A DNA stretch of 60,127 nt, from IMG/VR virus record IMGVR_UViG_3300027589_000004, positions 1 to 60,127 of that record, one strand, 5' to 3'. The notes under the pieces were generated by a model. That model had not been told where the DNA came from. It was given only the letters and a program-made list of their open reading frames with translations, and made no database searches. Position 1 is the first letter of the stretch, and each line of letters starts with the position of its first letter. The position numbers and the translations under genes are program-made. This document shows positions 1 through 60,127 of this stretch, one piece after another. The stretch is from a virus.

Positions 1-1
1 A

Positions 2-655
2 CATATGGAAGCGCCTACTTATACTACTAAAGACTACAAACGAATTACTCAGTTCGATATGAAAGAGTGCGAGTCTCTTGGTCTAATCAAGTACGACTTC
101 CTAGTTATCAAAACTTTAGATGTACTTCAGTTAGCTGTGCAACTAATTAAGAGTCGCCATAAAATCTCATATGACATTTACGATATCCCCGATCATGATC
201 CTAAAGCATACAGGCTCTTTGCTAGGGGCCTAGTAACAGGTGTGTTTCAGTTTGAGACTTCTAAGCTTATTCAAGAAGCTGCAGTTACAGGAAGACCAGA
301 AAGTATTTCAGATCTTTCCGACATCTCGTCATTGGTTCGTCCTGGCCCTATGAGCGCTGGATTCTTGACTCGTTACCTCGAACGCACTCAAGACCCTAAC
401 ATTCCTAAGGTGATTTCGGACAAGTGGTCTGACACTCGCAATGTATTGGTTTACCAAGAGCAATTGATTAAGCTGTTTACTGAAGTAGCAGGCTTGTCTT
501 TACAAGAAGCTGACTCTGCAAGAAGGGCCGTTGGTAAGAAAGACAAGAAGTATTTGGAAAAGCTTCTCCCGGCTTTCAAGGCTGGCTGCTATAACTACGG
601 TCTGGGAGAAACGGCAGTCGAACGTTTGTGGGATGTTATCATGGGGTGCTCGGAT
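2..655 (+). CDS. dnaE: DNA polymerase III alpha subunit (DnaE-type), exon 1, 5' end outside window
   Basis: This is the middle of the replicative polymerase; the reading frame is already open at the window edge. KYDFL near residue 28 of the visible part matches the conserved K-[FY]-D-F-L motif that carries the third catalytic aspartate of C-family polymerases. Further on are GVFQFE, LVRPGPMSAGF and NVLVYQEQ, followed by ARRAVGKKD, all standard DnaE finger-domain motifs. Read straight through, the frame stops at 656-658 just before the expected FNKSH motif. That motif appears 350 nt later in another exon, so translation must continue across a spliced intron. The catalytic Asp pair and PHP domain should lie upstream of the window. 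The family call is firm; the exact exon end (after the Asp codon GAT at 653-655) is inferred from protein continuity. Confidence 0.93.
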
Positions 656-1004
656 TGAAAATCGTCATATCACAATTCAATATGCCTTTAGGAGGTATAT
701 CGTGGCTTACACATTCAAGGTAACTTGAATGTAAGCGTAACAAGTTCGACGAAATACAGTCCCTTCAGCGAGGAATCGCTGTTGCAAAACTCTGAATATG
801 CTGGAAAGTCCTTAGAGCCCTGCTTAGTAGACATCCCTAGAAATAGAGATGTCATCTGAGAATAGCAGGGATTGGGCAATCAGCAGGGATAGCTCTAAGT
901 CCATTAGGATATGAGAAGCCCCCAACGACTACCAAGGAGCACCCTGAACGGGTGATGGTATAGTCTACTCCCTTAGAAATATGGCGAAAGCCAGGGTATA
1001 AAGG
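656..1004 (+). ncRNA. Group I self-splicing intron in dnaE
   Basis: This is the only gap in the window longer than 300 bases without coding sequence. It separates two halves of one polymerase gene and carries the group I core. The Q element is AATCAGCAGG (878-887). The R element AACGACTA (924-931) pairs through GACTA with TAGTC of the S element (961-965), forming P7. CACCC-TGAAC-GGGTG (about 941-955) forms P8. TGCTG (799-803) pairs with CAGCA (881-885) as P4. CCCTGCT pairs with AGCAGGG as P5, enclosing GACATC/GATGTC. It ends in G (1004), as group I introns do, and excision leaves the frame open: ...MGCSD joined to YLFNKSHSVAY... . No homing endonuclease gene is present, as it is too short. 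The guide sequence pairing with the 5' exon (P1) was not resolved, so boundaries could shift by a few bases. Confidence 0.9.
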
Positions 1005-2162
1005 TATCTTTTTAATAAGAGTCACTCTGTGGCTTACAGTTATCTCTCATACGTCTGCGCCTTTCTAAAGGCCAATTATCCAGCAGAATACTTCTGTGCT
1101 TTGCTAACTATTGGCTCGAAGATGATGCAACCTAAGATCTGGAAAGTGAAAGTAACCGAGTATCTCATTGAAGCCAGAGAGTTCGGTTTGAATATCACCC
1201 ATCCTGATATCAATAATTCAGGTCGAGATTTCACTATCTCCGCCGATGGTACTGCTATTCACTTTGGTTTTAACGGTATCAAGAACATGGGTTCTGTTAT
1301 CGAACAGATTCTTTCTGCTCGCAACAAAGGGTCCTTTACCTCTATTGAAGATTTTATGAATCGTATTAACCAATCCAAGGTAAACACTAAGGTATTTACT
1401 GCTCTAGTAGACAGTGGGTGTTTTGATTCTATCTATAGTGATAGGCAAGTATTGCGCGAAGGGGTTGATGCTTTGTACGCTTACAAACCAGCTCTCCTTG
1501 ATTACCATACTCGTCTTAAGGACATGGCCGATAGAGAGAAAGAGAATACTGAAAACGAAGCTCTTATCACTCGTCGAGATGAGCTGAAGCATATCGCTAA
1601 GCTAAAGAAGGGCCGCCCCCTTACTGATGAAGAACTTGAGTTTGTAGAGTCAACTAAACTTCTCAAACGTAAGCCAGCGTTAGCACCTAAGGAGAAGCCG
1701 GAATTCCCATCTCTACCGGCAACCTCTACATCTAAGAAGAGAAAGAAGTCTCTGAAAGATATTCTGGCAGAGGGACTTTCTATTGGTTGTTATCTCGATA
1801 GACATCCAGCTCGTATTCTTTGTCCTGAAGCAACTACTTTCAATGAAGTAGTTGAGGGTCAAAGATTCGTTTTTGCTGCTTCAATTATTTCAGTCAAAAC
1901 AAGAACTACCAAGAGTGGTTCTAAGATGGTTTCCCTTGTGCTCGAAGACGGTGCCGCAAGCGCTGATGGCGTAATGTTCTCTGACGCTTGCAATCGCTTT
2001 GTCAAAAGATACGGCCACTTGAACATTCTAGCCGGTATGATTGTGCGTTTCTCAGGTGTCGTGAAACTGAACGACCGCCAAGAAGCTAGTGACGACGAAG
2101 AAGAAGATAGCTCTGCTATCGAGATATTGATTAAAGATCTAGAGATCTTGTCAGGAGAATAA
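1005..2162 (+). CDS. dnaE: DNA polymerase III alpha subunit, exon 2 (C-terminal part)
   Basis: The exon opens with YLFNKSHSVAYSYLSY, then AFLKANYPAEYFCALL, the most conserved block of DnaE. Next are the FG(L/I)xxxxPDIN-type segment (EFGLNITHPDINNS) and the helix-hairpin-helix region (FGFNGIKNMG, SFTSIEDF, LVDSGCFD). A charged Lys/Pro-rich linker follows at about residues 170-245 of this exon. The gene ends with an OB-fold (TKSGSKMVSLVLEDGAA... ILAGMIVRFSGVV) broken by an acidic stretch. A GTG at 1029 could be mistaken for a start, but the FNKSH codons upstream of it (1011-1025) show that the true reading frame enters from the intron splice site. It works in phage DNA replication with the primase-helicase at 5091. 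It stops one base before the next gene's ATG, so the two are translated together. Confidence 0.93.
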   Translation, partial: YLFNKSHSVAYSYLSYVCAFLKANYPAEYFCALLTIGSKMMQPKIWKVKVTEYLIEAREFGLNITHPDINNSGRDFTISADGTAIHFGFNGIKNMGSVIEQILSARNKGSFTSIEDFMNRINQSKVNTKVFTALVDSGCFDSIYSDRQVLREGVDALYAYKPALLDYHTRLKDMADREKENTENEALITRRDELKHIAKLKKGRPLTDEELEFVESTKLLKRKPALAPKEKPEFPSLPATSTSKKRKKSLKDILAEGLSIGCYLDRHPARILCPEATTFNEVVEGQRFVFAASIISVKTRTTKSGSKMVSLVLEDGAASADGVMFSDACNRFVKRYGHLNILAGMIVRFSGVVKLNDRQEASDDEEEDSSAIEILIKDLEILSGE

Positions 2163-2163
2163 A

Positions 2164-3465
2164 ATGAGCCGTGTCATCAATGGTATCCCTTGGACTAACG
2201 AAGAAGTTCTTCTTATGAGCAACTTGATTAACTTTATTTTTGCTTGCATGACAGCAAAGGGTGGAGGCAAGATCGTTACACCGTCTTCTCTTTCTCCGCA
2301 GCAGCTTGGTCAGGTCTTTGGCAAGGCCTACGATTTATTCTCGACTGTGCATGAGCGTAGCTGGAAAGCATTTCGTAGATCTATTGATCGTCACTACTTG
2401 TACAAGACAGGTTGGGATCCCAAGCCGATCCTTACTGTACCTGTCCATGCTCTTTCTGCAGAGTTTAATTCGGTAGAGATGCTTCTGCTAACTGGCAAGG
2501 AGACTACTAAGAGTACTCCTATTGTTGCTCCTGTTCCTGCGAAGCCTACCAGGATTACGGACGTCGCAAGAAAGATTCAAGTCAGTGCTCCTGTTAAGAA
2601 CGTTTGGGAAAAGATTGCTGACATCCAGGAGCCTTACAAGGTTCCGTTCAAGACAGTAAATGACACTACTAACTTGATGCCAGTCAAGAAGATCCTGACT
2701 CTTTCTGATATTCATATGCCGTTTGCTAGACTTGATCTACTAAAGCAGGCCGTTGAAGATAATTTGGATGCCAACGTGGTGGTACTTAACGGCGATATCA
2801 TCGAAGCTTATGCTTTTTCTTCTTACTCTAAGAGCAAGAGTGTTCAAGCTATTGATGAGTATAAGATTGCTTTTGAGTTTGTTAAGTATTTGTCTGAGAC
2901 TTTTGAGCAGGTGTACCTTGTCGATGGCAACCACGAAGGTAGAGTGGGCCGCGCCTTGCGTCGCACTGACCTTCCTAAGGAGACTCACAAGTTCTATGGC
3001 ACTTCTCTCATGGCTCGTATCGCTAACGGCGAGATGCTAAAGAGCGACGGTACCTTGGATTACCAGGTGAGATTCAAGAACGTGTTCTATGATCCTTCTT
3101 CTTCTTGGTATGTTAAGATTGGCAAGACTATCTTTGCTCACCCCCACGCTCGTTCTACTGGCCAGGTTGGTAGCACTGTCAAGCGTACTGGAGATTACTT
3201 CTCTAGTATGTATGGAGTTGATGACCTAGACTGTGTAGTTATTGGCCACACTCACAAGCAGTCCAAGATGTCTCTTGCGCATCTGCTCTTGATTGAGCAA
3301 GGCGCCTTCTCTGCTCCTGCTAATTATGCTCACGGGCCTGATCTAACTTATTTTGGTGGCACTCAGAATGGCTACGCCATTGTCTGGCAAGATGCCAATG
3401 GTAACTGTATTCGTAACATGACTGATTTCTATACGTTTGGGACCGCTATCCCAGACAAGAAGTAA
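2164..3465 (+). CDS. Calcineurin-like metallophosphoesterase
   Basis: 433 aa. The C-terminal two thirds carry all metal-binding motifs of the superfamily in order: SDIH near residue 180, NGDI near 210, GNHE near 255, HPHA near 326 and GHTH near 361. The N-terminal ~170 residues are separate, partly helical, and not recognised. The ATG follows the dnaE stop by one base, and GGAG of the SD lies inside the end of dnaE. Family members are nucleases (SbcD/Mre11), nucleotide phosphatases or phosphoprotein phosphatases; sequence alone does not decide. Tight coupling to the polymerase fits a role in proofreading or DNA-end processing, but that is inference. Confidence 0.85.
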   Translation: MSRVINGIPWTNEEVLLMSNLINFIFACMTAKGGGKIVTPSSLSPQQLGQVFGKAYDLFSTVHERSWKAFRRSIDRHYLYKTGWDPKPILTVPVHALSAEFNSVEMLLLTGKETTKSTPIVAPVPAKPTRITDVARKIQVSAPVKNVWEKIADIQEPYKVPFKTVNDTTNLMPVKKILTLSDIHMPFARLDLLKQAVEDNLDANVVVLNGDIIEAYAFSSYSKSKSVQAIDEYKIAFEFVKYLSETFEQVYLVDGNHEGRVGRALRRTDLPKETHKFYGTSLMARIANGEMLKSDGTLDYQVRFKNVFYDPSSSWYVKIGKTIFAHPHARSTGQVGSTVKRTGDYFSSMYGVDDLDCVVIGHTHKQSKMSLAHLLLIEQGAFSAPANYAHGPDLTYFGGTQNGYAIVWQDANGNCIRNMTDFYTFGTAIPDKK

Positions 3466-3484
3466 TTGCCCTTAGGAGAGAAAA

Positions 3485-3739
3485 ATGGAAACCACACTAG
3501 AAGAGAAGCTTATTCAGGTACTCCAAACATTCGATACTCGACAGACAGCAACTCTTAAAGAGCTGATGCAGCTGGGTATCATGGTTGAGTTCCTTACTAT
3601 GAAGATGTTCGAACGTTTTACTGACGAAGAGAGGGCCGCGCTTGAGAACGAGTTCCAAGAGTTTACCAAAGAACGTTACTCTGAGATTCGAACTGAGTGG
3701 CAAACTTTGAAAGAACAAGCTGTAAAGATTACAGATTGA
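3485..3739 (+). CDS. Small acidic hypothetical protein
   Basis: 84 aa, predicted helical and rich in Glu, Lys and Leu; no cysteines, membrane segment or recognised domain. The start is decided by a strong SD within GCCCTTAGGAGAG at 3468-3480, just before the ATG. It lies between the metallophosphoesterase and the Cas4-like nuclease in the same operon, so a small accessory or partner protein of the replication block is possible. Function not recognised. Confidence 0.7.
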   Translation: METTLEEKLIQVLQTFDTRQTATLKELMQLGIMVEFLTMKMFERFTDEERAALENEFQEFTKERYSEIRTEWQTLKEQAVKITD

Positions 3740-3755
3740 TTTACCTGAGGTACCT

Positions 3756-4817
3756 ATGACTAAGGCTTTTTCACTACTAGAACATATTCTTATTGCTTTG
3801 AGAAGGCCACGCGTAGGTGACCCCAAGGAGCCAACGCAATGGCCCTCTGAAGGTTCTTGCACTTACGAAGATGAGCATGGCCTTCAAGTGGCCGGCTCAT
3901 GCCGCAGGCGCTCCTTCTTCCGCTTGTTGGTTGAAGAGTACACATTCGACCCCTCTGGAGTCCCAGAGAACTTGCATGAAGTTGTTGAGATCTTGGAGAA
4001 CAACAAGAAGCCAACAGAAGACTACATGCGATTCATCTGGGCCCAGGGGGAGTTGTATGAGCAATACATCATCGACATGGCTAAGCAGACCGGCGTATTC
4101 CTTTACACTCAGGTTCCTATTTACATTCCTGGCTACACAGTTAGCGGTAAGCTAGATCTTATCTTTGTGGACCCAGAGACAGGTAAACTTCATATTGCAG
4201 AAGCGAAGTCTGTATATGGGGAAGGGGGTACCAAGGTAATGGGTACTCCAGCTATGCGTAGGGAGGGCTATCTTGGTACTCCAAAAGATAGCAACTTGAT
4301 TCAAGCAGGTATCTATGAATGGTGGTGGGCTTCTAAGAATGAAGCCTATGGTCACACTCGGTTGATTTATGGAGACCGTGGCACTGGCATGTACGCTGAG
4401 TTCGAAGTAGCTTGTCGTCCAGGCGTAGACGCCGATGGCAATCCGGTTACTGAGATTTGGTATCTTCCTATGTGCCGTAAAGGTGAATGGACTAAGAGCC
4501 CGTTCACTATTGATTCCATCCTAGCGGCCTATAGAAGTAATCGACTACATATTCAGAATGGCACAGTTCCAGATAGGGACTTCGATGAAGTCTATTCTAA
4601 AGAGAAGCTTGCTTTGTATTACAACACTGGAAGACTTACTCGAAAGGCCGATAGGGAGCAATGGGAGGCGCACGTCCAACGTGAAGAGCTAAATGCTCAG
4701 CTCGAAGCTGAGGGCAAGAAGCCTAAAGTGCCCATTAAGATTCCTGAAGTCGGTGACTTCCATTGTAGGTATTGTGACTTTTCAAAAGCTTGCCCTCTTG
4801 TAGGTAAGAGGTCTTAG
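3756..4817 (+). CDS. Cas4/RecB-like PD-(D/E)XK nuclease with Fe-S cluster
   Basis: 353 aa. The nuclease core is visible as GKLD (Asp134) and EAK (Glu149, Lys151). Four cysteines fit the Cas4/AddB-type 4Fe-4S site: one before the core in SCRRRSFFR (Cys49, matching the family's C-x-R-[KR] motif) and three at the end (Cys337, Cys340, Cys346). The family cuts single-stranded or end-resected DNA, often 5' to 3'. In phages it usually serves recombination or replication, and no CRISPR array lies here. The start ATG has an SD GAGG upstream. A second, degenerate relative is found at 8905. Confidence 0.85.
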   Translation: MTKAFSLLEHILIALRRPRVGDPKEPTQWPSEGSCTYEDEHGLQVAGSCRRRSFFRLLVEEYTFDPSGVPENLHEVVEILENNKKPTEDYMRFIWAQGELYEQYIIDMAKQTGVFLYTQVPIYIPGYTVSGKLDLIFVDPETGKLHIAEAKSVYGEGGTKVMGTPAMRREGYLGTPKDSNLIQAGIYEWWWASKNEAYGHTRLIYGDRGTGMYAEFEVACRPGVDADGNPVTEIWYLPMCRKGEWTKSPFTIDSILAAYRSNRLHIQNGTVPDRDFDEVYSKEKLALYYNTGRLTRKADREQWEAHVQREELNAQLEAEGKKPKVPIKIPEVGDFHCRYCDFSKACPLVGKRS

Positions 4818-4831
4818 GCTCAGGAGATAGA

Positions 4832-5113
4832 TTGGATACGTTCTTCTTTCTACAGGTAGATCTTCTAAACGATCCAGGAACTTTTGAAGAGTTCTTGGTC
4901 TGTGGTTTGTATGTTGAGCGGCTCCACGCTCTATCAGCGGCTATTGCGATTCGAGAAATGGTAATGGCTTCACCTGTACGTAAACAAAACGATGAGGTTC
5001 ATATTCATCTGTTAGAAATCCTTTTCCATTCAGATGGCTCTCGTACAGAGATTACGAGAGAACTAATTGAAATCATTCATAGGGAAGTTAATGCGTCCTG
5101 CCAATCTGTCTGA
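4832..5113 (+). CDS. Hypothetical protein
   Basis: 93 aa, starting with TTG preceded by a good SD (AGGAGATAGA, 4822-4831). No other start in this frame has one. The protein is mixed helical and strand-like without cysteine motifs or membrane segments. Its last 23 bases overlap the start of the primase-helicase, suggesting translational coupling. Function not recognised. Confidence 0.6.
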   Translation: MDTFFFLQVDLLNDPGTFEEFLVCGLYVERLHALSAAIAIREMVMASPVRKQNDEVHIHLLEILFHSDGSRTEITRELIEIIHREVNASCQSV

Positions 5114-7583
5114 CTTAGTATCTAACCTTCGTCCTAAGCTAGCAGACTACCTTTCGGGAGTTCTCCAGAAAGATATCTCTGCCAATCCTCGTAAGGGCTT
5201 TAGTTGCTTTGTTCATGATGACAAATCACCTTCTATGTTTTTGGATCCCAAAAGAAACTTTGAGTATGCTCACTGCTTTTCTTGTGGAGCCGACCTAGAT
5301 ATCTTTGATGCGTATGCCCGCATCAATGGTTATGAAGTAACTGGTCCTGATTTTATGAGCGCTATTCTACCTGGCCTTACAAGTATGTATGGGCTTCCGT
5401 TGACGTTTACCAATGTCACCGAGGCCGATAGGGAGAAGGAGCGCCTATATCGTCTCATGTCGTCTCTGGCGGGTATTGTTGCTAAGCATCCTGCTAAGGA
5501 CTATCTAACTGCACGCAAGTGGTCAGACAATCATCTCATTATCGGCCAAGTATCTTTAGAAGAATGCTGGCAAGAGATGTTATCTCAAGGCTACAGCGAA
5601 GAAGAGTTGGCTCGTTCAAGTCTGCTTCGCCATGGTTCTGCACAGTTCGTTGGTGACAACCTTGTTTCCTTTGTAATTAAGGATGAGAGGGGTCGCCCTG
5701 TCGGCTTTGTTAGTAGGTCACTTGCTACTTCTGGTCCCAAGTATTTGAACTCTGCCGAGTCTGCTATCTATCACAAGAAAGAAGTTCTTGTTGGTTTGGA
5801 CGTAGCTCTTCGTCAAGGTCAAGCCAAGACTAATGGTTTGTTCCTTGTAGAGGGTCCAGGTGATCTTGCAGCTTTGCATCGTATTGGGATTTTGAATGCC
5901 GCCGCCGTCTGCGGCACAGCATTCGGAGCTCAACACCTTGCATTGCTCAAGTCACTTGGCATTAAGCAAGTATTCTTCTGTTTTGATTGGGATGACGCAG
6001 GCATCTCTGCTATTCAAAAGATTCTATTCAATGAGATCAAGTTTGCTCCCGGCGTCTCTTGCTACGTCGTCTCTGCTCCTTCTGGTTCCGTCAAGGACCC
6101 TTCTGAATACTGCTCGGCTTTTGTCGAGGGCGACTCGGCCCCGTTCCTCTCTCTGGATCGTATCCCCGCCTTTGAGTGGGTTCTGGGGCGTATCTCAGAC
6201 AAGGCTACTCCTGAGCAGGTTTGTGAGACTATGGTCCCGCTTATTGCTTCAGAAGCATTGGCCGTTAGAAGGGAAGTACTGGCATCTAAGCTATCAGAGT
6301 TTACTGGTCTTTCTATTACTTCTATTCAGCAAGATATCGCAGCTATTAGAGATGGCAAGGAGCAAGAGCGTCGCTCTCGTCTAGAAGGCGCCGCCCAAAA
6401 ATATATCAAGAACGTACTTAATGACCCAACCAACATCTCTGCATCTTTAGCATCACATGAGATTGATGTAGAGAATATCAATAAAGACTACGATCGTTCT
6501 TCTACGGGCGTGTCTTACCAAGTATCAAGATTCGAAGCCATTGAGGAACAGAAAGCCACTGTCAACGAAGACAACATGACTGAGTTCGTGTTTGGATTCT
6601 ACTTAGACTTTGGTGCCGCTATCTCTGGTGGTATGAACGCTTGTGATGGTAACTTGATGTATGTTGGTGGTCGCGCCAACTCAGGTAAGACTGCTACGGT
6701 AGTCGCTCTTGGCGTTGACGTTGCACTTCATGACCCTAATGCATCTGTCATTTTCCACTTCACAGATGACAGCTACGTTCAGGTAGCACCACGTATGCTG
6801 TGTAATATCGCTGCTATGATTAAGGGTCCTAAAGAACCAGTTCTCAAGATTCATCAAGCAGCCAACCCCTATAGAAACATCACAGATAACAAACTCTGGA
6901 ATGTTTATCATAGGGCGTCTGCTGAACTAAAGAAGGCTCTTGAAGAAGAGAGGCTTGTCATTATTGATTCTGAAGATGGCACTACTCTTGTGCCGTTGGA
7001 GAAGCAGCTGAAAAGCCTACGCTCTAGATATCCCACAAGAAAGATTCTTGCTGTCGTGGACAACACTCACAACTATACCAGCTATCCTGACAAGGAGAAG
7101 ACCGCTCGTATGGAAGCAATTGCTACTGATCAGAAGAACCTAACTACCAAGTATCATTGTGCTATGCTTGCTACTGTTGAGTATCGTAAGAGTGGTATTC
7201 TTAACCCCTCTAAGATGAACTTCCCAGATAATGATGACATCGCAGATGCTCGCGCTATGATCTATCGGCCCAATATCATCATGCATATCTATCAAGATCT
7301 ACATGACAGAGGTAGTAATGCTGAAGTGTTCTGGATCGATTCCGATGGAGTTAAGAGGCCTCGACTCTTGATGCTGTTCGGTAAGAACAAGATTACTTCG
7401 TTCAAATCTCCAGCTAACAAACTGGTATTCGATCTCGATCCTTCTAACGTAACCGTATTCCCTAAGAATACAGAAGAAGCTCGTGAGCAAGCTGCACGCT
7501 ATCTTGAAGATGTAGAAGAGAATGTTGAATTGGATGAAGAGGGTGACACTATCCTAAGCTGGAGAACTCCTAATGAACGATAA
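5091..7583 (+). CDS. Primase-helicase fusion (T7 gp4-like: zinc ribbon, TOPRIM, DnaB-type ATPase)
   Basis: 830 aa from ATG 5091 (SD AGGGAAG); an upstream TTG at 5067 is possible but less likely. A zinc-binding site lies near the N-terminus (Cys39, His42, Cys62, Cys65), as in CHC2 primases. The TOPRIM domain follows, with LVEGPGD near residue 252 and CFDWDDAG near 300. A RecA-like helicase domain has Walker A GGRANSGKT near 525 and Walker B AVVDNTH near 655. This arrangement makes RNA primers and unwinds DNA in one polypeptide, as in T7 gp4. It probably serves the DnaE polymerase encoded upstream. The end overlaps the thyX start by 11 bases. Confidence 0.9.
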   Translation: MRPANLSDLVSNLRPKLADYLSGVLQKDISANPRKGFSCFVHDDKSPSMFLDPKRNFEYAHCFSCGADLDIFDAYARINGYEVTGPDFMSAILPGLTSMYGLPLTFTNVTEADREKERLYRLMSSLAGIVAKHPAKDYLTARKWSDNHLIIGQVSLEECWQEMLSQGYSEEELARSSLLRHGSAQFVGDNLVSFVIKDERGRPVGFVSRSLATSGPKYLNSAESAIYHKKEVLVGLDVALRQGQAKTNGLFLVEGPGDLAALHRIGILNAAAVCGTAFGAQHLALLKSLGIKQVFFCFDWDDAGISAIQKILFNEIKFAPGVSCYVVSAPSGSVKDPSEYCSAFVEGDSAPFLSLDRIPAFEWVLGRISDKATPEQVCETMVPLIASEALAVRREVLASKLSEFTGLSITSIQQDIAAIRDGKEQERRSRLEGAAQKYIKNVLNDPTNISASLASHEIDVENINKDYDRSSTGVSYQVSRFEAIEEQKATVNEDNMTEFVFGFYLDFGAAISGGMNACDGNLMYVGGRANSGKTATVVALGVDVALHDPNASVIFHFTDDSYVQVAPRMLCNIAAMIKGPKEPVLKIHQAANPYRNITDNKLWNVYHRASAELKKALEEERLVIIDSEDGTTLVPLEKQLKSLRSRYPTRKILAVVDNTHNYTSYPDKEKTARMEAIATDQKNLTTKYHCAMLATVEYRKSGILNPSKMNFPDNDDIADARAMIYRPNIIMHIYQDLHDRGSNAEVFWIDSDGVKRPRLLMLFGKNKITSFKSPANKLVFDLDPSNVTVFPKNTEEAREQAARYLEDVEENVELDEEGDTILSWRTPNER

Positions 7584-8442
7584 GTTTTTTCAGATTGGCA
7601 AGGGCCATGTGGCCTATTATGACCACATGGGTGACGATATCTCTATTGCTCAAGCAGCTCGAGCGTCTTACAAGAAGGGTACCAAATCCGTAAGTGATGA
7701 TGCTGCCTTGATTCGTACCCTATATAGGAATGAGCATTTTTCTCCTTTCTCTATGTGCCAACTAAAGCTTCATTTCAAGTTACCCATGTTTGTGTTTAAT
7801 CAATTTGTTAGGCATGACAGGCTTCATTGGAACGTTGAGAGTGGACGCTACTCTGAGATGTCAGACGACTTTTGGGTTCCAGATGATACTGAAGGGCTAC
7901 GCGGTCAAGGTAACGGCTTGAACAAGCAAGCTGGAACCGGGGCCCTTGAAGAGGGCACGGCACAGGAGATTGAGGCGCAACTTATTGCACACGAGCAGCT
8001 AACTCGTACTACCTATCACTATTTGCTTCAGCTTGGTCTTTGTAGAGAGCAAGCTCGTTCTATCATTTCAGTGGGCCAGTACATTGAATGCTTTGCTACT
8101 GCCAACCTAGGCGATTGGTTGCTTCTGCTTTCGAAGCGTCTAGACAGCAATGCTCAACGTGAGAATACTATCTATGCCGAAGCTATCTTCTCTATTATCA
8201 AAGAGTTGTTCCCGATTACTGCTCAAGCGTTCATTGATTACAACTTGGAATCTGTGACCTTCACAAGACTAGAGATGGAGATGCTTCGTCGTATCAACTT
8301 CTCTTTCGGAGAGGACTACAAAGCTCCTCTCCGTAAAGTCCTTCAAACTCACTTTGATGAAGTTGGTATCACATCCAAACGTGAACGTGTTGAGTTTCTC
8401 CAAAAGATTGGTCTATTCGAAGAGGTAACTAATGCTAACTGA
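7573..8442 (+). CDS. thyX: Flavin-dependent thymidylate synthase
   Basis: 289 aa. ThyX converts dUMP to dTMP with methylenetetrahydrofolate, NADPH and FAD, supplying thymidine for phage DNA. The signature normally written RHR-x7-S is present as R80-H81-D82...S90, followed by GRYS. The C-terminal block has LCREQARSI and RLDSNAQRE, matching the family's REQAR and R....AQ.E motifs. The third motif residue is Asp where Arg is usual; the Ser is kept. The start ATG has SD GGAG inside the primase-helicase gene, overlapping it by 11 bases. The downstream gene also overlaps it by 11 bases. Confidence 0.9.
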   Translation: MNDKFFQIGKGHVAYYDHMGDDISIAQAARASYKKGTKSVSDDAALIRTLYRNEHFSPFSMCQLKLHFKLPMFVFNQFVRHDRLHWNVESGRYSEMSDDFWVPDDTEGLRGQGNGLNKQAGTGALEEGTAQEIEAQLIAHEQLTRTTYHYLLQLGLCREQARSIISVGQYIECFATANLGDWLLLLSKRLDSNAQRENTIYAEAIFSIIKELFPITAQAFIDYNLESVTFTRLEMEMLRRINFSFGEDYKAPLRKVLQTHFDEVGITSKRERVEFLQKIGLFEEVTNAN

Positions 8443-8731
8443 TAAACAGAAACAAGATTCTACTGGCATCTACATTTATGACACCAAGACTTTCTACTTT
8501 CTCATTAGCGGCCCACTGCCTAATGATGTGAATAAGCTTCACAACATTCTGTCTGGACGTGGACTAATTAAGGTGAACCGAGAGGGAAAGACTACAGACT
8601 ATAAGCTGATGTCTCATAAAGATGCTGACGAAGCTGGCTACTCTGTTGAGTATTATTTTGTCTCTCCGATTGTAAAGCTTGCCTGGGATAAGGCGCAAAC
8701 CACTGCTCCGTCAAGCAAGCTTTGGGGGTAA
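8432..8731 (+). CDS. Hypothetical protein
   Basis: 99 aa; its ATG lies inside the end of thyX, preceded by GAGG. The sequence suggests a small alpha/beta protein (DTKTFYFLISG, GRGLIKV), perhaps a winged-helix-like fold. No catalytic motif is recognisable. Probably translated together with thyX. Confidence 0.6.
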   Translation: MLTDKQKQDSTGIYIYDTKTFYFLISGPLPNDVNKLHNILSGRGLIKVNREGKTTDYKLMSHKDADEAGYSVEYYFVSPIVKLAWDKAQTTAPSSKLWG

Positions 8732-8734
8732 GCT

Positions 8735-8917
8735 ATGAAGAAGCTTCGTGACTTTGTTTGCAAAAATCCCAGCTGTGCAGATGCTACTGTCGTAGTAGAG
8801 AGATTCGCCGATGATAAGGTAGCTCCTCTTTGCAAGGCGTGCACCAAGCCTATGCTACTCGTTCCTTCTTTCCCTATTGTGCCTACGCACGTCTCTTGGT
8901 CCAAGTGGCGAATCTAG
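8735..8917 (+). CDS. Small zinc-ribbon protein
   Basis: 60 aa. Two cysteine pairs, Cys9-x4-Cys14 and Cys33-x2-Cys36, form a likely zinc ribbon like those in small FmdB-type regulators. A G-rich SD-like stretch precedes the ATG. The last bases overlap the likely GTG start of the next gene. Such proteins often bind nucleic acid or a partner; no specific role can be assigned. Confidence 0.65.
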   Translation: MKKLRDFVCKNPSCADATVVVERFADDKVAPLCKACTKPMLLVPSFPIVPTHVSWSKWRI

Positions 8918-9657
8918 CCACTGCTGGCACGGTATTGTCGGAAGATAGGTTGCGCGCTTACTTCAAATGTTCGCAGTATTATCACTATGGAGGGATACAA
9001 GAGACCCCCGTTTTGATGACTGTGATCAAAGCAACCATCGAGCTGATGATGGCAGAAGCGGTAGAGAAGGAGATTGATTCTCCCTCTACTAGCTTCTTGC
9101 CTTATCTTCAGAAGGCCATCGGTCGTTTGAATTTGCGCCGTCTGTATCTGGAAGGTGAGATCTTTGATCTAACCAATAAGGCGATCTTTGCTCTTACAGA
9201 GTTCTTTACCCTTGTCTCGCCTTCCAAGTACCTTCCTTTTACGGGCCCAACACTACATAGGGTTTTAATTAGTAAGACACCAATTGACTTAAGAATCTCT
9301 TCTACTATGGTTAGAAAAGGGACTCAAGAGTTGATTGGTATCTATTTCTCTCCATACGTTCTGACTCACCATACTCAGAACGATCCTATTCCTTACTTGC
9401 ACTTAAGGTTACTAGAAAAGTTTGGCACTGACCACTTCAAAAGAAATACAGCTTCGCTGTTTGTTTTCGGTGTAGATAAGAACGGTGGGCTGACTACTCA
9501 AGTGCTTGGTAATAAGGACTTCAAGGAGGACTCTTATGTTCTACTTCAAGGGGTTGTTAGAGCGATTGAAATGGGGATCCATTTCCCTCTTAATCCTTGT
9601 CAGCATTATTGTGAATTCAAGGAGAAATGTTTTCCTTACAAGAAGACGTGCCCTTAG
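8905..9657 (+). CDS. Degenerate Cas4-like Fe-S protein, probably not a nuclease
   Basis: About 250 aa from GTG 8905; the frame is open back to a TTG at 8830, and neither start has a convincing SD. The ends look like the Cas4/AddB Fe-S fold: an N-terminal LxxYFKCSQYYHYG segment (Cys22) and a C-terminal cluster Cys232-x3-Cys236-x5-Cys242. In the middle, PIDLRI may keep the metal-binding Asp. The E/D-x-K catalytic pair expected 15-20 residues later is absent (LIGIYFS). It may be a structural or DNA-binding relative of the nuclease at 3756. Confidence 0.55.
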   Translation: MANLATAGTVLSEDRLRAYFKCSQYYHYGGIQETPVLMTVIKATIELMMAEAVEKEIDSPSTSFLPYLQKAIGRLNLRRLYLEGEIFDLTNKAIFALTEFFTLVSPSKYLPFTGPTLHRVLISKTPIDLRISSTMVRKGTQELIGIYFSPYVLTHHTQNDPIPYLHLRLLEKFGTDHFKRNTASLFVFGVDKNGGLTTQVLGNKDFKEDSYVLLQGVVRAIEMGIHFPLNPCQHYCEFKEKCFPYKKTCP

Positions 9658-9665
9658 GAGAAAGA

Positions 9666-9905
9666 ATGGCCGCACTTAGCCACACTCTACTTAAAGAACT
9701 TGCTATCTATTATCATTGCAAAGACAATGCCTCGACTATTGAGATGATTGATTACCTCAAGGACTTCCACGCCTCTCTGGATCCGGCCAATAAGGTTTGG
9801 CTCCAGCTAAGATGGAACAAGCTAACTGAAACAGAGCGGAGAATCTTTGAATCTCCTGAGAACTATTTTAATGTGATTTGTGAATGGTACAGATCATCTA
9901 GCTAG
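9666..9905 (+). CDS. Hypothetical small protein
   Basis: 79 aa from ATG 9666, which has a strong SD (TTAGGAGAAAG). The in-frame ATG at 9627 lies inside the previous gene without one. The protein is predicted helical (TLLKELAIYY, IEMIDYLKDF). The word GCCCTTAG at 9650-9657 spans the previous stop codon and leads into the SD. No function recognised. Confidence 0.65.
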   Translation: MAALSHTLLKELAIYYHCKDNASTIEMIDYLKDFHASLDPANKVWLQLRWNKLTETERRIFESPENYFNVICEWYRSSS

Positions 9906-9913
9906 GAGCTTAT

Positions 9914-10219
9914 ATGCCCGAAGTATTTGGTACTAAGTTCATTATCACGAACACTGCTCGCCAGGTGCTTAACCCGAAGATTTTCGGCGGTGGCCCTTGG
10001 ACGCATCTAGCTACGGTGGTTCGTGGCTTTAGGACCTACATGGCATTCACTAAAGTGAATGACCCTACTAAGACTTATATTGAGATTGTTGACGAGCACT
10101 CACCTGGAGTATTCATTCGTATTGAAGATGACGAAGAATGGCGCGACGTCTATATGTTCATGAAGACCGCAGGCCTCTTCTCTATGGAGAACTTTCATTA
10201 TGTCAAAAGTAAAACGTAA
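9914..10219 (+). CDS. Hypothetical protein
   Basis: 101 aa; SD TAGGAG before ATG. Sequence is mostly beta-like (FIITNTARQVL, TYIEIVDEHSPGVFIRI). No cysteine motif or membrane segment. The end overlaps the next gene by 20 bases. Function not recognised. Confidence 0.65.
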   Translation: MPEVFGTKFIITNTARQVLNPKIFGGGPWTHLATVVRGFRTYMAFTKVNDPTKTYIEIVDEHSPGVFIRIEDDEEWRDVYMFMKTAGLFSMENFHYVKSKT

Positions 10220-10637
10220 TGATCTTCACTCCATCAAAACACAGCTCACCAATCAGTCTGTTTTCCATGACAGAGTAAGGGAGCTGCTTTTATCTTCGCC
10301 CATCCTGAAGGACCTCAAAATCTTTCAGGAGGTTAACCCTAGGTATCTCGATGACACTTACGAATTTACTGGTCATCATTACGATTTCTATATTGAAAGT
10401 CTTGATGTGATTATTGAATGCCACGGCGATCAGCATTACAAGTTTACTAACCGCGGCAACATCCAATATGAAGAGGCCCAGCTTCAATGGAAGCTCTCAC
10501 AAAAGAGAGACAGCACCAAGAAGTCTTTTGCTCTTTCCAAGGGCCTCAGGTACATCGAGATTCCATATTCAGAGAAAGACAAGTTAACTGTCGATAAGCT
10601 ACACGAGCTTATCTTTGGAGACAAGAATGAGAAGTAA
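10200..10637 (+). CDS. PD-(D/E)XK endonuclease, Vsr/DUF559-like
   Basis: 145 aa. The core reads HHYDFYI (Asp62) then VIIECHGDQHY (Glu73, Gly76, Gln78, His79), matching the D...iEydGxqHy pattern of very-short-patch-repair-like and DUF559-type endonucleases. A later YIEIPYSE matches the family's last core strand. These enzymes cut DNA at mismatches, structures or nicks; in this position a repair or recombination role is most likely. ATG lies in the end of the previous gene, and the stop overlaps the start of the ClpP-like gene by 11 bases. Confidence 0.75.
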   Translation: MSKVKRNDLHSIKTQLTNQSVFHDRVRELLLSSPILKDLKIFQEVNPRYLDDTYEFTGHHYDFYIESLDVIIECHGDQHYKFTNRGNIQYEEAQLQWKLSQKRDSTKKSFALSKGLRYIEIPYSEKDKLTVDKLHELIFGDKNEK

Positions 10638-11352
10638 GCTACATACTCCCGATTGTGAAGAGCCCGAAGAGATTGAGGGCGATCTAGAGGATGCAGATGG
10701 TATTCCCGGTATCTCTATTGGGAGTCTCTTGGGTGGCGATGGCGGTTGGCATCCAAGCCAGTTTGTTGGTCTTGGTCCCGAGTCTCGCTCCATCTTCCTT
10801 CTCGGAGAGATCGAAGAGAAGATGGCCGGCGCAATCATTACTCAAATTCAAGAGCTGACCAGCGTAGACCCCAAGGGAGAGATTGTAGTTTACATTCACT
10901 CTCCTGGTGGCTGTGTCGTTTCGACTCTTGCTATCTATGACGCCCTTCGTCACTCTCCTTGTCCCGTGATTACTGTGGCGGTTGGCCAGGCTTCTTCCGG
11001 TGCCTGTATCCTTACTCTGGCGGGTGACTTTCGTATTGCCTTCCCGAATGCCGAGTTCTTCTGGCACGAGGCTATCACTATGGTAGCTATCGATTCTCAT
11101 GAAGACTTTGCGAAGCATCTTGCTCATTACAAGAGCATCATGAAGAAGATCAAGCGTATTGTCCTTGATCGTACGGGCATGTCTAAGAAGCAGTACAAGA
11201 GGTATTTGGCTGGTAACACCAACTTTACTTTTAGTTCTCGCAAGGCCCTTAAGATGAACTGGATTGACCGTGTCGAATCCTATGCTGACAAGCCTCGTTT
11301 CAAGACTCTCGAAGCTTTAGAAGCTCATCTGAATGCTAATGAGGAAGAGTAA
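10627..11352 (+). CDS. ClpP-like serine protease
   Basis: 241 aa from ATG 10627 (SD TTGGAG). An acidic N-terminal extension of about 45 residues precedes the ClpP/crotonase fold. Seen in order are an oxyanion loop HSPGG (91-95), the nucleophile motif GQASSGA (Ser124), His147 in FWHEA, and the helix followed by FTFSSRKALKMNWID near the end. Aligning that last block with bacterial ClpP puts Asn199 where the catalytic Asp belongs. A Ser-His-Asn triad is known in some ClpP paralogues such as Listeria ClpP1. It could be a phage version of the host protease or a morphogenesis protease. No AAA+ partner is visible here, and its place in the replication block argues mildly against a head protease. Confidence 0.82.
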   Translation: MRSKLHTPDCEEPEEIEGDLEDADGIPGISIGSLLGGDGGWHPSQFVGLGPESRSIFLLGEIEEKMAGAIITQIQELTSVDPKGEIVVYIHSPGGCVVSTLAIYDALRHSPCPVITVAVGQASSGACILTLAGDFRIAFPNAEFFWHEAITMVAIDSHEDFAKHLAHYKSIMKKIKRIVLDRTGMSKKQYKRYLAGNTNFTFSSRKALKMNWIDRVESYADKPRFKTLEALEAHLNANEEE

Positions 11353-11739
11353 ATGCCAGGAGGGGCTGGTGTCCGCCGGAAGGGACACAATTTTGAGCGG
11401 GCTATTGCTAACCTACTATCTGAAGTTCTTGGGTTTGAGTTCCGAAGAGGCCTACACCAGACTCGATCAGGTGGCTCGGAGACTTCAGATGTCGTCTCTC
11501 CTGAGGTCCCGCGACTCCACATAGAGTGCAAAAAGGGCAAGCGCACCAACATCAAGGGTGCGCTTGCCCAAGCGCACGAGGACATTAAAGCTTCTAAGGA
11601 AGACAGGGTCCCTATTGTCATTACTCAAGATGATCGAGATGACGTATTAGTTACAATGCGTATGCAAGATTGGATTGAGTTGGCTAAGAAAATGGCCGTT
11701 GAAGATTGGATGGCGCTTTCTTACAAGGAAAAGAAGTGA
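11353..11739 (+). CDS. Holliday-junction-resolvase-like PD-(D/E)XK nuclease
   Basis: 128 aa. The motif order fits archaeal Hjc and phage resolvases: RKGHNFERAIANLL with Glu15, RSGGSETSDVV with Asp46, then HIECKKGK with Glu58 and Lys60. The next helix (GALAQAHEDI) is also typical. It should bind and cut branched recombination or replication intermediates. The ATG directly follows the stop of the ClpP-like gene, so they are co-translated. Confidence 0.8.
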   Translation: MPGGAGVRRKGHNFERAIANLLSEVLGFEFRRGLHQTRSGGSETSDVVSPEVPRLHIECKKGKRTNIKGALAQAHEDIKASKEDRVPIVITQDDRDDVLVTMRMQDWIELAKKMAVEDWMALSYKEKK

Positions 11740-11987
11740 TGGAAAACGAACAGAAGTTTTGGAATGGGGTCTCATTGCATTTGGGAGAAATCGAAGGTAA
11801 GACTTATGATGTCGGCGTAAGGGGGCTTGGCACTGGCAGGCTCACTTTTACTCTTTTGGAAGTGGTATCTGCAGTAACTCAAGAGTATGCGTCCAGGCTA
11901 AGCGAAGTTGGTTCGATTCTTGAAGTGGCCCGTATTCCTGGTTCCGAGGCTCACGAGCTTATTGTTACTCCAATCGATGACGACTAA
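11739..11987 (+). CDS. Hypothetical protein
   Basis: 82 aa from ATG 11739, which shares one base with the preceding TGA; SD AAGGAAAAG. An upstream TTG at 11706 lies in the resolvase gene and is less likely. Beta-rich start, helical middle, acidic end. No known family recognised. Confidence 0.6.
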   Translation: MENEQKFWNGVSLHLGEIEGKTYDVGVRGLGTGRLTFTLLEVVSAVTQEYASRLSEVGSILEVARIPGSEAHELIVTPIDDD

Positions 11988-12002
11988 GCTTGAGATTTTG
12001 CA

Positions 12003-12245
12003 ATGTCTTCAAATGAGATTAAGCTACTCACTTCTTTAGGCAATCTTCTTCTTGTTGCGGATCTTCAAAGAGATCAGTCTGAAAAGGCCCTTGAGAAGTA
12101 CGGCGCTGCTTTTGAGGTACCATTAGAGATGGAGGACTATTTGTTAGAGCAAAAGGAAGTATCCTATTATTTGGGTTACTACGATGGTCTCGACTATGCA
12201 AAACAGCTTGTAGAAGAACTCATTAAAAGTACGCAAAGCAAGTGA
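12003..12245 (+). CDS. Hypothetical helical protein
   Basis: 80 aa, acidic, mainly helical, without cysteines. The ribosome site is weak (only GAG upstream), so it may depend on translation of the gene before it. Function not recognised. Confidence 0.55.
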   Translation: MSSNEIKLLTSLGNLLLVADLQRDQSEKALEKYGAAFEVPLEMEDYLLEQKEVSYYLGYYDGLDYAKQLVEELIKSTQSK

Positions 12246-12258
12246 GGAACCTCATCTC

Positions 12259-12549
12259 ATGTCCATGAACGTCCATCTATCGGCAACGTCTGTCGATCAA
12301 CACAAGTGTGAGCACTGTGGTAGGTCTGACGAGATAAAATACGAGCACTTCGGTTGTTGGCAAACGCCTACTGTGGACACTGACAAGATTTTAGAGCACC
12401 ACACTTTTCAAGCCAAAGTAGATGCTTATGCTAAGTGGGTTACTTCTCGCAACCCTACAGCTGCTTCAAGTCATCTTAAACACCTTGATGAGTTCATTGA
12501 GGCCCATAGTGATAAGACGAAGTGGGATATGCATTGGTACAAGCTCTAA
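12259..12549 (+). CDS. Small zinc-finger protein
   Basis: 96 aa. Cys17-x2-Cys20 in HKCEHCGRSD, then Cys33 and several histidines, suggest a zinc site. The rest is helical and rich in His, Trp and Lys. SD AGGAAC precedes the ATG. A nucleic-acid-binding role is plausible but unproven. Confidence 0.6.
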   Translation: MSMNVHLSATSVDQHKCEHCGRSDEIKYEHFGCWQTPTVDTDKILEHHTFQAKVDAYAKWVTSRNPTAASSHLKHLDEFIEAHSDKTKWDMHWYKL

Positions 12550-12561
12550 TCAGGAGGCTCT

Positions 12562-12765
12562 ATGGATGGTCGGTCTGACTTGATATATCTACCTTGCAGT
12601 TTTTGCAAGGCCACAGGCAAAGATCCCAAGAACCGCAAAAGAAAGTGCTCTCGTTGCTTGGGCTCTACGCAAATGCCCTGGTGTCCTAAATGCAAAGAGC
12701 CTGCTCCTTGTACTGGGCAATTAAGAGCTAGCCTTATGGACTTTAACCATTGTGATGGACCATAG
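12562..12765 (+). CDS. Small cysteine-rich zinc protein, DnaJ zinc-finger-like
   Basis: 67 aa with seven cysteines: Cys12-x2-Cys15, Cys29-x2-Cys32, Cys41-x2-Cys44 and Cys50. CSFCKATGK and CSRCLGS resemble the CxxCxGxG repeats of DnaJ-type zinc domains, without the J domain. Strong SD AGGAGG. It probably binds zinc and a nucleic acid or unfolded protein; no precise role can be given. Confidence 0.65.
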   Translation: MDGRSDLIYLPCSFCKATGKDPKNRKRKCSRCLGSTQMPWCPKCKEPAPCTGQLRASLMDFNHCDGP

Positions 12766-12813
12766 CATAGACTTTAACCTATTGATGCGATAGCGTTCTC
12801 AATCGGAGACCTT

Positions 12814-13449
12814 ATGCTCGTCAGAAGAAAGATCATTTACACTCGACATCCTTTTGACGAGGAGCTTTGGGTGCCCTTAAAGGAAGAGTGGCGGCTCATC
12901 TATTTAGAACGTAATAGAGACTTAACTTATATTCTGTCTCTTTGCATTCCTTACCTTCGGTCTTGGCTTCGCCGGCTTGTTTCGATTGACCACGATGAGC
13001 TTTCGCTTTCGTTGCTGTCGTACTTCAAGAATCCCGAGAAGACCCTTCGTGGGATTAGGCGGCTTGTTCGTGCTGGTGAACTAGAGATCGCAGATCTGCA
13101 ATACTTGATGATCGAAGTACTTCGTTCGTCCAAGAAGATCTACTCTAGGCTCTCCCCACGACAAGCCGCCTTTTTTCTTCACAGGTTCTTTTTGTTTCGG
13201 CTTAAGGATTACATCCGCAACAGAATACATCCTCAGCCCGCTGAGAATCAAATAAGGGACGCTCTGTACTCTTCACCATACGCAGAGCCACAGGACCCTT
13301 CACTATTTCCCATATCGCCCCTGATCGAACTGTACGTGGATAGAACAGAGGAGGAGTTGGCAAAACTTCTGACCACTTACGAAGTGGACGTTGGAAGACG
13401 CAAAAAACAACTCCTTCTTAAGTTACGTACAAAGATAAAAGGGCTTTAA
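12814..13449 (+). CDS. Hypothetical protein, faintly sigma-factor-like
   Basis: 211 aa, basic and helical; SD GGAG before ATG. The block FLHRFFLFRLKDYIRNR recalls region 2 of sigma-70-type factors. The C-terminal ~40 residues (EELAKLLTTYEVDVGRRKKQ) could form a helix-turn-helix as in region 4. The match is by eye and weak. If true, it would direct host polymerase to phage promoters. Otherwise it is an unknown DNA-binding or structural protein. Confidence 0.5.
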   Translation: MLVRRKIIYTRHPFDEELWVPLKEEWRLIYLERNRDLTYILSLCIPYLRSWLRRLVSIDHDELSLSLLSYFKNPEKTLRGIRRLVRAGELEIADLQYLMIEVLRSSKKIYSRLSPRQAAFFLHRFFLFRLKDYIRNRIHPQPAENQIRDALYSSPYAEPQDPSLFPISPLIELYVDRTEEELAKLLTTYEVDVGRRKKQLLLKLRTKIKGL

Positions 13450-13516
13450 CTATTTCGACAGAAAGACTACATTGTTAGAGGCAAGCGCTGGTCGCTTCCC
13501 GAAGGAGCTATTCGTA

Positions 13517-14035
13517 ATGTCCGAAGTTACTAAAACTGAAGCTATTCTGAATCGTAATGCCCGTAACCAGGAGGCGATCGTTCTGGCTACGATTCCTCAG
13601 AATTTCAAGCCGCGTAGGTACGAGATTCCTGGTGGATTGAATCTCCGTAAGAATCTCAATACTCATGAGAAGCTAACGGATGCATTCCATAACTGGCTAA
13701 GAGTTGAAGAGGTCTTTACCAAGTTCACCTTCTCTTTTACTGCTAGTACGGACTATTCCAAGCTCACCAAGGAACGTGCTGAGGTTCTGCCTAAGGGCAA
13801 TGATGGGCTGCCGATCTGGCAGTCTCATCCAGATCGTCGCATGTATCTTGCTCTCGTCCTTTCAAAGGTCGTAGCAAAGTACAAGAACCTGGTTGCGCTT
13901 GAGGTGACACCCGAAGGCGTGGACGTCTATCTAGATCCCACATCGACCTTCAACGAGCAGTCGGAGGACTGGGCTCCAAGCTACACTGTCGTGCCTAACA
14001 AGGCATCGAAGGGTCAGTACGCTATCAGGGCCTGA
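13517..14035 (+). CDS. Abundant-looking hypothetical protein with its own terminator
   Basis: 172 aa from ATG 13517, which has a good SD (GAAGGAG at 13501-13507); an in-frame TTG at 13472 lacks one. No membrane segment, cysteine or known motif. Basic N-terminal third (NFKPRRYEIPGGLNLRKN), then beta-rich segments. A perfect intrinsic terminator follows its stop, so it ends a transcription unit and may be made in quantity. A DNA-binding or virion-internal protein is possible; it is not recognised. Confidence 0.65.
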   Translation: MSEVTKTEAILNRNARNQEAIVLATIPQNFKPRRYEIPGGLNLRKNLNTHEKLTDAFHNWLRVEEVFTKFTFSFTASTDYSKLTKERAEVLPKGNDGLPIWQSHPDRRMYLALVLSKVVAKYKNLVALEVTPEGVDVYLDPTSTFNEQSEDWAPSYTVVPNKASKGQYAIRA

Positions 14036-14047
14036 GCACTCAATCTA

Positions 14048-14085
14048 GGGGGCAGAGAAGTATTTTACTTCTCTGCCCCCTTTTT
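14048..14085 (+). terminator. Intrinsic terminator after the 172-aa gene
   Basis: A perfect 15-bp stem (GGGGGCAGAGAAGTA with its exact complement) around a TTT loop is followed by TTTTT at 14081-14085. It begins 13 bases after the stop codon. Confidence 0.93.
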
Positions 14086-14109
14086 ATTTGCCCTTAAGGA
14101 GTACAACGA

Positions 14110-14259
14110 ATGCTTTTGCAACTAAACGATAAAGGTAAGAAGCGAGTTTGTTATTTGCCTGCGATCACTGCAGAGTCACAAAACTTTCTAAAGAAGCATT
14201 GCGCGGGCCAAGATATGCAACAGATCAAAGTCAAAGAACTTCTCCCTACTGATCTTTAG
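14110..14259 (+). CDS. Small hypothetical protein ending at an in-frame amber codon
   Basis: 49 aa, ATG with strong SD (AAGGAG, 14097-14102). It begins MLLQLNDKGKKRVCYL and ends ...LLPTDL at TAG 14257. The same frame then continues open for another 38 codons (14260-14373) to a second TAG at 14374, just before the next gene's SD. The continuation reads like protein (FWFDADNKRYTT). The gene may therefore be an 88-aa product reached by amber readthrough, or a broken gene. No function recognised. Confidence 0.55.
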   Translation: MLLQLNDKGKKRVCYLPAITAESQNFLKKHCAGQDMQQIKVKELLPTDL

Positions 14260-14376
14260 TTTTGGTTTGATGCCGACAACAAGAGGTACACTACTTTGGC
14301 GATCGAGCAAGACGCTCTGCTTTGCCGTAAGAACTCACCCCCTTTCTTTTTAGCGGTCAAAACCTGTACCGCTTAG
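14260..14376 (+). pseudogene. Downstream continuation after the amber codon
   Basis: 38 sense codons in the same frame as the 49-aa gene, ending at TAG 14374-14376. It has no convincing start or SD of its own, so it would be made only by readthrough or suppression of TAG 14257. It fills the space exactly up to the next gene, which suggests it was once, or still is, part of one protein. Confidence 0.4.
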
Positions 14377-14384
14377 GAAACTCC

Positions 14385-14876
14385 TTGGACGTTGCCAGTC
14401 TCCTCGACAAATCTGTTCCCCTTCTCCGCAAGCATTTGGAGAAGAAGATCGAAGATCTCGAGATCACTTTGAAGTCTGTTGGAATCTCGTCTATTGATGA
14501 CGTCTTTAAAAGTGACACTAATTTCCATGGGCTCAAAGACTTTGTAGATACAATGTCCGATTCTCTGTCAGACGCTCACGAGACCATTGATCTTTTGAAG
14601 AAGGTTTCGGAGGAGAAGCTTCCTGCTGCCGAAGCCCGTATCGCCGAGCTAGAAAAGGGGCTCAAGATGGCCACTAAGGCAAACGAGACTTTGGCTACGT
14701 CTCTCAAGACCCTTTCTAAAGAGGTCGAGAGAATTGGTAAGCTTGCCAACACTTCTACTCCTGCAGCTACACCGGCCCCTGCGCCTAGTTCTTCTGCTCT
14801 TGAAGAGCGTTTGAACAAGATTGAGACCTGGGTTGCCTCTGTTGCATATCAGCTTGGGATTCCGTTTAAGAAATGA
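14385..14876 (+). CDS. Coiled-coil protein with Ala/Pro linker
   Basis: 163 aa, TTG start with AGGAAA upstream. Residues ~10-120 are heptad-rich, followed by an Ala/Pro/Ser/Thr linker (~125-140) and a C-terminal helix ending in LGIPFKK. The stop overlaps the Nudix start as ATGA. It looks like an oligomeric scaffold or structural protein; function unknown. Confidence 0.6.
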   Translation: MDVASLLDKSVPLLRKHLEKKIEDLEITLKSVGISSIDDVFKSDTNFHGLKDFVDTMSDSLSDAHETIDLLKKVSEEKLPAAEARIAELEKGLKMATKANETLATSLKTLSKEVERIGKLANTSTPAATPAPAPSSSALEERLNKIETWVASVAYQLGIPFKK

Positions 14877-15406
14877 CAATTCGAGTTTTTGTGCTTCCCA
14901 TTCTTTTGTGGAAGCATCCTAAAGACGAGAAGCCTAGACCTATTGCTATTGTCAATCGCGGAACCCTTTATAAGTCTTCCCTTGCCACTGAATACGAAGG
15001 TAAGCTCAAGCTTTTTGGTGGGCTTGTGGAAAAGGGGGAAAGCGTTACCGCTGCACTTCAAAGAGAAGTCAACGAAGAGCTTCCTAATCTCACTCCTTAC
15101 ATTGATGACTTTTTGCTATGCCAGAAACAGTCTTACGGTGATCCAAACAAAGCTTTTGCTGGAAGTTTCTTTGAGACCTTCAATATTTTGGGATCTCCTA
15201 ACCCTCTCCAGGTTAGGATTCTTCATTTGCTTGTTAATGATTACGTTCACACTACAGAAGACTTGTATGATCTAATTGCCGGTTGCGCAGAAGGCAACGC
15301 TGAGTTCTATGACATTCTTAATCGTCCATTCAATTCTGAAGACTGGGTCCCGTTTCTCTCGGTACTCCATTCCAAGTTTTTCTCCTACCGTTTGGAGCAC
15401 TCGTGA
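14873..15406 (+). CDS. Nudix hydrolase
   Basis: 177 aa. The complete Nudix box G-x5-E-x7-REUxEE is visible at residues 50-69 (GGLVEKGE... REVNEEL). Nudix enzymes cleave nucleoside diphosphates linked to another group, such as damaged dNTPs, NAD or ADP-ribose, RNA caps or Ap4A. The substrate cannot be told from the sequence. The N-terminal strand (VFVLPILLWKH) and the body after the box fit the fold. Coupled by ATGA to the coiled-coil gene; the GTG of the lipoprotein gene overlaps its stop. Confidence 0.85.
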   Translation: MTIRVFVLPILLWKHPKDEKPRPIAIVNRGTLYKSSLATEYEGKLKLFGGLVEKGESVTAALQREVNEELPNLTPYIDDFLLCQKQSYGDPNKAFAGSFFETFNILGSPNPLQVRILHLLVNDYVHTTEDLYDLIAGCAEGNAEFYDILNRPFNSEDWVPFLSVLHSKFFSYRLEHS

Positions 15407-16125
15407 AACACCTTCCTTTCCTTCTGGCCCTTACCCTCATCACTGCCTGTGACAACAGCGAGACCTACCAGGTTCCTCCTGTCCAGACCATCAACGAGAT
15501 GGCCAGTAACAACCTCAAGACCTTGTACCCTGGTGGATTCCATGGTCCTATTTGCGTTAACAACGAGCGTAACCCGACTCACTTCGGCTGTAGTTATACC
15601 TACGGTGGGGACACTGATCCCAAGTTCGGATTCCTGGATTGCACCGCTCAGGGTTGTGTTCAGAGCACGCCTACTATGAGCGTCCCTGTGGATCACACGA
15701 TGGCCCGTAGGGATAGCGGCATCGATGCTGAAGACATCCTCCTCTTCTACGCGCTCACGTCGGTTGGGACCAACACTGGTCCCAACTATCACTACTGGCA
15801 TGCGAACACTCCTCCGGCGTATCGCGCCCACTATTACCACTCGTCTGTTTTGCCTTCTACGGGCAACTATAATCAGAAGCACATCACTACTTACTCTAGT
15901 GGTGAATATAAGAACCGCCCCGCTCGCCCGAGCGCTTCTACTTACAAGACTAACCGCAGCTACTCTGTCCCTGCCTCGAAGCCAAGCAGCTACACCACTT
16001 CTCCTAAGCCGAGCTCTTGGAGCAGCCCCAAGCCCAGCTCAAGTCGCCCTAGCTCTGCGTCTCGTCCCAGTAGCTCTCGTTCGAGTTCCAGTCGCAGTAC
16101 TGGCATCGGCCGGGGTCGTCGCTAA
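15403..16125 (+). CDS. Predicted lipoprotein with Ser/Pro-rich C-terminus
   Basis: 240 aa from GTG 15403, overlapping the Nudix stop. The N-terminus is a short basic start, a hydrophobic run and a lipobox LITAC, giving lipidated Cys16. Four more cysteines (ICVN, FGCSY, LDCTAQGC) may form disulfides outside the cytoplasm. The last ~90 residues are low-complexity Ser, Pro and Arg (PKPSSW, SSSRS). The next gene encodes a membrane protein, so the pair could act in the envelope, for instance in superinfection exclusion or outer-membrane disruption. The pairing with spanin function is speculative. Confidence 0.7.
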   Translation: MKHLPFLLALTLITACDNSETYQVPPVQTINEMASNNLKTLYPGGFHGPICVNNERNPTHFGCSYTYGGDTDPKFGFLDCTAQGCVQSTPTMSVPVDHTMARRDSGIDAEDILLFYALTSVGTNTGPNYHYWHANTPPAYRAHYYHSSVLPSTGNYNQKHITTYSSGEYKNRPARPSASTYKTNRSYSVPASKPSSYTTSPKPSSWSSPKPSSSRPSSASRPSSSRSSSSRSTGIGRGRR

Positions 16126-16496
16126 TGACGACTCTGTTTGGCATTCTCTTCGCTGCTGTCGTACTCCTTCTTGGCCTCTACATCCATGCCCTTAGAAAGA
16201 CGATCGCTTCCTTGAAGGAAGCTGGAAAGAAGGCCGTCGAGGAAGAGAGGGCATTCCACGAGAAGTATTGGGATCGTCTTCGTGGCATTCCTGTTGCTGG
16301 AACTCGTTTCAAGCTTGAAGGTGTCGGTGACATCATTGTTATCGGTCACAACTTCGATGAGAATTACATTGAATATTGCTTAGCTGAGGACTTTGATACT
16401 CGAGACCCTGATAGGGAGTTCGGAGACGTCGATATCATCACTAACGATCTTGACAACTTCACTGCTCGTGCTGAGCACGCCTTGGCTTTGATGTGA
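16125..16496 (+). CDS. Single-pass membrane protein
   Basis: 123 aa; ATG overlaps the lipoprotein's TAA by one base. A strong N-terminal membrane helix (residues ~4-22, FGILFAAVVLLLGLYIHAL) is followed by a charged helix (~27-50) and a small soluble domain. This is the topology of an inner-membrane spanin subunit, but the soluble part looks folded rather than purely coiled. Function uncertain. GTGA overlap with the next gene. Confidence 0.6.
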   Translation: MTTLFGILFAAVVLLLGLYIHALRKTIASLKEAGKKAVEEERAFHEKYWDRLRGIPVAGTRFKLEGVGDIIVIGHNFDENYIEYCLAEDFDTRDPDREFGDVDIITNDLDNFTARAEHALALM

Positions 16497-17026
16497 GCCC
16501 TAAAATCCCTAAAGCTCCCATCACTATTCTAAACGAGATCCAAACTGGAAAGGATATTTGCGCCATTACCATGGACAGAGTTCATCCGTGGCAATTTGCC
16601 ATTTTTGAACGTCCTGATTATAACTTCCTATTCCCGTTTAGGTTACTCGTTGCTGGGAAAAAGGAAGCTTGGCAAGCTTACGAAGCTATTCGCTTTTCCA
16701 TTAGCTCACGACTAAATAGCCTCAATCGTGAGATACATTACAATTCGAGTTTTCATCTTGCCAAAGCTCGTTTAGAAAGCAATCTTCGATCTCCGATTAA
16801 GAATGTATGCTGGAAAGACTTTCCACCTACTTTGAGAACTAATCTTTACGGTGTTGAGACTTCGTCAGTTCTAAGCGGAGATCAAGGAGGTTTCCTTTTT
16901 CTAAGGGTTGAGCGCACACAAAGTTCTTTTTACTACACTTCGGGTAGAGAGATCGGTTTGTTTACTCTTGAAGAAATTCTTCAAGCTTGGCCCGTGGAAG
17001 AGGGATACTTAGAGAAGATCGGATAA
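16493..17026 (+). CDS. Hypothetical protein
   Basis: 177 aa, GTG start overlapping the previous stop as GTGA. It is alpha/beta with a basic, aromatic-rich character and no recognised motif. Part of the last plus-strand operon before the convergent terminator. Confidence 0.6.
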   Translation: MSPKIPKAPITILNEIQTGKDICAITMDRVHPWQFAIFERPDYNFLFPFRLLVAGKKEAWQAYEAIRFSISSRLNSLNREIHYNSSFHLAKARLESNLRSPIKNVCWKDFPPTLRTNLYGVETSSVLSGDQGGFLFLRVERTQSSFYYTSGREIGLFTLEEILQAWPVEEGYLEKIG

Positions 17027-17065
17027 TTATAGCGCCAATTCTTTCTTACAAGCCCCGGAGGACAC

Positions 17066-17638
17066 ATGCTCCCACTCACTTTCGAGCGACTTGAGACATC
17101 GCTAAGAAATACAGATACATCTAATATGGAATATTACCAAATTCACGTTTGTCTGCGTATCTGCGAAGTCAGCAAAGACTTAATCAACCAAAACAATAAC
17201 AAGTCGTATGTTTTTAGTGGCGCCTCAGACAATGGATTTGCCAATGCTCTTGCAGCTTACGAGACTCTTAAGAACGAATTCGCTTCCATCATTCCAATCT
17301 TGACGAGTAGACTACCTTTCGAACAGATCGGAGATTTAGAGATCAGCAAGAACTGTGAACGAATTCAAGCCCTTATCACTCAATATACAGACGTCAAGCT
17401 TAAAGAAACCTGGCCTGACAGCCCTTTTTCTCAGTCCGCTGTTCTACGCCGATTCGAAGTTTCTTTTAAACCTCGGTACAAATATTGTTATGTCGATTAC
17501 GATTGCAAAGTGCAACGTTCAGCCGATGGAGAACTGCGTACCAACCCCCGTATCGAAGAAGATGCAAGGTTTACGGATCATGGATCTTCTTGGTTGTCCA
17601 TCGCAACAGTTAGTCTGCTAAAGCGTAGCAAAATTTGA
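17066..17638 (+). CDS. Hypothetical protein
   Basis: 190 aa with strong SD (CGGAGG). The N-terminal two thirds look helical, the last third beta-rich with several Tyr and Cys (YKYCYVDYDCKV). It is the last gene on the plus strand and ends 24 bases before the convergent terminator. Function not recognised. Confidence 0.6.
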   Translation: MLPLTFERLETSLRNTDTSNMEYYQIHVCLRICEVSKDLINQNNNKSYVFSGASDNGFANALAAYETLKNEFASIIPILTSRLPFEQIGDLEISKNCERIQALITQYTDVKLKETWPDSPFSQSAVLRRFEVSFKPRYKYCYVDYDCKVQRSADGELRTNPRIEEDARFTDHGSSWLSIATVSLLKRSKI

Positions 17639-17661
17639 TTTACGGCTAAGTATGAGAATAG

Positions 17662-17687
17662 AAGAGGGGGCTTTGCCCCCTCTTTTT
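17662..17687. terminator. Bidirectional terminator between converging blocks
   Basis: GAGGGGGC-TTT-GCCCCCTC (17664-17682) is a perfect 8-bp GC-rich stem, extended by two A-T pairs, with TTTTT following on the plus strand. On the minus strand the same hairpin is followed by TTCTATTC, a weaker U-rich tail. It ends the replication block and very likely the structural block too. Confidence 0.9.
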
Positions 17688-17907
17688 AATCAATATCTTC
17701 GTAAGGTTCCTCTTCGATAGTCTCTACTCTCGTAGTTAAAGCCTCTACGATATCTCTAAGGGCAGTAGTCTCTGCACTGAGAATTGTGTAGATCTCCGAG
17801 ATCTGCAAGTTGGTCATATAGTTATTCATGGCTGTAGTGACTTCGTTTAGTTTGTTTTCTAAGGCCGTTAGGCGAGAGAGGATCTTTTGGTATTGTGCCT
17901 CAGTCAT
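17686..17907 (-). CDS. Small coiled-coil protein
   Basis: 73 aa from ATG 17907 with SD TTTGGAG; an upstream in-frame TTG at 17925 is less likely. It is almost wholly heptad-patterned (LTALENKLNEV, LRDIVEALTTRV) with an acidic tail. Last gene of the structural block, next to the XhlA-like protein, so a lysis or virion accessory role is possible. Confidence 0.65.
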   Translation of the reverse strand: MTEAQYQKILSRLTALENKLNEVTTAMNNYMTNLQISEIYTILSAETTALRDIVEALTTRVETIEEEPYEDID

Positions 17908-17908
17908 T

Positions 17909-18310
17909 TCATACTCCAAAGACAAGCTTTACAAGAATAGTAAGTGTCGCGACCACCACACCAGTTACGACTGGTCCTACACCATATCGTACAAGTTCGT
18001 ACTTGATCCCTTCTTTGGTAGCCAAAGCTGTGAACTTATTTTCGAATTCTTGGATCTTTTCTTTGACGCCTTCTAGGGATTGGAAGATAGACTCCTCTTC
18101 TCTCTTTCTCTCGTCTTCGTGTTTCTCCATGAATTTCTCGATACGGGCTACTGTGTCTTCGATTCTTGTCTGACGAAGATTTTGGCGCGCGTCAATATCA
18201 CGAATTAGATTTGCTAACTCGCGCTCTTTGGCGGCCAAGGACTTCAGATCTTCTTGACGCATGATCTCGAGTCTATTGAAGACTTCGATAGGCAACTCTT
18301 TGTCGTTCAT
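17909..18310 (-). CDS. Coiled-coil protein with C-terminal membrane helix, XhlA/holin-like
   Basis: 133 aa, excellent SD (TAGGAGG). Residues ~1-100 are a highly charged coiled coil. Residues ~112-131 (VGPVVTGVVVATLTILVKLV) form one membrane helix at the very C-terminus. This is the layout of XhlA-type holin-associated proteins, although longer than usual. It follows the fibre genes, as lysis genes often do, but no endolysin gene lies beside it. A virion membrane anchor is the alternative. Confidence 0.55.
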   Translation of the reverse strand: MNDKELPIEVFNRLEIMRQEDLKSLAAKERELANLIRDIDARQNLRQTRIEDTVARIEKFMEKHEDERKREEESIFQSLEGVKEKIQEFENKFTALATKEGIKYELVRYGVGPVVTGVVVATLTILVKLVFGV

Positions 18311-18319
18311 TTAAACCTC

Positions 18320-19609
18320 CTATGCGAAGTAGAACCAATCGATCTTCACACCGATGATCGAGATAGTTCCTTCGAAGTCGTCACTCCCAACGTTATACTC
18401 TCTTTTTAGCTTGAAAGAAAGCATGCCAGTGTCTTCTCTATCAAGAACCAACGCCTGAGATTCCATCGTGTATAGTTTGTTAGTCGCCGATACAACCTTG
18501 ACCAAGTGGTCAAGGTTTTTAAATCCATAAGTTAGATCATTCCCATTTTGAATGATACGAGGACCGTCAGCTACTTGTGTTGTTCCTAGCAATTCGAAAT
18601 CAACAGTTGTGCCCGTAACAGGAGGATTGAAGGCGCAGACGTGCAATGTCAATTTGAAGGCTGCTGGGCCTACTCCCCTAATATCCCTTGGCGGTGCGGT
18701 ATGAAAACAAATATCATGGCTCCCGCCCACTTCCGTTAAGTCAATCGTAGAGATATAAGTATCTTCGCCGCCCGCTGTTAATGTGTTTACAGCACTTGTG
18801 ATTTCAGCATCTAACGGGTTAGGGGTTAGTCTTGAAACATCGAGGTATGTGCTGCCGGCAGACAAGAACACCACGGCGTCAAAAGTTAGAAGCGCTTCTT
18901 TTAAGCTCATCTTATCTGTGAAATGAAAAGGTCCGCCAGCATCTGTATAGTCTGGTAAGTCCTCATCTGTTCTACCGATGAAACTATTGATCTCCTCTAG
19001 CTCTGTGGTCAAACCTGTTACACTCGAAGTTGGAATACTCATGCTAGGGAAGCTTCCTTCATGAGTCAGGCCCGTAGAAGAGTAGCCTGTGAGTAGCGCT
19101 CCAATTGCATCTAGCGTTTGTGCTAGTGTGTAAGTGAGTTCTGCGGCTCCATCATCATTCAATGGATAGCCTGCTCCAAATCCATCTTCTGCCAATTGTC
19201 CTAGCTTGAGCTCTAGAGTGGCGATGTCTTCAATCAATCCACTGTCGTCATATTCTGCGAACTCGTTAAGACGATCTACTTCTTCTTTAAGGGCTACAAG
19301 CTGTGTTTGTAGTGCTGCAAAACTTTCCTTAAGAGTAGTTGGCCGCCCCGACGCAGTAGAGTAATAGACACTCCCAGACCCAGCAGAGGCTTCTACGTCC
19401 GTTAGGATTGCGTTACCCGATAGGCCGTAGTCTAATGCTTCTACGTCGTGTCCTGAGCCCGTAGAAGGAAGGCTGGCGAGTAACGGATAAACTACTTCAT
19501 TCAACTGAGCGATGATCCTGCTTAGATCCCCAGCAACAGTAATAGTTGCGTTTCTATTCTCACCAGTTTGTTGACGAAGAACTTTTAGCTTGTTTGCGAG
19601 TACAGACAT
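18320..19609 (-). CDS. Tail fibre or appendage protein
   Basis: 429 aa. The N-terminal ~150 residues alternate helical segments (LRQQTGENRNATITV, LQTQLVALKEEVDRL) with Gly/Ser-rich turns; the C-terminal ~200 are beta-rich. No receptor-binding family is recognised. Its position at the end of the appendage series, with the next gene in the run sharing the start/stop base, supports a virion fibre role. Confidence 0.6.
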   Translation of the reverse strand: MSVLANKLKVLRQQTGENRNATITVAGDLSRIIAQLNEVVYPLLASLPSTGSGHDVEALDYGLSGNAILTDVEASAGSGSVYYSTASGRPTTLKESFAALQTQLVALKEEVDRLNEFAEYDDSGLIEDIATLELKLGQLAEDGFGAGYPLNDDGAAELTYTLAQTLDAIGALLTGYSSTGLTHEGSFPSMSIPTSSVTGLTTELEEINSFIGRTDEDLPDYTDAGGPFHFTDKMSLKEALLTFDAVVFLSAGSTYLDVSRLTPNPLDAEITSAVNTLTAGGEDTYISTIDLTEVGGSHDICFHTAPPRDIRGVGPAAFKLTLHVCAFNPPVTGTTVDFELLGTTQVADGPRIIQNGNDLTYGFKNLDHLVKVVSATNKLYTMESQALVLDREDTGMLSFKLKREYNVGSDDFEGTISIIGVKIDWFYFA

Positions 19610-21573
19610 TAGGCAACTCTCATTTTGATAGATTCAATTATTGGTGTGTTTCCTACGATAGAAGTTCGGAGCACAGCTTTTAGGTACAAGGAGTTTCCGG
19701 ATTCTTCTTTCATATTCCAAGTAGCAGACACTTTTTCGCTACTCCAATCTGAATGAGAGCGGTTCACTTTTACAAGGAAGAAGGATCCGTCTTCTCTATC
19801 ATCGATTGTGTAGCATTGGTAGAAGTCTTCATCTGATTTATCTAGCACACTGAATAGCTCAGGAGAAACGTATTTAAGCTTTACTGCGAACATCTCTTCA
19901 AAAGGATTGTAGATCCGCGCGCCCGTGTAGCCAGTTGGATAGCTGTAACCTTGAATCAAGTACTTGTGGTTGTAAGGATAGAGAGAGTCTAGGTTTCTCA
20001 AAGCGCTTTCGTTAGCAGCTCCACTTTCGATGTCATCCCAACTGGCAGGGAATACCATAACGGTAGAATGTCCTTGTGGCAGCACGACCCTCCCTGAGAT
20101 GAGTTGCCCGTTGATACGAATAGGCTTTTCACCAAAGTCGATCTCTCTGCCTTCTCCTTCTTTCACATATACTGTAGTGTGATAGCCCTGTTCTGTTGGC
20201 CACCATCCATGAGTGCCGTTAAAGAAAGGAAGATCTTTGTTTTCGGCAGTTAAAAGGCCGCGCTTTACTACGATGCTAGTTTCTGAGACAAGAGTTCTGC
20301 TGTCCGCTTCGATGTATTTGTTTAGGATAGCTTCAGTTTCAAAGCCAGCACTGATTGTCAAAGATGCTTCGTCAATTAGTTCTTGCTCGCCAATCAGCAC
20401 ATAGCCGTCTACCGTTTCATCAATGAACTGATAGGTGCCAGTATCTGGAATCTCTCCAATGACTACTGGAGTTCCACTCCAAGGAGTAAAGCCCATCCCG
20501 TCTTTCGAGACACTCCACTGCACGGAGGTGCCTTCTGGTAAAGTCATACAGGGCTCGAGATCCACCTTTGTGAATGTAAGTTCATTATCTTCTGCATCAT
20601 GGAAATCATACGGTCCGAGCTCGAGCATTGACTCAGTAGCTTCTTCTGTCCCTACTCCTGTTACTCTTAGTTGGTCTAAGGAAAACGCGTAGATATATTG
20701 ACCGCCGACCTGCTCATCGCACCTATTCTTTCTAAGGGCCAAAGCAACAGAAGTAACTCCTTCTTGATTGATCTGAAAGAAGTTACTTGTACCGACTTCC
20801 CTTAAAGCAGGGAAAGCAGTCTTAGTCTTTCCGTTCTTCAAAGTGTACAAGCCCGTGATTGTGTAGTTCCCAAGTCCACTTGTTCGCAGTCCAATAGCTT
20901 CAATAGCTTTTACAAGAACAGGACTCTTGAAGGAGACATTGACTACTAGATTGACATCGCCAACAGGGTACTCAGTGTAAACAAGAACTGACCAGTGGTT
21001 ACCATCTTGGTCTTTCAAAAGCTCAACAGAAGCGTTCGTCTTCTTAGCTAGTGTGCCCTTAGGAGCAATAACTTTGTAGACGATGTCTGCTTGGGCCAAA
21101 GAAATCTCAGCCGCATTGTTCATACCAAGTGTAGCTACTCCGTTATCGACTTTAGCTGTTGATTCAACACCCACCTTTTCTTTAGTGGTTAGTGTTTCTT
21201 CTAGCATCGAGTAGAAGACGCCCGTACCTTTCATCTGAAGTAGGTTATCATAAGCAACTAGTGTCTTGTTCAAACGGTGCAGCACTTTTTTACTTGCTTG
21301 TAAGTTGGCTTGCCGCAACTCTTCGTACTCTGCTTGTAACGCTAGAAGTTCTTCTAATGCTTGTAAGTGAACCTGACGTCTCTCTTCCCAAGAACTAATG
21401 ATCCCAGCAGCTTCAGCCGTTTGCTGGAATCGCACTTCTCTTCCTTCTAGTGTGCGTTCCGGACGCAACCTGTCTTGCACTTCCTGTTCCAAAAGCCTCA
21501 ACTCCAAAGGAGTTGGGGCTCTTTTATTTTCCAGGATGAAATGCTTAGTAGCGTTCTTAAGTTCCCGTTTCAT
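19609..21573 (-). CDS. Baseplate or tail appendage protein
   Basis: 654 aa. A helical N-terminal ~120 residues (LELRLLEQEVQDRL, HLQALEELLALQAEYEEL) is followed by beta-sandwich-like domains. Its ATG shares a base with the stop of the 963-aa gene upstream. It lacks cysteine-rich or enzymatic motifs. The layout of helical stalk plus beta domains is shared with the 576- and 963-aa neighbours, suggesting related multi-subunit appendages. Confidence 0.6.
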   Translation of the reverse strand: MKRELKNATKHFILENKRAPTPLELRLLEQEVQDRLRPERTLEGREVRFQQTAEAAGIISSWEERRQVHLQALEELLALQAEYEELRQANLQASKKVLHRLNKTLVAYDNLLQMKGTGVFYSMLEETLTTKEKVGVESTAKVDNGVATLGMNNAAEISLAQADIVYKVIAPKGTLAKKTNASVELLKDQDGNHWSVLVYTEYPVGDVNLVVNVSFKSPVLVKAIEAIGLRTSGLGNYTITGLYTLKNGKTKTAFPALREVGTSNFFQINQEGVTSVALALRKNRCDEQVGGQYIYAFSLDQLRVTGVGTEEATESMLELGPYDFHDAEDNELTFTKVDLEPCMTLPEGTSVQWSVSKDGMGFTPWSGTPVVIGEIPDTGTYQFIDETVDGYVLIGEQELIDEASLTISAGFETEAILNKYIEADSRTLVSETSIVVKRGLLTAENKDLPFFNGTHGWWPTEQGYHTTVYVKEGEGREIDFGEKPIRINGQLISGRVVLPQGHSTVMVFPASWDDIESGAANESALRNLDSLYPYNHKYLIQGYSYPTGYTGARIYNPFEEMFAVKLKYVSPELFSVLDKSDEDFYQCYTIDDREDGSFFLVKVNRSHSDWSSEKVSATWNMKEESGNSLYLKAVLRTSIVGNTPIIESIKMRVA

Positions 21574-24464
21574 TAGTAAAACCTATAGTTGATAGCTTCG
21601 AAGATTGGGGAGAAGTATTCCTTCATTCTAGCGGCATTGCCTGTGCCCTTCTTCTTTCTCCAGAAGACTTTGACAATGCTTCTATCCTCTTTCAAACTAA
21701 GCTGCTCTGTTGGGAACTCGATAGTATTTCTTTTAGCCTCATAAGTGAAGTCTTCAATCTCTTTAGCAATGAAGTACTTCGCCACAGCAGGGCATACCTT
21801 GTAGGTGATGCGCCCGTTGTCATTGAGGGCTGAGCGGCTGTGCAATACTCCATCTACATAGTCTACAGAGTATTTGTTATCTGGAACAAACTCAGGATCT
21901 TTGTAGTAGTAAGTGATTTCGATATTGGCCGGTAAGGTAGTAGTAGTCTTTAACGTAACTACTCCAGCACCTGAAATGTGATAGTCTCCCTCAGTTGCTA
22001 GGCTGCCTACCAATGCTTTCCGAACAAGGAACCGGTTATCTACTGAGAACCTAAAACCAAACCCATCAGCGGTGATTGTATTAGCTCCAGCGGCCAATGC
22101 AAATTGCACTTGACCAGCAGTCGGAGAGATTTGGTTAGTTCTCTCAGTCACCTGGATAGCTCCATAGAACTCCTTAACACCATCAATGTAAGAGATTTCT
22201 GTGGGGTTCTCTTCTCCTAGGATGATACCATCAGAGACACTTAAGGTTCCTTTGATGATGTGTTCGTAAGATAGTTTACGCCCGCCTCCTCCACTGATCG
22301 TTGTTTGAGTCCAGTCACCAGTCAGAGGGTCGTTACGATAAAGCAAATCTTCATCTACTACTTCTCGAATTGAGAACGCCGATACCTCTTCTGGAGAGAT
22401 GATAATGCCAACTGGCTTCTCATCATCAAAGAGGATTTCGTAACCCTTTTTATTCAGCAACTTTTGAGGTGAAGCTTGGAACTGAGCAGTCCAGGTATCC
22501 GTACCTGTTTCTGCAAACAAGGTGATCATGCCGCTTGCAGCATTGACATAGTACTCATCGGGATCATTCAGATCCCCAATATATTCCACCCTGTTTCTTT
22601 CTCCGTAGAGAGCAGAGAAAACCTTGAACGTACTTAGATTAATGTTCCTGTGACCAAGGAACTCTGTCTTCCTGTTCTTAGACAGATTCTTACTGTAGGT
22701 AGTATTTAGGCCCGTAGAGAGAAGCACGTCGATGGTGTGTTTGTCGGGATCAAACAAATAGTTGAACCGAGCTTCGTAACCTTTACTCGTTAACTCAAAG
22801 TTTAGTAGCTCAGGTAGGGCATAGATCTCTACCAGGCCCCAACCATCCCAATCAGAAGACACAATAACTTTGTCGCCTTTGTTATTGAGGGTCCACGTCT
22901 CTCCTGAGAGCAAGCTTTCTTCAGCTACGTATTCGTAAGTATTGCTTTCGATCTTAACTACTAAGTTAGTAGGAGTGATATTTTTGTCAGTCAACGAAAA
23001 AGGCAAGTCAAAGATACGCGTCTCTTGAGTAGCTACGATTGTTTTAAAGCCTTCGTCGCCCAGTCTCATTACACGAGATTGCATTAGGAAGATCTTTGAG
23101 TCTTCCAAGTTCTCACGCAAGGGAACGACTGCTGGAGATTGCGCTGTTGCTACGGGCCTAGATAGCGACGAAAGCTCGTAGGCTTCTTCTGCGGGGAGCA
23201 CACTCGATGCTCTTTCCAAACGAGCGTCTTCTCTCTCTACTTTTAGAATGTATTCAAGACTTCTCTCGTCACCGTTCAAAGGAATCGCTTCTCTATCTGA
23301 AGTTTGTGAGACTTTAATGTCGCCGACTTTTGTAGTTAGCCGGTAGGAGAAAAGACTGGCTGGGAAAGCGTTGATTCGGCTTTCCATTCGATAAGTGGGA
23401 CGGCGCAAAGGAATCTCTGTGCTTTTCAGAGTTCCTTCTGAAGCAAAAGAGAGCCGCTTTACTTCGATGCTCTTGATACCAATTGCAAAGCGCCTTCTTA
23501 GTTCTCCTCTCAAAGGAGCGAGGTATGAATCTCTTTGAACTAGTTTGACAGTAAAACGCTTTACTTCAACTGGCAAAAATACAATGTCCCAATCGCTAAC
23601 GCCATCATTTCTAACGGCATTCCAAAAGGATTCATCGTTCTGCCTAACTGAAATATCTTTGATAGAAACAACTCCCCCATCTTTGTCATTAAACACAATA
23701 TCCTTAATGACAAATGATCTGGAGTCTCCAGGAAGAACGAACCCCATCTTGATGTAGTTCAGAACTTGCTCTTCTTCCAGAATGACATCTAGGTTTAGTC
23801 TTAGCGGCCCATCCCCAATGCGCTCATACTCAAACCAGTTATCAGGATCCCCATCTAGAATAGAGCTTAGATAACCAAGAGAAGTGGTGATCTCTGCATC
23901 AGAGTTACCATTCAGACCGTTGGAGCCGTTAGAGATACCGAGATTCCTTACACGTAAGACCTCTTCTCTTGTTACGGGCAGAGTGGCAACTCCCTGAGAT
24001 AGGAAGATCTTCATTTCGTTCGTTGTGTTTTCTGAATCGATCTCTTCTGCACTCAAGAAGGATTGGCGCACTACTGCAGTAGTATCTCCGCTCATTGACT
24101 TTACTACAGCAGCTCTCTGTCCTACTTTCTTAGACATCGAAGCAATGTTGTTAGCCAAGAGATCGTTCTCGTTCAACAGTTTCTTCTTTGCTTCTCGAGT
24201 ATTCTCGTATTCAGCAATAACAAGACTGACTAAAAACTTCTGCTTTTCTACAAGGTCTAGGAGTACTTCCCTATCCGCAACAGAGCCCTTAGAGAGATAA
24301 GGGCGCCAGTCATCTACGTTCTGTGCCACGTTGTGCATACGAGCAACCATAGCGCCAGTAGTTTCTACGGCGCCAGGAAACTGTCCGGCCGTCTCTAGGG
24401 CCTGCTCGATTAGCTTTTCCGCCGCGCTGCTAATCCCAAGTCTTTCTTTGAGTGTTTCACGCAT
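21573..24464 (-). CDS. Large tail appendage protein
   Basis: 963 aa. The N-terminal ~170 residues are helical (EKLIEQALETAGQF, NENDLLANNIASM); the rest is a string of beta-rich domains without a recognisable enzyme motif. It overlaps the end of the 576-aa gene by 8 bases and has SD AAGGAAAG. Probably a structural component of the baseplate periphery or a tail spike; assigned from context. Confidence 0.6.
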   Translation of the reverse strand: MRETLKERLGISSAAEKLIEQALETAGQFPGAVETTGAMVARMHNVAQNVDDWRPYLSKGSVADREVLLDLVEKQKFLVSLVIAEYENTREAKKKLLNENDLLANNIASMSKKVGQRAAVVKSMSGDTTAVVRQSFLSAEEIDSENTTNEMKIFLSQGVATLPVTREEVLRVRNLGISNGSNGLNGNSDAEITTSLGYLSSILDGDPDNWFEYERIGDGPLRLNLDVILEEEQVLNYIKMGFVLPGDSRSFVIKDIVFNDKDGGVVSIKDISVRQNDESFWNAVRNDGVSDWDIVFLPVEVKRFTVKLVQRDSYLAPLRGELRRRFAIGIKSIEVKRLSFASEGTLKSTEIPLRRPTYRMESRINAFPASLFSYRLTTKVGDIKVSQTSDREAIPLNGDERSLEYILKVEREDARLERASSVLPAEEAYELSSLSRPVATAQSPAVVPLRENLEDSKIFLMQSRVMRLGDEGFKTIVATQETRIFDLPFSLTDKNITPTNLVVKIESNTYEYVAEESLLSGETWTLNNKGDKVIVSSDWDGWGLVEIYALPELLNFELTSKGYEARFNYLFDPDKHTIDVLLSTGLNTTYSKNLSKNRKTEFLGHRNINLSTFKVFSALYGERNRVEYIGDLNDPDEYYVNAASGMITLFAETGTDTWTAQFQASPQKLLNKKGYEILFDDEKPVGIIISPEEVSAFSIREVVDEDLLYRNDPLTGDWTQTTISGGGGRKLSYEHIIKGTLSVSDGIILGEENPTEISYIDGVKEFYGAIQVTERTNQISPTAGQVQFALAAGANTITADGFGFRFSVDNRFLVRKALVGSLATEGDYHISGAGVVTLKTTTTLPANIEITYYYKDPEFVPDNKYSVDYVDGVLHSRSALNDNGRITYKVCPAVAKYFIAKEIEDFTYEAKRNTIEFPTEQLSLKEDRSIVKVFWRKKKGTGNAARMKEYFSPIFEAINYRFY

Positions 24465-26187
24465 TGTTTCTTTCCTTGGCGATAAAGCAATAGCTAGTGA
24501 TTAGAGGAGTGATCAATGGGTTACCGCTCATTGATCTTAGTACATACAAAACAGATACTTCTCCACTAAAGCTTTTGGTTCTTCGGGGGAACGCAATACG
24601 GTTGTTAACTAGTGTGATGGCTCCAGACTTATCTAAGATTTGGAAGGGCCGTTTCACATATGAGATTCGATAAGTCACATTCGGATCATAGTCTAAGAGT
24701 CTGATCTTTGTTTCGTATGCTTTGGGGATGTCTCTAATAAACAATCCGACTGCAGCGTCTTCGTAAGAACTGATCCAAGTAATCCCGTTGTCTACAGAGA
24801 TAACGTAGTCAGTACCTAGCGCTAACTCGATATCATCTCCATAAACAATACATTTTGCCTCGTCAATCATAGGAGCAAAGTTGATAAAGGACTCTTGCTT
24901 GTAGATTGCGAGTAGTTCCTCTTCCCTTGCATTACCAGGGGCAGGAATGATTGTATCGATCTTGATGTTGGACTTTCTGTTAGATCTTACTACGAAATAC
25001 TTATCTACAAGAGCATCTGTGGATGCTTGGCCGGTAGAGAAGAGGTCCGCGTGTTCTCCTCTGATGTCCACCATAGTCTCTTTGGTAGAGAAAGATACGG
25101 CGCGGTTCACTTCGAATGCTGGTGTTTCATAGAATCCGATATCTTTGTACCAAGCTCTCTGAGCCCAAATCTCAGCGATTGCGAATTCAAACTTGTCACC
25201 TTGGAAATAGGTCTCGCCTTTTCTTTTGTTGACTTTGAGATTCCCACTTACAGTAGGGGTTCTCTGCATAAAATAGAACTTCAACTGAGAAGTGCCGATA
25301 GCGGAGAATAGGAGGATTTGGTTATCTGCATCTAAAGCTACTTTAAAATCAATCTCTTCCCATTGCAGATTGGCTTTAAGAAACTCCACCTTGTAGATAT
25401 CTACCGGCTTCTCAGATACTGAGTGAATGTTAATCGTGTTGATAACTTGATAGCCAGGCAACTCACAAAGCAAGGTCAAGAAAGCGGACTCCATTTCTTG
25501 TCGCCAATTGGTTGGCTTGTAGACTGTATGCAAGAAGACTCTGTCTTCCAGATACACTCCACTTGGATCCTCTACCGTTTGCTCTAGCTCGAATGGACTG
25601 AAGTCTGTCTCTTCGTATACGTAAGTACAATTCCTAAAGCGAATCTCTTCCAAGCTTTCTGTTGGCAGTCTCAAGCCGCCACGTCCTTCAGGATCGATTC
25701 TGTAAGCTTCAGAGATAGTCAGTTTGGTCTTCGGGTCCTCAACGATCCTAGAGGCTTCTGCAGCTCCCAAAGAGCTGTCGAAGAAAGTCTCATAAGCTAC
25801 CTTGGCTTTGAGGTCTAACTCAAACAAACCTTGCTTGACCAACTTCTCAAAACGAAAGAGCTCTCGTTCATTAGAGGACCGCTCATTGGTTAGACGTTTT
25901 GCCACCCGAACCTTGATGCTTCCTTCTTCTCTAAGGGCCTCTTGGAAGCTTGCTGCATCATAGAACATACTCTCTAGATTTCTATTGAAGACCGAAGAGT
26001 CTAATAGGCCGTTAGAGACAGGACTCATCAAGGCACCGAAGTTACCAAAGTCCTTGATAGCTTGCTCGATACGACGGTCCAGAATCCGCTCTTCCAAACG
26101 GGTCTTCTTCTTCTCTTTGAAGAAATCCCTTACGACTTTGGCTTTGCTTTCCTTCAATGTTCTGAAGTTTCTTGTGGTGAATGCCAT
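24457..26187 (-). CDS. Tail appendage protein
   Basis: 576 aa, SD GGTGGGGTGAG. The N-terminal ~150 residues are helical and strongly charged (RLEERILDRRIEQAIKD), followed by beta-rich domains. The organisation resembles the 963-aa protein downstream. No catalytic motif. Role inferred from its place in the appendage operon. Confidence 0.6.
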   Translation of the reverse strand: MAFTTRNFRTLKESKAKVVRDFFKEKKKTRLEERILDRRIEQAIKDFGNFGALMSPVSNGLLDSSVFNRNLESMFYDAASFQEALREEGSIKVRVAKRLTNERSSNERELFRFEKLVKQGLFELDLKAKVAYETFFDSSLGAAEASRIVEDPKTKLTISEAYRIDPEGRGGLRLPTESLEEIRFRNCTYVYEETDFSPFELEQTVEDPSGVYLEDRVFLHTVYKPTNWRQEMESAFLTLLCELPGYQVINTINIHSVSEKPVDIYKVEFLKANLQWEEIDFKVALDADNQILLFSAIGTSQLKFYFMQRTPTVSGNLKVNKRKGETYFQGDKFEFAIAEIWAQRAWYKDIGFYETPAFEVNRAVSFSTKETMVDIRGEHADLFSTGQASTDALVDKYFVVRSNRKSNIKIDTIIPAPGNAREEELLAIYKQESFINFAPMIDEAKCIVYGDDIELALGTDYVISVDNGITWISSYEDAAVGLFIRDIPKAYETKIRLLDYDPNVTYRISYVKRPFQILDKSGAITLVNNRIAFPRRTKSFSGEVSVLYVLRSMSGNPLITPLITSYCFIAKERNNA

Positions 26188-26190
26188 ATC

Positions 26191-26643
26191 TCACCCCACC
26201 GAAAGAGAAACGTAAATCTTTCTCGCTGAGAGACCTGTTGGGGTTTCGAGTTCAAGAGTAACTTCGATATCACTTCCAGCTGGGATATCTTCGAGCATAA
26301 TGCGAGTAGAGTAGTCGCCGCCTTGGGTTCGAGAGAAGTAGCTTGTAACGTCACCAACTCCATTCGAATAGGTGATCTTCAAGCCTCCTTGGCTATCTAC
26401 TTCAGCTACTGTATTCTCTCCCCAAGTCAGGAGTGTCTGATAGTCCACGTCAGGACTGTCGTCAGAAGTATCCTCATATGTTCCAAGGGCCACGCTTGGA
26501 GAAAGCCAGATACCCACATCAGTGCAGTCTTCATCCACGTCATCGTTAACAAGCTGAAGGACAATCGTCTCTCCAGAGTTCAAGGATGGAGGAGAGTAGA
26601 TCACTTCATCGTCAATCTTAAAAGAGAACCCGGCGGTAAGCAT
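26191..26643 (-). CDS. Small beta-sandwich virion protein
   Basis: 150 aa, strong SD GGAGGTGA, start sharing a base with the stop of the 693-aa gene. The protein is acidic and beta-rich throughout (ETIVLQLVNDDV, IEVTLELETP), like an isolated immunoglobulin-like domain. Probably decorates or caps a neighbouring fibre. Confidence 0.55.
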   Translation of the reverse strand: MLTAGFSFKIDDEVIYSPPSLNSGETIVLQLVNDDVDEDCTDVGIWLSPSVALGTYEDTSDDSPDVDYQTLLTWGENTVAEVDSQGGLKITYSNGVGDVTSYFSRTQGGDYSTRIMLEDIPAGSDIEVTLELETPTGLSARKIYVSLSVG

Positions 26644-28724
26644 TACTTCACCTCCACAGTGACTAGGATAGATTCGGGGAACTCGACTTCTTGTTTAGCC
26701 GTTGTGACCTTGTATGTGATCGAAGCTCCTGAAGTCAAACCACTGTTAACAAAGGTGATGGGCGCCCGCGTTTCATCTGTATCAAAGTTGTCTAGTTCCG
26801 TCCAAACGTCTCCACTTAAAGCATATAGTTTGTAAGTCAGATACGGTCCCTCCCAGCTACATTCGAAGCTAACTTCTTCTGCAGTCAGAGTATTCACTTG
26901 TACTTTTGTTTTTGGGTAGGTCGGCAAGAATACTGGTATCACGCTTACATGAAGGCCCTTAGAGAGGAGCTCCTCAGTTTGCTCTAATGTAAGTGATCCG
27001 CCGTACTCCTTGAGTAGAGTGATTGGGTATTCAACTACCAAAGCACCAGCCTTTACTACCTTGCGGCCACGTTCATCCCACGACATAGCAGATTCAATTA
27101 GCTTCCTGTTGTGAAGATACACTTCTTCAGCCTTAATTGGCATGCCACCTTTGACAAGTAGATCGATATGCTTTACATCTCGAACTTCTTGCGTGTCTTT
27201 GAATGCCGCTTCACATAGGATCAAATATCCATAGTCGTTCTCGTTACCGTATCCATAAGTTAAAACAAAAGACTCAGGTCCGGTTGCGTACTTCATTCCA
27301 CAAACAGTGTTGGGATTAAAGCCGCCTTCGTCATCCCTAAGGGCTAAGGAACTATAAGAGATACTGTCTCTTTGAGAACAGGAAACAATCGTATCTTCTG
27401 CATCTACTACGATATGTTGGATAGCGTTCTCTTCAGCAGTGACATCTGGAATGACATAGAAGACCACTCGCTGGTTTACAAACTCTTTGTTTGTGAACGG
27501 ATTCAGATCATATGCCATGTACCTGTAGTCATCTCCAATATAGTAAGTCTGCACTTCTACATTGAAAGATGCTGGGATGTTCTCTGCAAAGTGAACAAGC
27601 CCGCTCTTGTTAGACCAAGAGCTAATGGATCCGTATTCGTACTTAACGTCTCTGGAGAATCTAGTTCCATGCAAGGATGCTTTAGTGGTAAGAATACGTT
27701 TCAGATTCCCTTCGTAGTCATACAAGAAAACATTCAAATGCCTGTTGCTTGTAGGGGAGATGGCCAGGTTCTGTTTACCAGCAAATAGAATTGTTTCGCT
27801 GATCATCATTCCAACAAGTTGGCTTGCATACATGTAGGGCCGGTAAGGAGAAAAGGATTGGCGCTCTGCTTCAGGTACTGCATATCTGCGAATAACGCCC
27901 CCGTCATTCTCTACTACTTCGCCTGTGGTAAAGCTCATAAGCCAAGGCTCTTTGTGAGTAAAGTTCTCTGGCTTTACTGGAGCAATAATGTTCTCAGAAT
28001 GTGGCTTAATCCAGTACGTACCACCGCTAGAGAAGTAGTAAGTGAAACCATCTGAGTTAGATTCTACAGTGTAAACTGCCCTATCTGTGTAGATGTCACC
28101 AGTTTCTGGATCGATATCTTCCCAAGTAGCTTCTTCTACTGCTGGAACGTTGTTAAGAATCTGAGTTACTTTTCCCCAAGTACCGTAGGCATCTACAAAG
28201 TAGGCTGTGTAACGTGTTGTTTTCTCATTGAATCTATTAATGAAGTTATTGTATAGCGCGCCAGAAGCCTCTGAGAACAAGAACTCAGAGTTTTGCTTAG
28301 CCTCTTCTTCGTTGCTTACTTTCCTAATCTCCACTCTAGTTGTGCCGGTAGGAAGCACATGCTTGAAGAAGAGCGGTACAAAGTTTCCTTTTTGGTTCTG
28401 ACCTTGGGTGCTTGTTGCTAAGATCTTCTTATGTTTAGTCGTGTACGAGACTCCAGTGAACTCAATGGCATCCGAGAATAAATCACGCCGGCGGTACTTA
28501 ACAAAAGAAGGGGCCATGTAAAACCTAGACACTACATCAATGTTTCTTTGTGGAGTAAGGTGCTCATTCTCTAAGTAAGCTACTGGAACTTCAGTGTTCT
28601 TGTAAGACTGGGTAAGCTTGAACCGCTCAACGCGCTCATGCACATGCACCCTGAAAGGAACAGAAGAGCTTACTTCATTTCCTTCAAGGGCATTGGCATT
28701 TAATCTAAGAATAAGTGATGCCAT
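26643..28724 (-). CDS. Tail appendage protein with Fn3-like C-terminus
   Basis: 693 aa. Mostly beta-structured. The final ~90 residues (VSFECSWEGPYLTYKLYALSG ending in SILVTVEVK) resemble a fibronectin type III module. No enzymatic signature. It sits between the SH-S-H-type fibre (28724) and the small beta protein in one translationally coupled run. Confidence 0.6.
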   Translation of the reverse strand: MASLILRLNANALEGNEVSSSVPFRVHVHERVERFKLTQSYKNTEVPVAYLENEHLTPQRNIDVVSRFYMAPSFVKYRRRDLFSDAIEFTGVSYTTKHKKILATSTQGQNQKGNFVPLFFKHVLPTGTTRVEIRKVSNEEEAKQNSEFLFSEASGALYNNFINRFNEKTTRYTAYFVDAYGTWGKVTQILNNVPAVEEATWEDIDPETGDIYTDRAVYTVESNSDGFTYYFSSGGTYWIKPHSENIIAPVKPENFTHKEPWLMSFTTGEVVENDGGVIRRYAVPEAERQSFSPYRPYMYASQLVGMMISETILFAGKQNLAISPTSNRHLNVFLYDYEGNLKRILTTKASLHGTRFSRDVKYEYGSISSWSNKSGLVHFAENIPASFNVEVQTYYIGDDYRYMAYDLNPFTNKEFVNQRVVFYVIPDVTAEENAIQHIVVDAEDTIVSCSQRDSISYSSLALRDDEGGFNPNTVCGMKYATGPESFVLTYGYGNENDYGYLILCEAAFKDTQEVRDVKHIDLLVKGGMPIKAEEVYLHNRKLIESAMSWDERGRKVVKAGALVVEYPITLLKEYGGSLTLEQTEELLSKGLHVSVIPVFLPTYPKTKVQVNTLTAEEVSFECSWEGPYLTYKLYALSGDVWTELDNFDTDETRAPITFVNSGLTSGASITYKVTTAKQEVEFPESILVTVEVK

Positions 28725-30850
28725 TAGGACACCATATTCTGGATGCCAGCTCTAGTTTGTCCTGCCAAAATGAGAGTTACTTTTACATTTACTACTGCAA
28801 AATCGCTTACATTAGGATCATCATTGGTAGCATCTGTTTCTCTCCAGTCATCCCAAGAGAATGGGTTTCCAGTATAGTCATTTGTTGGAATTTGAATTGT
28901 GATTGTTGAACCACTAATAGAAGCGCCAATGCTGATGGGATCTTCTGAGCCTACTTCTTGCTTGATCGATCCAACTGTGTACCAGGAAGTAGCATCTCTG
29001 CTCACTAGAATAGTCATTCCTAGAATTTCATGCGCGTCAAATCCTGATGGTAGGTTCACACTGACTTGCGCATTGGCAACTTGGTGCCATTGGCTAGGGT
29101 CTCCTCCCGAGCTATTTAAGAATGTGCATTCTTTTCCTTCTTTGCTCCAATGGACGACATTGATCTTGGGCACCACCCATTCATCGAATGTGCCGAATCC
29201 GGTAGTACCGGTACCGTGAACATCTAAAACCCAAGGGAATAGAGAGGTTCCGCCAGTGTCTACCATTTGCCCGACAAACAAACCATCGAACATGCCGGTT
29301 ACTCTGTGAGCGCCAAGCCCGTAGGAGGAGGAAAATAGAAACCCACATTCCACATCTCTAGTGCCATAGCCTGAGTCCGTACCAAAAACATCTGCTTCAG
29401 TAATAGTATGTTCGCCTTCGTTAGCGCCTTTCTTATCAATAGCAGAATGCACCTGCAGTACGTCAGCGCCGTACACTTTCACCTTCTTACCGGCCTCAGC
29501 TCTGATAAGAAGGTCATCATCTCCATTGCGATTAATGGACCAATCTTCTCCGCCAAAAACGACACCATAGGTAGCACCAGATACACTGAGGTACTGACCG
29601 GCAACTCCTCCTGTTTTGCCAAACCAAATGTCTCCACGCATAGCGTTATCGTCATTTAGATAGGCGTCGCTTTGCTTGCCATCTCTGTGTAAGTACTGCG
29701 GAGCGTAGTTGCCTGACATTTCCGAAGGTACAAACTTACCACTTGCTCCTGCTCTGCGAGTCCATCCTGCAATGTATCGCGCGTCGATCATCTCTTCCCC
29801 GTACTCTCCAGTATGGGAATGACTCCTCATCTTTCTACGCAAGTCATCAATAGAAGTGGTGATGTCAGTACCAACAGTAACTACTACGAACTTATCGCCA
29901 GCAGCGACTTCGGCTTCGAGATCGACTCCTGAAATATAGAAACTGCTGTCATCGATATAAGTATAAACAGCGTCTTTATAAGTCTGTCTTGTAGTGTGGT
30001 TCTTCAAATAGAGGAAGCCCGTAGGGATCAGCTCGCCTGCTGCATAGTCCTCAGTTAGAACGGGAGGCAGTACTAGTTGGAAGCCTGTACCCGGATCAAC
30101 ACCCACAAGCTCTGTACCAGTGCTGTATTCGTTCTTGGCCATGTGAGTAAGAGTAGGCAAGCTAACAGTATGGCGTCCCTCGCTATCGGCAGACGCAGAG
30201 ACTTCGCACCCTTCCCCACCTTCGTCGATCTGGATTGGATCCGGGATTACGTTAAACGTAGCGCCAGTGTAGTTTTCTCCGGAGGCGTAAGTCCGAGGCT
30301 TGGTTGTGTAGGTGATCGTTCCACCGCTCGTCGCAGTGTTACAAATAATCTCATTGGTTTGAGATACAAATGTAAACCTATTCGGGAGCGCACCAAGGTC
30401 GTCTGGAGTGTCTACCAAAGTAACTAGAGCGCTGTCGTCGGTTTCTCCAACGTCGATGTCTTCGATATTGTTTAGTGGATACTTTAGAGTGAAGGCATAC
30501 ACGCCAACAGGCACTGCTTGAACAATTACTCTATCGCCCGTAGGGAAGTGAGGATTGAGATTAGCAGCTGGACCAATCAATCGTCCCAAGTTTGCAATAT
30601 CTAGGGATCTGCGACTGTCAGTTAGGTAGTCAGTGGTTGTTTTGGCGCGACCCCATACCATACTAAGACCAGTTTCGTGATCAGTAGAGTACGGATAGGA
30701 TTCGTCGTAGATATCGCCTACAGCCTTCTCTACGTTCTCTACAGCTCGAGCCGCTTGTCTAGCCAAAGCCGTAAGCTTCCCTGCTCTAACGGCCTCGCCA
30801 TCAGAGAATGTGGGTACTACAGCGATTCCCTTTTTAAGTTTGTCAGCCAT
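28724..30850 (-). CDS. Tail fibre protein
   Basis: 708 aa, SD AGGAG. After a helical start (KLTALARQAARAVENVEKAVG) come beta-rich segments. MRSHSHTGEYGEE near residue 345 is a His-rich motif of the type common in phage fibres, and Gly/Asn/Asp-rich trimeric-fibre-like repeats follow (FGKTGGVAGQYLSVSG). The C-terminal ~200 residues form a further beta domain. Likely contacts the host surface; the receptor is unknown. Confidence 0.7.
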   Translation of the reverse strand: MADKLKKGIAVVPTFSDGEAVRAGKLTALARQAARAVENVEKAVGDIYDESYPYSTDHETGLSMVWGRAKTTTDYLTDSRRSLDIANLGRLIGPAANLNPHFPTGDRVIVQAVPVGVYAFTLKYPLNNIEDIDVGETDDSALVTLVDTPDDLGALPNRFTFVSQTNEIICNTATSGGTITYTTKPRTYASGENYTGATFNVIPDPIQIDEGGEGCEVSASADSEGRHTVSLPTLTHMAKNEYSTGTELVGVDPGTGFQLVLPPVLTEDYAAGELIPTGFLYLKNHTTRQTYKDAVYTYIDDSSFYISGVDLEAEVAAGDKFVVVTVGTDITTSIDDLRRKMRSHSHTGEYGEEMIDARYIAGWTRRAGASGKFVPSEMSGNYAPQYLHRDGKQSDAYLNDDNAMRGDIWFGKTGGVAGQYLSVSGATYGVVFGGEDWSINRNGDDDLLIRAEAGKKVKVYGADVLQVHSAIDKKGANEGEHTITEADVFGTDSGYGTRDVECGFLFSSSYGLGAHRVTGMFDGLFVGQMVDTGGTSLFPWVLDVHGTGTTGFGTFDEWVVPKINVVHWSKEGKECTFLNSSGGDPSQWHQVANAQVSVNLPSGFDAHEILGMTILVSRDATSWYTVGSIKQEVGSEDPISIGASISGSTITIQIPTNDYTGNPFSWDDWRETDATNDDPNVSDFAVVNVKVTLILAGQTRAGIQNMVS

Positions 30851-33279
30851 TAGAGAACTCCTAGAATTGGTAACTGTTCAATGCCGTTAGCATTGGGATT
30901 GATAGTGTAGAAGTTAACTCCACCGATAGAGTTGCTGTTGTTATGGGCCTCTGTATACAGTCGGAAACCATAAGGAATAGGCAGGTTCTCAGTGAACTCA
31001 ACTCCCAACAAAGCCGAAGACATCAGGATCTTAAGGCGCACAACATTTGAATAGATAGTCTGGCCGCTAAGAGGATCAATGGCTTTAGCCCTAATAGAGA
31101 CTTCTTCTGGACCATAGATAAGATATGCACCAAGGTTTACTGTATCGTCAGTAGCCGATGGCTCTGGAAGTTCTTTGCCTTCGAACACAAATCTGTTTCC
31201 CCTAATTGTGTCTGGCAAGACTGGCGAGTAAGCTCCCGAAGCTTCTGTAATTGGGTGAATGGCATCTTCGTTCCAAGCATACAAGATTCTCTTCAGACCG
31301 TCTGGGGCGTCGCCGTTCCAATCTACGTCCTCCGGGCCCAGCAACCAACAAGTTGTTCCTAACAAAGAGCCAGACTCTGGAGCTTCTGCAAATTCCATCT
31401 TGGTGTAGTGGACGTCTCCAATCTTTGTTTTGAGATTCGAAGTCACAGTGAATCTTTGCTTAACACCTTCGCTTGTCAAAACATCAACATAAGCGATACT
31501 GTCATTCCAGAAAGCGCCATCGACAATAACTGCAGAAGAGCTTTCACTTAGAGTTGTGTCTGTCTCCACATCTAGCGTTGCGGAACGAATACCTACAGTA
31601 CCGTAAATCGGATCACACTTAAGGATCTGGAACACCCAGAAAGACTCATGACGCAATGTCGGCGAGATTTCCCTTGTCCCTAGATATGTATCTGTTCCGT
31701 CGTAACTGAAGCTAGCGATTGTGTAAAGGCCGCTAGTGTCGGTAAGTGGAGCTGTAAAGAGTCCATAGATCTCACCATCAGAGTTAGATGTTCTGATGAT
31801 CTCTGTTGAGTCAGCCAGCAGACCATTGCCTTTAACGATCTCCATAGTCACATCGATGTCATCTACGGGCTTGCCTTGTTCGTCTAAACACTTTGCAATT
31901 AGCAAAGACGAGTCTGTGCCAAAGTAAACTGGCCCATAGTAGTTAGTGGCGATTTGCTTTGTCGTGCTGGTCAACTCGATGGACGACAGCGAAACCACTT
32001 CAGAACTCAGAACTAAAACCCCCGAGGAAGCCACTACGTTACTAGACTTCACATCTAGATTGCTTTCTTTATTGGTTGTTCTGTGAGAAGACGCTACATC
32101 GTATTCTAACCGAGGTACGCTCTTGTAACTCACATAGAGAGTTCCATTCTTGTACTCTCCTCTTGGGTTTTCTGCAATAGCAGTTCCTCTTGTGTGAGAT
32201 GCCGCCGTAGTCATATAGCCTCGAGTCAAGGAAGAGAAGCCTTTGGAAGTCTTCTCTTCATAAAGAATGGCTTCGTCATCAATAGCCAGAATGCCCTTAG
32301 CAGGGTAGTCTGCGTAATGCTCTTCAAAGAAGAAAGGGATGTAGTCCGCTTCGTCATCGATATCTTCTGACAAGATTAGACTCTGAGCTTGGTAACCGCC
32401 GATCTTAACTAAGCCGAGCGCCTCATCTACTTCGAAAGTGTAGTCTTCTCCAGGGATAAGATCCAAGGTATCTACTTTAGTGAACTCACTTAAGTCTGTG
32501 CCGTCAATGACTACAACACGAACGCTATCTGCTTGAATAGGAAAGTACTTGGTAGCAATTACTCTTCCACCTGAGATAGCTCCAGCTTCTTCCCAATAGG
32601 TAGATACAAGCTCAATTGTGAGCTCCTCATCTCCCGTTGTTACCCAAGGGCCTTTCCAATTACTAATGTAGGCATTCGGTTCTTCATATACGATCTCTCT
32701 ATGTCTCCTAGAAATGTATTCTGTTAAGAAGCCGCTTTCATCTGATGTGACGGTTCTAGAGCCTTCTCCGTACTCTCCAGTGAAGTCATTCACTAAGTCC
32801 CATTTGAAAAGAGTCAGTACTTCATTGGTGTCTGTTCTTACAAAAATACGTGCCCCTAGAGAAGAAGAAATAACTTCTTCAGGTAGTTCGATTTCTTGTA
32901 GAACGTCATCTACTGCATAGTCTTCTCGGGCTACAACAAGAGCAGATGTGTCACCGCGCACTTCTCTGAGATCCCAGCTAAAAGAAACCAATCCATTGGT
33001 TACTACAGGAGTATGGGTCTTTTGGAAATCGCGTGCTCCTACTTTAAGTCGTTTAAATTCTACTTTGTCTAAGTGACCGCTTGTCCATTCATCTAGGTAT
33101 GTGCCTTCCTTCAGAAGATTCTCTTGTTGATTTAGCCACAGGCCTAATGTGTCTGCCGGGTCTTCGGCTGGTAGGAAAACACGATCAAACCTAAAAGGGA
33201 AAATCTCCGCGAGGGGAGATTCTACCTGTTCGGACCTTACGTGAACGTCTACCGGAATAGTTTCAGAAACGATTGGCAT
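30850..33279 (-). CDS. Large baseplate/tail protein with Ig-like domain
   Basis: 809 aa from ATG 33279. The frame is open 150 bases further upstream, but that part overlaps the previous gene, and this ATG lies directly after that gene's TGA with a GGAG site. It is made of beta domains. One near residues 460-530 (DEQGKPVDDIDVTMEIV... TSNSDGEIYGLF) looks like a bacterial Ig-like (Big_1/invasin) domain, a module often found in phage tail proteins that touch the cell surface. No enzyme motif. Confidence 0.65.
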   Translation of the reverse strand: MPIVSETIPVDVHVRSEQVESPLAEIFPFRFDRVFLPAEDPADTLGLWLNQQENLLKEGTYLDEWTSGHLDKVEFKRLKVGARDFQKTHTPVVTNGLVSFSWDLREVRGDTSALVVAREDYAVDDVLQEIELPEEVISSSLGARIFVRTDTNEVLTLFKWDLVNDFTGEYGEGSRTVTSDESGFLTEYISRRHREIVYEEPNAYISNWKGPWVTTGDEELTIELVSTYWEEAGAISGGRVIATKYFPIQADSVRVVVIDGTDLSEFTKVDTLDLIPGEDYTFEVDEALGLVKIGGYQAQSLILSEDIDDEADYIPFFFEEHYADYPAKGILAIDDEAILYEEKTSKGFSSLTRGYMTTAASHTRGTAIAENPRGEYKNGTLYVSYKSVPRLEYDVASSHRTTNKESNLDVKSSNVVASSGVLVLSSEVVSLSSIELTSTTKQIATNYYGPVYFGTDSSLLIAKCLDEQGKPVDDIDVTMEIVKGNGLLADSTEIIRTSNSDGEIYGLFTAPLTDTSGLYTIASFSYDGTDTYLGTREISPTLRHESFWVFQILKCDPIYGTVGIRSATLDVETDTTLSESSSAVIVDGAFWNDSIAYVDVLTSEGVKQRFTVTSNLKTKIGDVHYTKMEFAEAPESGSLLGTTCWLLGPEDVDWNGDAPDGLKRILYAWNEDAIHPITEASGAYSPVLPDTIRGNRFVFEGKELPEPSATDDTVNLGAYLIYGPEEVSIRAKAIDPLSGQTIYSNVVRLKILMSSALLGVEFTENLPIPYGFRLYTEAHNNSNSIGGVNFYTINPNANGIEQLPILGVL

Positions 33280-33280
33280 T

Positions 33281-34153
33281 TCAACTCCATTGATTGCCAG
33301 CTCTTTGTAGAAGCTTTCTGTGGATCTTATTCCCTTCAGGTGCAAGAAGCCTATATCCAGTTTGCTGGCTATTTTCCAGTACGACTTCCTCTTGAAGGAA
33401 GAGCTCTGTAGTGGGATCAAACAGCTCATAAGCGCTTACGCTATCCCAGAAAATTACAAACGGAAACTCTGCATAGTCAGCTTCGATTTCTCCTAAGACT
33501 CCTTCGTATGTAGTTAGAACGCCAGCTAGTGAGTTCAGATAATACTGCCCTCTTTGCTCTACCTCTTCTGGAGTCTCCATAAGATCAGTTAGCTGACTTG
33601 TATTTCTTGCCCTTAGAGATAGAACGTTTGTTGCGCCGAGGTCCAAGTTCTCTTGTGCTTTGAAGGCCAAGATCGTTTTTGTCTTGATGTTGTTACCTAA
33701 CCTCAAGTTCTTGATCTCAAGCCATTCGCATTCGTCTTCGATTAGAGTTGCTTCAAAACTACTAGATTCATTAATCAAGTCGATTAGCTCTGTCACAAAG
33801 AGTGTTTCCCCTGGAGTTCTTGTTGGAATCTCTAACTCCACTTCTTCAGGGTAGTTGTTGTAGAACAGGATCTTCCCCGCTTTGATATCAATCGCAGGAG
33901 CAGTTGCTACCTGTACGCCTTCAGCAGTTCTCAGTGTGATTTGGATGGCGCCCTTGCTTAGACCGCCAACCAAACGACTAAGACTGCCTGTAGCATTGAC
34001 TACAGTGCCATTGGATCGCTCGATAGACTCTGCCTTGAGTCTCAGGCTGTATTGCTCAGCTGACTCGCCAGGGAGCCTTGCAAGGCCCAAGCGGACACCC
34101 TCTTTATCTAAACTCGTTTCAAGTGGAATCCTATAGGGACTATAAGTAGCCAT
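33281..34153 (-). CDS. Baseplate-associated structural protein
   Basis: 290 aa from ATG 34153; a preceding in-frame TTG is less likely. Sequence is beta-rich with a central repeat of Glu/Leu strands (VELEIPTRTPGETLFVTELIDL). It follows the wedge genes, so a wedge or fibre-connecting role is likely. Family not recognised. Confidence 0.6.
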   Translation of the reverse strand: MATYSPYRIPLETSLDKEGVRLGLARLPGESAEQYSLRLKAESIERSNGTVVNATGSLSRLVGGLSKGAIQITLRTAEGVQVATAPAIDIKAGKILFYNNYPEEVELEIPTRTPGETLFVTELIDLINESSSFEATLIEDECEWLEIKNLRLGNNIKTKTILAFKAQENLDLGATNVLSLRARNTSQLTDLMETPEEVEQRGQYYLNSLAGVLTTYEGVLGEIEADYAEFPFVIFWDSVSAYELFDPTTELFLQEEVVLENSQQTGYRLLAPEGNKIHRKLLQRAGNQWS

Positions 34154-35706
34154 CAAGACACCTCAATTTCTGTAAACGCGTCAGCAAAGTAAAGCGTATT
34201 GTTTTCCTTATCGGCTAAGTAACTTAGCTTTAGGAGCTCGCATTCTCTAGTCTCTTCTTCTAGTAGGAGAAGAAGCTTGTGTCCTCTCAGCAATACAATC
34301 CCGGTGTTTTCTGCTGAGATTTCAGAGATAGGCTCCTGTACGTCTACGAAGACACCTGTATAGGAAAGCGTAGTCATTCTGTCTACTGTGCACTGTACAT
34401 AGAACTCCCACTGTCCTGGATCTTCCATTTCGCATCCAAACCTAATGTCTTGCCAATCATCGTATTGCTTGCGATTGGCATTGAATGAGTACTCTCCAAC
34501 ATCCCATGTTTTGTCTTCTTGTAGGAACAGTACGTCTCCGCCTGGATTGATTAAGTAAACGAAAATCTTAGTAATGCCCGTAGAGGGATGGAGGAGGTGC
34601 GCGTGGAACAAGTGCTCCATCTCCCCTGTACTGAAACTTCTTTCGGGCAGAATTCCCATCAGAGAATTATAGCTGATTAGGTTTGCATGGGTTGGTGGCA
34701 CAAACTCAGGCAACCTTGGTTCAAAGATAAGAACCCAATCATTCGTGGAGGCATACACGTATCCATTCTCTGGATGGATGAACCAGTTGTTCACAATGAT
34801 GTTAGACTCAGCGCGTAGCAATCGAGTCTCGTGAAGCAACTCAAAAGCTTCTTCAGCATCTAGTTCTTCTACTTCTGCAGAGAAACTTGTTCTTACATAG
34901 TACTGAAGGAATGACTTGTCTTCTTCGACACGAACGTTTAGGTACAGAGGCGAATCTGTTTCTCTTCCATGGGCCGATAGGAAAGGATGCTCTTGTTTGA
35001 TACCTACTTCAGGGGTCAGCAACAGCTTCCAATCTAAGCTTCTTGACTCATTCCCAATGACCTTATCAACGTACTTGTAGATGTGGTGGCTTTTCTTTGC
35101 ATCATTAAAAGCAAAGCTCAGCGTTTCTGCAATCGTCACGTTGTTGATGTCTCTACCGACAATCTGGAACGTAGCCACTCCGGTAGTTTGCTTGTTGGCT
35201 CGGGGCCTACTAAAGCGTCCACCACTCACCTGTAAGGTAAGGTGATTCGGATAGACTAACGTCTCTTCGATGCTGTTGATTTCATCTTCAAAGTTATCCG
35301 GCGGTTCTTCAGACCAAATACCTTCATGCGAAAAAAGTACATTAGTTACTGGGTCATTTAACGTAATCGTACGTAACCCCCTATCGTAACCCTTCATCAA
35401 TTCAGTCACTGTAGTTACTTCGGACAGTTGTTCCGCATCTCCTGTGACTGTCTTACCCAACCAGTTGCCAGAAATCTTTACGTAAGCGTCAGCTTCATCT
35501 AAAGCAACTGAGTAGACCTCTGCTTTATGTAACCAGTTTTTAAACAGGAATTCATCTTTGTGCTCATGAATGGCGTTAGAACGCTCCACTTCTACTGGAT
35601 CCATAAGGGCCCTTAATAGGCGAGCGGAGTTGGAGGAAGGATCCCAGCCTGCTTTCTGCCAAGCAGGAAACGCCTGCATAGCTTTTCTTGCAAAGAGGCC
35701 ACTCAT
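34153..35706 (-). CDS. Probable baseplate wedge/peripheral protein
   Basis: 517 aa from ATG 35706. The N-terminus (MSGLFARKAMQAFPAWQKAGWD, then LRALMDPVEVE) looks like a small helical docking segment, followed by beta domains. It directly follows the J/gp6-like gene with a start/stop overlap. In contractile-tail phages that place is taken by gp7-like or P2 I-like wedge proteins. Assignment from position. Confidence 0.6.
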   Translation of the reverse strand: MSGLFARKAMQAFPAWQKAGWDPSSNSARLLRALMDPVEVERSNAIHEHKDEFLFKNWLHKAEVYSVALDEADAYVKISGNWLGKTVTGDAEQLSEVTTVTELMKGYDRGLRTITLNDPVTNVLFSHEGIWSEEPPDNFEDEINSIEETLVYPNHLTLQVSGGRFSRPRANKQTTGVATFQIVGRDINNVTIAETLSFAFNDAKKSHHIYKYVDKVIGNESRSLDWKLLLTPEVGIKQEHPFLSAHGRETDSPLYLNVRVEEDKSFLQYYVRTSFSAEVEELDAEEAFELLHETRLLRAESNIIVNNWFIHPENGYVYASTNDWVLIFEPRLPEFVPPTHANLISYNSLMGILPERSFSTGEMEHLFHAHLLHPSTGITKIFVYLINPGGDVLFLQEDKTWDVGEYSFNANRKQYDDWQDIRFGCEMEDPGQWEFYVQCTVDRMTTLSYTGVFVDVQEPISEISAENTGIVLLRGHKLLLLLEEETRECELLKLSYLADKENNTLYFADAFTEIEVS

Positions 35707-36917
35707 CACGCCACCTCAATGTAGTTCACTTCAATTGTGTCGATGTCAGCGAACTCATCTTCTTCTAGATAAAGTGTTTCGCTTTGAATCTCCAAGCTAT
35801 CAAAGTAAGAGATGGCGGTAGACCTAGAAGAGTAGAGAGTTTTGATTCTGCTCTTCTCTACTGTGGGCTTGGCTAGCAGGTTGCTTGCATCTCGCTTAAT
35901 GATTGCTTCCATGTCAGACCTAGAAACCTGCCCGCCTAAGCCAGCACTTTTAACCAAGTCTTTGAGATCTCTCAACAATCTTGCTTCGAACGAGGTCTTT
36001 TCTTGGGCTAGCAAGTTTTTCTTTACTTCTAAAGTGATTTCCAAATTCAATGTGTTCTTAACGGCATGCGAAGCGATTACTGATAGGCCTGGGATTCTTT
36101 GTTTGTCCAAGCGAATCTGTACCGACCTCAGAGTGTCAGCATTAGATTCATACTCTGTGCATAGGATAATCGCTGCACAAGTGCCTGGGCCATAGTAACC
36201 ACTGATGATCTTAGAAGTGATTACTCCAGGAATGTCCAAGCTGCTAAGGAGAACACTATCAGTGTTCCTAGCCATAAGAGAGCCAGAGTATCTTGATACT
36301 CTGAATCTGAGCTGCTCGTCTGTTTCTCTGTCTCGGCCGTTGAGGACCGGATAGAAGTTCGTGACGCGCAATCCTGTGAGGGGTACAGTGTGATTTCGAA
36401 GGACATGTGATCCGATGTTGAAGAGTCGTCCAACAAGAGCTGCTCTTACTGGAATGAAGGCGGCGCTTGCCGTCCGCTCGAGCTGAACGTCTTCTGTCGT
36501 GTAGAAATCCAAGGAGAGGTTTTGTTCATTTTGGTTCCTATCAGAGTGGATACGAGTCCCAGCTGTTACAGTGTAAGAGCCGCTAAACAGATCGCCAAAG
36601 GTTCCACTGGCTACATAGAAAACTACATTCATAGATTCTTTTGTAGCGAAAGCTTGTGTTCCAGCAAGCCTACCACTTCCCATAACTTCAAAGGCCAAGT
36701 CATCTAAGTCCTTGCCCGTAGCAGAGGAAAGTTGGCGCGCGTTATACAGAGTTTGCGTTACCTGAGTTACTTCACTCAAAGCATTGGCGACTGGCTCTAC
36801 AAGAGTCCTATACTTAGAGTCACCGCTAAAGTCAGTGATCCCAAGAGTTCTTGTAAATGTATTACGAAAGCTCTCGACGAAGCTTCTGCTATCTCTAACT
36901 TTAGGTGATACAGCCAT
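35706..36917 (-). CDS. Baseplate wedge protein, J/gp6-like
   Basis: 403 aa, SD GAGGAG. It shows the pattern of baseplate J proteins: an N-terminal helix pair (ALSEVTQVTQTLYNARQL), ATGKDLDDLAFEVMG, VTAGTRI, then GRDRETDEQLRFRVS, and the IPGVI..KII motif followed by YYGPGT. Homologues P2 J and T4 gp6 join wedges around the hub and pass on the contraction signal. It lies directly next to the gp25-like gene, as in other contractile tails. Confidence 0.88.
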   Translation of the reverse strand: MAVSPKVRDSRSFVESFRNTFTRTLGITDFSGDSKYRTLVEPVANALSEVTQVTQTLYNARQLSSATGKDLDDLAFEVMGSGRLAGTQAFATKESMNVVFYVASGTFGDLFSGSYTVTAGTRIHSDRNQNEQNLSLDFYTTEDVQLERTASAAFIPVRAALVGRLFNIGSHVLRNHTVPLTGLRVTNFYPVLNGRDRETDEQLRFRVSRYSGSLMARNTDSVLLSSLDIPGVITSKIISGYYGPGTCAAIILCTEYESNADTLRSVQIRLDKQRIPGLSVIASHAVKNTLNLEITLEVKKNLLAQEKTSFEARLLRDLKDLVKSAGLGGQVSRSDMEAIIKRDASNLLAKPTVEKSRIKTLYSSRSTAISYFDSLEIQSETLYLEEDEFADIDTIEVNYIEVA

Positions 36918-37342
36918 TAGATGCTCCTCAATGCAACACGGTTTTCTCTTGCATCGTAAGTGAAAGCGATCTGCATTCTACTGCTTAGGCGTTTGCTATT
37001 GATATCCAAAGTAACTGACATGATCCTCTTGTTGTCATTAGAGATCGTAATAGTAAACTCTCCAAGTCCAAGAAACCTGTCTTGAGTCAAGGACGCAATC
37101 AGAACTTGTCTAAGCTCGTCTTCCGTTCTTCCGTCTACGGGCTTTCCTAGCAAAGATTGAAACCTTGTCCCTTTGTTGGGGAAGTACTTCCAGTCACCAA
37201 CAGAGCTTGTGATTCTTTCTCGAACACTTTGGTACAAATGCATAGCTGCTTGATTCTTTGTGTCTAACATGACGCCATCATTAATCATGATGTCACCTTC
37301 TGTGGTCCACACTAAGTCGGCTTGTTTAGGATCTACTTTCAT
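36917..37342 (-). CDS. Baseplate wedge protein gp25-like
   Basis: 141 aa from ATG 37342 (SD GGAGGTG). The order is family-typical: an early GDIMINDG strand, a QSVRERI helix, GDWKYFPNKGTRF, then TEDELRQVLIASLTQDRFL and a final beta hairpin. gp25 (P2 W) links wedge and sheath and starts sheath assembly. Neighbour of the J-like protein. Confidence 0.88.
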   Translation of the reverse strand: MKVDPKQADLVWTTEGDIMINDGVMLDTKNQAAMHLYQSVRERITSSVGDWKYFPNKGTRFQSLLGKPVDGRTEDELRQVLIASLTQDRFLGLGEFTITISNDNKRIMSVTLDINSKRLSSRMQIAFTYDARENRVALRSI

Positions 37343-37707
37343 CACCCACCTCCAAGACTACGCGCGATATTAGCAAATCGCCCGAGCACCTTTACAAGGC
37401 CCTTAAAAGGAGGAACAATAATATGCTGTGGAATAGGAGTTACTACTGTTGATGGGATTAGCGACAAAGGGAAAGGAACGCTCTGAATCATACCAGCATA
37501 CTTCATAACAGCAGGCATTCCCTGTACGTTGATTCTTCCTCCGTTACCCGGGGAAATAGTCATCGCCCCATTCTTCATAGAGATGAACGACATGGGCGTT
37601 GCTTGAATTCGGATCTCCCCTGGTTCTCCTAACAACACAATTGAAGCAGCAAGCTGAGGATCATTGTTCCAGTAGTTCAAACGAAAGATCTTAGATGGCC
37701 TATTCAT
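37342..37707 (-). CDS. Small hub/spike-associated protein
   Basis: 121 aa, ATGA overlap with the previous gene. The first half is beta-strand-rich (GEIRIQATPMSFISM, GGRINVQG), the second half proline-rich and hydrophobic. It lies between the hub proteins and gp25, so a central-spike or hub accessory is likely. Family not recognised. Confidence 0.55.
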   Translation of the reverse strand: MNRPSKIFRLNYWNNDPQLAASIVLLGEPGEIRIQATPMSFISMKNGAMTISPGNGGRINVQGMPAVMKYAGMIQSVPFPLSLIPSTVVTPIPQHIIVPPFKGLVKVLGRFANIARSLGGG

Positions 37708-38123
37708 GACATAGCTCCAAAGACGTCAAGGGTTCGAGGCATCTCATTCTCTGAGATACTCACCGTTAGAGGATCTGATTTGAAATACACCTTCCCATTA
37801 GAGATGTCACTACCCAAGTATCTTACTTCTACCGGCCTATGCTTCATGTTAGCATTATTCCCATAGAGCATCTCTTTCTCATCAGGAGAACAATCTAGAG
37901 GAAGAATTATTCTTTTGCCATTAAGCAAATAGACTTCAACTGCACAGATACCTGGGTTTGTTTCCAAGATACTCTGGGCCGCTGGAGAAAGATCAAGATC
38001 CGTAATTGAATATACTCCGATTACGATTCCCCTGATCTTAGACTCCGAGGTCAATGATTCTTTGTTGGCTTCTGCAGTCGCAGCGTGTAGCCTTCTCTGC
38101 AAAGCGCCTACTGGAATTGGCAT
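37704..38123 (-). CDS. Probable baseplate hub/spike protein
   Basis: 139 aa, SD AGAGGT. A helical N-terminus is followed by an OB-fold-like series of strands (GIVIGVYSI, CAVEVYLLNGKRIILPLD, PVEVRYLGSD). This is the layout of small hub proteins placed beside gp27/gpD-like hubs. Assigned by position and strand pattern only. Confidence 0.55.
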   Translation of the reverse strand: MPIPVGALQRRLHAATAEANKESLTSESKIRGIVIGVYSITDLDLSPAAQSILETNPGICAVEVYLLNGKRIILPLDCSPDEKEMLYGNNANMKHRPVEVRYLGSDISNGKVYFKSDPLTVSISENEMPRTLDVFGAMS

Positions 38124-38132
38124 GTTTACCTC

Positions 38133-41100
38133 TTATCGTTGGATTCGGCTTGGGTTACTTGCAATCTCTGCCGCTTGGTTGATCTTTTCCCAAGCGCCTG
38201 TAGAGTACTGATCGAAGAGATTCGTCAGATCTTGCGCTCCCTCAAAGGTATCATTGATTTCTCTGACTAGCTGCCCCTTGAAATGCTTCCACACTAGAGT
38301 GGGGTCTTTCAGGGACAAACCAGAAACAATAGGCCTTCCAGACTTAACAAGAGGCACAAGCATAATAGACTGCTCTCGCATGCATTGCATCAAGAGCACC
38401 GAACCACCAAGCAGGGTACGCATCGAGGGCGCCTTCATTGTGGCAACTTCATACATACCTGCACCAGTGGCAACGGCCCCTGTCATGCCGCTTGCAAATC
38501 CAAGTAGGCTCAGCACCTTGCTGTGCTTCCATAGCAATCCTCCACCAAGCGTTCCAGCGAAGAGAGTCCCTGCTGTTAACAAAGTCCCACCAACTAAGAA
38601 AGCCGGCCTGAGGTTATCTAGTGTTGCTGAGATCTCAGCGTCTGCTTGAGTTAGCTCGCTAATCAGCTCATCATCATTGCCGATAATGTCAGAAAGGGTC
38701 TTGTTGTTTTTATCAAGAGACATCAGCCTCTCTTTGATGATGTCAGTGTCTCTGGCTGAGATATTGAGGTGTCCCAAGATATCGTTAAGAGTCTTCTTGT
38801 CTTCAGTAGAGATGGACGGGAAGGTCTCATAGGACTCATTGCACGTAGCGTACACATCTTCCATAGCAAGAGAGGCCAGCTTAGCAGCTTCAATGATGGG
38901 CCAAGAGGAAATCTCATTAGCAATAGTGATAGCCGCAGGCTTGATCTCTGTAATGAACCCAGTCTCGAATGAGAAGGTATGAACTACTTGTTCGATCTCA
39001 ATAGGGCCAAACATGTCGTTGTACGAGTCAGCGAGGATGCCAACATCCCAAGGACGAATTCTCGGAGAGCCCATAAGAAGGATCTCGCCGCGGTACATCT
39101 TCTTCATCTCTTGTAGCAACGAACCCATTGCATACCTACGGGCAACTGTTTCTTGGCGACAGTTCCTATATTTCGGTAGCTCATGCATACGAACCATATG
39201 CTCAGGAAGGAAGCTGTGAGCCTTTACCTGCTGGTTACCAATAGCTTCTGGAACAGCTACATCAGTATCGTAATAGAAGACGTTTACTGCATTGGCGCAA
39301 GCATTCTCTGACGACATCAAACCATTCCAAATGATATCTGTCCAAGAAGAGAAGTGGTGGTGCTTTCTGAATGGCTCGAATCGCACTTCCATGCCACGCA
39401 GATACTCTTTCATAGCCATGCCGCGGTATTCATTTTGTAGCAATACTTCGGGGTCCTTACCATTGCTGTTGATAGCCAGCCACTCATCTACAGAGTAGTT
39501 GTGGATTCTGTCTCCGTAGAGTTCTTTGGCTTCTACCATGGAAACATAGTTGTCTCTCAAAACATTGTCCAAGAGATTCATTCTCTTAATGAATCTATCC
39601 GAAGCTGGCTTACTCCAGTATCTCTGGGTTGGTACTCCAAAGAACATTGTGTACCTGAAGGCTTGCCCGTAGGGACGAGCAGCATAGACCCAGCCTGGAT
39701 GCCTCAGGGACATCTCTTGGAAGACTTCCCAGATTGTTGCGTTGTCGATTACGTACTGGTAAGCGCGAGGGTCGGCTCTCTTATCAAACAAGCTTTTGCC
39801 AGCAACGTAAGAAGCCGCAGTCATACCCCAACTGTCATCAATCATTCCTACCGCAGCTCTTGTAACGCTAGCGGCCAATCCTCTGAAGAATGAAGTCCTT
39901 TCCAGTTTCATATAGTCTTTTGGATGGGGGCAATATAGGTTGTCGTCTTGGGGAGACACAAAGAAGCTTACTTTAGTTGCCTCAAAAAACCGGCCAAGAT
40001 ACCTAAGATACCGCTCGTTGAAATCTCTAACTACTTGAGTGTTAGCGATGGCATCAAGACCGAGCGCAGTAGCATAGCCTCCTACTAGAAGACTGCTTTG
40101 AACAGTCAATAGTTTCAGGCCACCAGTAATTCCTCTTCCTAAGAAACCAAGCTTATTCCCCCAAACAGCTTTTGCTACTTCGGTTACGCTAATTCCTGGA
40201 GCGTTTAGCACTTTCAAAGAAGCGTAGATCGTCTGCAGGCTACCCCTGGCAGACTCGGCGAGGTCGGTTAGTTCGTCTACATTCTTAGCAGAAGAAGCAC
40301 CTTGGCGCCAATTTGCTAGTACTTTTGCAGCCATTCTTTGAGCTTCTGGAGATCCAGTCTCTCTAATAAGTCTAATCATTGGAACAAGTAGGTCTCTTGT
40401 GATACCTCCTTTTGCAGCAAGTCTCTGCGCATCATCTGCGAAGTCTACGATTTCTTTGCTTCCGACTCCCGCTTTTCTAAAGTGATCATCAAGAGCTCTT
40501 TTGGCTGCCTGTTCGGCTCTGTGCTTCTTGGACGTAGAAGTGAACAGGCGAGTAAATCTCCCTGTCTTAGAAGCTCCAGTTTCGATTGCAGAACCAATTC
40601 CTCTTGCGACTTTGCTAGCTCCAACCATATCATCGATTTTAGTTAGGCCCTTAACGAGCATAGTAGCAAAGGGTCCCCTTGCAGCATTCGCTCCACCAAC
40701 CACAGCAGCGCCTTTTGTTAGTGCTCTACCAGCAGGCATTAACTGAATTGCCATCAATGTGGCTGACAAGAACAACATGATTCCTGTGTTGTTTGCCATA
40801 AAGGAACCAACTCGGTTTGTGAATTTGAACTTACCAGAGAGTCCTTCTCGCGAGTAGTTTGTAAAGTCGAGCCGCGCATCCTTTTGTTCGTTGTTCTGGA
40901 AAAGCTGCCCTACTTCCCAACGGCCAAAGTGTACTAGTTCAGGAGACAGCATCAAGTGACCAAGCAAGTGATGCGTAGTGTGATGAACGTCTTTGTTTTC
41001 TGCAGAGGGATCCATTCCCTTTCGTTCTTGGATTAACTCTGTACCAAAAGACTGAACTACGATTTCAGCAAGGTCATTGTTCTTGTTCCAAGACAAGTCG

Positions 41101-44100
41101 ATGATTCTTCCAGATAGAAGCACTTCCAAGTTCCTTGGATCATTTGAATACCCGGCCCTTAGCTGTACGTTCAGGCCTGGACGCAACACCACAGACCCGA
41201 AGGGCTGTTCGTAATTTGTGCCCTCAGTTAGTGCATCCGTAGCAAGAGAAGAGCGGTCCTTGCCCAAGTTCTTTTCGATTCTTTTATCGAAGTAATCCAA
41301 GTCAGCGATAGCGCCACGCTTGCTGCCATCAAGAATGCCAGACACGTTTTGTAGTGTGATTACCGCCATATCTGCTGGCGACTCTTTAGTGGTTACGAAC
41401 GTGAATTCTTTGACACCGCCGTATGAATAGAAGTCATCCAAGCTCAAGAGTCCATTCTCTGTCTCATCCTCTTCTACGAAGAACAGCTTGAATGTGGGGA
41501 ATGCTCTAGCCATTGTGAGCTTTCTGGAGAAGATATCCTTGGTGGAATCTCTGGAGAGCGAGATCAAAGATTCCTTGCTCCAGCTATGTCCAACAGTTTC
41601 CAAGCCAGCCGTTGTCGTTTCGATTACAGGCTTACCATCTGGGCCCTTAGGAGCAAGCGAGTCTAAATATCCTTGCCGCGAACCAAACAGCTTATCGACT
41701 GCTTTAGTCTTTTCCTCTAGCTTCTCGATGTCTTCTTCTGTGATGGGGCTCGGGTTATCTGTAAAGCTTTCACCCGCGCTAGAGAACACATTCGTCCTAA
41801 TCAACTGGGGCAAGGTGATTTTTGCGTTAAATAGCTCAGGATCACTTGATTCAATCTGTTCTTGGAATACTTTAGTTTCTGGAGTCATTTCGTTGTAGAA
41901 AGGGATTGCCGTCGCCCCCTTGTTCTTATCCGAATTGAACTTACCGTCAGTTCCTTCAGCACTAAAGTATACGGTGCGCTCTACTTCAGCCATAGCTGCA
42001 CTGTTGTACTTGATGTACGGGTGATCCATTTTTAGGTTTTCACCCTCTTGCAGCTTACGCATTGACTCGTAAGCTTCGCTTACTTCAAAAGCCATCGCAT
42101 CTGCGATCCTTTCGTAATGCTCTTTAGCAAGAGCGTCTCCATCGTCATAAACGTTCCAGTAGTAGAAGTCTGGAGCGGTATCCTTGCTGTCCCCATAGAA
42201 GGGGTGCGCAGGCAAAAGCATGTCCGGATAAGCTTCTGTTCCTTGCAAGCTTTGGTTGTTAGCAAGAATCCCCGAATAGTTCTCTAGGCCGATAAGCTTA
42301 AGGACTTCGTAGTCGTTAATGATCACATCAGCAAGGGACGCATATTCTCTTCTAAGGGCCTCAATCTTCTCTTCTTCTGCAGTCCGAGTAATATCGAACT
42401 CCATAGAAGAACCCCACCTAGAGATACCTTTTACATTTGGGAACAAGTCATCCATGGCGTCCTTGAGAGACTTGCCTGAAAGAAGACCAAAGACGTTCAG
42501 TGCCAAATCTACACTTGAGAGATTCAAACCGCTTTTAGCGTTCCTGTCGTTAAGGATCTGCTCGATTTCATCAGTAGATTCATTCAGCTTGTAGTCTTCC
42601 GGCTGAGCTGGATAGAAGTTCAAGCTTGGAACCATCTTCAGAATAGCAGGAACTCCTAACAACTCGAGGTCAGAAGCTTGGAAAGGTGCGAAGGGAGACC
42701 AGTACCCAGTTGACGACATCACCTTTTGGAAGCTTTCCATGTTCGAGTCAATCGGAGAGTAACCTGTCTTCTTATCTGCCAAGAGAGCGTCGACAACTCC
42801 AATGTTCATATCTGCAACATAGGATTTGCCTAAGTCAATCAAGCCAGTGCTACTCCAAAGCATCTTCCGGAAATACAAAGATGTGACTGCGTGGTACATC
42901 TCTTCATGGGCCGTTAGGTAGAAATCATCCAGAAGAACCGTACCATTAAGTCCCTGCTGAGGAACAAGTTCTTTGTTATCAATACTGTCAGATACAGATC
43001 GATAACTGGCCCCCAGCAAAGTTCCTAACAGAAGGTCTGCCATTCCTTCAAAAGGTACAGTGGTGATGGCTCCCACGCGGTCCCAGGCACGCTCCATGTC
43101 GTAACTCATGTCTGTTACGATGCCAGCTGCATCTCTTGTTAGCTCGTCCACGACTTCTTGATCCCTTTCTGGCAAGGGCAAAAAGCTTGGCCAATTCTTG
43201 TTTGTGGTAAGCGTCTCAATGGCATCTCCTCTTAGAAGAGGATTCTTAGCAAGATAAGGGACATGCTCCATGCTCATCGAAGCTCCTACTACTCTAGCGG
43301 CCAAAGAAGTTTGGAAGCTAAGGAATGCATTCCACATCGAAGGAACAACTGGCTGACGATAAAGCTTCTCTCTAGCTTCGCTAATAGTCAAACCGCCATC
43401 TTTAAAGTTTCCATCTACACGAGAAGGATCTTCAGATAAGGTAAGAGAAGCTTTTCTGTTCAACTCGTTCAACAGGGCGTAGTAGTCAAAAGCCCTCTTA
43501 TAGCCTTCTGCCAATCCCGCAGTCCCGTAGGTATCGATAATTCTTTGAATACCAAACTTAGCAGGTGAAACATTTGGCCTTTGACCAGTAGAATAGTCTG
43601 AGGTCCAGTCCTCATACGGATCAGGCGCAGCTTCTTTAAGAACTTCAATACCTAGCTGTTCTGCGTTTACAAAGTAATACACATTCCCATCAGGGTCTGC
43701 AGTAGCCGAGAAGAGACGGTTCTCTGGTTCATTGGCTACGATCCAAGCGATGGCGGCGGCTAGCTTACTATCCTCAGTATTTACCGGCAACTTAAGAGAA
43801 AGCGCGTCTCCGCCAGCAAGAGCAGGTGGCAAAGGCACAGCTTCGAACGTACCGTAATCTGGAGAGGTAACATCAAATACGCTAGCATTGGCTGCTTGGG
43901 CTAAAGCCAAAGCCAACACATCCTTCTGTGCAAAAGTGGTATCAATGATTCTCTTAAGGACTTGCTCTCTGGCAGTCTGCACATCTTCGAATTGAGAAGA
44001 CATATTTGTTAGCTTTTCAGCATCAAAGTCACTTGTCTCTGTCAGCTCTAGGGACATATACGAAAGCCCGGGGTTGCCTTCTACGTTAGCAATCTCTGTT

Positions 44101-47099
44101 CTATCGATCACAGTCCTTTTCTTGATCTCAAGGAACTCTGGAGCGTCTTGCTCTGTGTCTGTATCAACGGCGTCATCAGAGGTTCTATAAGTGCCCATAA
44201 AGCGAGTAAGGAAGGTGTCACAAAGACTTGCCCAGCTGTTCGGGACTTCTCTAAACACGCGAGCGTTCCTCTGCAAGCGAGCCCTCATACCTTCAAGGGC
44301 CACTCCTCCTGAAGACAAACCATCCATAGTAGATTCTTTGTCGATCATAGCAAACTCAAAAGAGTAACTAGGTTCGTTGCTACCAAGGAACTGCAGAGTC
44401 GGAAACTCATGCCCTAGCAAAGGAATCTGTGAGATGACGGCGTTGTATGAAGCCGAGGCGCCAGTGAAGATCGTGTCCATAAAAGAGAAAGACTCAGCAG
44501 AACCTTCCTCCGGCACAGTAGGAGCATGCGAACGCAACGAGATGATCACCGTTTTGTAGTACAAGTTCATCGTGGCATCAGAACCACCGTAAGCGTACCA
44601 GCCGTCGTTGATTAGAGAAGCCAATTCATCAGAAAGACCTTCAAGTCTTTCTGCATCAAGCTTCTGGGCGTTCACGTCTTGCTGAACGGTATTGTTGATC
44701 GCTTGAGTGAGATCCTCTTTGAGGTAGTTCCCTTGATAGTCGGCTGGGAACTCGGTCCAAGATTTGTTCTTTGCATTTGCATATACTGTCTTTAAGTCTA
44801 CAAGAACATACGATGGCGTTCCTTGATCCTTAGGAACACAGAGATTGCCGTTAGAAGTAAACGGGGTTGGCGGCGCAAGTGATGTTACCTTAAATGGTTC
44901 CCTGTACTCGATATGCAGATGCACTGGGAAGCTTTCAAAACTCCAAGGCTCCAGTCTATCGGTTTCGGGGTTTACGCTCTTTGCGCTTGTTAGCTTCTTC
45001 CTTTCCACTTCAAGAGAACCGCTTGTAATCTGGGTCTCTTTGGTGAGGTATTTAACGAATGTCCCGATCTCTCCGTTTTGTCCTGTGGCGTAAGTGCCTG
45101 TAGAGCCCATAATAGCGAACGGAGTAGATGGGTCGGCGCGACCATTCTCTACTGCAGGATCCAAGAATGAATCCAAATGCATGTAGACACTTTTGGAACC
45201 ATCATCGTGAGTGATGCTTACTGTGTTGCCTTGTGAGGCGCCATTGCACCAAAACATACCGACTGCATTAGTGCCCGCTCTAACGACTAAGAAGTCGCCA
45301 ACTCGCATACATCCAGTCAAGAAACTGTTAAGGGTGCCTACATCGGTAGCGTTCTTAACAGTATCAAGCGCAGAGCCATACTTACTGAACCTGGCAGCGT
45401 GGCTAGGGTCCTGCATCAACAAAACTAACATGTTCCTATGGGCAGTAGAAAGCTTAGCTGTGTTTCCATCAACGCCAGTGAAGTAGATAGTCTTCTTGCT
45501 CGAAAGATCCACAAAGCGAGTGACGTTTGAGAATACCCCTGGTTTAATCGGATAAACATAAGTAGGCTCAGTGCCCCTAATAGGGGAAACGTCCCAGCCT
45601 TCATGTAACCGAGTATCTCCTTTCTTTAGACCCGAGGAACCCGCTACAGCAAAGTTTCTCTCTGCAATCCCCTGTCCGCTACGAGCGTCTAGTTCTGCGA
45701 ATGTCAGTCGCTTGGTTGCCGTACCAATAGGAGACCCAAGCCCTGCAGGTAGAGCAGGAGCCAAGCTGACTAGATGAGCTACAGACCCACCACTGCTCTT
45801 AGTTAGCATATAGGTGTTTTGGGTATTCGGATCTTGTACGAATCCTTTACCCAGCTTAGCGCTTTCTTGATATGCAACCGTATTGGCTTGATTGTACGCC
45901 GCCGCGGTTCTAATACGCGCCATATCCGATACAGCTTTGCCCCACTCAGGAGGCATCATGATTTCTTTGTAGATGTTGTATGCAAAGTGAATCCGGCCGT
46001 TCCTCTCGAGCATGCGTTCGCGTACGCTAGCCATTACACCACGCCATCTAGCTTGGGCTGTCCTTCTCTCTTCTTCGGAAGCTACAGCCATGACTGGGCC
46101 CGTATGAAGCGCCCAGGTCTCTTTCTTGTTCTCTTCACTCGGATCCCAAACCCCAAAGAATCCTTCTACTGGTACACCTGCAGACTTAAACTCTTGCTCA
46201 AGATCAATGCCAAAGTTTAACCACAGAGAATCTCTCTGGAGGTAGTTATAGAAACGAGTATAGATCTTAGAGTTGTATGGAAGAACGATAGGATCCGCTT
46301 TCTTCATCATAGAGACCTTAGGCAGCAGGTCCCATTCAAACCCTTCGTGGAGGCGCTCCATCTCTAAGATGGACATTGGGGTTGGCGCTGGGCTTACGTC
46401 GTCTCCAGTCAAGGAGAACGAGGCAGAAGCCCTGTTGTTTGCGCGATGAGTAATAGAAGGACGCGGCACCCTTTTCCCGTCTTCTAGGGGCAAGGACCAA
46501 CCAATAGATTTCCTAATGATTTCACTTTGCTTGCTGTGACCATACTCCGGCTCATCACTATCTACTTCGTATTCAGTTAGATCGTTAGTCTCCCACTCGC
46601 TTCTAAACAGGAAGTTGGGCCCATAAGGTGCATAGTTAAACCAGCTCATACCAAGTTGGACAATCCAAGCATCGGTAGTCCCGCTCATAGTGGAGATATT
46701 GAAAGAGTCTACGGCAAACGCCATGCTCTTAACTCCGGGCTCTTCAGGGATGATAGATTCCCTCAAGAAACGGTTCTCTACAAACACAAAAGGGTTGTGC
46801 CTAATCTGTACTCTTAAGCGATGAAAGTCAATCAAGCTGTTGTTCAGGAATGGGATGACTACCGCTACACGAATTGCTCCATGTCCAGTTGGAACTTTAG
46901 TAGTAGCTGGAGACCTAATAGTCTTCCAGCTATAGCTCAAGTCTTCTTTCTGAACAGAGATAGACGTTGGAGGAATAACGAATGCGATGTCGTTAAGCAC
47001 AAATACGTCTTTACGCTTGTGCAGCTCTTGCTCACTAACAGGGTTGATAACTTCTGCTACGTGACGGCTCAGATCGTCTTCTGGACGAGTGCGGTTCAT
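38133..47099 (-). CDS. Giant baseplate hub protein with M23 peptidase domain
   Basis: 2988 aa. Residues ~490-735 hold an M23 metallopeptidase: HEGWD (His ~499, Asp ~503), a Gly-rich core with MGSTGTY, and the HxH motif VHLHIEYRE near 725. It should cut peptidoglycan cross-links during DNA entry. A hub fold (gp27/gpD-like) begins near 1870 (TFKLFFVEED... RPGLNVQLRAGY... SGRIIDLSW). Its apparent second part is near 2635-2725 (MGSPRIRPWDVGI, VVHTFSFETGFITEI). Between them lie ~600 residues with membrane-like segments near 2100-2125 and 2328-2350. Two more lie near 2830-2883. The ATG follows the previous gene's stop directly. Confidence 0.85.
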   Translation of the reverse strand: MNRTRPEDDLSRHVAEVINPVSEQELHKRKDVFVLNDIAFVIPPTSISVQKEDLSYSWKTIRSPATTKVPTGHGAIRVAVVIPFLNNSLIDFHRLRVQIRHNPFVFVENRFLRESIIPEEPGVKSMAFAVDSFNISTMSGTTDAWIVQLGMSWFNYAPYGPNFLFRSEWETNDLTEYEVDSDEPEYGHSKQSEIIRKSIGWSLPLEDGKRVPRPSITHRANNRASASFSLTGDDVSPAPTPMSILEMERLHEGFEWDLLPKVSMMKKADPIVLPYNSKIYTRFYNYLQRDSLWLNFGIDLEQEFKSAGVPVEGFFGVWDPSEENKKETWALHTGPVMAVASEEERRTAQARWRGVMASVRERMLERNGRIHFAYNIYKEIMMPPEWGKAVSDMARIRTAAAYNQANTVAYQESAKLGKGFVQDPNTQNTYMLTKSSGGSVAHLVSLAPALPAGLGSPIGTATKRLTFAELDARSGQGIAERNFAVAGSSGLKKGDTRLHEGWDVSPIRGTEPTYVYPIKPGVFSNVTRFVDLSSKKTIYFTGVDGNTAKLSTAHRNMLVLLMQDPSHAARFSKYGSALDTVKNATDVGTLNSFLTGCMRVGDFLVVRAGTNAVGMFWCNGASQGNTVSITHDDGSKSVYMHLDSFLDPAVENGRADPSTPFAIMGSTGTYATGQNGEIGTFVKYLTKETQITSGSLEVERKKLTSAKSVNPETDRLEPWSFESFPVHLHIEYREPFKVTSLAPPTPFTSNGNLCVPKDQGTPSYVLVDLKTVYANAKNKSWTEFPADYQGNYLKEDLTQAINNTVQQDVNAQKLDAERLEGLSDELASLINDGWYAYGGSDATMNLYYKTVIISLRSHAPTVPEEGSAESFSFMDTIFTGASASYNAVISQIPLLGHEFPTLQFLGSNEPSYSFEFAMIDKESTMDGLSSGGVALEGMRARLQRNARVFREVPNSWASLCDTFLTRFMGTYRTSDDAVDTDTEQDAPEFLEIKKRTVIDRTEIANVEGNPGLSYMSLELTETSDFDAEKLTNMSSQFEDVQTAREQVLKRIIDTTFAQKDVLALALAQAANASVFDVTSPDYGTFEAVPLPPALAGGDALSLKLPVNTEDSKLAAAIAWIVANEPENRLFSATADPDGNVYYFVNAEQLGIEVLKEAAPDPYEDWTSDYSTGQRPNVSPAKFGIQRIIDTYGTAGLAEGYKRAFDYYALLNELNRKASLTLSEDPSRVDGNFKDGGLTISEAREKLYRQPVVPSMWNAFLSFQTSLAARVVGASMSMEHVPYLAKNPLLRGDAIETLTTNKNWPSFLPLPERDQEVVDELTRDAAGIVTDMSYDMERAWDRVGAITTVPFEGMADLLLGTLLGASYRSVSDSIDNKELVPQQGLNGTVLLDDFYLTAHEEMYHAVTSLYFRKMLWSSTGLIDLGKSYVADMNIGVVDALLADKKTGYSPIDSNMESFQKVMSSTGYWSPFAPFQASDLELLGVPAILKMVPSLNFYPAQPEDYKLNESTDEIEQILNDRNAKSGLNLSSVDLALNVFGLLSGKSLKDAMDDLFPNVKGISRWGSSMEFDITRTAEEEKIEALRREYASLADVIINDYEVLKLIGLENYSGILANNQSLQGTEAYPDMLLPAHPFYGDSKDTAPDFYYWNVYDDGDALAKEHYERIADAMAFEVSEAYESMRKLQEGENLKMDHPYIKYNSAAMAEVERTVYFSAEGTDGKFNSDKNKGATAIPFYNEMTPETKVFQEQIESSDPELFNAKITLPQLIRTNVFSSAGESFTDNPSPITEEDIEKLEEKTKAVDKLFGSRQGYLDSLAPKGPDGKPVIETTTAGLETVGHSWSKESLISLSRDSTKDIFSRKLTMARAFPTFKLFFVEEDETENGLLSLDDFYSYGGVKEFTFVTTKESPADMAVITLQNVSGILDGSKRGAIADLDYFDKRIEKNLGKDRSSLATDALTEGTNYEQPFGSVVLRPGLNVQLRAGYSNDPRNLEVLLSGRIIDLSWNKNNDLAEIVVQSFGTELIQERKGMDPSAENKDVHHTTHHLLGHLMLSPELVHFGRWEVGQLFQNNEQKDARLDFTNYSREGLSGKFKFTNRVGSFMANNTGIMLFLSATLMAIQLMPAGRALTKGAAVVGGANAARGPFATMLVKGLTKIDDMVGASKVARGIGSAIETGASKTGRFTRLFTSTSKKHRAEQAAKRALDDHFRKAGVGSKEIVDFADDAQRLAAKGGITRDLLVPMIRLIRETGSPEAQRMAAKVLANWRQGASSAKNVDELTDLAESARGSLQTIYASLKVLNAPGISVTEVAKAVWGNKLGFLGRGITGGLKLLTVQSSLLVGGYATALGLDAIANTQVVRDFNERYLRYLGRFFEATKVSFFVSPQDDNLYCPHPKDYMKLERTSFFRGLAASVTRAAVGMIDDSWGMTAASYVAGKSLFDKRADPRAYQYVIDNATIWEVFQEMSLRHPGWVYAARPYGQAFRYTMFFGVPTQRYWSKPASDRFIKRMNLLDNVLRDNYVSMVEAKELYGDRIHNYSVDEWLAINSNGKDPEVLLQNEYRGMAMKEYLRGMEVRFEPFRKHHHFSSWTDIIWNGLMSSENACANAVNVFYYDTDVAVPEAIGNQQVKAHSFLPEHMVRMHELPKYRNCRQETVARRYAMGSLLQEMKKMYRGEILLMGSPRIRPWDVGILADSYNDMFGPIEIEQVVHTFSFETGFITEIKPAAITIANEISSWPIIEAAKLASLAMEDVYATCNESYETFPSISTEDKKTLNDILGHLNISARDTDIIKERLMSLDKNNKTLSDIIGNDDELISELTQADAEISATLDNLRPAFLVGGTLLTAGTLFAGTLGGGLLWKHSKVLSLLGFASGMTGAVATGAGMYEVATMKAPSMRTLLGGSVLLMQCMREQSIMLVPLVKSGRPIVSGLSLKDPTLVWKHFKGQLVREINDTFEGAQDLTNLFDQYSTGAWEKINQAAEIASNPSRIQR

Positions 47100-50000
47100 T
47101 TAGTACTCTCCGTTTATTCTATCAAGATAATTTGGAGTGATGGGCCTCCTTGTATCATTGATGAGAACTGAACCTCTAGCGTTTCCTCTTGTCATCATGT
47201 TGATGTAGCTCCCCGCCTGTGTCATCCCCGCAAGCCCCTCGACTGCTCCACGGATACTCAGACCTGACTCTTCCACCATCTGAGTCACACCAGGGCCGTG
47301 TGGGCGGTTCAGAAGGTCATATGGCGAGGGCCCGTTCACGGCTGCAGCACGAGCCTCTGATGCTGTCAGAGCGTCTCCTGGAGCATTCTGGAGAGCTGCA
47401 GATGGCATCTCACCGTCGACCATAAGCGGTGCGCTGCTGGCGTTGGGACGCATACCACTCATAACCATTGCCCCTAGAGCAAGGCCTCCCACTACCATCC
47501 CAGCAGTACGAGTATTCACCGTATCGAACATACCTTGCAGCCTAGCTCTTCCATCATTAGCGGCCGCCAAATTACGTACAGTTCTATCTTGTGGCCCCAT
47601 CTCTTGTGCCATAGCAGACTGCACAGTAGGAGTACCATTTTGGATGGCGTAAGCAAGCTCACGCGCTACACCATGCTCGTCTCTCATTAGGTTATGGGCC
47701 GCAATATTAGGCGTTGCCATTAAGTCAATCTTGTTGGCTTTAGCATTGATTACAGCTTTCTCTAGAAACTCAAGAGCTGCATTTAGACCATACACTTTAA
47801 CCTTCTGTGAGCTGTACCGAGGATCGTCTACTTCAAGTTCGAATCCTTCATATAGCTCTTTCAGGGCTTCAGAACTTTCTGGGAAGATTTCTGTTCTGAA
47901 GAAGTTCGCTACAGATTCAATGTTGCCACGCTTGAAAGCTTCATCAACAGAGGTGGCCATACGTTCCGCCCAAGGTTTGAAGTCTTTCAACTTCTTACCC
48001 TTAATGGTCGTATGTTCTTCGAGGCCCTTGAGGAGGGTAAGTACTTCACCTGCCAACTGCTTATCTGAGCCTTCCATAGCAATAGTTGCATTTCTCAACT
48101 TGTTAAGGGCCACGTCTACAGGACCAGTACCTGCTGAAGTGGTCTTTTCTTTCATCGCGTCTTTACCGATTGCTTCTTCTTCAGTATCAATTAAAGTAGA
48201 AGAACCAGCGTTAAGTCCTTCTTTAGCAAACTTGCTGTAAACTTCAGTATGAAGAGCTTCTGCAAGCACTGCTTTTCGATAATTAGGATCATCAAGCAAC
48301 TTAGAGATCGACGCTTGAATGCTCCCGCTGAACCTCATGCTGGAGCCCCAGTCACCGTCGGCGTCTGCAATAGCTGATGCAGCCATACCAACGTCTGCTT
48401 TAGATTGGAAGCTGCCTGTAGTTGATTTGATTTTAACTTTGTCTTCAACCATGTACATAGAACCGCCACCTTCACTTGTGTGCCACTTCTGTACGTTTTG
48501 AGCCAGCTGTTCGAAGAACTCTCTGACTTGGTCTCTGTGTGTCGTCTCCAAGTCCAAGATGTCGCCAAAAGAATTAATTGTGGTCTTTGTTTTCTTCCCT
48601 TGAGAATCCACTACTTCATTCCACTGGACTACCTCTTTCTCACTCCCATCTTTCATCTTCTTGGTGACTTTGCTTGCCATACCTACTTTCAAACCAAGGT
48701 CTAACAAAGCAGCTCGGCTGCTTTTGTTGTTCTTGTCAAGGAGCTCTTGGAAGACTACATCATGCTTTCCTTTGAACATTTCACTAGGGTCTCTGTGCAT
48801 TTCTGCAAAACGCAAGTTACCTTTACCAAGCATAGGTGCCCGTGAGACAAGCATAAGAGCGCCTTTCACGGTTGGTGTTTTGCCTGCTGCTACATCACGA
48901 GCGATCTGTTCTGCGTTCAAGAAGAAGTCACGTAGCGCTTGGCCGCCTTCACTCTTACCACTAGCGGTACCCATGAATTCCTTTAGGTTGTTCAGGAATG
49001 CAAAGTGATCCAAGTACAAACTATTTCTACCAGAGACAACTTGTGTTGCTTTGAAGTAATCGCCTTGCCTACTTGTCAGACCGGCTACGTTGCCATTGTA
49101 CTCTGCACCAATGAACTGAAGAACGTTCATTGTGTTGCCTTTGATTTTGCCCCTAGTAAGCTGATGTAAGCTGTTGGTGAAGAGACCCATGATATTCTTC
49201 TTGTAGGTCTTCATGGCCTCTGCATATTGGTCTTTTGAGCTTCCTTCTTTTGAAGACAGTTTCTGCATATCTGCAAGAAAATCGCCCGTCTTCTCTTCGT
49301 AGTACGAACCAACTTTAATTGTGTTGTTGGTCTGCTTAATCTCTGTGCCCTTCATATTCTCAAGGGCATCTTTTCCTAAGATGTAAATTTGCCTGTCGTT
49401 GCCAAACGTTTCTTCGCCAGCCTGATTCAAGACGGCTTCTCTCATATTTTCATTTCCTTTGAAGTCAATGAAAAAGCCTTTGTCATGATTCCTCATGAAG
49501 GCTCTGAGTTCGTCGGCAGTCCCCACTTCCTCAAAGATTTGATCTAACGTATATCTCTTGACTCCTTCCATATCGCCCATAGGAAGAGAAATAGTAGAGA
49601 ACGCGGCTTGCTGCAAAGGAAGAATGGCTCTCCGCCCTGCTGCCCCACCAACTTTACGAGACAAGATGTCGCGCATAAACTTTACTTGCTCATCATTAGA
49701 GAGACCAGAATCTCCTAACATAGACTTTAGGTATTGAACAGTTCTTGGCTCTACTGAGCCAACGCCAATACCGTAATCGCCATGACCGGTACCTGGGACC
49801 ACTGTGTCCACTGTAAAGCCTAAGCCTGTTTCCGCCACAGCTCTCATTCTTACAAGCGCATCTGCAGCCTTCCCTTTTTTAACGGCATCGATTTGGTTCA
49901 GGATTTCCAAGTCGTTCTCAGCGTTACTCATTAGTTCAGATGCTGCGCTAAACTCTTTGGCCCATCCGCCGACCTGCTTACCACTGGAGTTTTTGAAGCC

Positions 50001-52481
50001 GCCACCCCAGCGAGTCATAGAAAGGGCTCGCCCAGCGAAGTCAGCATCAATCTCTCCTTTGGCAACTCCAAGAGCGATCTTTCGATAGAGATGTACTCCT
50101 ACATCTCCTTTATTTTTAGCAACTTTCTGTACTTCGCTCAGGAGATCTCCATGGCCGATTTTAAGTGCTGCCGCCGCACTAGTGATAGCGGCTTGTCTTC
50201 TAGCAAGTCTCGACTTTTTCAACATGTCTCCTGAACCAAAGATGAAGTTCTGAAGCACGTGCTGGCTTTCTTTCAGTTTCGTAGGGTTAGCACTGTCTTG
50301 CACAGCCTGGCTAAGAAGATCACGCATGACGTTTCTGTTTTCACCAGCCACGTTGTACGTGGCTAGATCTCTAGCAGCAACTGCTACTGGCTGAGCTACC
50401 GCGGTGCCCTTAACACTAAAGCCGAAGACCTTCATTTTATCTGTTTCTCTTTGAGCCAATACCTCTACATGTAGTTGGGTTTTGTTGCCAGCTTCAGTGA
50501 TTTCCTTAAGCTGCAAGAAAGCTCCTGTTTCACGAGCCATCAACTTTACACGACGGGGCCCTTGGGAAGAGGTGCCGAGATACCCGTTCTTGCCAGCTAG
50601 CTGTTCTCTACTGTACCAGACAGGACCATTCTGCTGCTTAAGCTTTTCTAGTAATTCACTAGACTGGAAGCCATTCGTGTCTGGATCAAACAAAGGAATC
50701 GTTCTTTCTACTTCGAACTTTCCTAGTCCTTTATCTCCAGCTGTGCCATATTGGCCGCGACCTTCATGTCTAGCGAAAACACCTTGGCCCTCTCCCATCG
50801 TCATATCAAGGGCAACAAGTACTCTCTTGTCTCCAGCAAATCCTTTGATGAATGGATTGCTATCATAATCAGCACCAAGACCAATCCCAGCAACTTTGGC
50901 AGTTTGATTCTTTTTACCAACAGTAGCAACAAACCTAGAGGTACGACCTTCGATCTGCTCAAGGCGTGAGAGAAGCGGAGCCTCTTGTCTGCTGACAGAT
51001 CGTTTGCTATCTACTCTATACTTCAATCTGCCAAGCAACGAGCCCTTAGAGAATTGAAGCAAGCCAAACTTTCTTCCTTCGATCATTCCGCTTTCAAGAC
51101 GAGAGTTGCCAACTCCAGGATCGAGTACAGAGTTTGGACCAAGCAAGTTCTTAAGCATATCATCACGCTGAGCTTGGGTTAAGTTTTCCAGATTCGTAAA
51201 AAGCACAGTGTTATGCTTTGCACCAGCTCGAGCAATTGTGTTCCTTGCGCGATTCGCATGGTATTCTGTTGCGCCGCGTGAATTTACTGATCTGGAAACA
51301 ACTTCCATATTTGCTCGAAGAATGTTCATCACTCTTCCACTGGCGCTTTTCCATCTTCCTTTATTGGCAGAGAAAGTGCCGTTAGCATTAAAGCTTACTT
51401 CTTCTTGCACAAGATCAAGAGCGAAGTCTCCCATGTCTCTAAGGAAACCTTTGCCAGCTAAGTCTGGAGCGTGTGGCGTTAGCTTGCTATCAGTGAATGC
51501 TCTAGAGACGGCTCGAGCGTCCGCGACACTCCGTGGTCCCATATATGGAGTATTGTAACCAGGACCCAACCTCGTTAAGACAGGACGACTATCTCCTCTA
51601 GCAATTCGCTCAAGGTCAAATCCAAGCGGAATAGCAAGTCTAGCTCTTCTGCTACCGGCCTGTCCTGACATAAACCTCATGCTTAGACCTTTCTGCCCTG
51701 CACCGACATCGACTACGTCAAGCTGGAGGTTTGAAGTCACTCCGCTAGACATACCTTTGATTCGAGTAATCTTATTTCTGTAAAGTAGCTGTGCGTAGTC
51801 CCTAGCACCTTCATTGTTTAAATTAACTCCAGCTTTTGTTAGCGAGTCTAAGAAGCTTCTTTCATCAAGGAACGCTGCATCATCAAGGGCAATTGAGTTT
51901 ACTTTTAGTTTACTGCCAAACCCAGTTCCTCTTGTTTTGGAACTTACGATCTTGCTTTTGTATGTTCGCAACTCAGAATACGCGTCAGCCACTTTGGCCC
52001 TTAGGCGAGGATTGCCAGAATTGATGGTATCGATCGTGTCTTTTAAAGGCTTTAGCAGTTCATCGTTGACATCTTTGTCATCAAGTTCAGCCACTGACAA
52101 TAGTCTTTCTTTCAAGTCTGCTACCTGACCACGATCGATCCCCAGATCATCTGCGTCAAGAGATGTTAGGATGGCTTGGATAGCGGCTCTTCTTTCTTGG
52201 CCGTTGGATACGATACGTTTATAGGCCTCGCCTTCCATAACAGACTTAACCATCTTCTCTTTGAGGTCTCCAGGAACAAGCTCTTTTCCAATGTTGGTAC
52301 CGAATGGTTTTAGTTCATTAACCATACCAAGATTGATTTTAGGATTTAGGTTTCCTAGCTTCCGCTTGTCATAGGCATAACCTACCGCGCCAACGATAGG
52401 CAGCACAGACCAAGCAGCTCCTAGTACTTCTTCGGCATCGTCCTTTCTCTTATTGATACGGCTGAACGGATCGAATCCCAT
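47100..52481 (-). CDS. Giant virion protein, probable tape-measure or internal tail protein
   Basis: 1793 aa from ATG 52481, which overlaps the previous stop; a GTG 12 bases upstream is possible. Hydrophobic segments lie near the N-terminus (AWSVLPIVGAVGYAY) and the C-terminus (TAGMVVGGLALGAMVMSG), with a long helix-rich and charged middle. Tape-measure proteins often carry such end segments that form a pore at DNA entry. At 1793 residues it could span a long tail. The 1358-aa neighbour is an equal candidate; neither has the classical coiled-coil repeat pattern along its whole length. Confidence 0.6.
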   Translation of the reverse strand: MGFDPFSRINKRKDDAEEVLGAAWSVLPIVGAVGYAYDKRKLGNLNPKINLGMVNELKPFGTNIGKELVPGDLKEKMVKSVMEGEAYKRIVSNGQERRAAIQAILTSLDADDLGIDRGQVADLKERLLSVAELDDKDVNDELLKPLKDTIDTINSGNPRLRAKVADAYSELRTYKSKIVSSKTRGTGFGSKLKVNSIALDDAAFLDERSFLDSLTKAGVNLNNEGARDYAQLLYRNKITRIKGMSSGVTSNLQLDVVDVGAGQKGLSMRFMSGQAGSRRARLAIPLGFDLERIARGDSRPVLTRLGPGYNTPYMGPRSVADARAVSRAFTDSKLTPHAPDLAGKGFLRDMGDFALDLVQEEVSFNANGTFSANKGRWKSASGRVMNILRANMEVVSRSVNSRGATEYHANRARNTIARAGAKHNTVLFTNLENLTQAQRDDMLKNLLGPNSVLDPGVGNSRLESGMIEGRKFGLLQFSKGSLLGRLKYRVDSKRSVSRQEAPLLSRLEQIEGRTSRFVATVGKKNQTAKVAGIGLGADYDSNPFIKGFAGDKRVLVALDMTMGEGQGVFARHEGRGQYGTAGDKGLGKFEVERTIPLFDPDTNGFQSSELLEKLKQQNGPVWYSREQLAGKNGYLGTSSQGPRRVKLMARETGAFLQLKEITEAGNKTQLHVEVLAQRETDKMKVFGFSVKGTAVAQPVAVAARDLATYNVAGENRNVMRDLLSQAVQDSANPTKLKESQHVLQNFIFGSGDMLKKSRLARRQAAITSAAAALKIGHGDLLSEVQKVAKNKGDVGVHLYRKIALGVAKGEIDADFAGRALSMTRWGGGFKNSSGKQVGGWAKEFSAASELMSNAENDLEILNQIDAVKKGKAADALVRMRAVAETGLGFTVDTVVPGTGHGDYGIGVGSVEPRTVQYLKSMLGDSGLSNDEQVKFMRDILSRKVGGAAGRRAILPLQQAAFSTISLPMGDMEGVKRYTLDQIFEEVGTADELRAFMRNHDKGFFIDFKGNENMREAVLNQAGEETFGNDRQIYILGKDALENMKGTEIKQTNNTIKVGSYYEEKTGDFLADMQKLSSKEGSSKDQYAEAMKTYKKNIMGLFTNSLHQLTRGKIKGNTMNVLQFIGAEYNGNVAGLTSRQGDYFKATQVVSGRNSLYLDHFAFLNNLKEFMGTASGKSEGGQALRDFFLNAEQIARDVAAGKTPTVKGALMLVSRAPMLGKGNLRFAEMHRDPSEMFKGKHDVVFQELLDKNNKSSRAALLDLGLKVGMASKVTKKMKDGSEKEVVQWNEVVDSQGKKTKTTINSFGDILDLETTHRDQVREFFEQLAQNVQKWHTSEGGGSMYMVEDKVKIKSTTGSFQSKADVGMAASAIADADGDWGSSMRFSGSIQASISKLLDDPNYRKAVLAEALHTEVYSKFAKEGLNAGSSTLIDTEEEAIGKDAMKEKTTSAGTGPVDVALNKLRNATIAMEGSDKQLAGEVLTLLKGLEEHTTIKGKKLKDFKPWAERMATSVDEAFKRGNIESVANFFRTEIFPESSEALKELYEGFELEVDDPRYSSQKVKVYGLNAALEFLEKAVINAKANKIDLMATPNIAAHNLMRDEHGVARELAYAIQNGTPTVQSAMAQEMGPQDRTVRNLAAANDGRARLQGMFDTVNTRTAGMVVGGLALGAMVMSGMRPNASSAPLMVDGEMPSAALQNAPGDALTASEARAAAVNGPSPYDLLNRPHGPGVTQMVEESGLSIRGAVEGLAGMTQAGSYINMMTRGNARGSVLINDTRRPITPNYLDRINGEY

Positions 52482-55400
52482 CAGAAACCCCACTGTTTAA
52501 GTTTGTCTTGGATAGCGCTTTCTCTATTGTCATTATAACTCAAGGAAACTTTACTTGTTCCGATGATGTTAGCCACGTGGAACCTACTTTCTCTACCTGC
52601 AAACCTGCCTAGTTGGTTTCTTAACTCGTTAACCATGACTGCGTTAGGACTATCTACAACATAATCCGCTCCATCTAGGAACTCTTGGTTCATAGATTTC
52701 TTCAACTGCTTTTCCCACATCCCGTAGTCTTGCAAGTCGGTAGCGTGGTTTTTAGCATATCTTACTTTGATGTCTTCCATGTCGACTTCTGCATTCCAAC
52801 CAATCCAGTCGCTGGGTGGAAGCTCACCCATTTGATTCACAACAGCATGATACTGTTGCTGCAAACGTTCATCTGAAATCTTGTTATCAGATGGGTAGTT
52901 CACTGATTGGTCGCCGCTGTCCATACGAGACCACATGGCTTTGTAGAGATGAACTTGATCTTTAGGCACCATTTCCAAGATGCGCTGACGTTCCATGCCC
53001 TTAGCGTTAGAGAAGGCATTAAAGAATGCCCTGTCTTGCTCTGGAAGCGCCCAGTAAATACCTAATGGTGAGCCCTGTGGGTTTACACCTGTGCGTGTTT
53101 GTGAAGCCGCCCAGCTATACTGATCCGCTGCTCTTGTGTCTCCAAGGGCCTTTGCTTCTTCAGAGAGCTTCATCCATTTGATAAATTCTAGCTTGTCCCA
53201 CTCTTGCAAAGCGGCATCTGCTTCTTTACGCCACTGAGGCTTACCATCATATCCCATCAAGTTGAGAGCAGAATAAGTTGCTGGCCTGAACCAGTCTCTA
53301 AGTGGCTTATCCCAGAACGCCATGTTGGTACCGTACATTCTTTGATGTTCGTATTCTTCAATTGGTGTTCTTAGATGACCAGTGAGCTTCTGCATAGGAC
53401 GAAAGCCCATAGGGAAAAGATATTCTGCCGGCGCGGCCACTTCTCTAGCTGCTCCCAACAATCCTAAATATGCTTGGGATGTCACATCAGAGACAAAGCT
53501 ATTGTAAGCGTGCTTGTCTCTTCTGTTGAAATCAATTCTATTAATTACTGCAGCGGCTTGTACAGAGACGTCATCAATTAGCTTTTGCTGCTCTTCGCTG
53601 TACTCCCCTTGATATCTCTTCTCGAAGATTTGTCTTTGTAGTTTATTGAACTCATAGGAAGTTGGCGCCACATCTCCCAAGATTGCATAACGAGCAATCA
53701 AGGGGTAAGCACTAGGATCTACTCCTTCAAGTTCTGGATGCAGAGCAGAGTAACCAGCTCCAGGCAAACGAGCCTCGCCCCATTGGATCTTAGTATATGG
53801 GTCACCAAAGTGGAATTTGTCCGGTAGCCAGTAGGGCATGTCGTTACGGATAGCGTTCTGTTTAGTTAGTCCACTCCTTGCCGGTGGAAGCAAACGACGA
53901 AACAACTCGTTAGTGAAGCCCAAGCCACCCATGCTAGCATCCCAGAAAGCACGAGTACTCGAATCGATTTCGTTCGCGGTAGCAATGACTTGGTGCGGGT
54001 TCTCAAACTGGGCACTCCCAGTAATGAGTTGCTGTACGATGTTCTTGCCCCAACCAGTCATACCCTCTAGTTCTCTAAACTGGTAAATGCTTTGTTTAAT
54101 CAGCTCAGTGGCCTGTAAGGGAGAAACAGGTACTCCCGGTTTCGGTGCTCCCAGGGCGTACGCTGGCTCGATCTTACTTCCCTTGAAAAGACTCGCGTAC
54201 GTTAGTTCCCCGTTTTCATCTTGCTGGATCCATTCTCCAGCATGCATGATCTTTGCTGGCTTAATCAAAGAGCCAACAGTAGCGGCTAACAAGTGACCGA
54301 TGATTGGGACATCTTGGAAAGCCGCTCCAGACATCTGGTAAGGACGTCTGTAGTAGTTCATAGTTTCTAGTTCATATGTAAAGTTCTTTTTGATGAACTT
54401 CTGAATAGGAGAGATGTCGTCTTCGTTTTCTCCCCAGACTGCCCTCTCTCTTGTCCTTGCCTTCATTAAGGCTACTTGGTGTGGCCTGAAGTATGAAGTG
54501 TTGCCGCCCTCGTATGGGGTGCCTCCAGCCTCCCAGAATCGTCCCTCTTTGACTTCGACCATCTGCTCGCCCGAGTAGATAGCTTGTAATTCGTCTGAGC
54601 TCTCAAGCGATCCTAGAAGGTTTCCTGACACTAGAGAGTGCACTGCCATACCAGCAGTAGCCAATGTTAAGAGCCGTCCAGTACTTCCTACCGGCCCTCT
54701 AAAACCAAGGGCCTTAACCGCTTTACGCATATCAATATCATAAGCAGCATCTGCTCCAAACACACTATAGAAAGTTTGCGCTGCAAACCCTTCGATGTTC
54801 ATTAGAACAGATCTCGAGAAACCACCTTTGTTGTATTTAGCCGAAATACCTTCCAGCTTTTTCAAGAGTTGGAAGTTAACTCCGTCTGGGCTCTTCATCG
54901 AGGACTGCATCATTTCTTTGTGCTGACGCTCGGCCCGTAGGAACAATTGGTTCGCTACTTCGTCGGCTTGTCCTGCTTCTGCATCCTGGAATGCTTTGAA
55001 TAGAGAGTGTCTTTCTTTTCCAGTCATGAACGGATGCGTCGTTTGATGCTTTACCGTCATGTGCTCAGAGATCTTTTCCCAATAAAGATCTGTGGCTGAC
55101 AGAGCTTCTCTAGCTACTCCATATGCTGGATGGATCCCTTTGGAGCCCACTCCCGTTACGTTTCCATATCTGTGCTGAATTACTTCAGCTAAGGTTTTAC
55201 CATTGATTGGGTTTCTAATAGTCCCCGCCATCAATGCAAGGACACCAAATCCAGCGGTAGCTTCAATGCCCGTAAAGCCAGGGAGAAGGCCTTCTACTGT
55301 TCTTCTATAGTGGTTAAAAGGATTGATTGGCGCCGCTCTCATTACATCTAGAGAAGCGTACGTGCTTGCAATTCCTGGCATGATACCTTGATCAAATCCA

Positions 55401-56557
55401 GGAAGAATCATTTGTCCAAAGAACGAAGCTACACCGCCGGCCATTGCTAGTCGGTTGTGTCCCATCCTATGAAGAGCATAGGCAGCTCCACCTGAGAAGG
55501 CGGCCGACGCAAATACTTCTCCAGGGGCGCTACCTCTACGAATCCAATCTAATTGCTCAGCCCCAAGAAGCAAAGCTCCAGCAGCAGCAGCTCTACCTGA
55601 ATACCTAGCGATAAGAGCACTGGCAGTACCACCTTGTACTTTCGGATTAACTCCAAGTACGTTACGTAAGAAATCTTTACCGGTATCACCAGCCACAGTA
55701 TCAATGAACGTTTCTGTCAGCTCATTAAATCGGTTGGCACCAAAAGCATAGAATCCTCTAAAGAAGCTTGTTCTTCTTTTAAGGTCTGCTAAAGAGTCTA
55801 GTGGGCCGATAGGAGCAGGGATAGGCATGAGCCGCGCGGCATCACCACCTTCTGTACGTAGAATCGTATTGAGAGAATCGCCTGTCTTCTCTCCGACTCC
55901 AACGGCACGCATAATTCCTTCGGTAGCCTTATTGATCTCTCCTGAACGATAGCTACTAGAATTTACATCGATTTCTTGGGAATACGCTCCAACCATGATG
56001 CTGTCAGAAAGAAGCGCTCTTGTCCCCTTTTCGTCTTGGAAGAAGAGCTTTCCAACTCCTAGCTTTCCATCTTCGAAGATAAGACTCGTTCTGTCTTTCT
56101 CAGACATAGCAGACAATCTAGAAGGGTCATATCCAAGAGCCGAGAGCTCTTTACGAGTTTTGCCCGTAATAGATGAAATGTACTCTGCTGTGTCATCTGA
56201 TTTGATGGCGTCGTGCTTCCACTCATAGGAAGATTGGCCCGGAATCAAATCTCCAGTCGTAGGATCGTACCCTCTTGTCTTGTACTCCAACGAAGAGGTG
56301 AACGACATAAATTCCGGTACACGGAATGTGTTCAGAAGCTGGAAAGGAGTAAACGAACCTACCCTTCTAGCCTTCTTAGAGAGATAGTCCATAGAAGGAC
56401 GCATATCGTTATTGTTGTATTTGTAAGCAGCAGCACCAAGCCCACCTACCATTCCAACGGCCAAAGCAAATCTACCCATTGCCCAATAATTAGCATCATG
56501 GTTTGCAGGTAGGTTATTGCTCCAGATATCCGCGCCTCTATGGGACTCAAACGCCAT
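52481..56557 (-). CDS. Giant multi-hydrophobic virion protein, possible tape measure
   Basis: 1358 aa, strong SD GGAGG. Several hydrophobic stretches stand out: ~27-45 (MGRFALAVGMVGGLGAAAY), near 330-410 (AAAAGALLLG, LAMAGGVASFFGQMI), near 440 (GFGVLALMAGTI) and near 640. The C-terminal half is soluble and rich in Trp, Tyr and charged residues. It follows the tail tube and assembly genes, where tape-measure genes normally stand. The hydrophobic runs suggest membrane insertion during infection. Confidence 0.6.
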   Translation of the reverse strand: MAFESHRGADIWSNNLPANHDANYWAMGRFALAVGMVGGLGAAAYKYNNNDMRPSMDYLSKKARRVGSFTPFQLLNTFRVPEFMSFTSSLEYKTRGYDPTTGDLIPGQSSYEWKHDAIKSDDTAEYISSITGKTRKELSALGYDPSRLSAMSEKDRTSLIFEDGKLGVGKLFFQDEKGTRALLSDSIMVGAYSQEIDVNSSSYRSGEINKATEGIMRAVGVGEKTGDSLNTILRTEGGDAARLMPIPAPIGPLDSLADLKRRTSFFRGFYAFGANRFNELTETFIDTVAGDTGKDFLRNVLGVNPKVQGGTASALIARYSGRAAAAGALLLGAEQLDWIRRGSAPGEVFASAAFSGGAAYALHRMGHNRLAMAGGVASFFGQMILPGFDQGIMPGIASTYASLDVMRAAPINPFNHYRRTVEGLLPGFTGIEATAGFGVLALMAGTIRNPINGKTLAEVIQHRYGNVTGVGSKGIHPAYGVAREALSATDLYWEKISEHMTVKHQTTHPFMTGKERHSLFKAFQDAEAGQADEVANQLFLRAERQHKEMMQSSMKSPDGVNFQLLKKLEGISAKYNKGGFSRSVLMNIEGFAAQTFYSVFGADAAYDIDMRKAVKALGFRGPVGSTGRLLTLATAGMAVHSLVSGNLLGSLESSDELQAIYSGEQMVEVKEGRFWEAGGTPYEGGNTSYFRPHQVALMKARTRERAVWGENEDDISPIQKFIKKNFTYELETMNYYRRPYQMSGAAFQDVPIIGHLLAATVGSLIKPAKIMHAGEWIQQDENGELTYASLFKGSKIEPAYALGAPKPGVPVSPLQATELIKQSIYQFRELEGMTGWGKNIVQQLITGSAQFENPHQVIATANEIDSSTRAFWDASMGGLGFTNELFRRLLPPARSGLTKQNAIRNDMPYWLPDKFHFGDPYTKIQWGEARLPGAGYSALHPELEGVDPSAYPLIARYAILGDVAPTSYEFNKLQRQIFEKRYQGEYSEEQQKLIDDVSVQAAAVINRIDFNRRDKHAYNSFVSDVTSQAYLGLLGAAREVAAPAEYLFPMGFRPMQKLTGHLRTPIEEYEHQRMYGTNMAFWDKPLRDWFRPATYSALNLMGYDGKPQWRKEADAALQEWDKLEFIKWMKLSEEAKALGDTRAADQYSWAASQTRTGVNPQGSPLGIYWALPEQDRAFFNAFSNAKGMERQRILEMVPKDQVHLYKAMWSRMDSGDQSVNYPSDNKISDERLQQQYHAVVNQMGELPPSDWIGWNAEVDMEDIKVRYAKNHATDLQDYGMWEKQLKKSMNQEFLDGADYVVDSPNAVMVNELRNQLGRFAGRESRFHVANIIGTSKVSLSYNDNRESAIQDKLKQWGF

Positions 56558-57228
56558 TACCTACCTCCGAATTGCTTTGCTAACCTCACTCGCTTAGCCA
56601 AGTCTGCTGGTGTCTGCTCAGTAAAGTGTTTACCATCTGCGCTGCCCATTGCTTGGTTTAGCTGGCTGTTCTCTTTCTCGAAGTTAACAGCGCCTTTCTT
56701 CTTAGTAGACTTCTTTGCCATCTCTTCTGGAGACATCACGTTATCTAGACTCAATGGAGTGTAGCCAACACCTTCTTGCAAGACAGCTTCTGCTACTACG
56801 AACTCTTTGAATACTCTTACTTTTGTCCAAGTTTCAATTACTTGTGGAGTATAGCTTGGAAAGGCTCTTAAAATCACTCGTTTCATAAATTCAACTAGAG
56901 TGTTTCTTGGATAGACGTTTCTGTAGTCTTCCAAGTCCTGCTTCTCTTGTGCGGCTCCAGAATCTCCTGAGAGCTCTAGGATCAGTCTACCAATGGAAAA
57001 GAACAGGCCCATAGGAAGAGAACCGTCTAAGAGGATTGGATTTCCTACAAAGCAACGGTCAAACACCATCGAGTACAATTGGTATTCGTTTACTTGTCCG
57101 TTTTGCCTGATGGCGCTAAAGACCTTGTATTCTTTGAGAGACAATAGCCTCCAACAAAACGAGCCTCCTTGGGGGAGGCTCGTTACGTAGAGACCATCAC
57201 TCTCGACAAACTTCTCGATGTCGAGCAT
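56557..57228 (-). CDS. Probable tail assembly protein
   Basis: 223 aa, SD GGAGG. An alpha/beta N-terminal part (SFCWRLLSLKEYKVF) is followed by helices and a Lys-rich, disordered C-terminus. It lies between the tube genes and the giant proteins, where tail assembly chaperones are found. I saw no slippery sequence for the usual frameshift. Its first ~25 codons contain a terminator-like hairpin (see that entry). Confidence 0.55.
   Translation of the reverse strand: MLDIEKFVESDGLYVTSLPQGGSFCWRLLSLKEYKVFSAIRQNGQVNEYQLYSMVFDRCFVGNPILLDGSLPMGLFFSIGRLILELSGDSGAAQEKQDLEDYRNVYPRNTLVEFMKRVILRAFPSYTPQVIETWTKVRVFKEFVVAEAVLQEGVGYTPLSLDNVMSPEEMAKKSTKKKGAVNFEKENSQLNQAMGSADGKHFTEQTPADLAKRVRLAKQFGGR
57158..57184 (-). 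promoter_or_regulatory. Terminator-like hairpin inside the start of the 223-aa gene
   Basis: Read on the minus strand, ACGAGCCTCC-CCCAA-GGAGGCTCGT is a perfect 10-bp stem, extended by one A-T pair, and is followed by a T-rich tract. It covers roughly codons 16-24 of an intact gene, so full termination there would block the genes downstream. Attenuation or translational control are possible. Confidence 0.6.
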
Positions 57229-57241
57229 GAGGTGCCTCCGA

Positions 57242-58024
57242 TTACAGCGATACAGTCAACTGCATAGCTTGCTGAGTACTCAGGAAGTACGAGTGTAGCA
57301 TGATCAACTCAAACAATGTGTCAATCAAACCAGCAGGTGCAGAGTACACGAATTCGTCCTTACGAATGTCCGGCCACAGCACGCAAGCCTTCACAACCTT
57401 CTCCTTTAGCTCACGCTGAGGATCGGTACCCTGGATAGTCTCCACTTTTGTATCGATAATCTCGCGGATCTTATTCCACTGGGAACGCTTCAGGAAGGTA
57501 TACAGGAAGATGTCCTTTTCAGAGAAGGCGGTAGCGTAAACACCACCACTCGACTTCTTATAGGACTCAATCTGAGCCATCGTAGGGGCCCCTGGGATAC
57601 GAGAAAGAAGCTCTTCGATCTGGCTCTTGAAACTTGTCTCTTCTGCGACTGGCTCTGGCGCGGCAGTAGTGGGCGGCGCAGCGTTCTTACGAACACTGGC
57701 AAGAGTTGCGTCTAGTTCATCATCAAGGTTAGGGAGCTGCATAGGGGCCTCACTTGCGGAGTTAGTCTTTACAGGACGAGCATTCGTTTTAATCTGACGG
57801 GGAACAGGCTTATTGGCGACTGGCGTCTCAGGCGCCTTAGGACTGTTCACAGTAACATTCTTGAGTGTGGGGTCTTTCTTAGCCAATTGAGTGGCTTCAT
57901 TTTGATTGTAGGTTTCCTCGATCTCTTCATTCAGACCACGGAACCCATTTTCATCAGCAACGATATGATTTACATCTACGGAGACACTCTTTAGTGCCTC
58001 GATCTGACGCTTAGTTAGTGCCAT
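57242..58024 (-). CDS. Probable tail assembly protein with disordered linker
   Basis: 260 aa, SD AAGGTG. Residues ~45-135 are Pro/Ala/Thr/Glu-rich and probably disordered; the C-terminal ~125 residues are helical (IEELLSRIPGAP, FLYTFLKRSQWNKI). It stands right after the tube-like genes and before the 223-aa protein. A tail assembly chaperone or connector is likely from position alone. Confidence 0.5.
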   Translation of the reverse strand: MALTKRQIEALKSVSVDVNHIVADENGFRGLNEEIEETYNQNEATQLAKKDPTLKNVTVNSPKAPETPVANKPVPRQIKTNARPVKTNSASEAPMQLPNLDDELDATLASVRKNAAPPTTAAPEPVAEETSFKSQIEELLSRIPGAPTMAQIESYKKSSGGVYATAFSEKDIFLYTFLKRSQWNKIREIIDTKVETIQGTDPQRELKEKVVKACVLWPDIRKDEFVYSAPAGLIDTLFELIMLHSYFLSTQQAMQLTVSL

Positions 58025-58027
58025 ATT

Positions 58028-58576
58028 TCACCTTAAGGGGACGATGTTGCGCCCAATGAAGTTGTGAGCCTTAACTATTACTTCTGCATCATAGTTAATG
58101 CTAGTACCTTCACCAGTAAAAGTCACTCCAGTAATCAGCCAGCCAGCCCCTCTTGTGCCTACAAGGGCACCATCCCGCTGCTCTCCCATCAGGACTTTGA
58201 TCTCGAACCCTACGCCTCTGTCATGTGGTAGTTCGATAGAACGATCAAAAGATGTGATACTCCCTAGTCCTTCCTCTGCGGCGGCAAAACTTGTTGTGCT
58301 AGTTCCATTAATGACATTCATCAAATAATTGAATTCAACAAGGTTTGTTAAGATCGTACCTTCGACAAGTACGTTGCCTCGCGCGACACCATCAAAATGC
58401 CTGGACGAGTAACCGTAGATAGGCCGCTTCCCTTCTCTAACGGCCATAGTCATACCAGCAATCTCCAGAGCAGGACGCCCTTGGAAATAGAGCACCGTGT
58501 TTGCTGCACAGAAATACTCCCAAGGATAAATTGAGTTACCCTCTAGGAATCTACCAGACTGGGGAATGCTACTCAT
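58028..58576 (-). CDS. Tail-tube-like protein, third copy
   Basis: 182 aa, SD GGAGGAGA, overlapping the previous gene. The pattern ALEIAGMTMAVREGKRPIYGY, then FDGVARGNVLVEGTI and a C-terminal NFIGRNIVPL matches the other two proteins upstream. It is the shortest of the three. It may cap the tube at the baseplate, like gp48/gp54 of T4, but that is inference. Confidence 0.65.
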   Translation of the reverse strand: MSSIPQSGRFLEGNSIYPWEYFCAANTVLYFQGRPALEIAGMTMAVREGKRPIYGYSSRHFDGVARGNVLVEGTILTNLVEFNYLMNVINGTSTTSFAAAEEGLGSITSFDRSIELPHDRGVGFEIKVLMGEQRDGALVGTRGAGWLITGVTFTGEGTSINYDAEVIVKAHNFIGRNIVPLR

Positions 58577-59309
58577 CGGTATCTCCTCCTTCGACAGTCG
58601 GAACTCTACGAGCGGGTGCGGTCCCCACTTCTGTATAGGTGGTTGTAGTTCTAGGTAACTCCCTAGTCAAGGGCATAACGTTCCTAGCCAACCACGACAT
58701 ATTGATTTCAGTAACGATGTCATGAATAGAAGTCACCTGTCCATAATCTACAAATTCAACTCCTTCGATTAGAGCATCTGTTACTACTGCTTTTAGTTCG
58801 CCTGTTTCTCTTGCGGCTATTGTTCCTTCCGCTCTGTCGTACGTTACTTCTAGGTCCTGCTTTCCATCTGCTTCACTAGCAAAGATAAGCAGGATGTCCA
58901 AAGGAGGAATCAATGTAGGTAACATATTCTTGTACTTGTAATAGACAGCGTCATCTCCCAAATAGCTACCAGTTCCAGTGTGTTCCCTGTCTGCTGACCA
59001 GCCCTTGGGAGTTAGTGTGTGGCCGACATCTTCCATAGCTTTAAAGAATGGCCTAAAAGGGTTATCTTCGATTACCGTTAAGATTAGAGAACCCGCGACA
59101 GTTCTTACTCCACGAGAAAATCCCTTCACTCCTCTATACCCAAGGGCCCTTGCTTGACCCTTCTGTTCATGCACAGAAAAAGAAATAGTGTTCATACTCT
59201 CTAGTGGAGTGAAGTATTGGTATTGCCCGTGAGGACAAATGTAAACTTTGCAGTCTGCGCCAGAAAATGAGTATCGCGGTCTAATGTATGATCGCGGTGA
59301 TTCAGACAT
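58569..59309 (-). CDS. Tail-tube-like protein, second copy
   Basis: 246 aa, SD TAGGAG. It starts with RYSFSGADCKVYI, close to the first copy's YSSFSGCDIKAVV. It shares the ALGYRGVKGFSRG...VAGSLI core and the ARNVMPL end. A longer insert lies in the middle (~105-185). It is separated from the first copy by a hairpin terminator, so it is probably made in smaller amounts: a minor tube or tube-terminus protein. Confidence 0.65.
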   Translation of the reverse strand: MSESPRSYIRPRYSFSGADCKVYICPHGQYQYFTPLESMNTISFSVHEQKGQARALGYRGVKGFSRGVRTVAGSLILTVIEDNPFRPFFKAMEDVGHTLTPKGWSADREHTGTGSYLGDDAVYYKYKNMLPTLIPPLDILLIFASEADGKQDLEVTYDRAEGTIAARETGELKAVVTDALIEGVEFVDYGQVTSIHDIVTEINMSWLARNVMPLTRELPRTTTTYTEVGTAPARRVPTVEGGDTDE

Positions 59310-59327
59310 TCTTAACTCCTAAAAGTA

Positions 59328-59353
59328 ATGGAGGGCAGTTGCCTGCCCTCCAT
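59328..59353 (-). terminator. Hairpin terminator after the first tube-like gene
   Basis: An 11-bp perfect stem (ATGGAGGGCAG with CTGCCCTCCAT) around a 4-base loop. On the minus strand it is followed by TACTTTT, a moderate U-tract. It sits between a probably highly expressed tube gene and the minor genes after it, so partial termination is the likely effect. Confidence 0.7.
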
Positions 59354-59373
59354 ACTAGGTCCTATCTATTTGA

Positions 59374-60054
59374 TTAGCTAGGTCCAACCGCGTTCGGTAC
59401 GAAGTTGCCATACGTACCACCGGCCAACGGCGTCCAAGAACCCATCTTCTGCCAAGGCAGAATGGTCCTGCAGACGTAGGTCATCTGGTTCTCGATCACG
59501 ATGTCGTCGATAGAGAAGCCCGAGCCCTCGTTCAGAATCTCGATACCGTAGATACGCATAGTAGCAGCGTTGCCATACTCGTTAGCGGCCACGATAACAA
59601 CATCGAACGGAGGTAGCTGATCAACGTAGACCGGGTTGCTAGCAGTAAAGTTACTGCCGAGGTCGTTAGTGTCAAATACCGTTGCAGGCTGGTTGATGTC
59701 CTCAACAGCGTTACGACTAGAGTTATAGTCTACGGTGTTTAGGCTCAGCGGATCAGCGAAGAGCTCGTCGTTATCTAGGATTACCTGAGCGGTGCTGAAA
59801 GCACTCTCCTTGTACAGCATGTGCTCGTCCATCATCAGAGTGATGATGGTACCAGCGATACCACGCTTGCCCCTAGAGAAGGACAGAGGGTCAACGCGAC
59901 CCATTACGTAAGTCGGCGCCTTCTCACGCTGGATGGCATACGAAATGCCCTGCAGGGTGCCAAGGGGCTGACCGTTTACAACGGCTTTAATGTCACAGCC
60001 GCTGAAGGACGAATAAGTCCTAGAAAGATCTAGAGCTGAAGTATTGGCTGCCAT
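59374..60054 (-). CDS. Probable major tail tube protein
   Basis: 226 aa, SD TAAGGAG. The fold pattern SSFSGCDIKAVVNGQPLG, then IQREKAPTYVMG, DPLSFSRGKRGIAGTIIT and a C-terminal strand YVCRTILPW is shared with the next two genes. It is the first and most strongly bounded of the three, with a terminator behind it, and follows the probable sheath gene as tube genes do. Its codon choice looks richer in C-ending codons than its neighbours, as expected for an abundant virion protein. Confidence 0.7.
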   Translation of the reverse strand: MAANTSALDLSRTYSSFSGCDIKAVVNGQPLGTLQGISYAIQREKAPTYVMGRVDPLSFSRGKRGIAGTIITLMMDEHMLYKESAFSTAQVILDNDELFADPLSLNTVDYNSSRNAVEDINQPATVFDTNDLGSNFTASNPVYVDQLPPFDVVIVAANEYGNAATMRIYGIEILNEGSGFSIDDIVIENQMTYVCRTILPWQKMGSWTPLAGGTYGNFVPNAVGPS

Positions 60055-60064
60055 TGTTTACTCC

Positions 60065-60127
60065 TTAGTCTGGGGAAATGGTCATAGTGACAACGATGGT
60101 CTCAATGCTGTACGGAGGCTTGATAGT
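60065..60127 (-). CDS. C-terminal end of a gene, possibly tail sheath (partial)
   Basis: Only the last 20 codons are inside the window, ending TMTISPD and TAA. The preceding strand pattern (PPYSIETIVVTMTI) would suit the C-terminus of a tail sheath protein, and sheath normally precedes tube. The evidence is too short for a firm call. Confidence 0.35.
   Translation of the reverse strand, partial: TIKPPYSIETIVVTMTISPD

Follow-up and report, generated by a model that had tools for sequence, protein, structure and literature searches.

A group I intron without an open reading frame at the FNKSH block of a phage DnaE gene

The interrupted dnaE gene and its surroundings

The stretch of DNA analysed here, referred to as the window, is the entire IMG/VR virus record IMGVR_UViG_3300027589_000004 (60,127 bases). 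It opens inside dnaE, so the genome is incomplete and the N-terminal part of the polymerase falls off the contig. Both exons and all the intron elements described below lie on the plus strand. The dnaE frame running from base 2 ends at a TGA at positions 656-658, and a second frame occupies 1005-2162. The 5' exon (2-655) ends in VIMGCSD with U655 as its last base and contains a DNA_pol3_finger domain (Pfam, 4e-37), while the 3' exon (1005-2162) starts with YLFNKSHSVAY and contains the HHH_6 domain (2.7e-23) and the OB-fold tRNA_anti-codon domain (3.8e-6). With finger domain, HHH, OB-fold and FNKSH block all present, the split gene encodes DnaE (DNA polymerase III alpha); no close relative lacking the intron turned up, the most similar phage DnaE having 39% identity. 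When both parts are compared with the NCBIfam profile PRK05673, the first one (218 residues) is matched up to profile position 742 at its residue 214 and the second one is matched from profile position 747 at its residue 1, which places the junction between positions 743-746 and 747. This continuity indicates that the two parts are adjoining pieces of one protein from which nothing has been lost or gained. Likewise, a protein alignment with five other phage DnaEs runs without gaps across the junction of VIMGCSD and YLFNKSH. An earlier note had proposed from the sequence that an intron splits a phage DnaE just before YLFNKSH and that the polymerase would be truncated if it were not spliced; the first claim is borne out by the gap-free alignment and the continuous profile matches, and the second by the TGA at 656-658 that the frame of the 5' exon meets.

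Elsewhere in the window, positions 5067-7583 encode an 838-aa protein in which a DnaG-type primase (zinc-ribbon, DNAG_N and Toprim) is joined to the C-terminal part of a DnaB-like helicase. A ThyX thymidylate synthase (7573-8442), a ClpP-like protease (10615-11352), a PDDEXK_15 phage endonuclease (11353-11739) and a NUDIX-domain protein (14873-15406) are also encoded. The structural region (38133-56557) is on the minus strand and holds three very large ORFs of 2988, 1797 and 1358 aa, the last of which has no PHROGs match. The major head protein is encoded at 59374-60054, and the nearest phage records are Moorella phage MTATph1, Bacillus phage KLEB27-3 and Acinetobacter phage ME3 (32-42% identity).

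Recognition and secondary structure of the intron

The 349 nt between the exons (656-1004) are recognised as a group I intron from a match to Rfam RF00028, from covariation and from the continuity of frame and protein. In a permissive search of 701 nt, RF00028 matches positions 707-986 on the plus strand over its full length (model 1-253) with 48.2 bits (E 3.9e-11), and in a search of the whole record the match has an E-value of 7.8e-13. The covariance-model search that the earlier note had suggested thus returns an end-to-end match, although one that lies 1.8 bits below the gathering score of 50 bits. A default Rfam scan at the gathering score gives no match in the whole window nor in 13 related loci, and four relatives (L002-L004 and L093) fall short of an E-value of 0.001. 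The free fold of the intron is more stable than that of shuffled sequences (z -5.5). The Q (798-807), R (924-931) and S (957-965) elements are all present, together with P7 (927-931/961-965) and P8 (940-944/950-954); the group I assignment of the earlier note, which named these same elements, stands on the RF00028 match and on comparative pair counts.

The core can be followed helix by helix. P2 is a hairpin at 766-781 (CAGCGA-GGAA-UCGCUG) with compensatory changes in 5 of its 6 pairs. The 5' strand of P3 (790-793) pairs with 936-939, where 100% of cells are paired and 3 of 4 pairs have changed in a compensatory way, and the 5' strand of P4 (799-803), which lies within the Q element UGCUGGAAA, pairs with 881-885 (100% paired, 4 of 5 compensatory). 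P5 (808-811/874-877) and its extension fill 808-877, the pair 808/877 being weak, with 6 of 12 unpaired. P6 (886-888/919-921) and P6a (893-895/913-915) follow within 886-921; they are 100% paired, and 5 of their 6 pairs show compensatory changes. P7, the guanosine-binding helix, is formed according to the Rfam alignment by GACUA of the R element (927-931) and UAGUC (961-965). The 3' strand of P3 and the P8 hairpin share positions 936-954, and in P8 96.7% of cells are paired and 3 of 5 pairs show compensatory changes. The last segment (955-1004) matches introns of Staphylococcus phages and comprises J8/7, the 3' strand of P7, P9 (970-972/994-996) with a hairpin closed by a GAAA loop (982-985/990-993), and the terminal G1004.

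The comparative support for this core comes from related introns, which were retrieved with blastn searches and with a pattern of the core. In 8 introns (the window included), a hand-written P3-P9 structure with P3 and P7 pseudoknotted leaves 91.5% of cells paired. When 12 related introns are considered over P2-P9, 95.1% of cells are paired versus 78.2% in shuffles, both sides have changed in 27 of 42 pairs, and the covariation score reaches 0.423 versus 0.126 in shuffles, with none of 500 shuffles scoring as high. Sliding the registers by 1-3 columns leaves 26-40% of cells paired in the same 12 introns, a control that favours the window sequence, from which the structure was written, while the shuffles are free of that bias but ignore kinship. 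Covariation is seen in P2, P3, P4, P5, P6, P8 and P9 and is especially clear in P3 and P4; P3 is CUCU/GGAG here, CGCA/UGCG in MT835492 and CAUC/GAUG in Lak-B1. P7 is invariant in all 12 sequences and, therefore, uninformative in this respect.

Boundaries, relatives and mobility

The 5' exon ends in U655, the intron ends in G1004, its first codon is the in-frame TGA, and in-frame stops occur inside it. With a query extended to 2162, blastn matches to about 40 Staphylococcus phage records cover 955-1004 and halt exactly there. The predicted boundaries at 655/1005 are well fixed by the U and G ends, by protein continuity and by this blastn endpoint. Other splice sites were considered, and no alternative U/G pair retains both the frame and the length of DnaE. 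P1 was placed by homology to relatives: exon GGAU (652-655) pairs with GUCC (759-762), the putative internal guide sequence, in a 4-bp helix with U655 in a G.U wobble with G759, and this register was chosen because the guide sequence of the relatives sits immediately before P2. A second candidate, a 6-bp P1 at 650-655/744-749, was rejected since it competes with P1a and since the relatives put the guide sequence beside P2. Positions 656-758 form a structured P1 loop domain of 103 nt with P1a (662-666/748-752) and hairpins at 680-688/692-700 and about 705-736, and taken by itself this domain gives a stable fold (z -4.6, none of 200 shuffles as stable). A P10 candidate recognised by eye, AUA (754-756) with UAU (1005-1007), is weak, with no more than 3 bp and a spacer of 2 nt.

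The score just under the Rfam cut-off, the short P1 and the fact that no endonuclease remains would be compatible with a group I intron that has decayed and lost its ability to splice, in which case dnaE would be broken or alternatively expressed. Against this, all the core helices, and with them Q, R and S, are preserved and covary, the DnaE frames of the two exons are good and otherwise uninterrupted, and the splice-site U and G are present, which makes such decay very unlikely. We estimate at roughly 95% the probability that the element is an intact, ORF-less group I intron of 349 nt in a phage DnaE gene and that it is spliced.

The closest introns to this one (77-79% identity over about 217 nt, intron nucleotides 133-347) are located in tape-measure genes of Clostridioides difficile phage-plasmids (L374, L376-L378 and L372; NZ_CP029155, resembling phiCDIF1296T). 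They have the core family in common with the DnaE intron, and like it they are without an endonuclease ORF and have a short direct connection between P7 and P3; however, they reside in a tape-measure gene instead of dnaE, and where the DnaE intron has its 103-nt domain they have a small P1 loop. One of these tape-measure genes contains two ORF-less group I introns (L374:5938-6940), and a further ORF-less intron is found in another C. difficile phage-plasmid tape-measure gene (L380:2466-3040). In NZ_CP029155 the intron-bearing tape-measure gene is publicly annotated as two separate CDSs. Introns of Staphylococcus Twortvirinae phages (Romulus, Remus, BE25 and others) are 86-88% identical over the last 50 nt, up to the 3' splice site, and share the P6-P9 core, whereas P3, P8 and the host genes differ; BE25 has an intron-encoded nuclease nearby, unlike the DnaE intron. 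Related introns of Aeromonas D3 and Pseudomonas KIL1 differ from it in carrying extra sequence between P7 and P3. The intron of Pseudomonas syringae phage KIL1 lies in a gene whose annotated CDS is joined from two pieces (L369:228-2062); in the RefSeq copy this gene is the one for the portal protein. Canonical IA1/IA2 introns, the usual phage subgroup, have P7.1/P7.2 between P7 and P3. Here, only 4 nt (932-935) separate the 5' strand of P7 from the 3' strand of P3, so P7.1/P7.2 are absent and the intron is not a canonical IA1/IA2 member. Phage IA2 introns are heterogeneous, and database models miss phage forms (PMC11878797).

ORFs lying wholly inside the intron, on either strand, reach at most 54 aa and encode no endonuclease, in agreement with what the earlier note had stated. 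Among 20 small proteins of the window (3485-18310 and 58569-59309), Pfam detects no HNH, GIY-YIG or LAGLIDADG enzyme. Endonucleases that act in trans to mobilise ORF-less introns are known (PMC3984707). Arrival at this site would most likely have proceeded via homing of an endonuclease-bearing ancestor, through an endonuclease provided in trans, or by reverse splicing. As a sub-case of an intact intron, the element may descend from an IStron or a comparable mobile composite, or an endonuclease gene may have been recently deleted from the P1 loop, as the 103-nt domain that is extra relative to the relatives and the occurrence of some relatives in C. difficile, the source of IStrons (PMC3984707), could suggest. 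This origin is nevertheless improbable, given that the intron contains no transposase or endonuclease, that the P1 loop domain is a strong structure with no recognisable ORF remnant, and that the nearest relatives are likewise ORF-less. The earlier note's suggestion of a relic, or of an intron mobilised from elsewhere, may hold, but because those relatives also lack an ORF, recent loss of an endonuclease is no more probable than descent from an ORF-less lineage.

The insertion site and its significance

The insertion point of the intron falls between two codons whose counterparts in E. coli DnaE are those of residues 753 and 754, 18 nt upstream of the codon for the steric-gate histidine (E. 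coli H760). The E. coli residues S759 and H760, of which H760 acts as the steric gate and contacts the incoming dNTP (PMC8485763), are represented by the final SH of FNKSH. The preference for conserved sites that the earlier note had ascribed to such introns is a published property, shared by group I introns and inteins (PMC2814812).

The same site was searched in other phages. All 80 phage DnaE loci retrieved with a whole-region profile, whose ranking favours contiguous genes, are contiguous at FNKSH, and retrieval by the 3' exon alone, which is not biased to contiguous genes, returned no intron at the site. Scanning viral contigs for ATAGTC followed by a gap and YxFNKSH, likewise without a bias to contiguous genes, yielded 9 matches, all of them contiguous DnaE or non-DnaE; an equally unbiased AGTC variant of the intron-plus-exon pattern gave no DnaE intron among the matches listed, and the GGTATAGTC variant gave 0 matches in GTDB genomes. 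The exact pattern AAAGG plus YLFNK was found in 79 stretches, unrelated except for one DnaE with an intein, and a single-protein search with the 3' exon had no match. These searches suggest that an intron at the DnaE FNKSH site is rare, among the matches listed and with records near the window left out. A literature search found no DnaE group I intron reported in the open-access literature. The intron is of an already well-known kind, and none lies at exactly the same spot in the sequences and papers searched.

Other splicing elements occupy the neighbourhood of this site. The phage DnaE of a 140-kb IMG/VR contig (L072) carries a mini-intein at 4426-5010, inserted between YLFNK and SH and located between the finger and HHH domains (Intein_splicing, 2.2e-7), in which Pfam finds no endonuclease family. 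It is thus a protein splicing element in the same FNKSH block, but 12 nt downstream of the start of YLFNKSH. The cyanobacterial split DnaE intein, inserted between Y and CFNKSH, is also a splicing element at this active-site block, but operates by protein splicing. An intein just 12 nt away invites the question of whether the insertion in the window might be an intein as well, or else a translational bypass element or an assembly artefact. In-frame stops exclude an intein, a bypass hairpin would have no covarying group I core, and an artefact fits poorly with exons that join cleanly and a ribozyme that is canonical; readings of this kind are hardly credible. Introns in the replication genes of phages have long been known, among them group I introns in the DNA polymerase genes of SPO1 and Bastille (PMC11878797, PMC3984707). 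Like the intron described here, those of SPO1 and Bastille interrupt conserved sequence of a phage polymerase (PMC2814812, PMC11878797, PMC3984707), whereas they lie in A-family (DNA polymerase I type) genes and encode a homing endonuclease, in contrast to the C-family DnaE of the window, whose intron has none.

For the group I intron in dnaE, established group I chemistry is the basis on which we infer the splicing steps. The transcript would fold and P7 would bind an exogenous guanosine, and the 5' splice site would be cut after U655, the base paired with G759 in the putative guide sequence. Once released, U655 would attack after G1004, and the exons joined in this way would encode the polymerase without interruption. 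From mRNA left unspliced, translation would yield a polypeptide that ends at the TGA at 656-658 and is devoid of the steric-gate motif. Phage replication would depend on the ribozyme only if DnaE is essential to the phage.

It may be, as a tentative proposal, that no group I intron has been found before at the steric-gate block in a replicative polymerase of the bacterial type (C-family), that phage DnaE has been invaded independently by introns and by inteins at points only 12 nt apart, and that a compact ORF-less lineage spreads between phage genes (tape measure and dnaE) without an endonuclease of its own. The locus would provide a clean C-family example of splicing elements settling at near-unchangeable codons, beside the histidine of the steric gate that contacts the dNTP (PMC8485763). 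Introns of this type are missed at the default Rfam cut-off, and as a consequence phage genes are called as two fragments. The closeness of the intron and intein sites would, in addition, offer a test case for elements that compete for one target.
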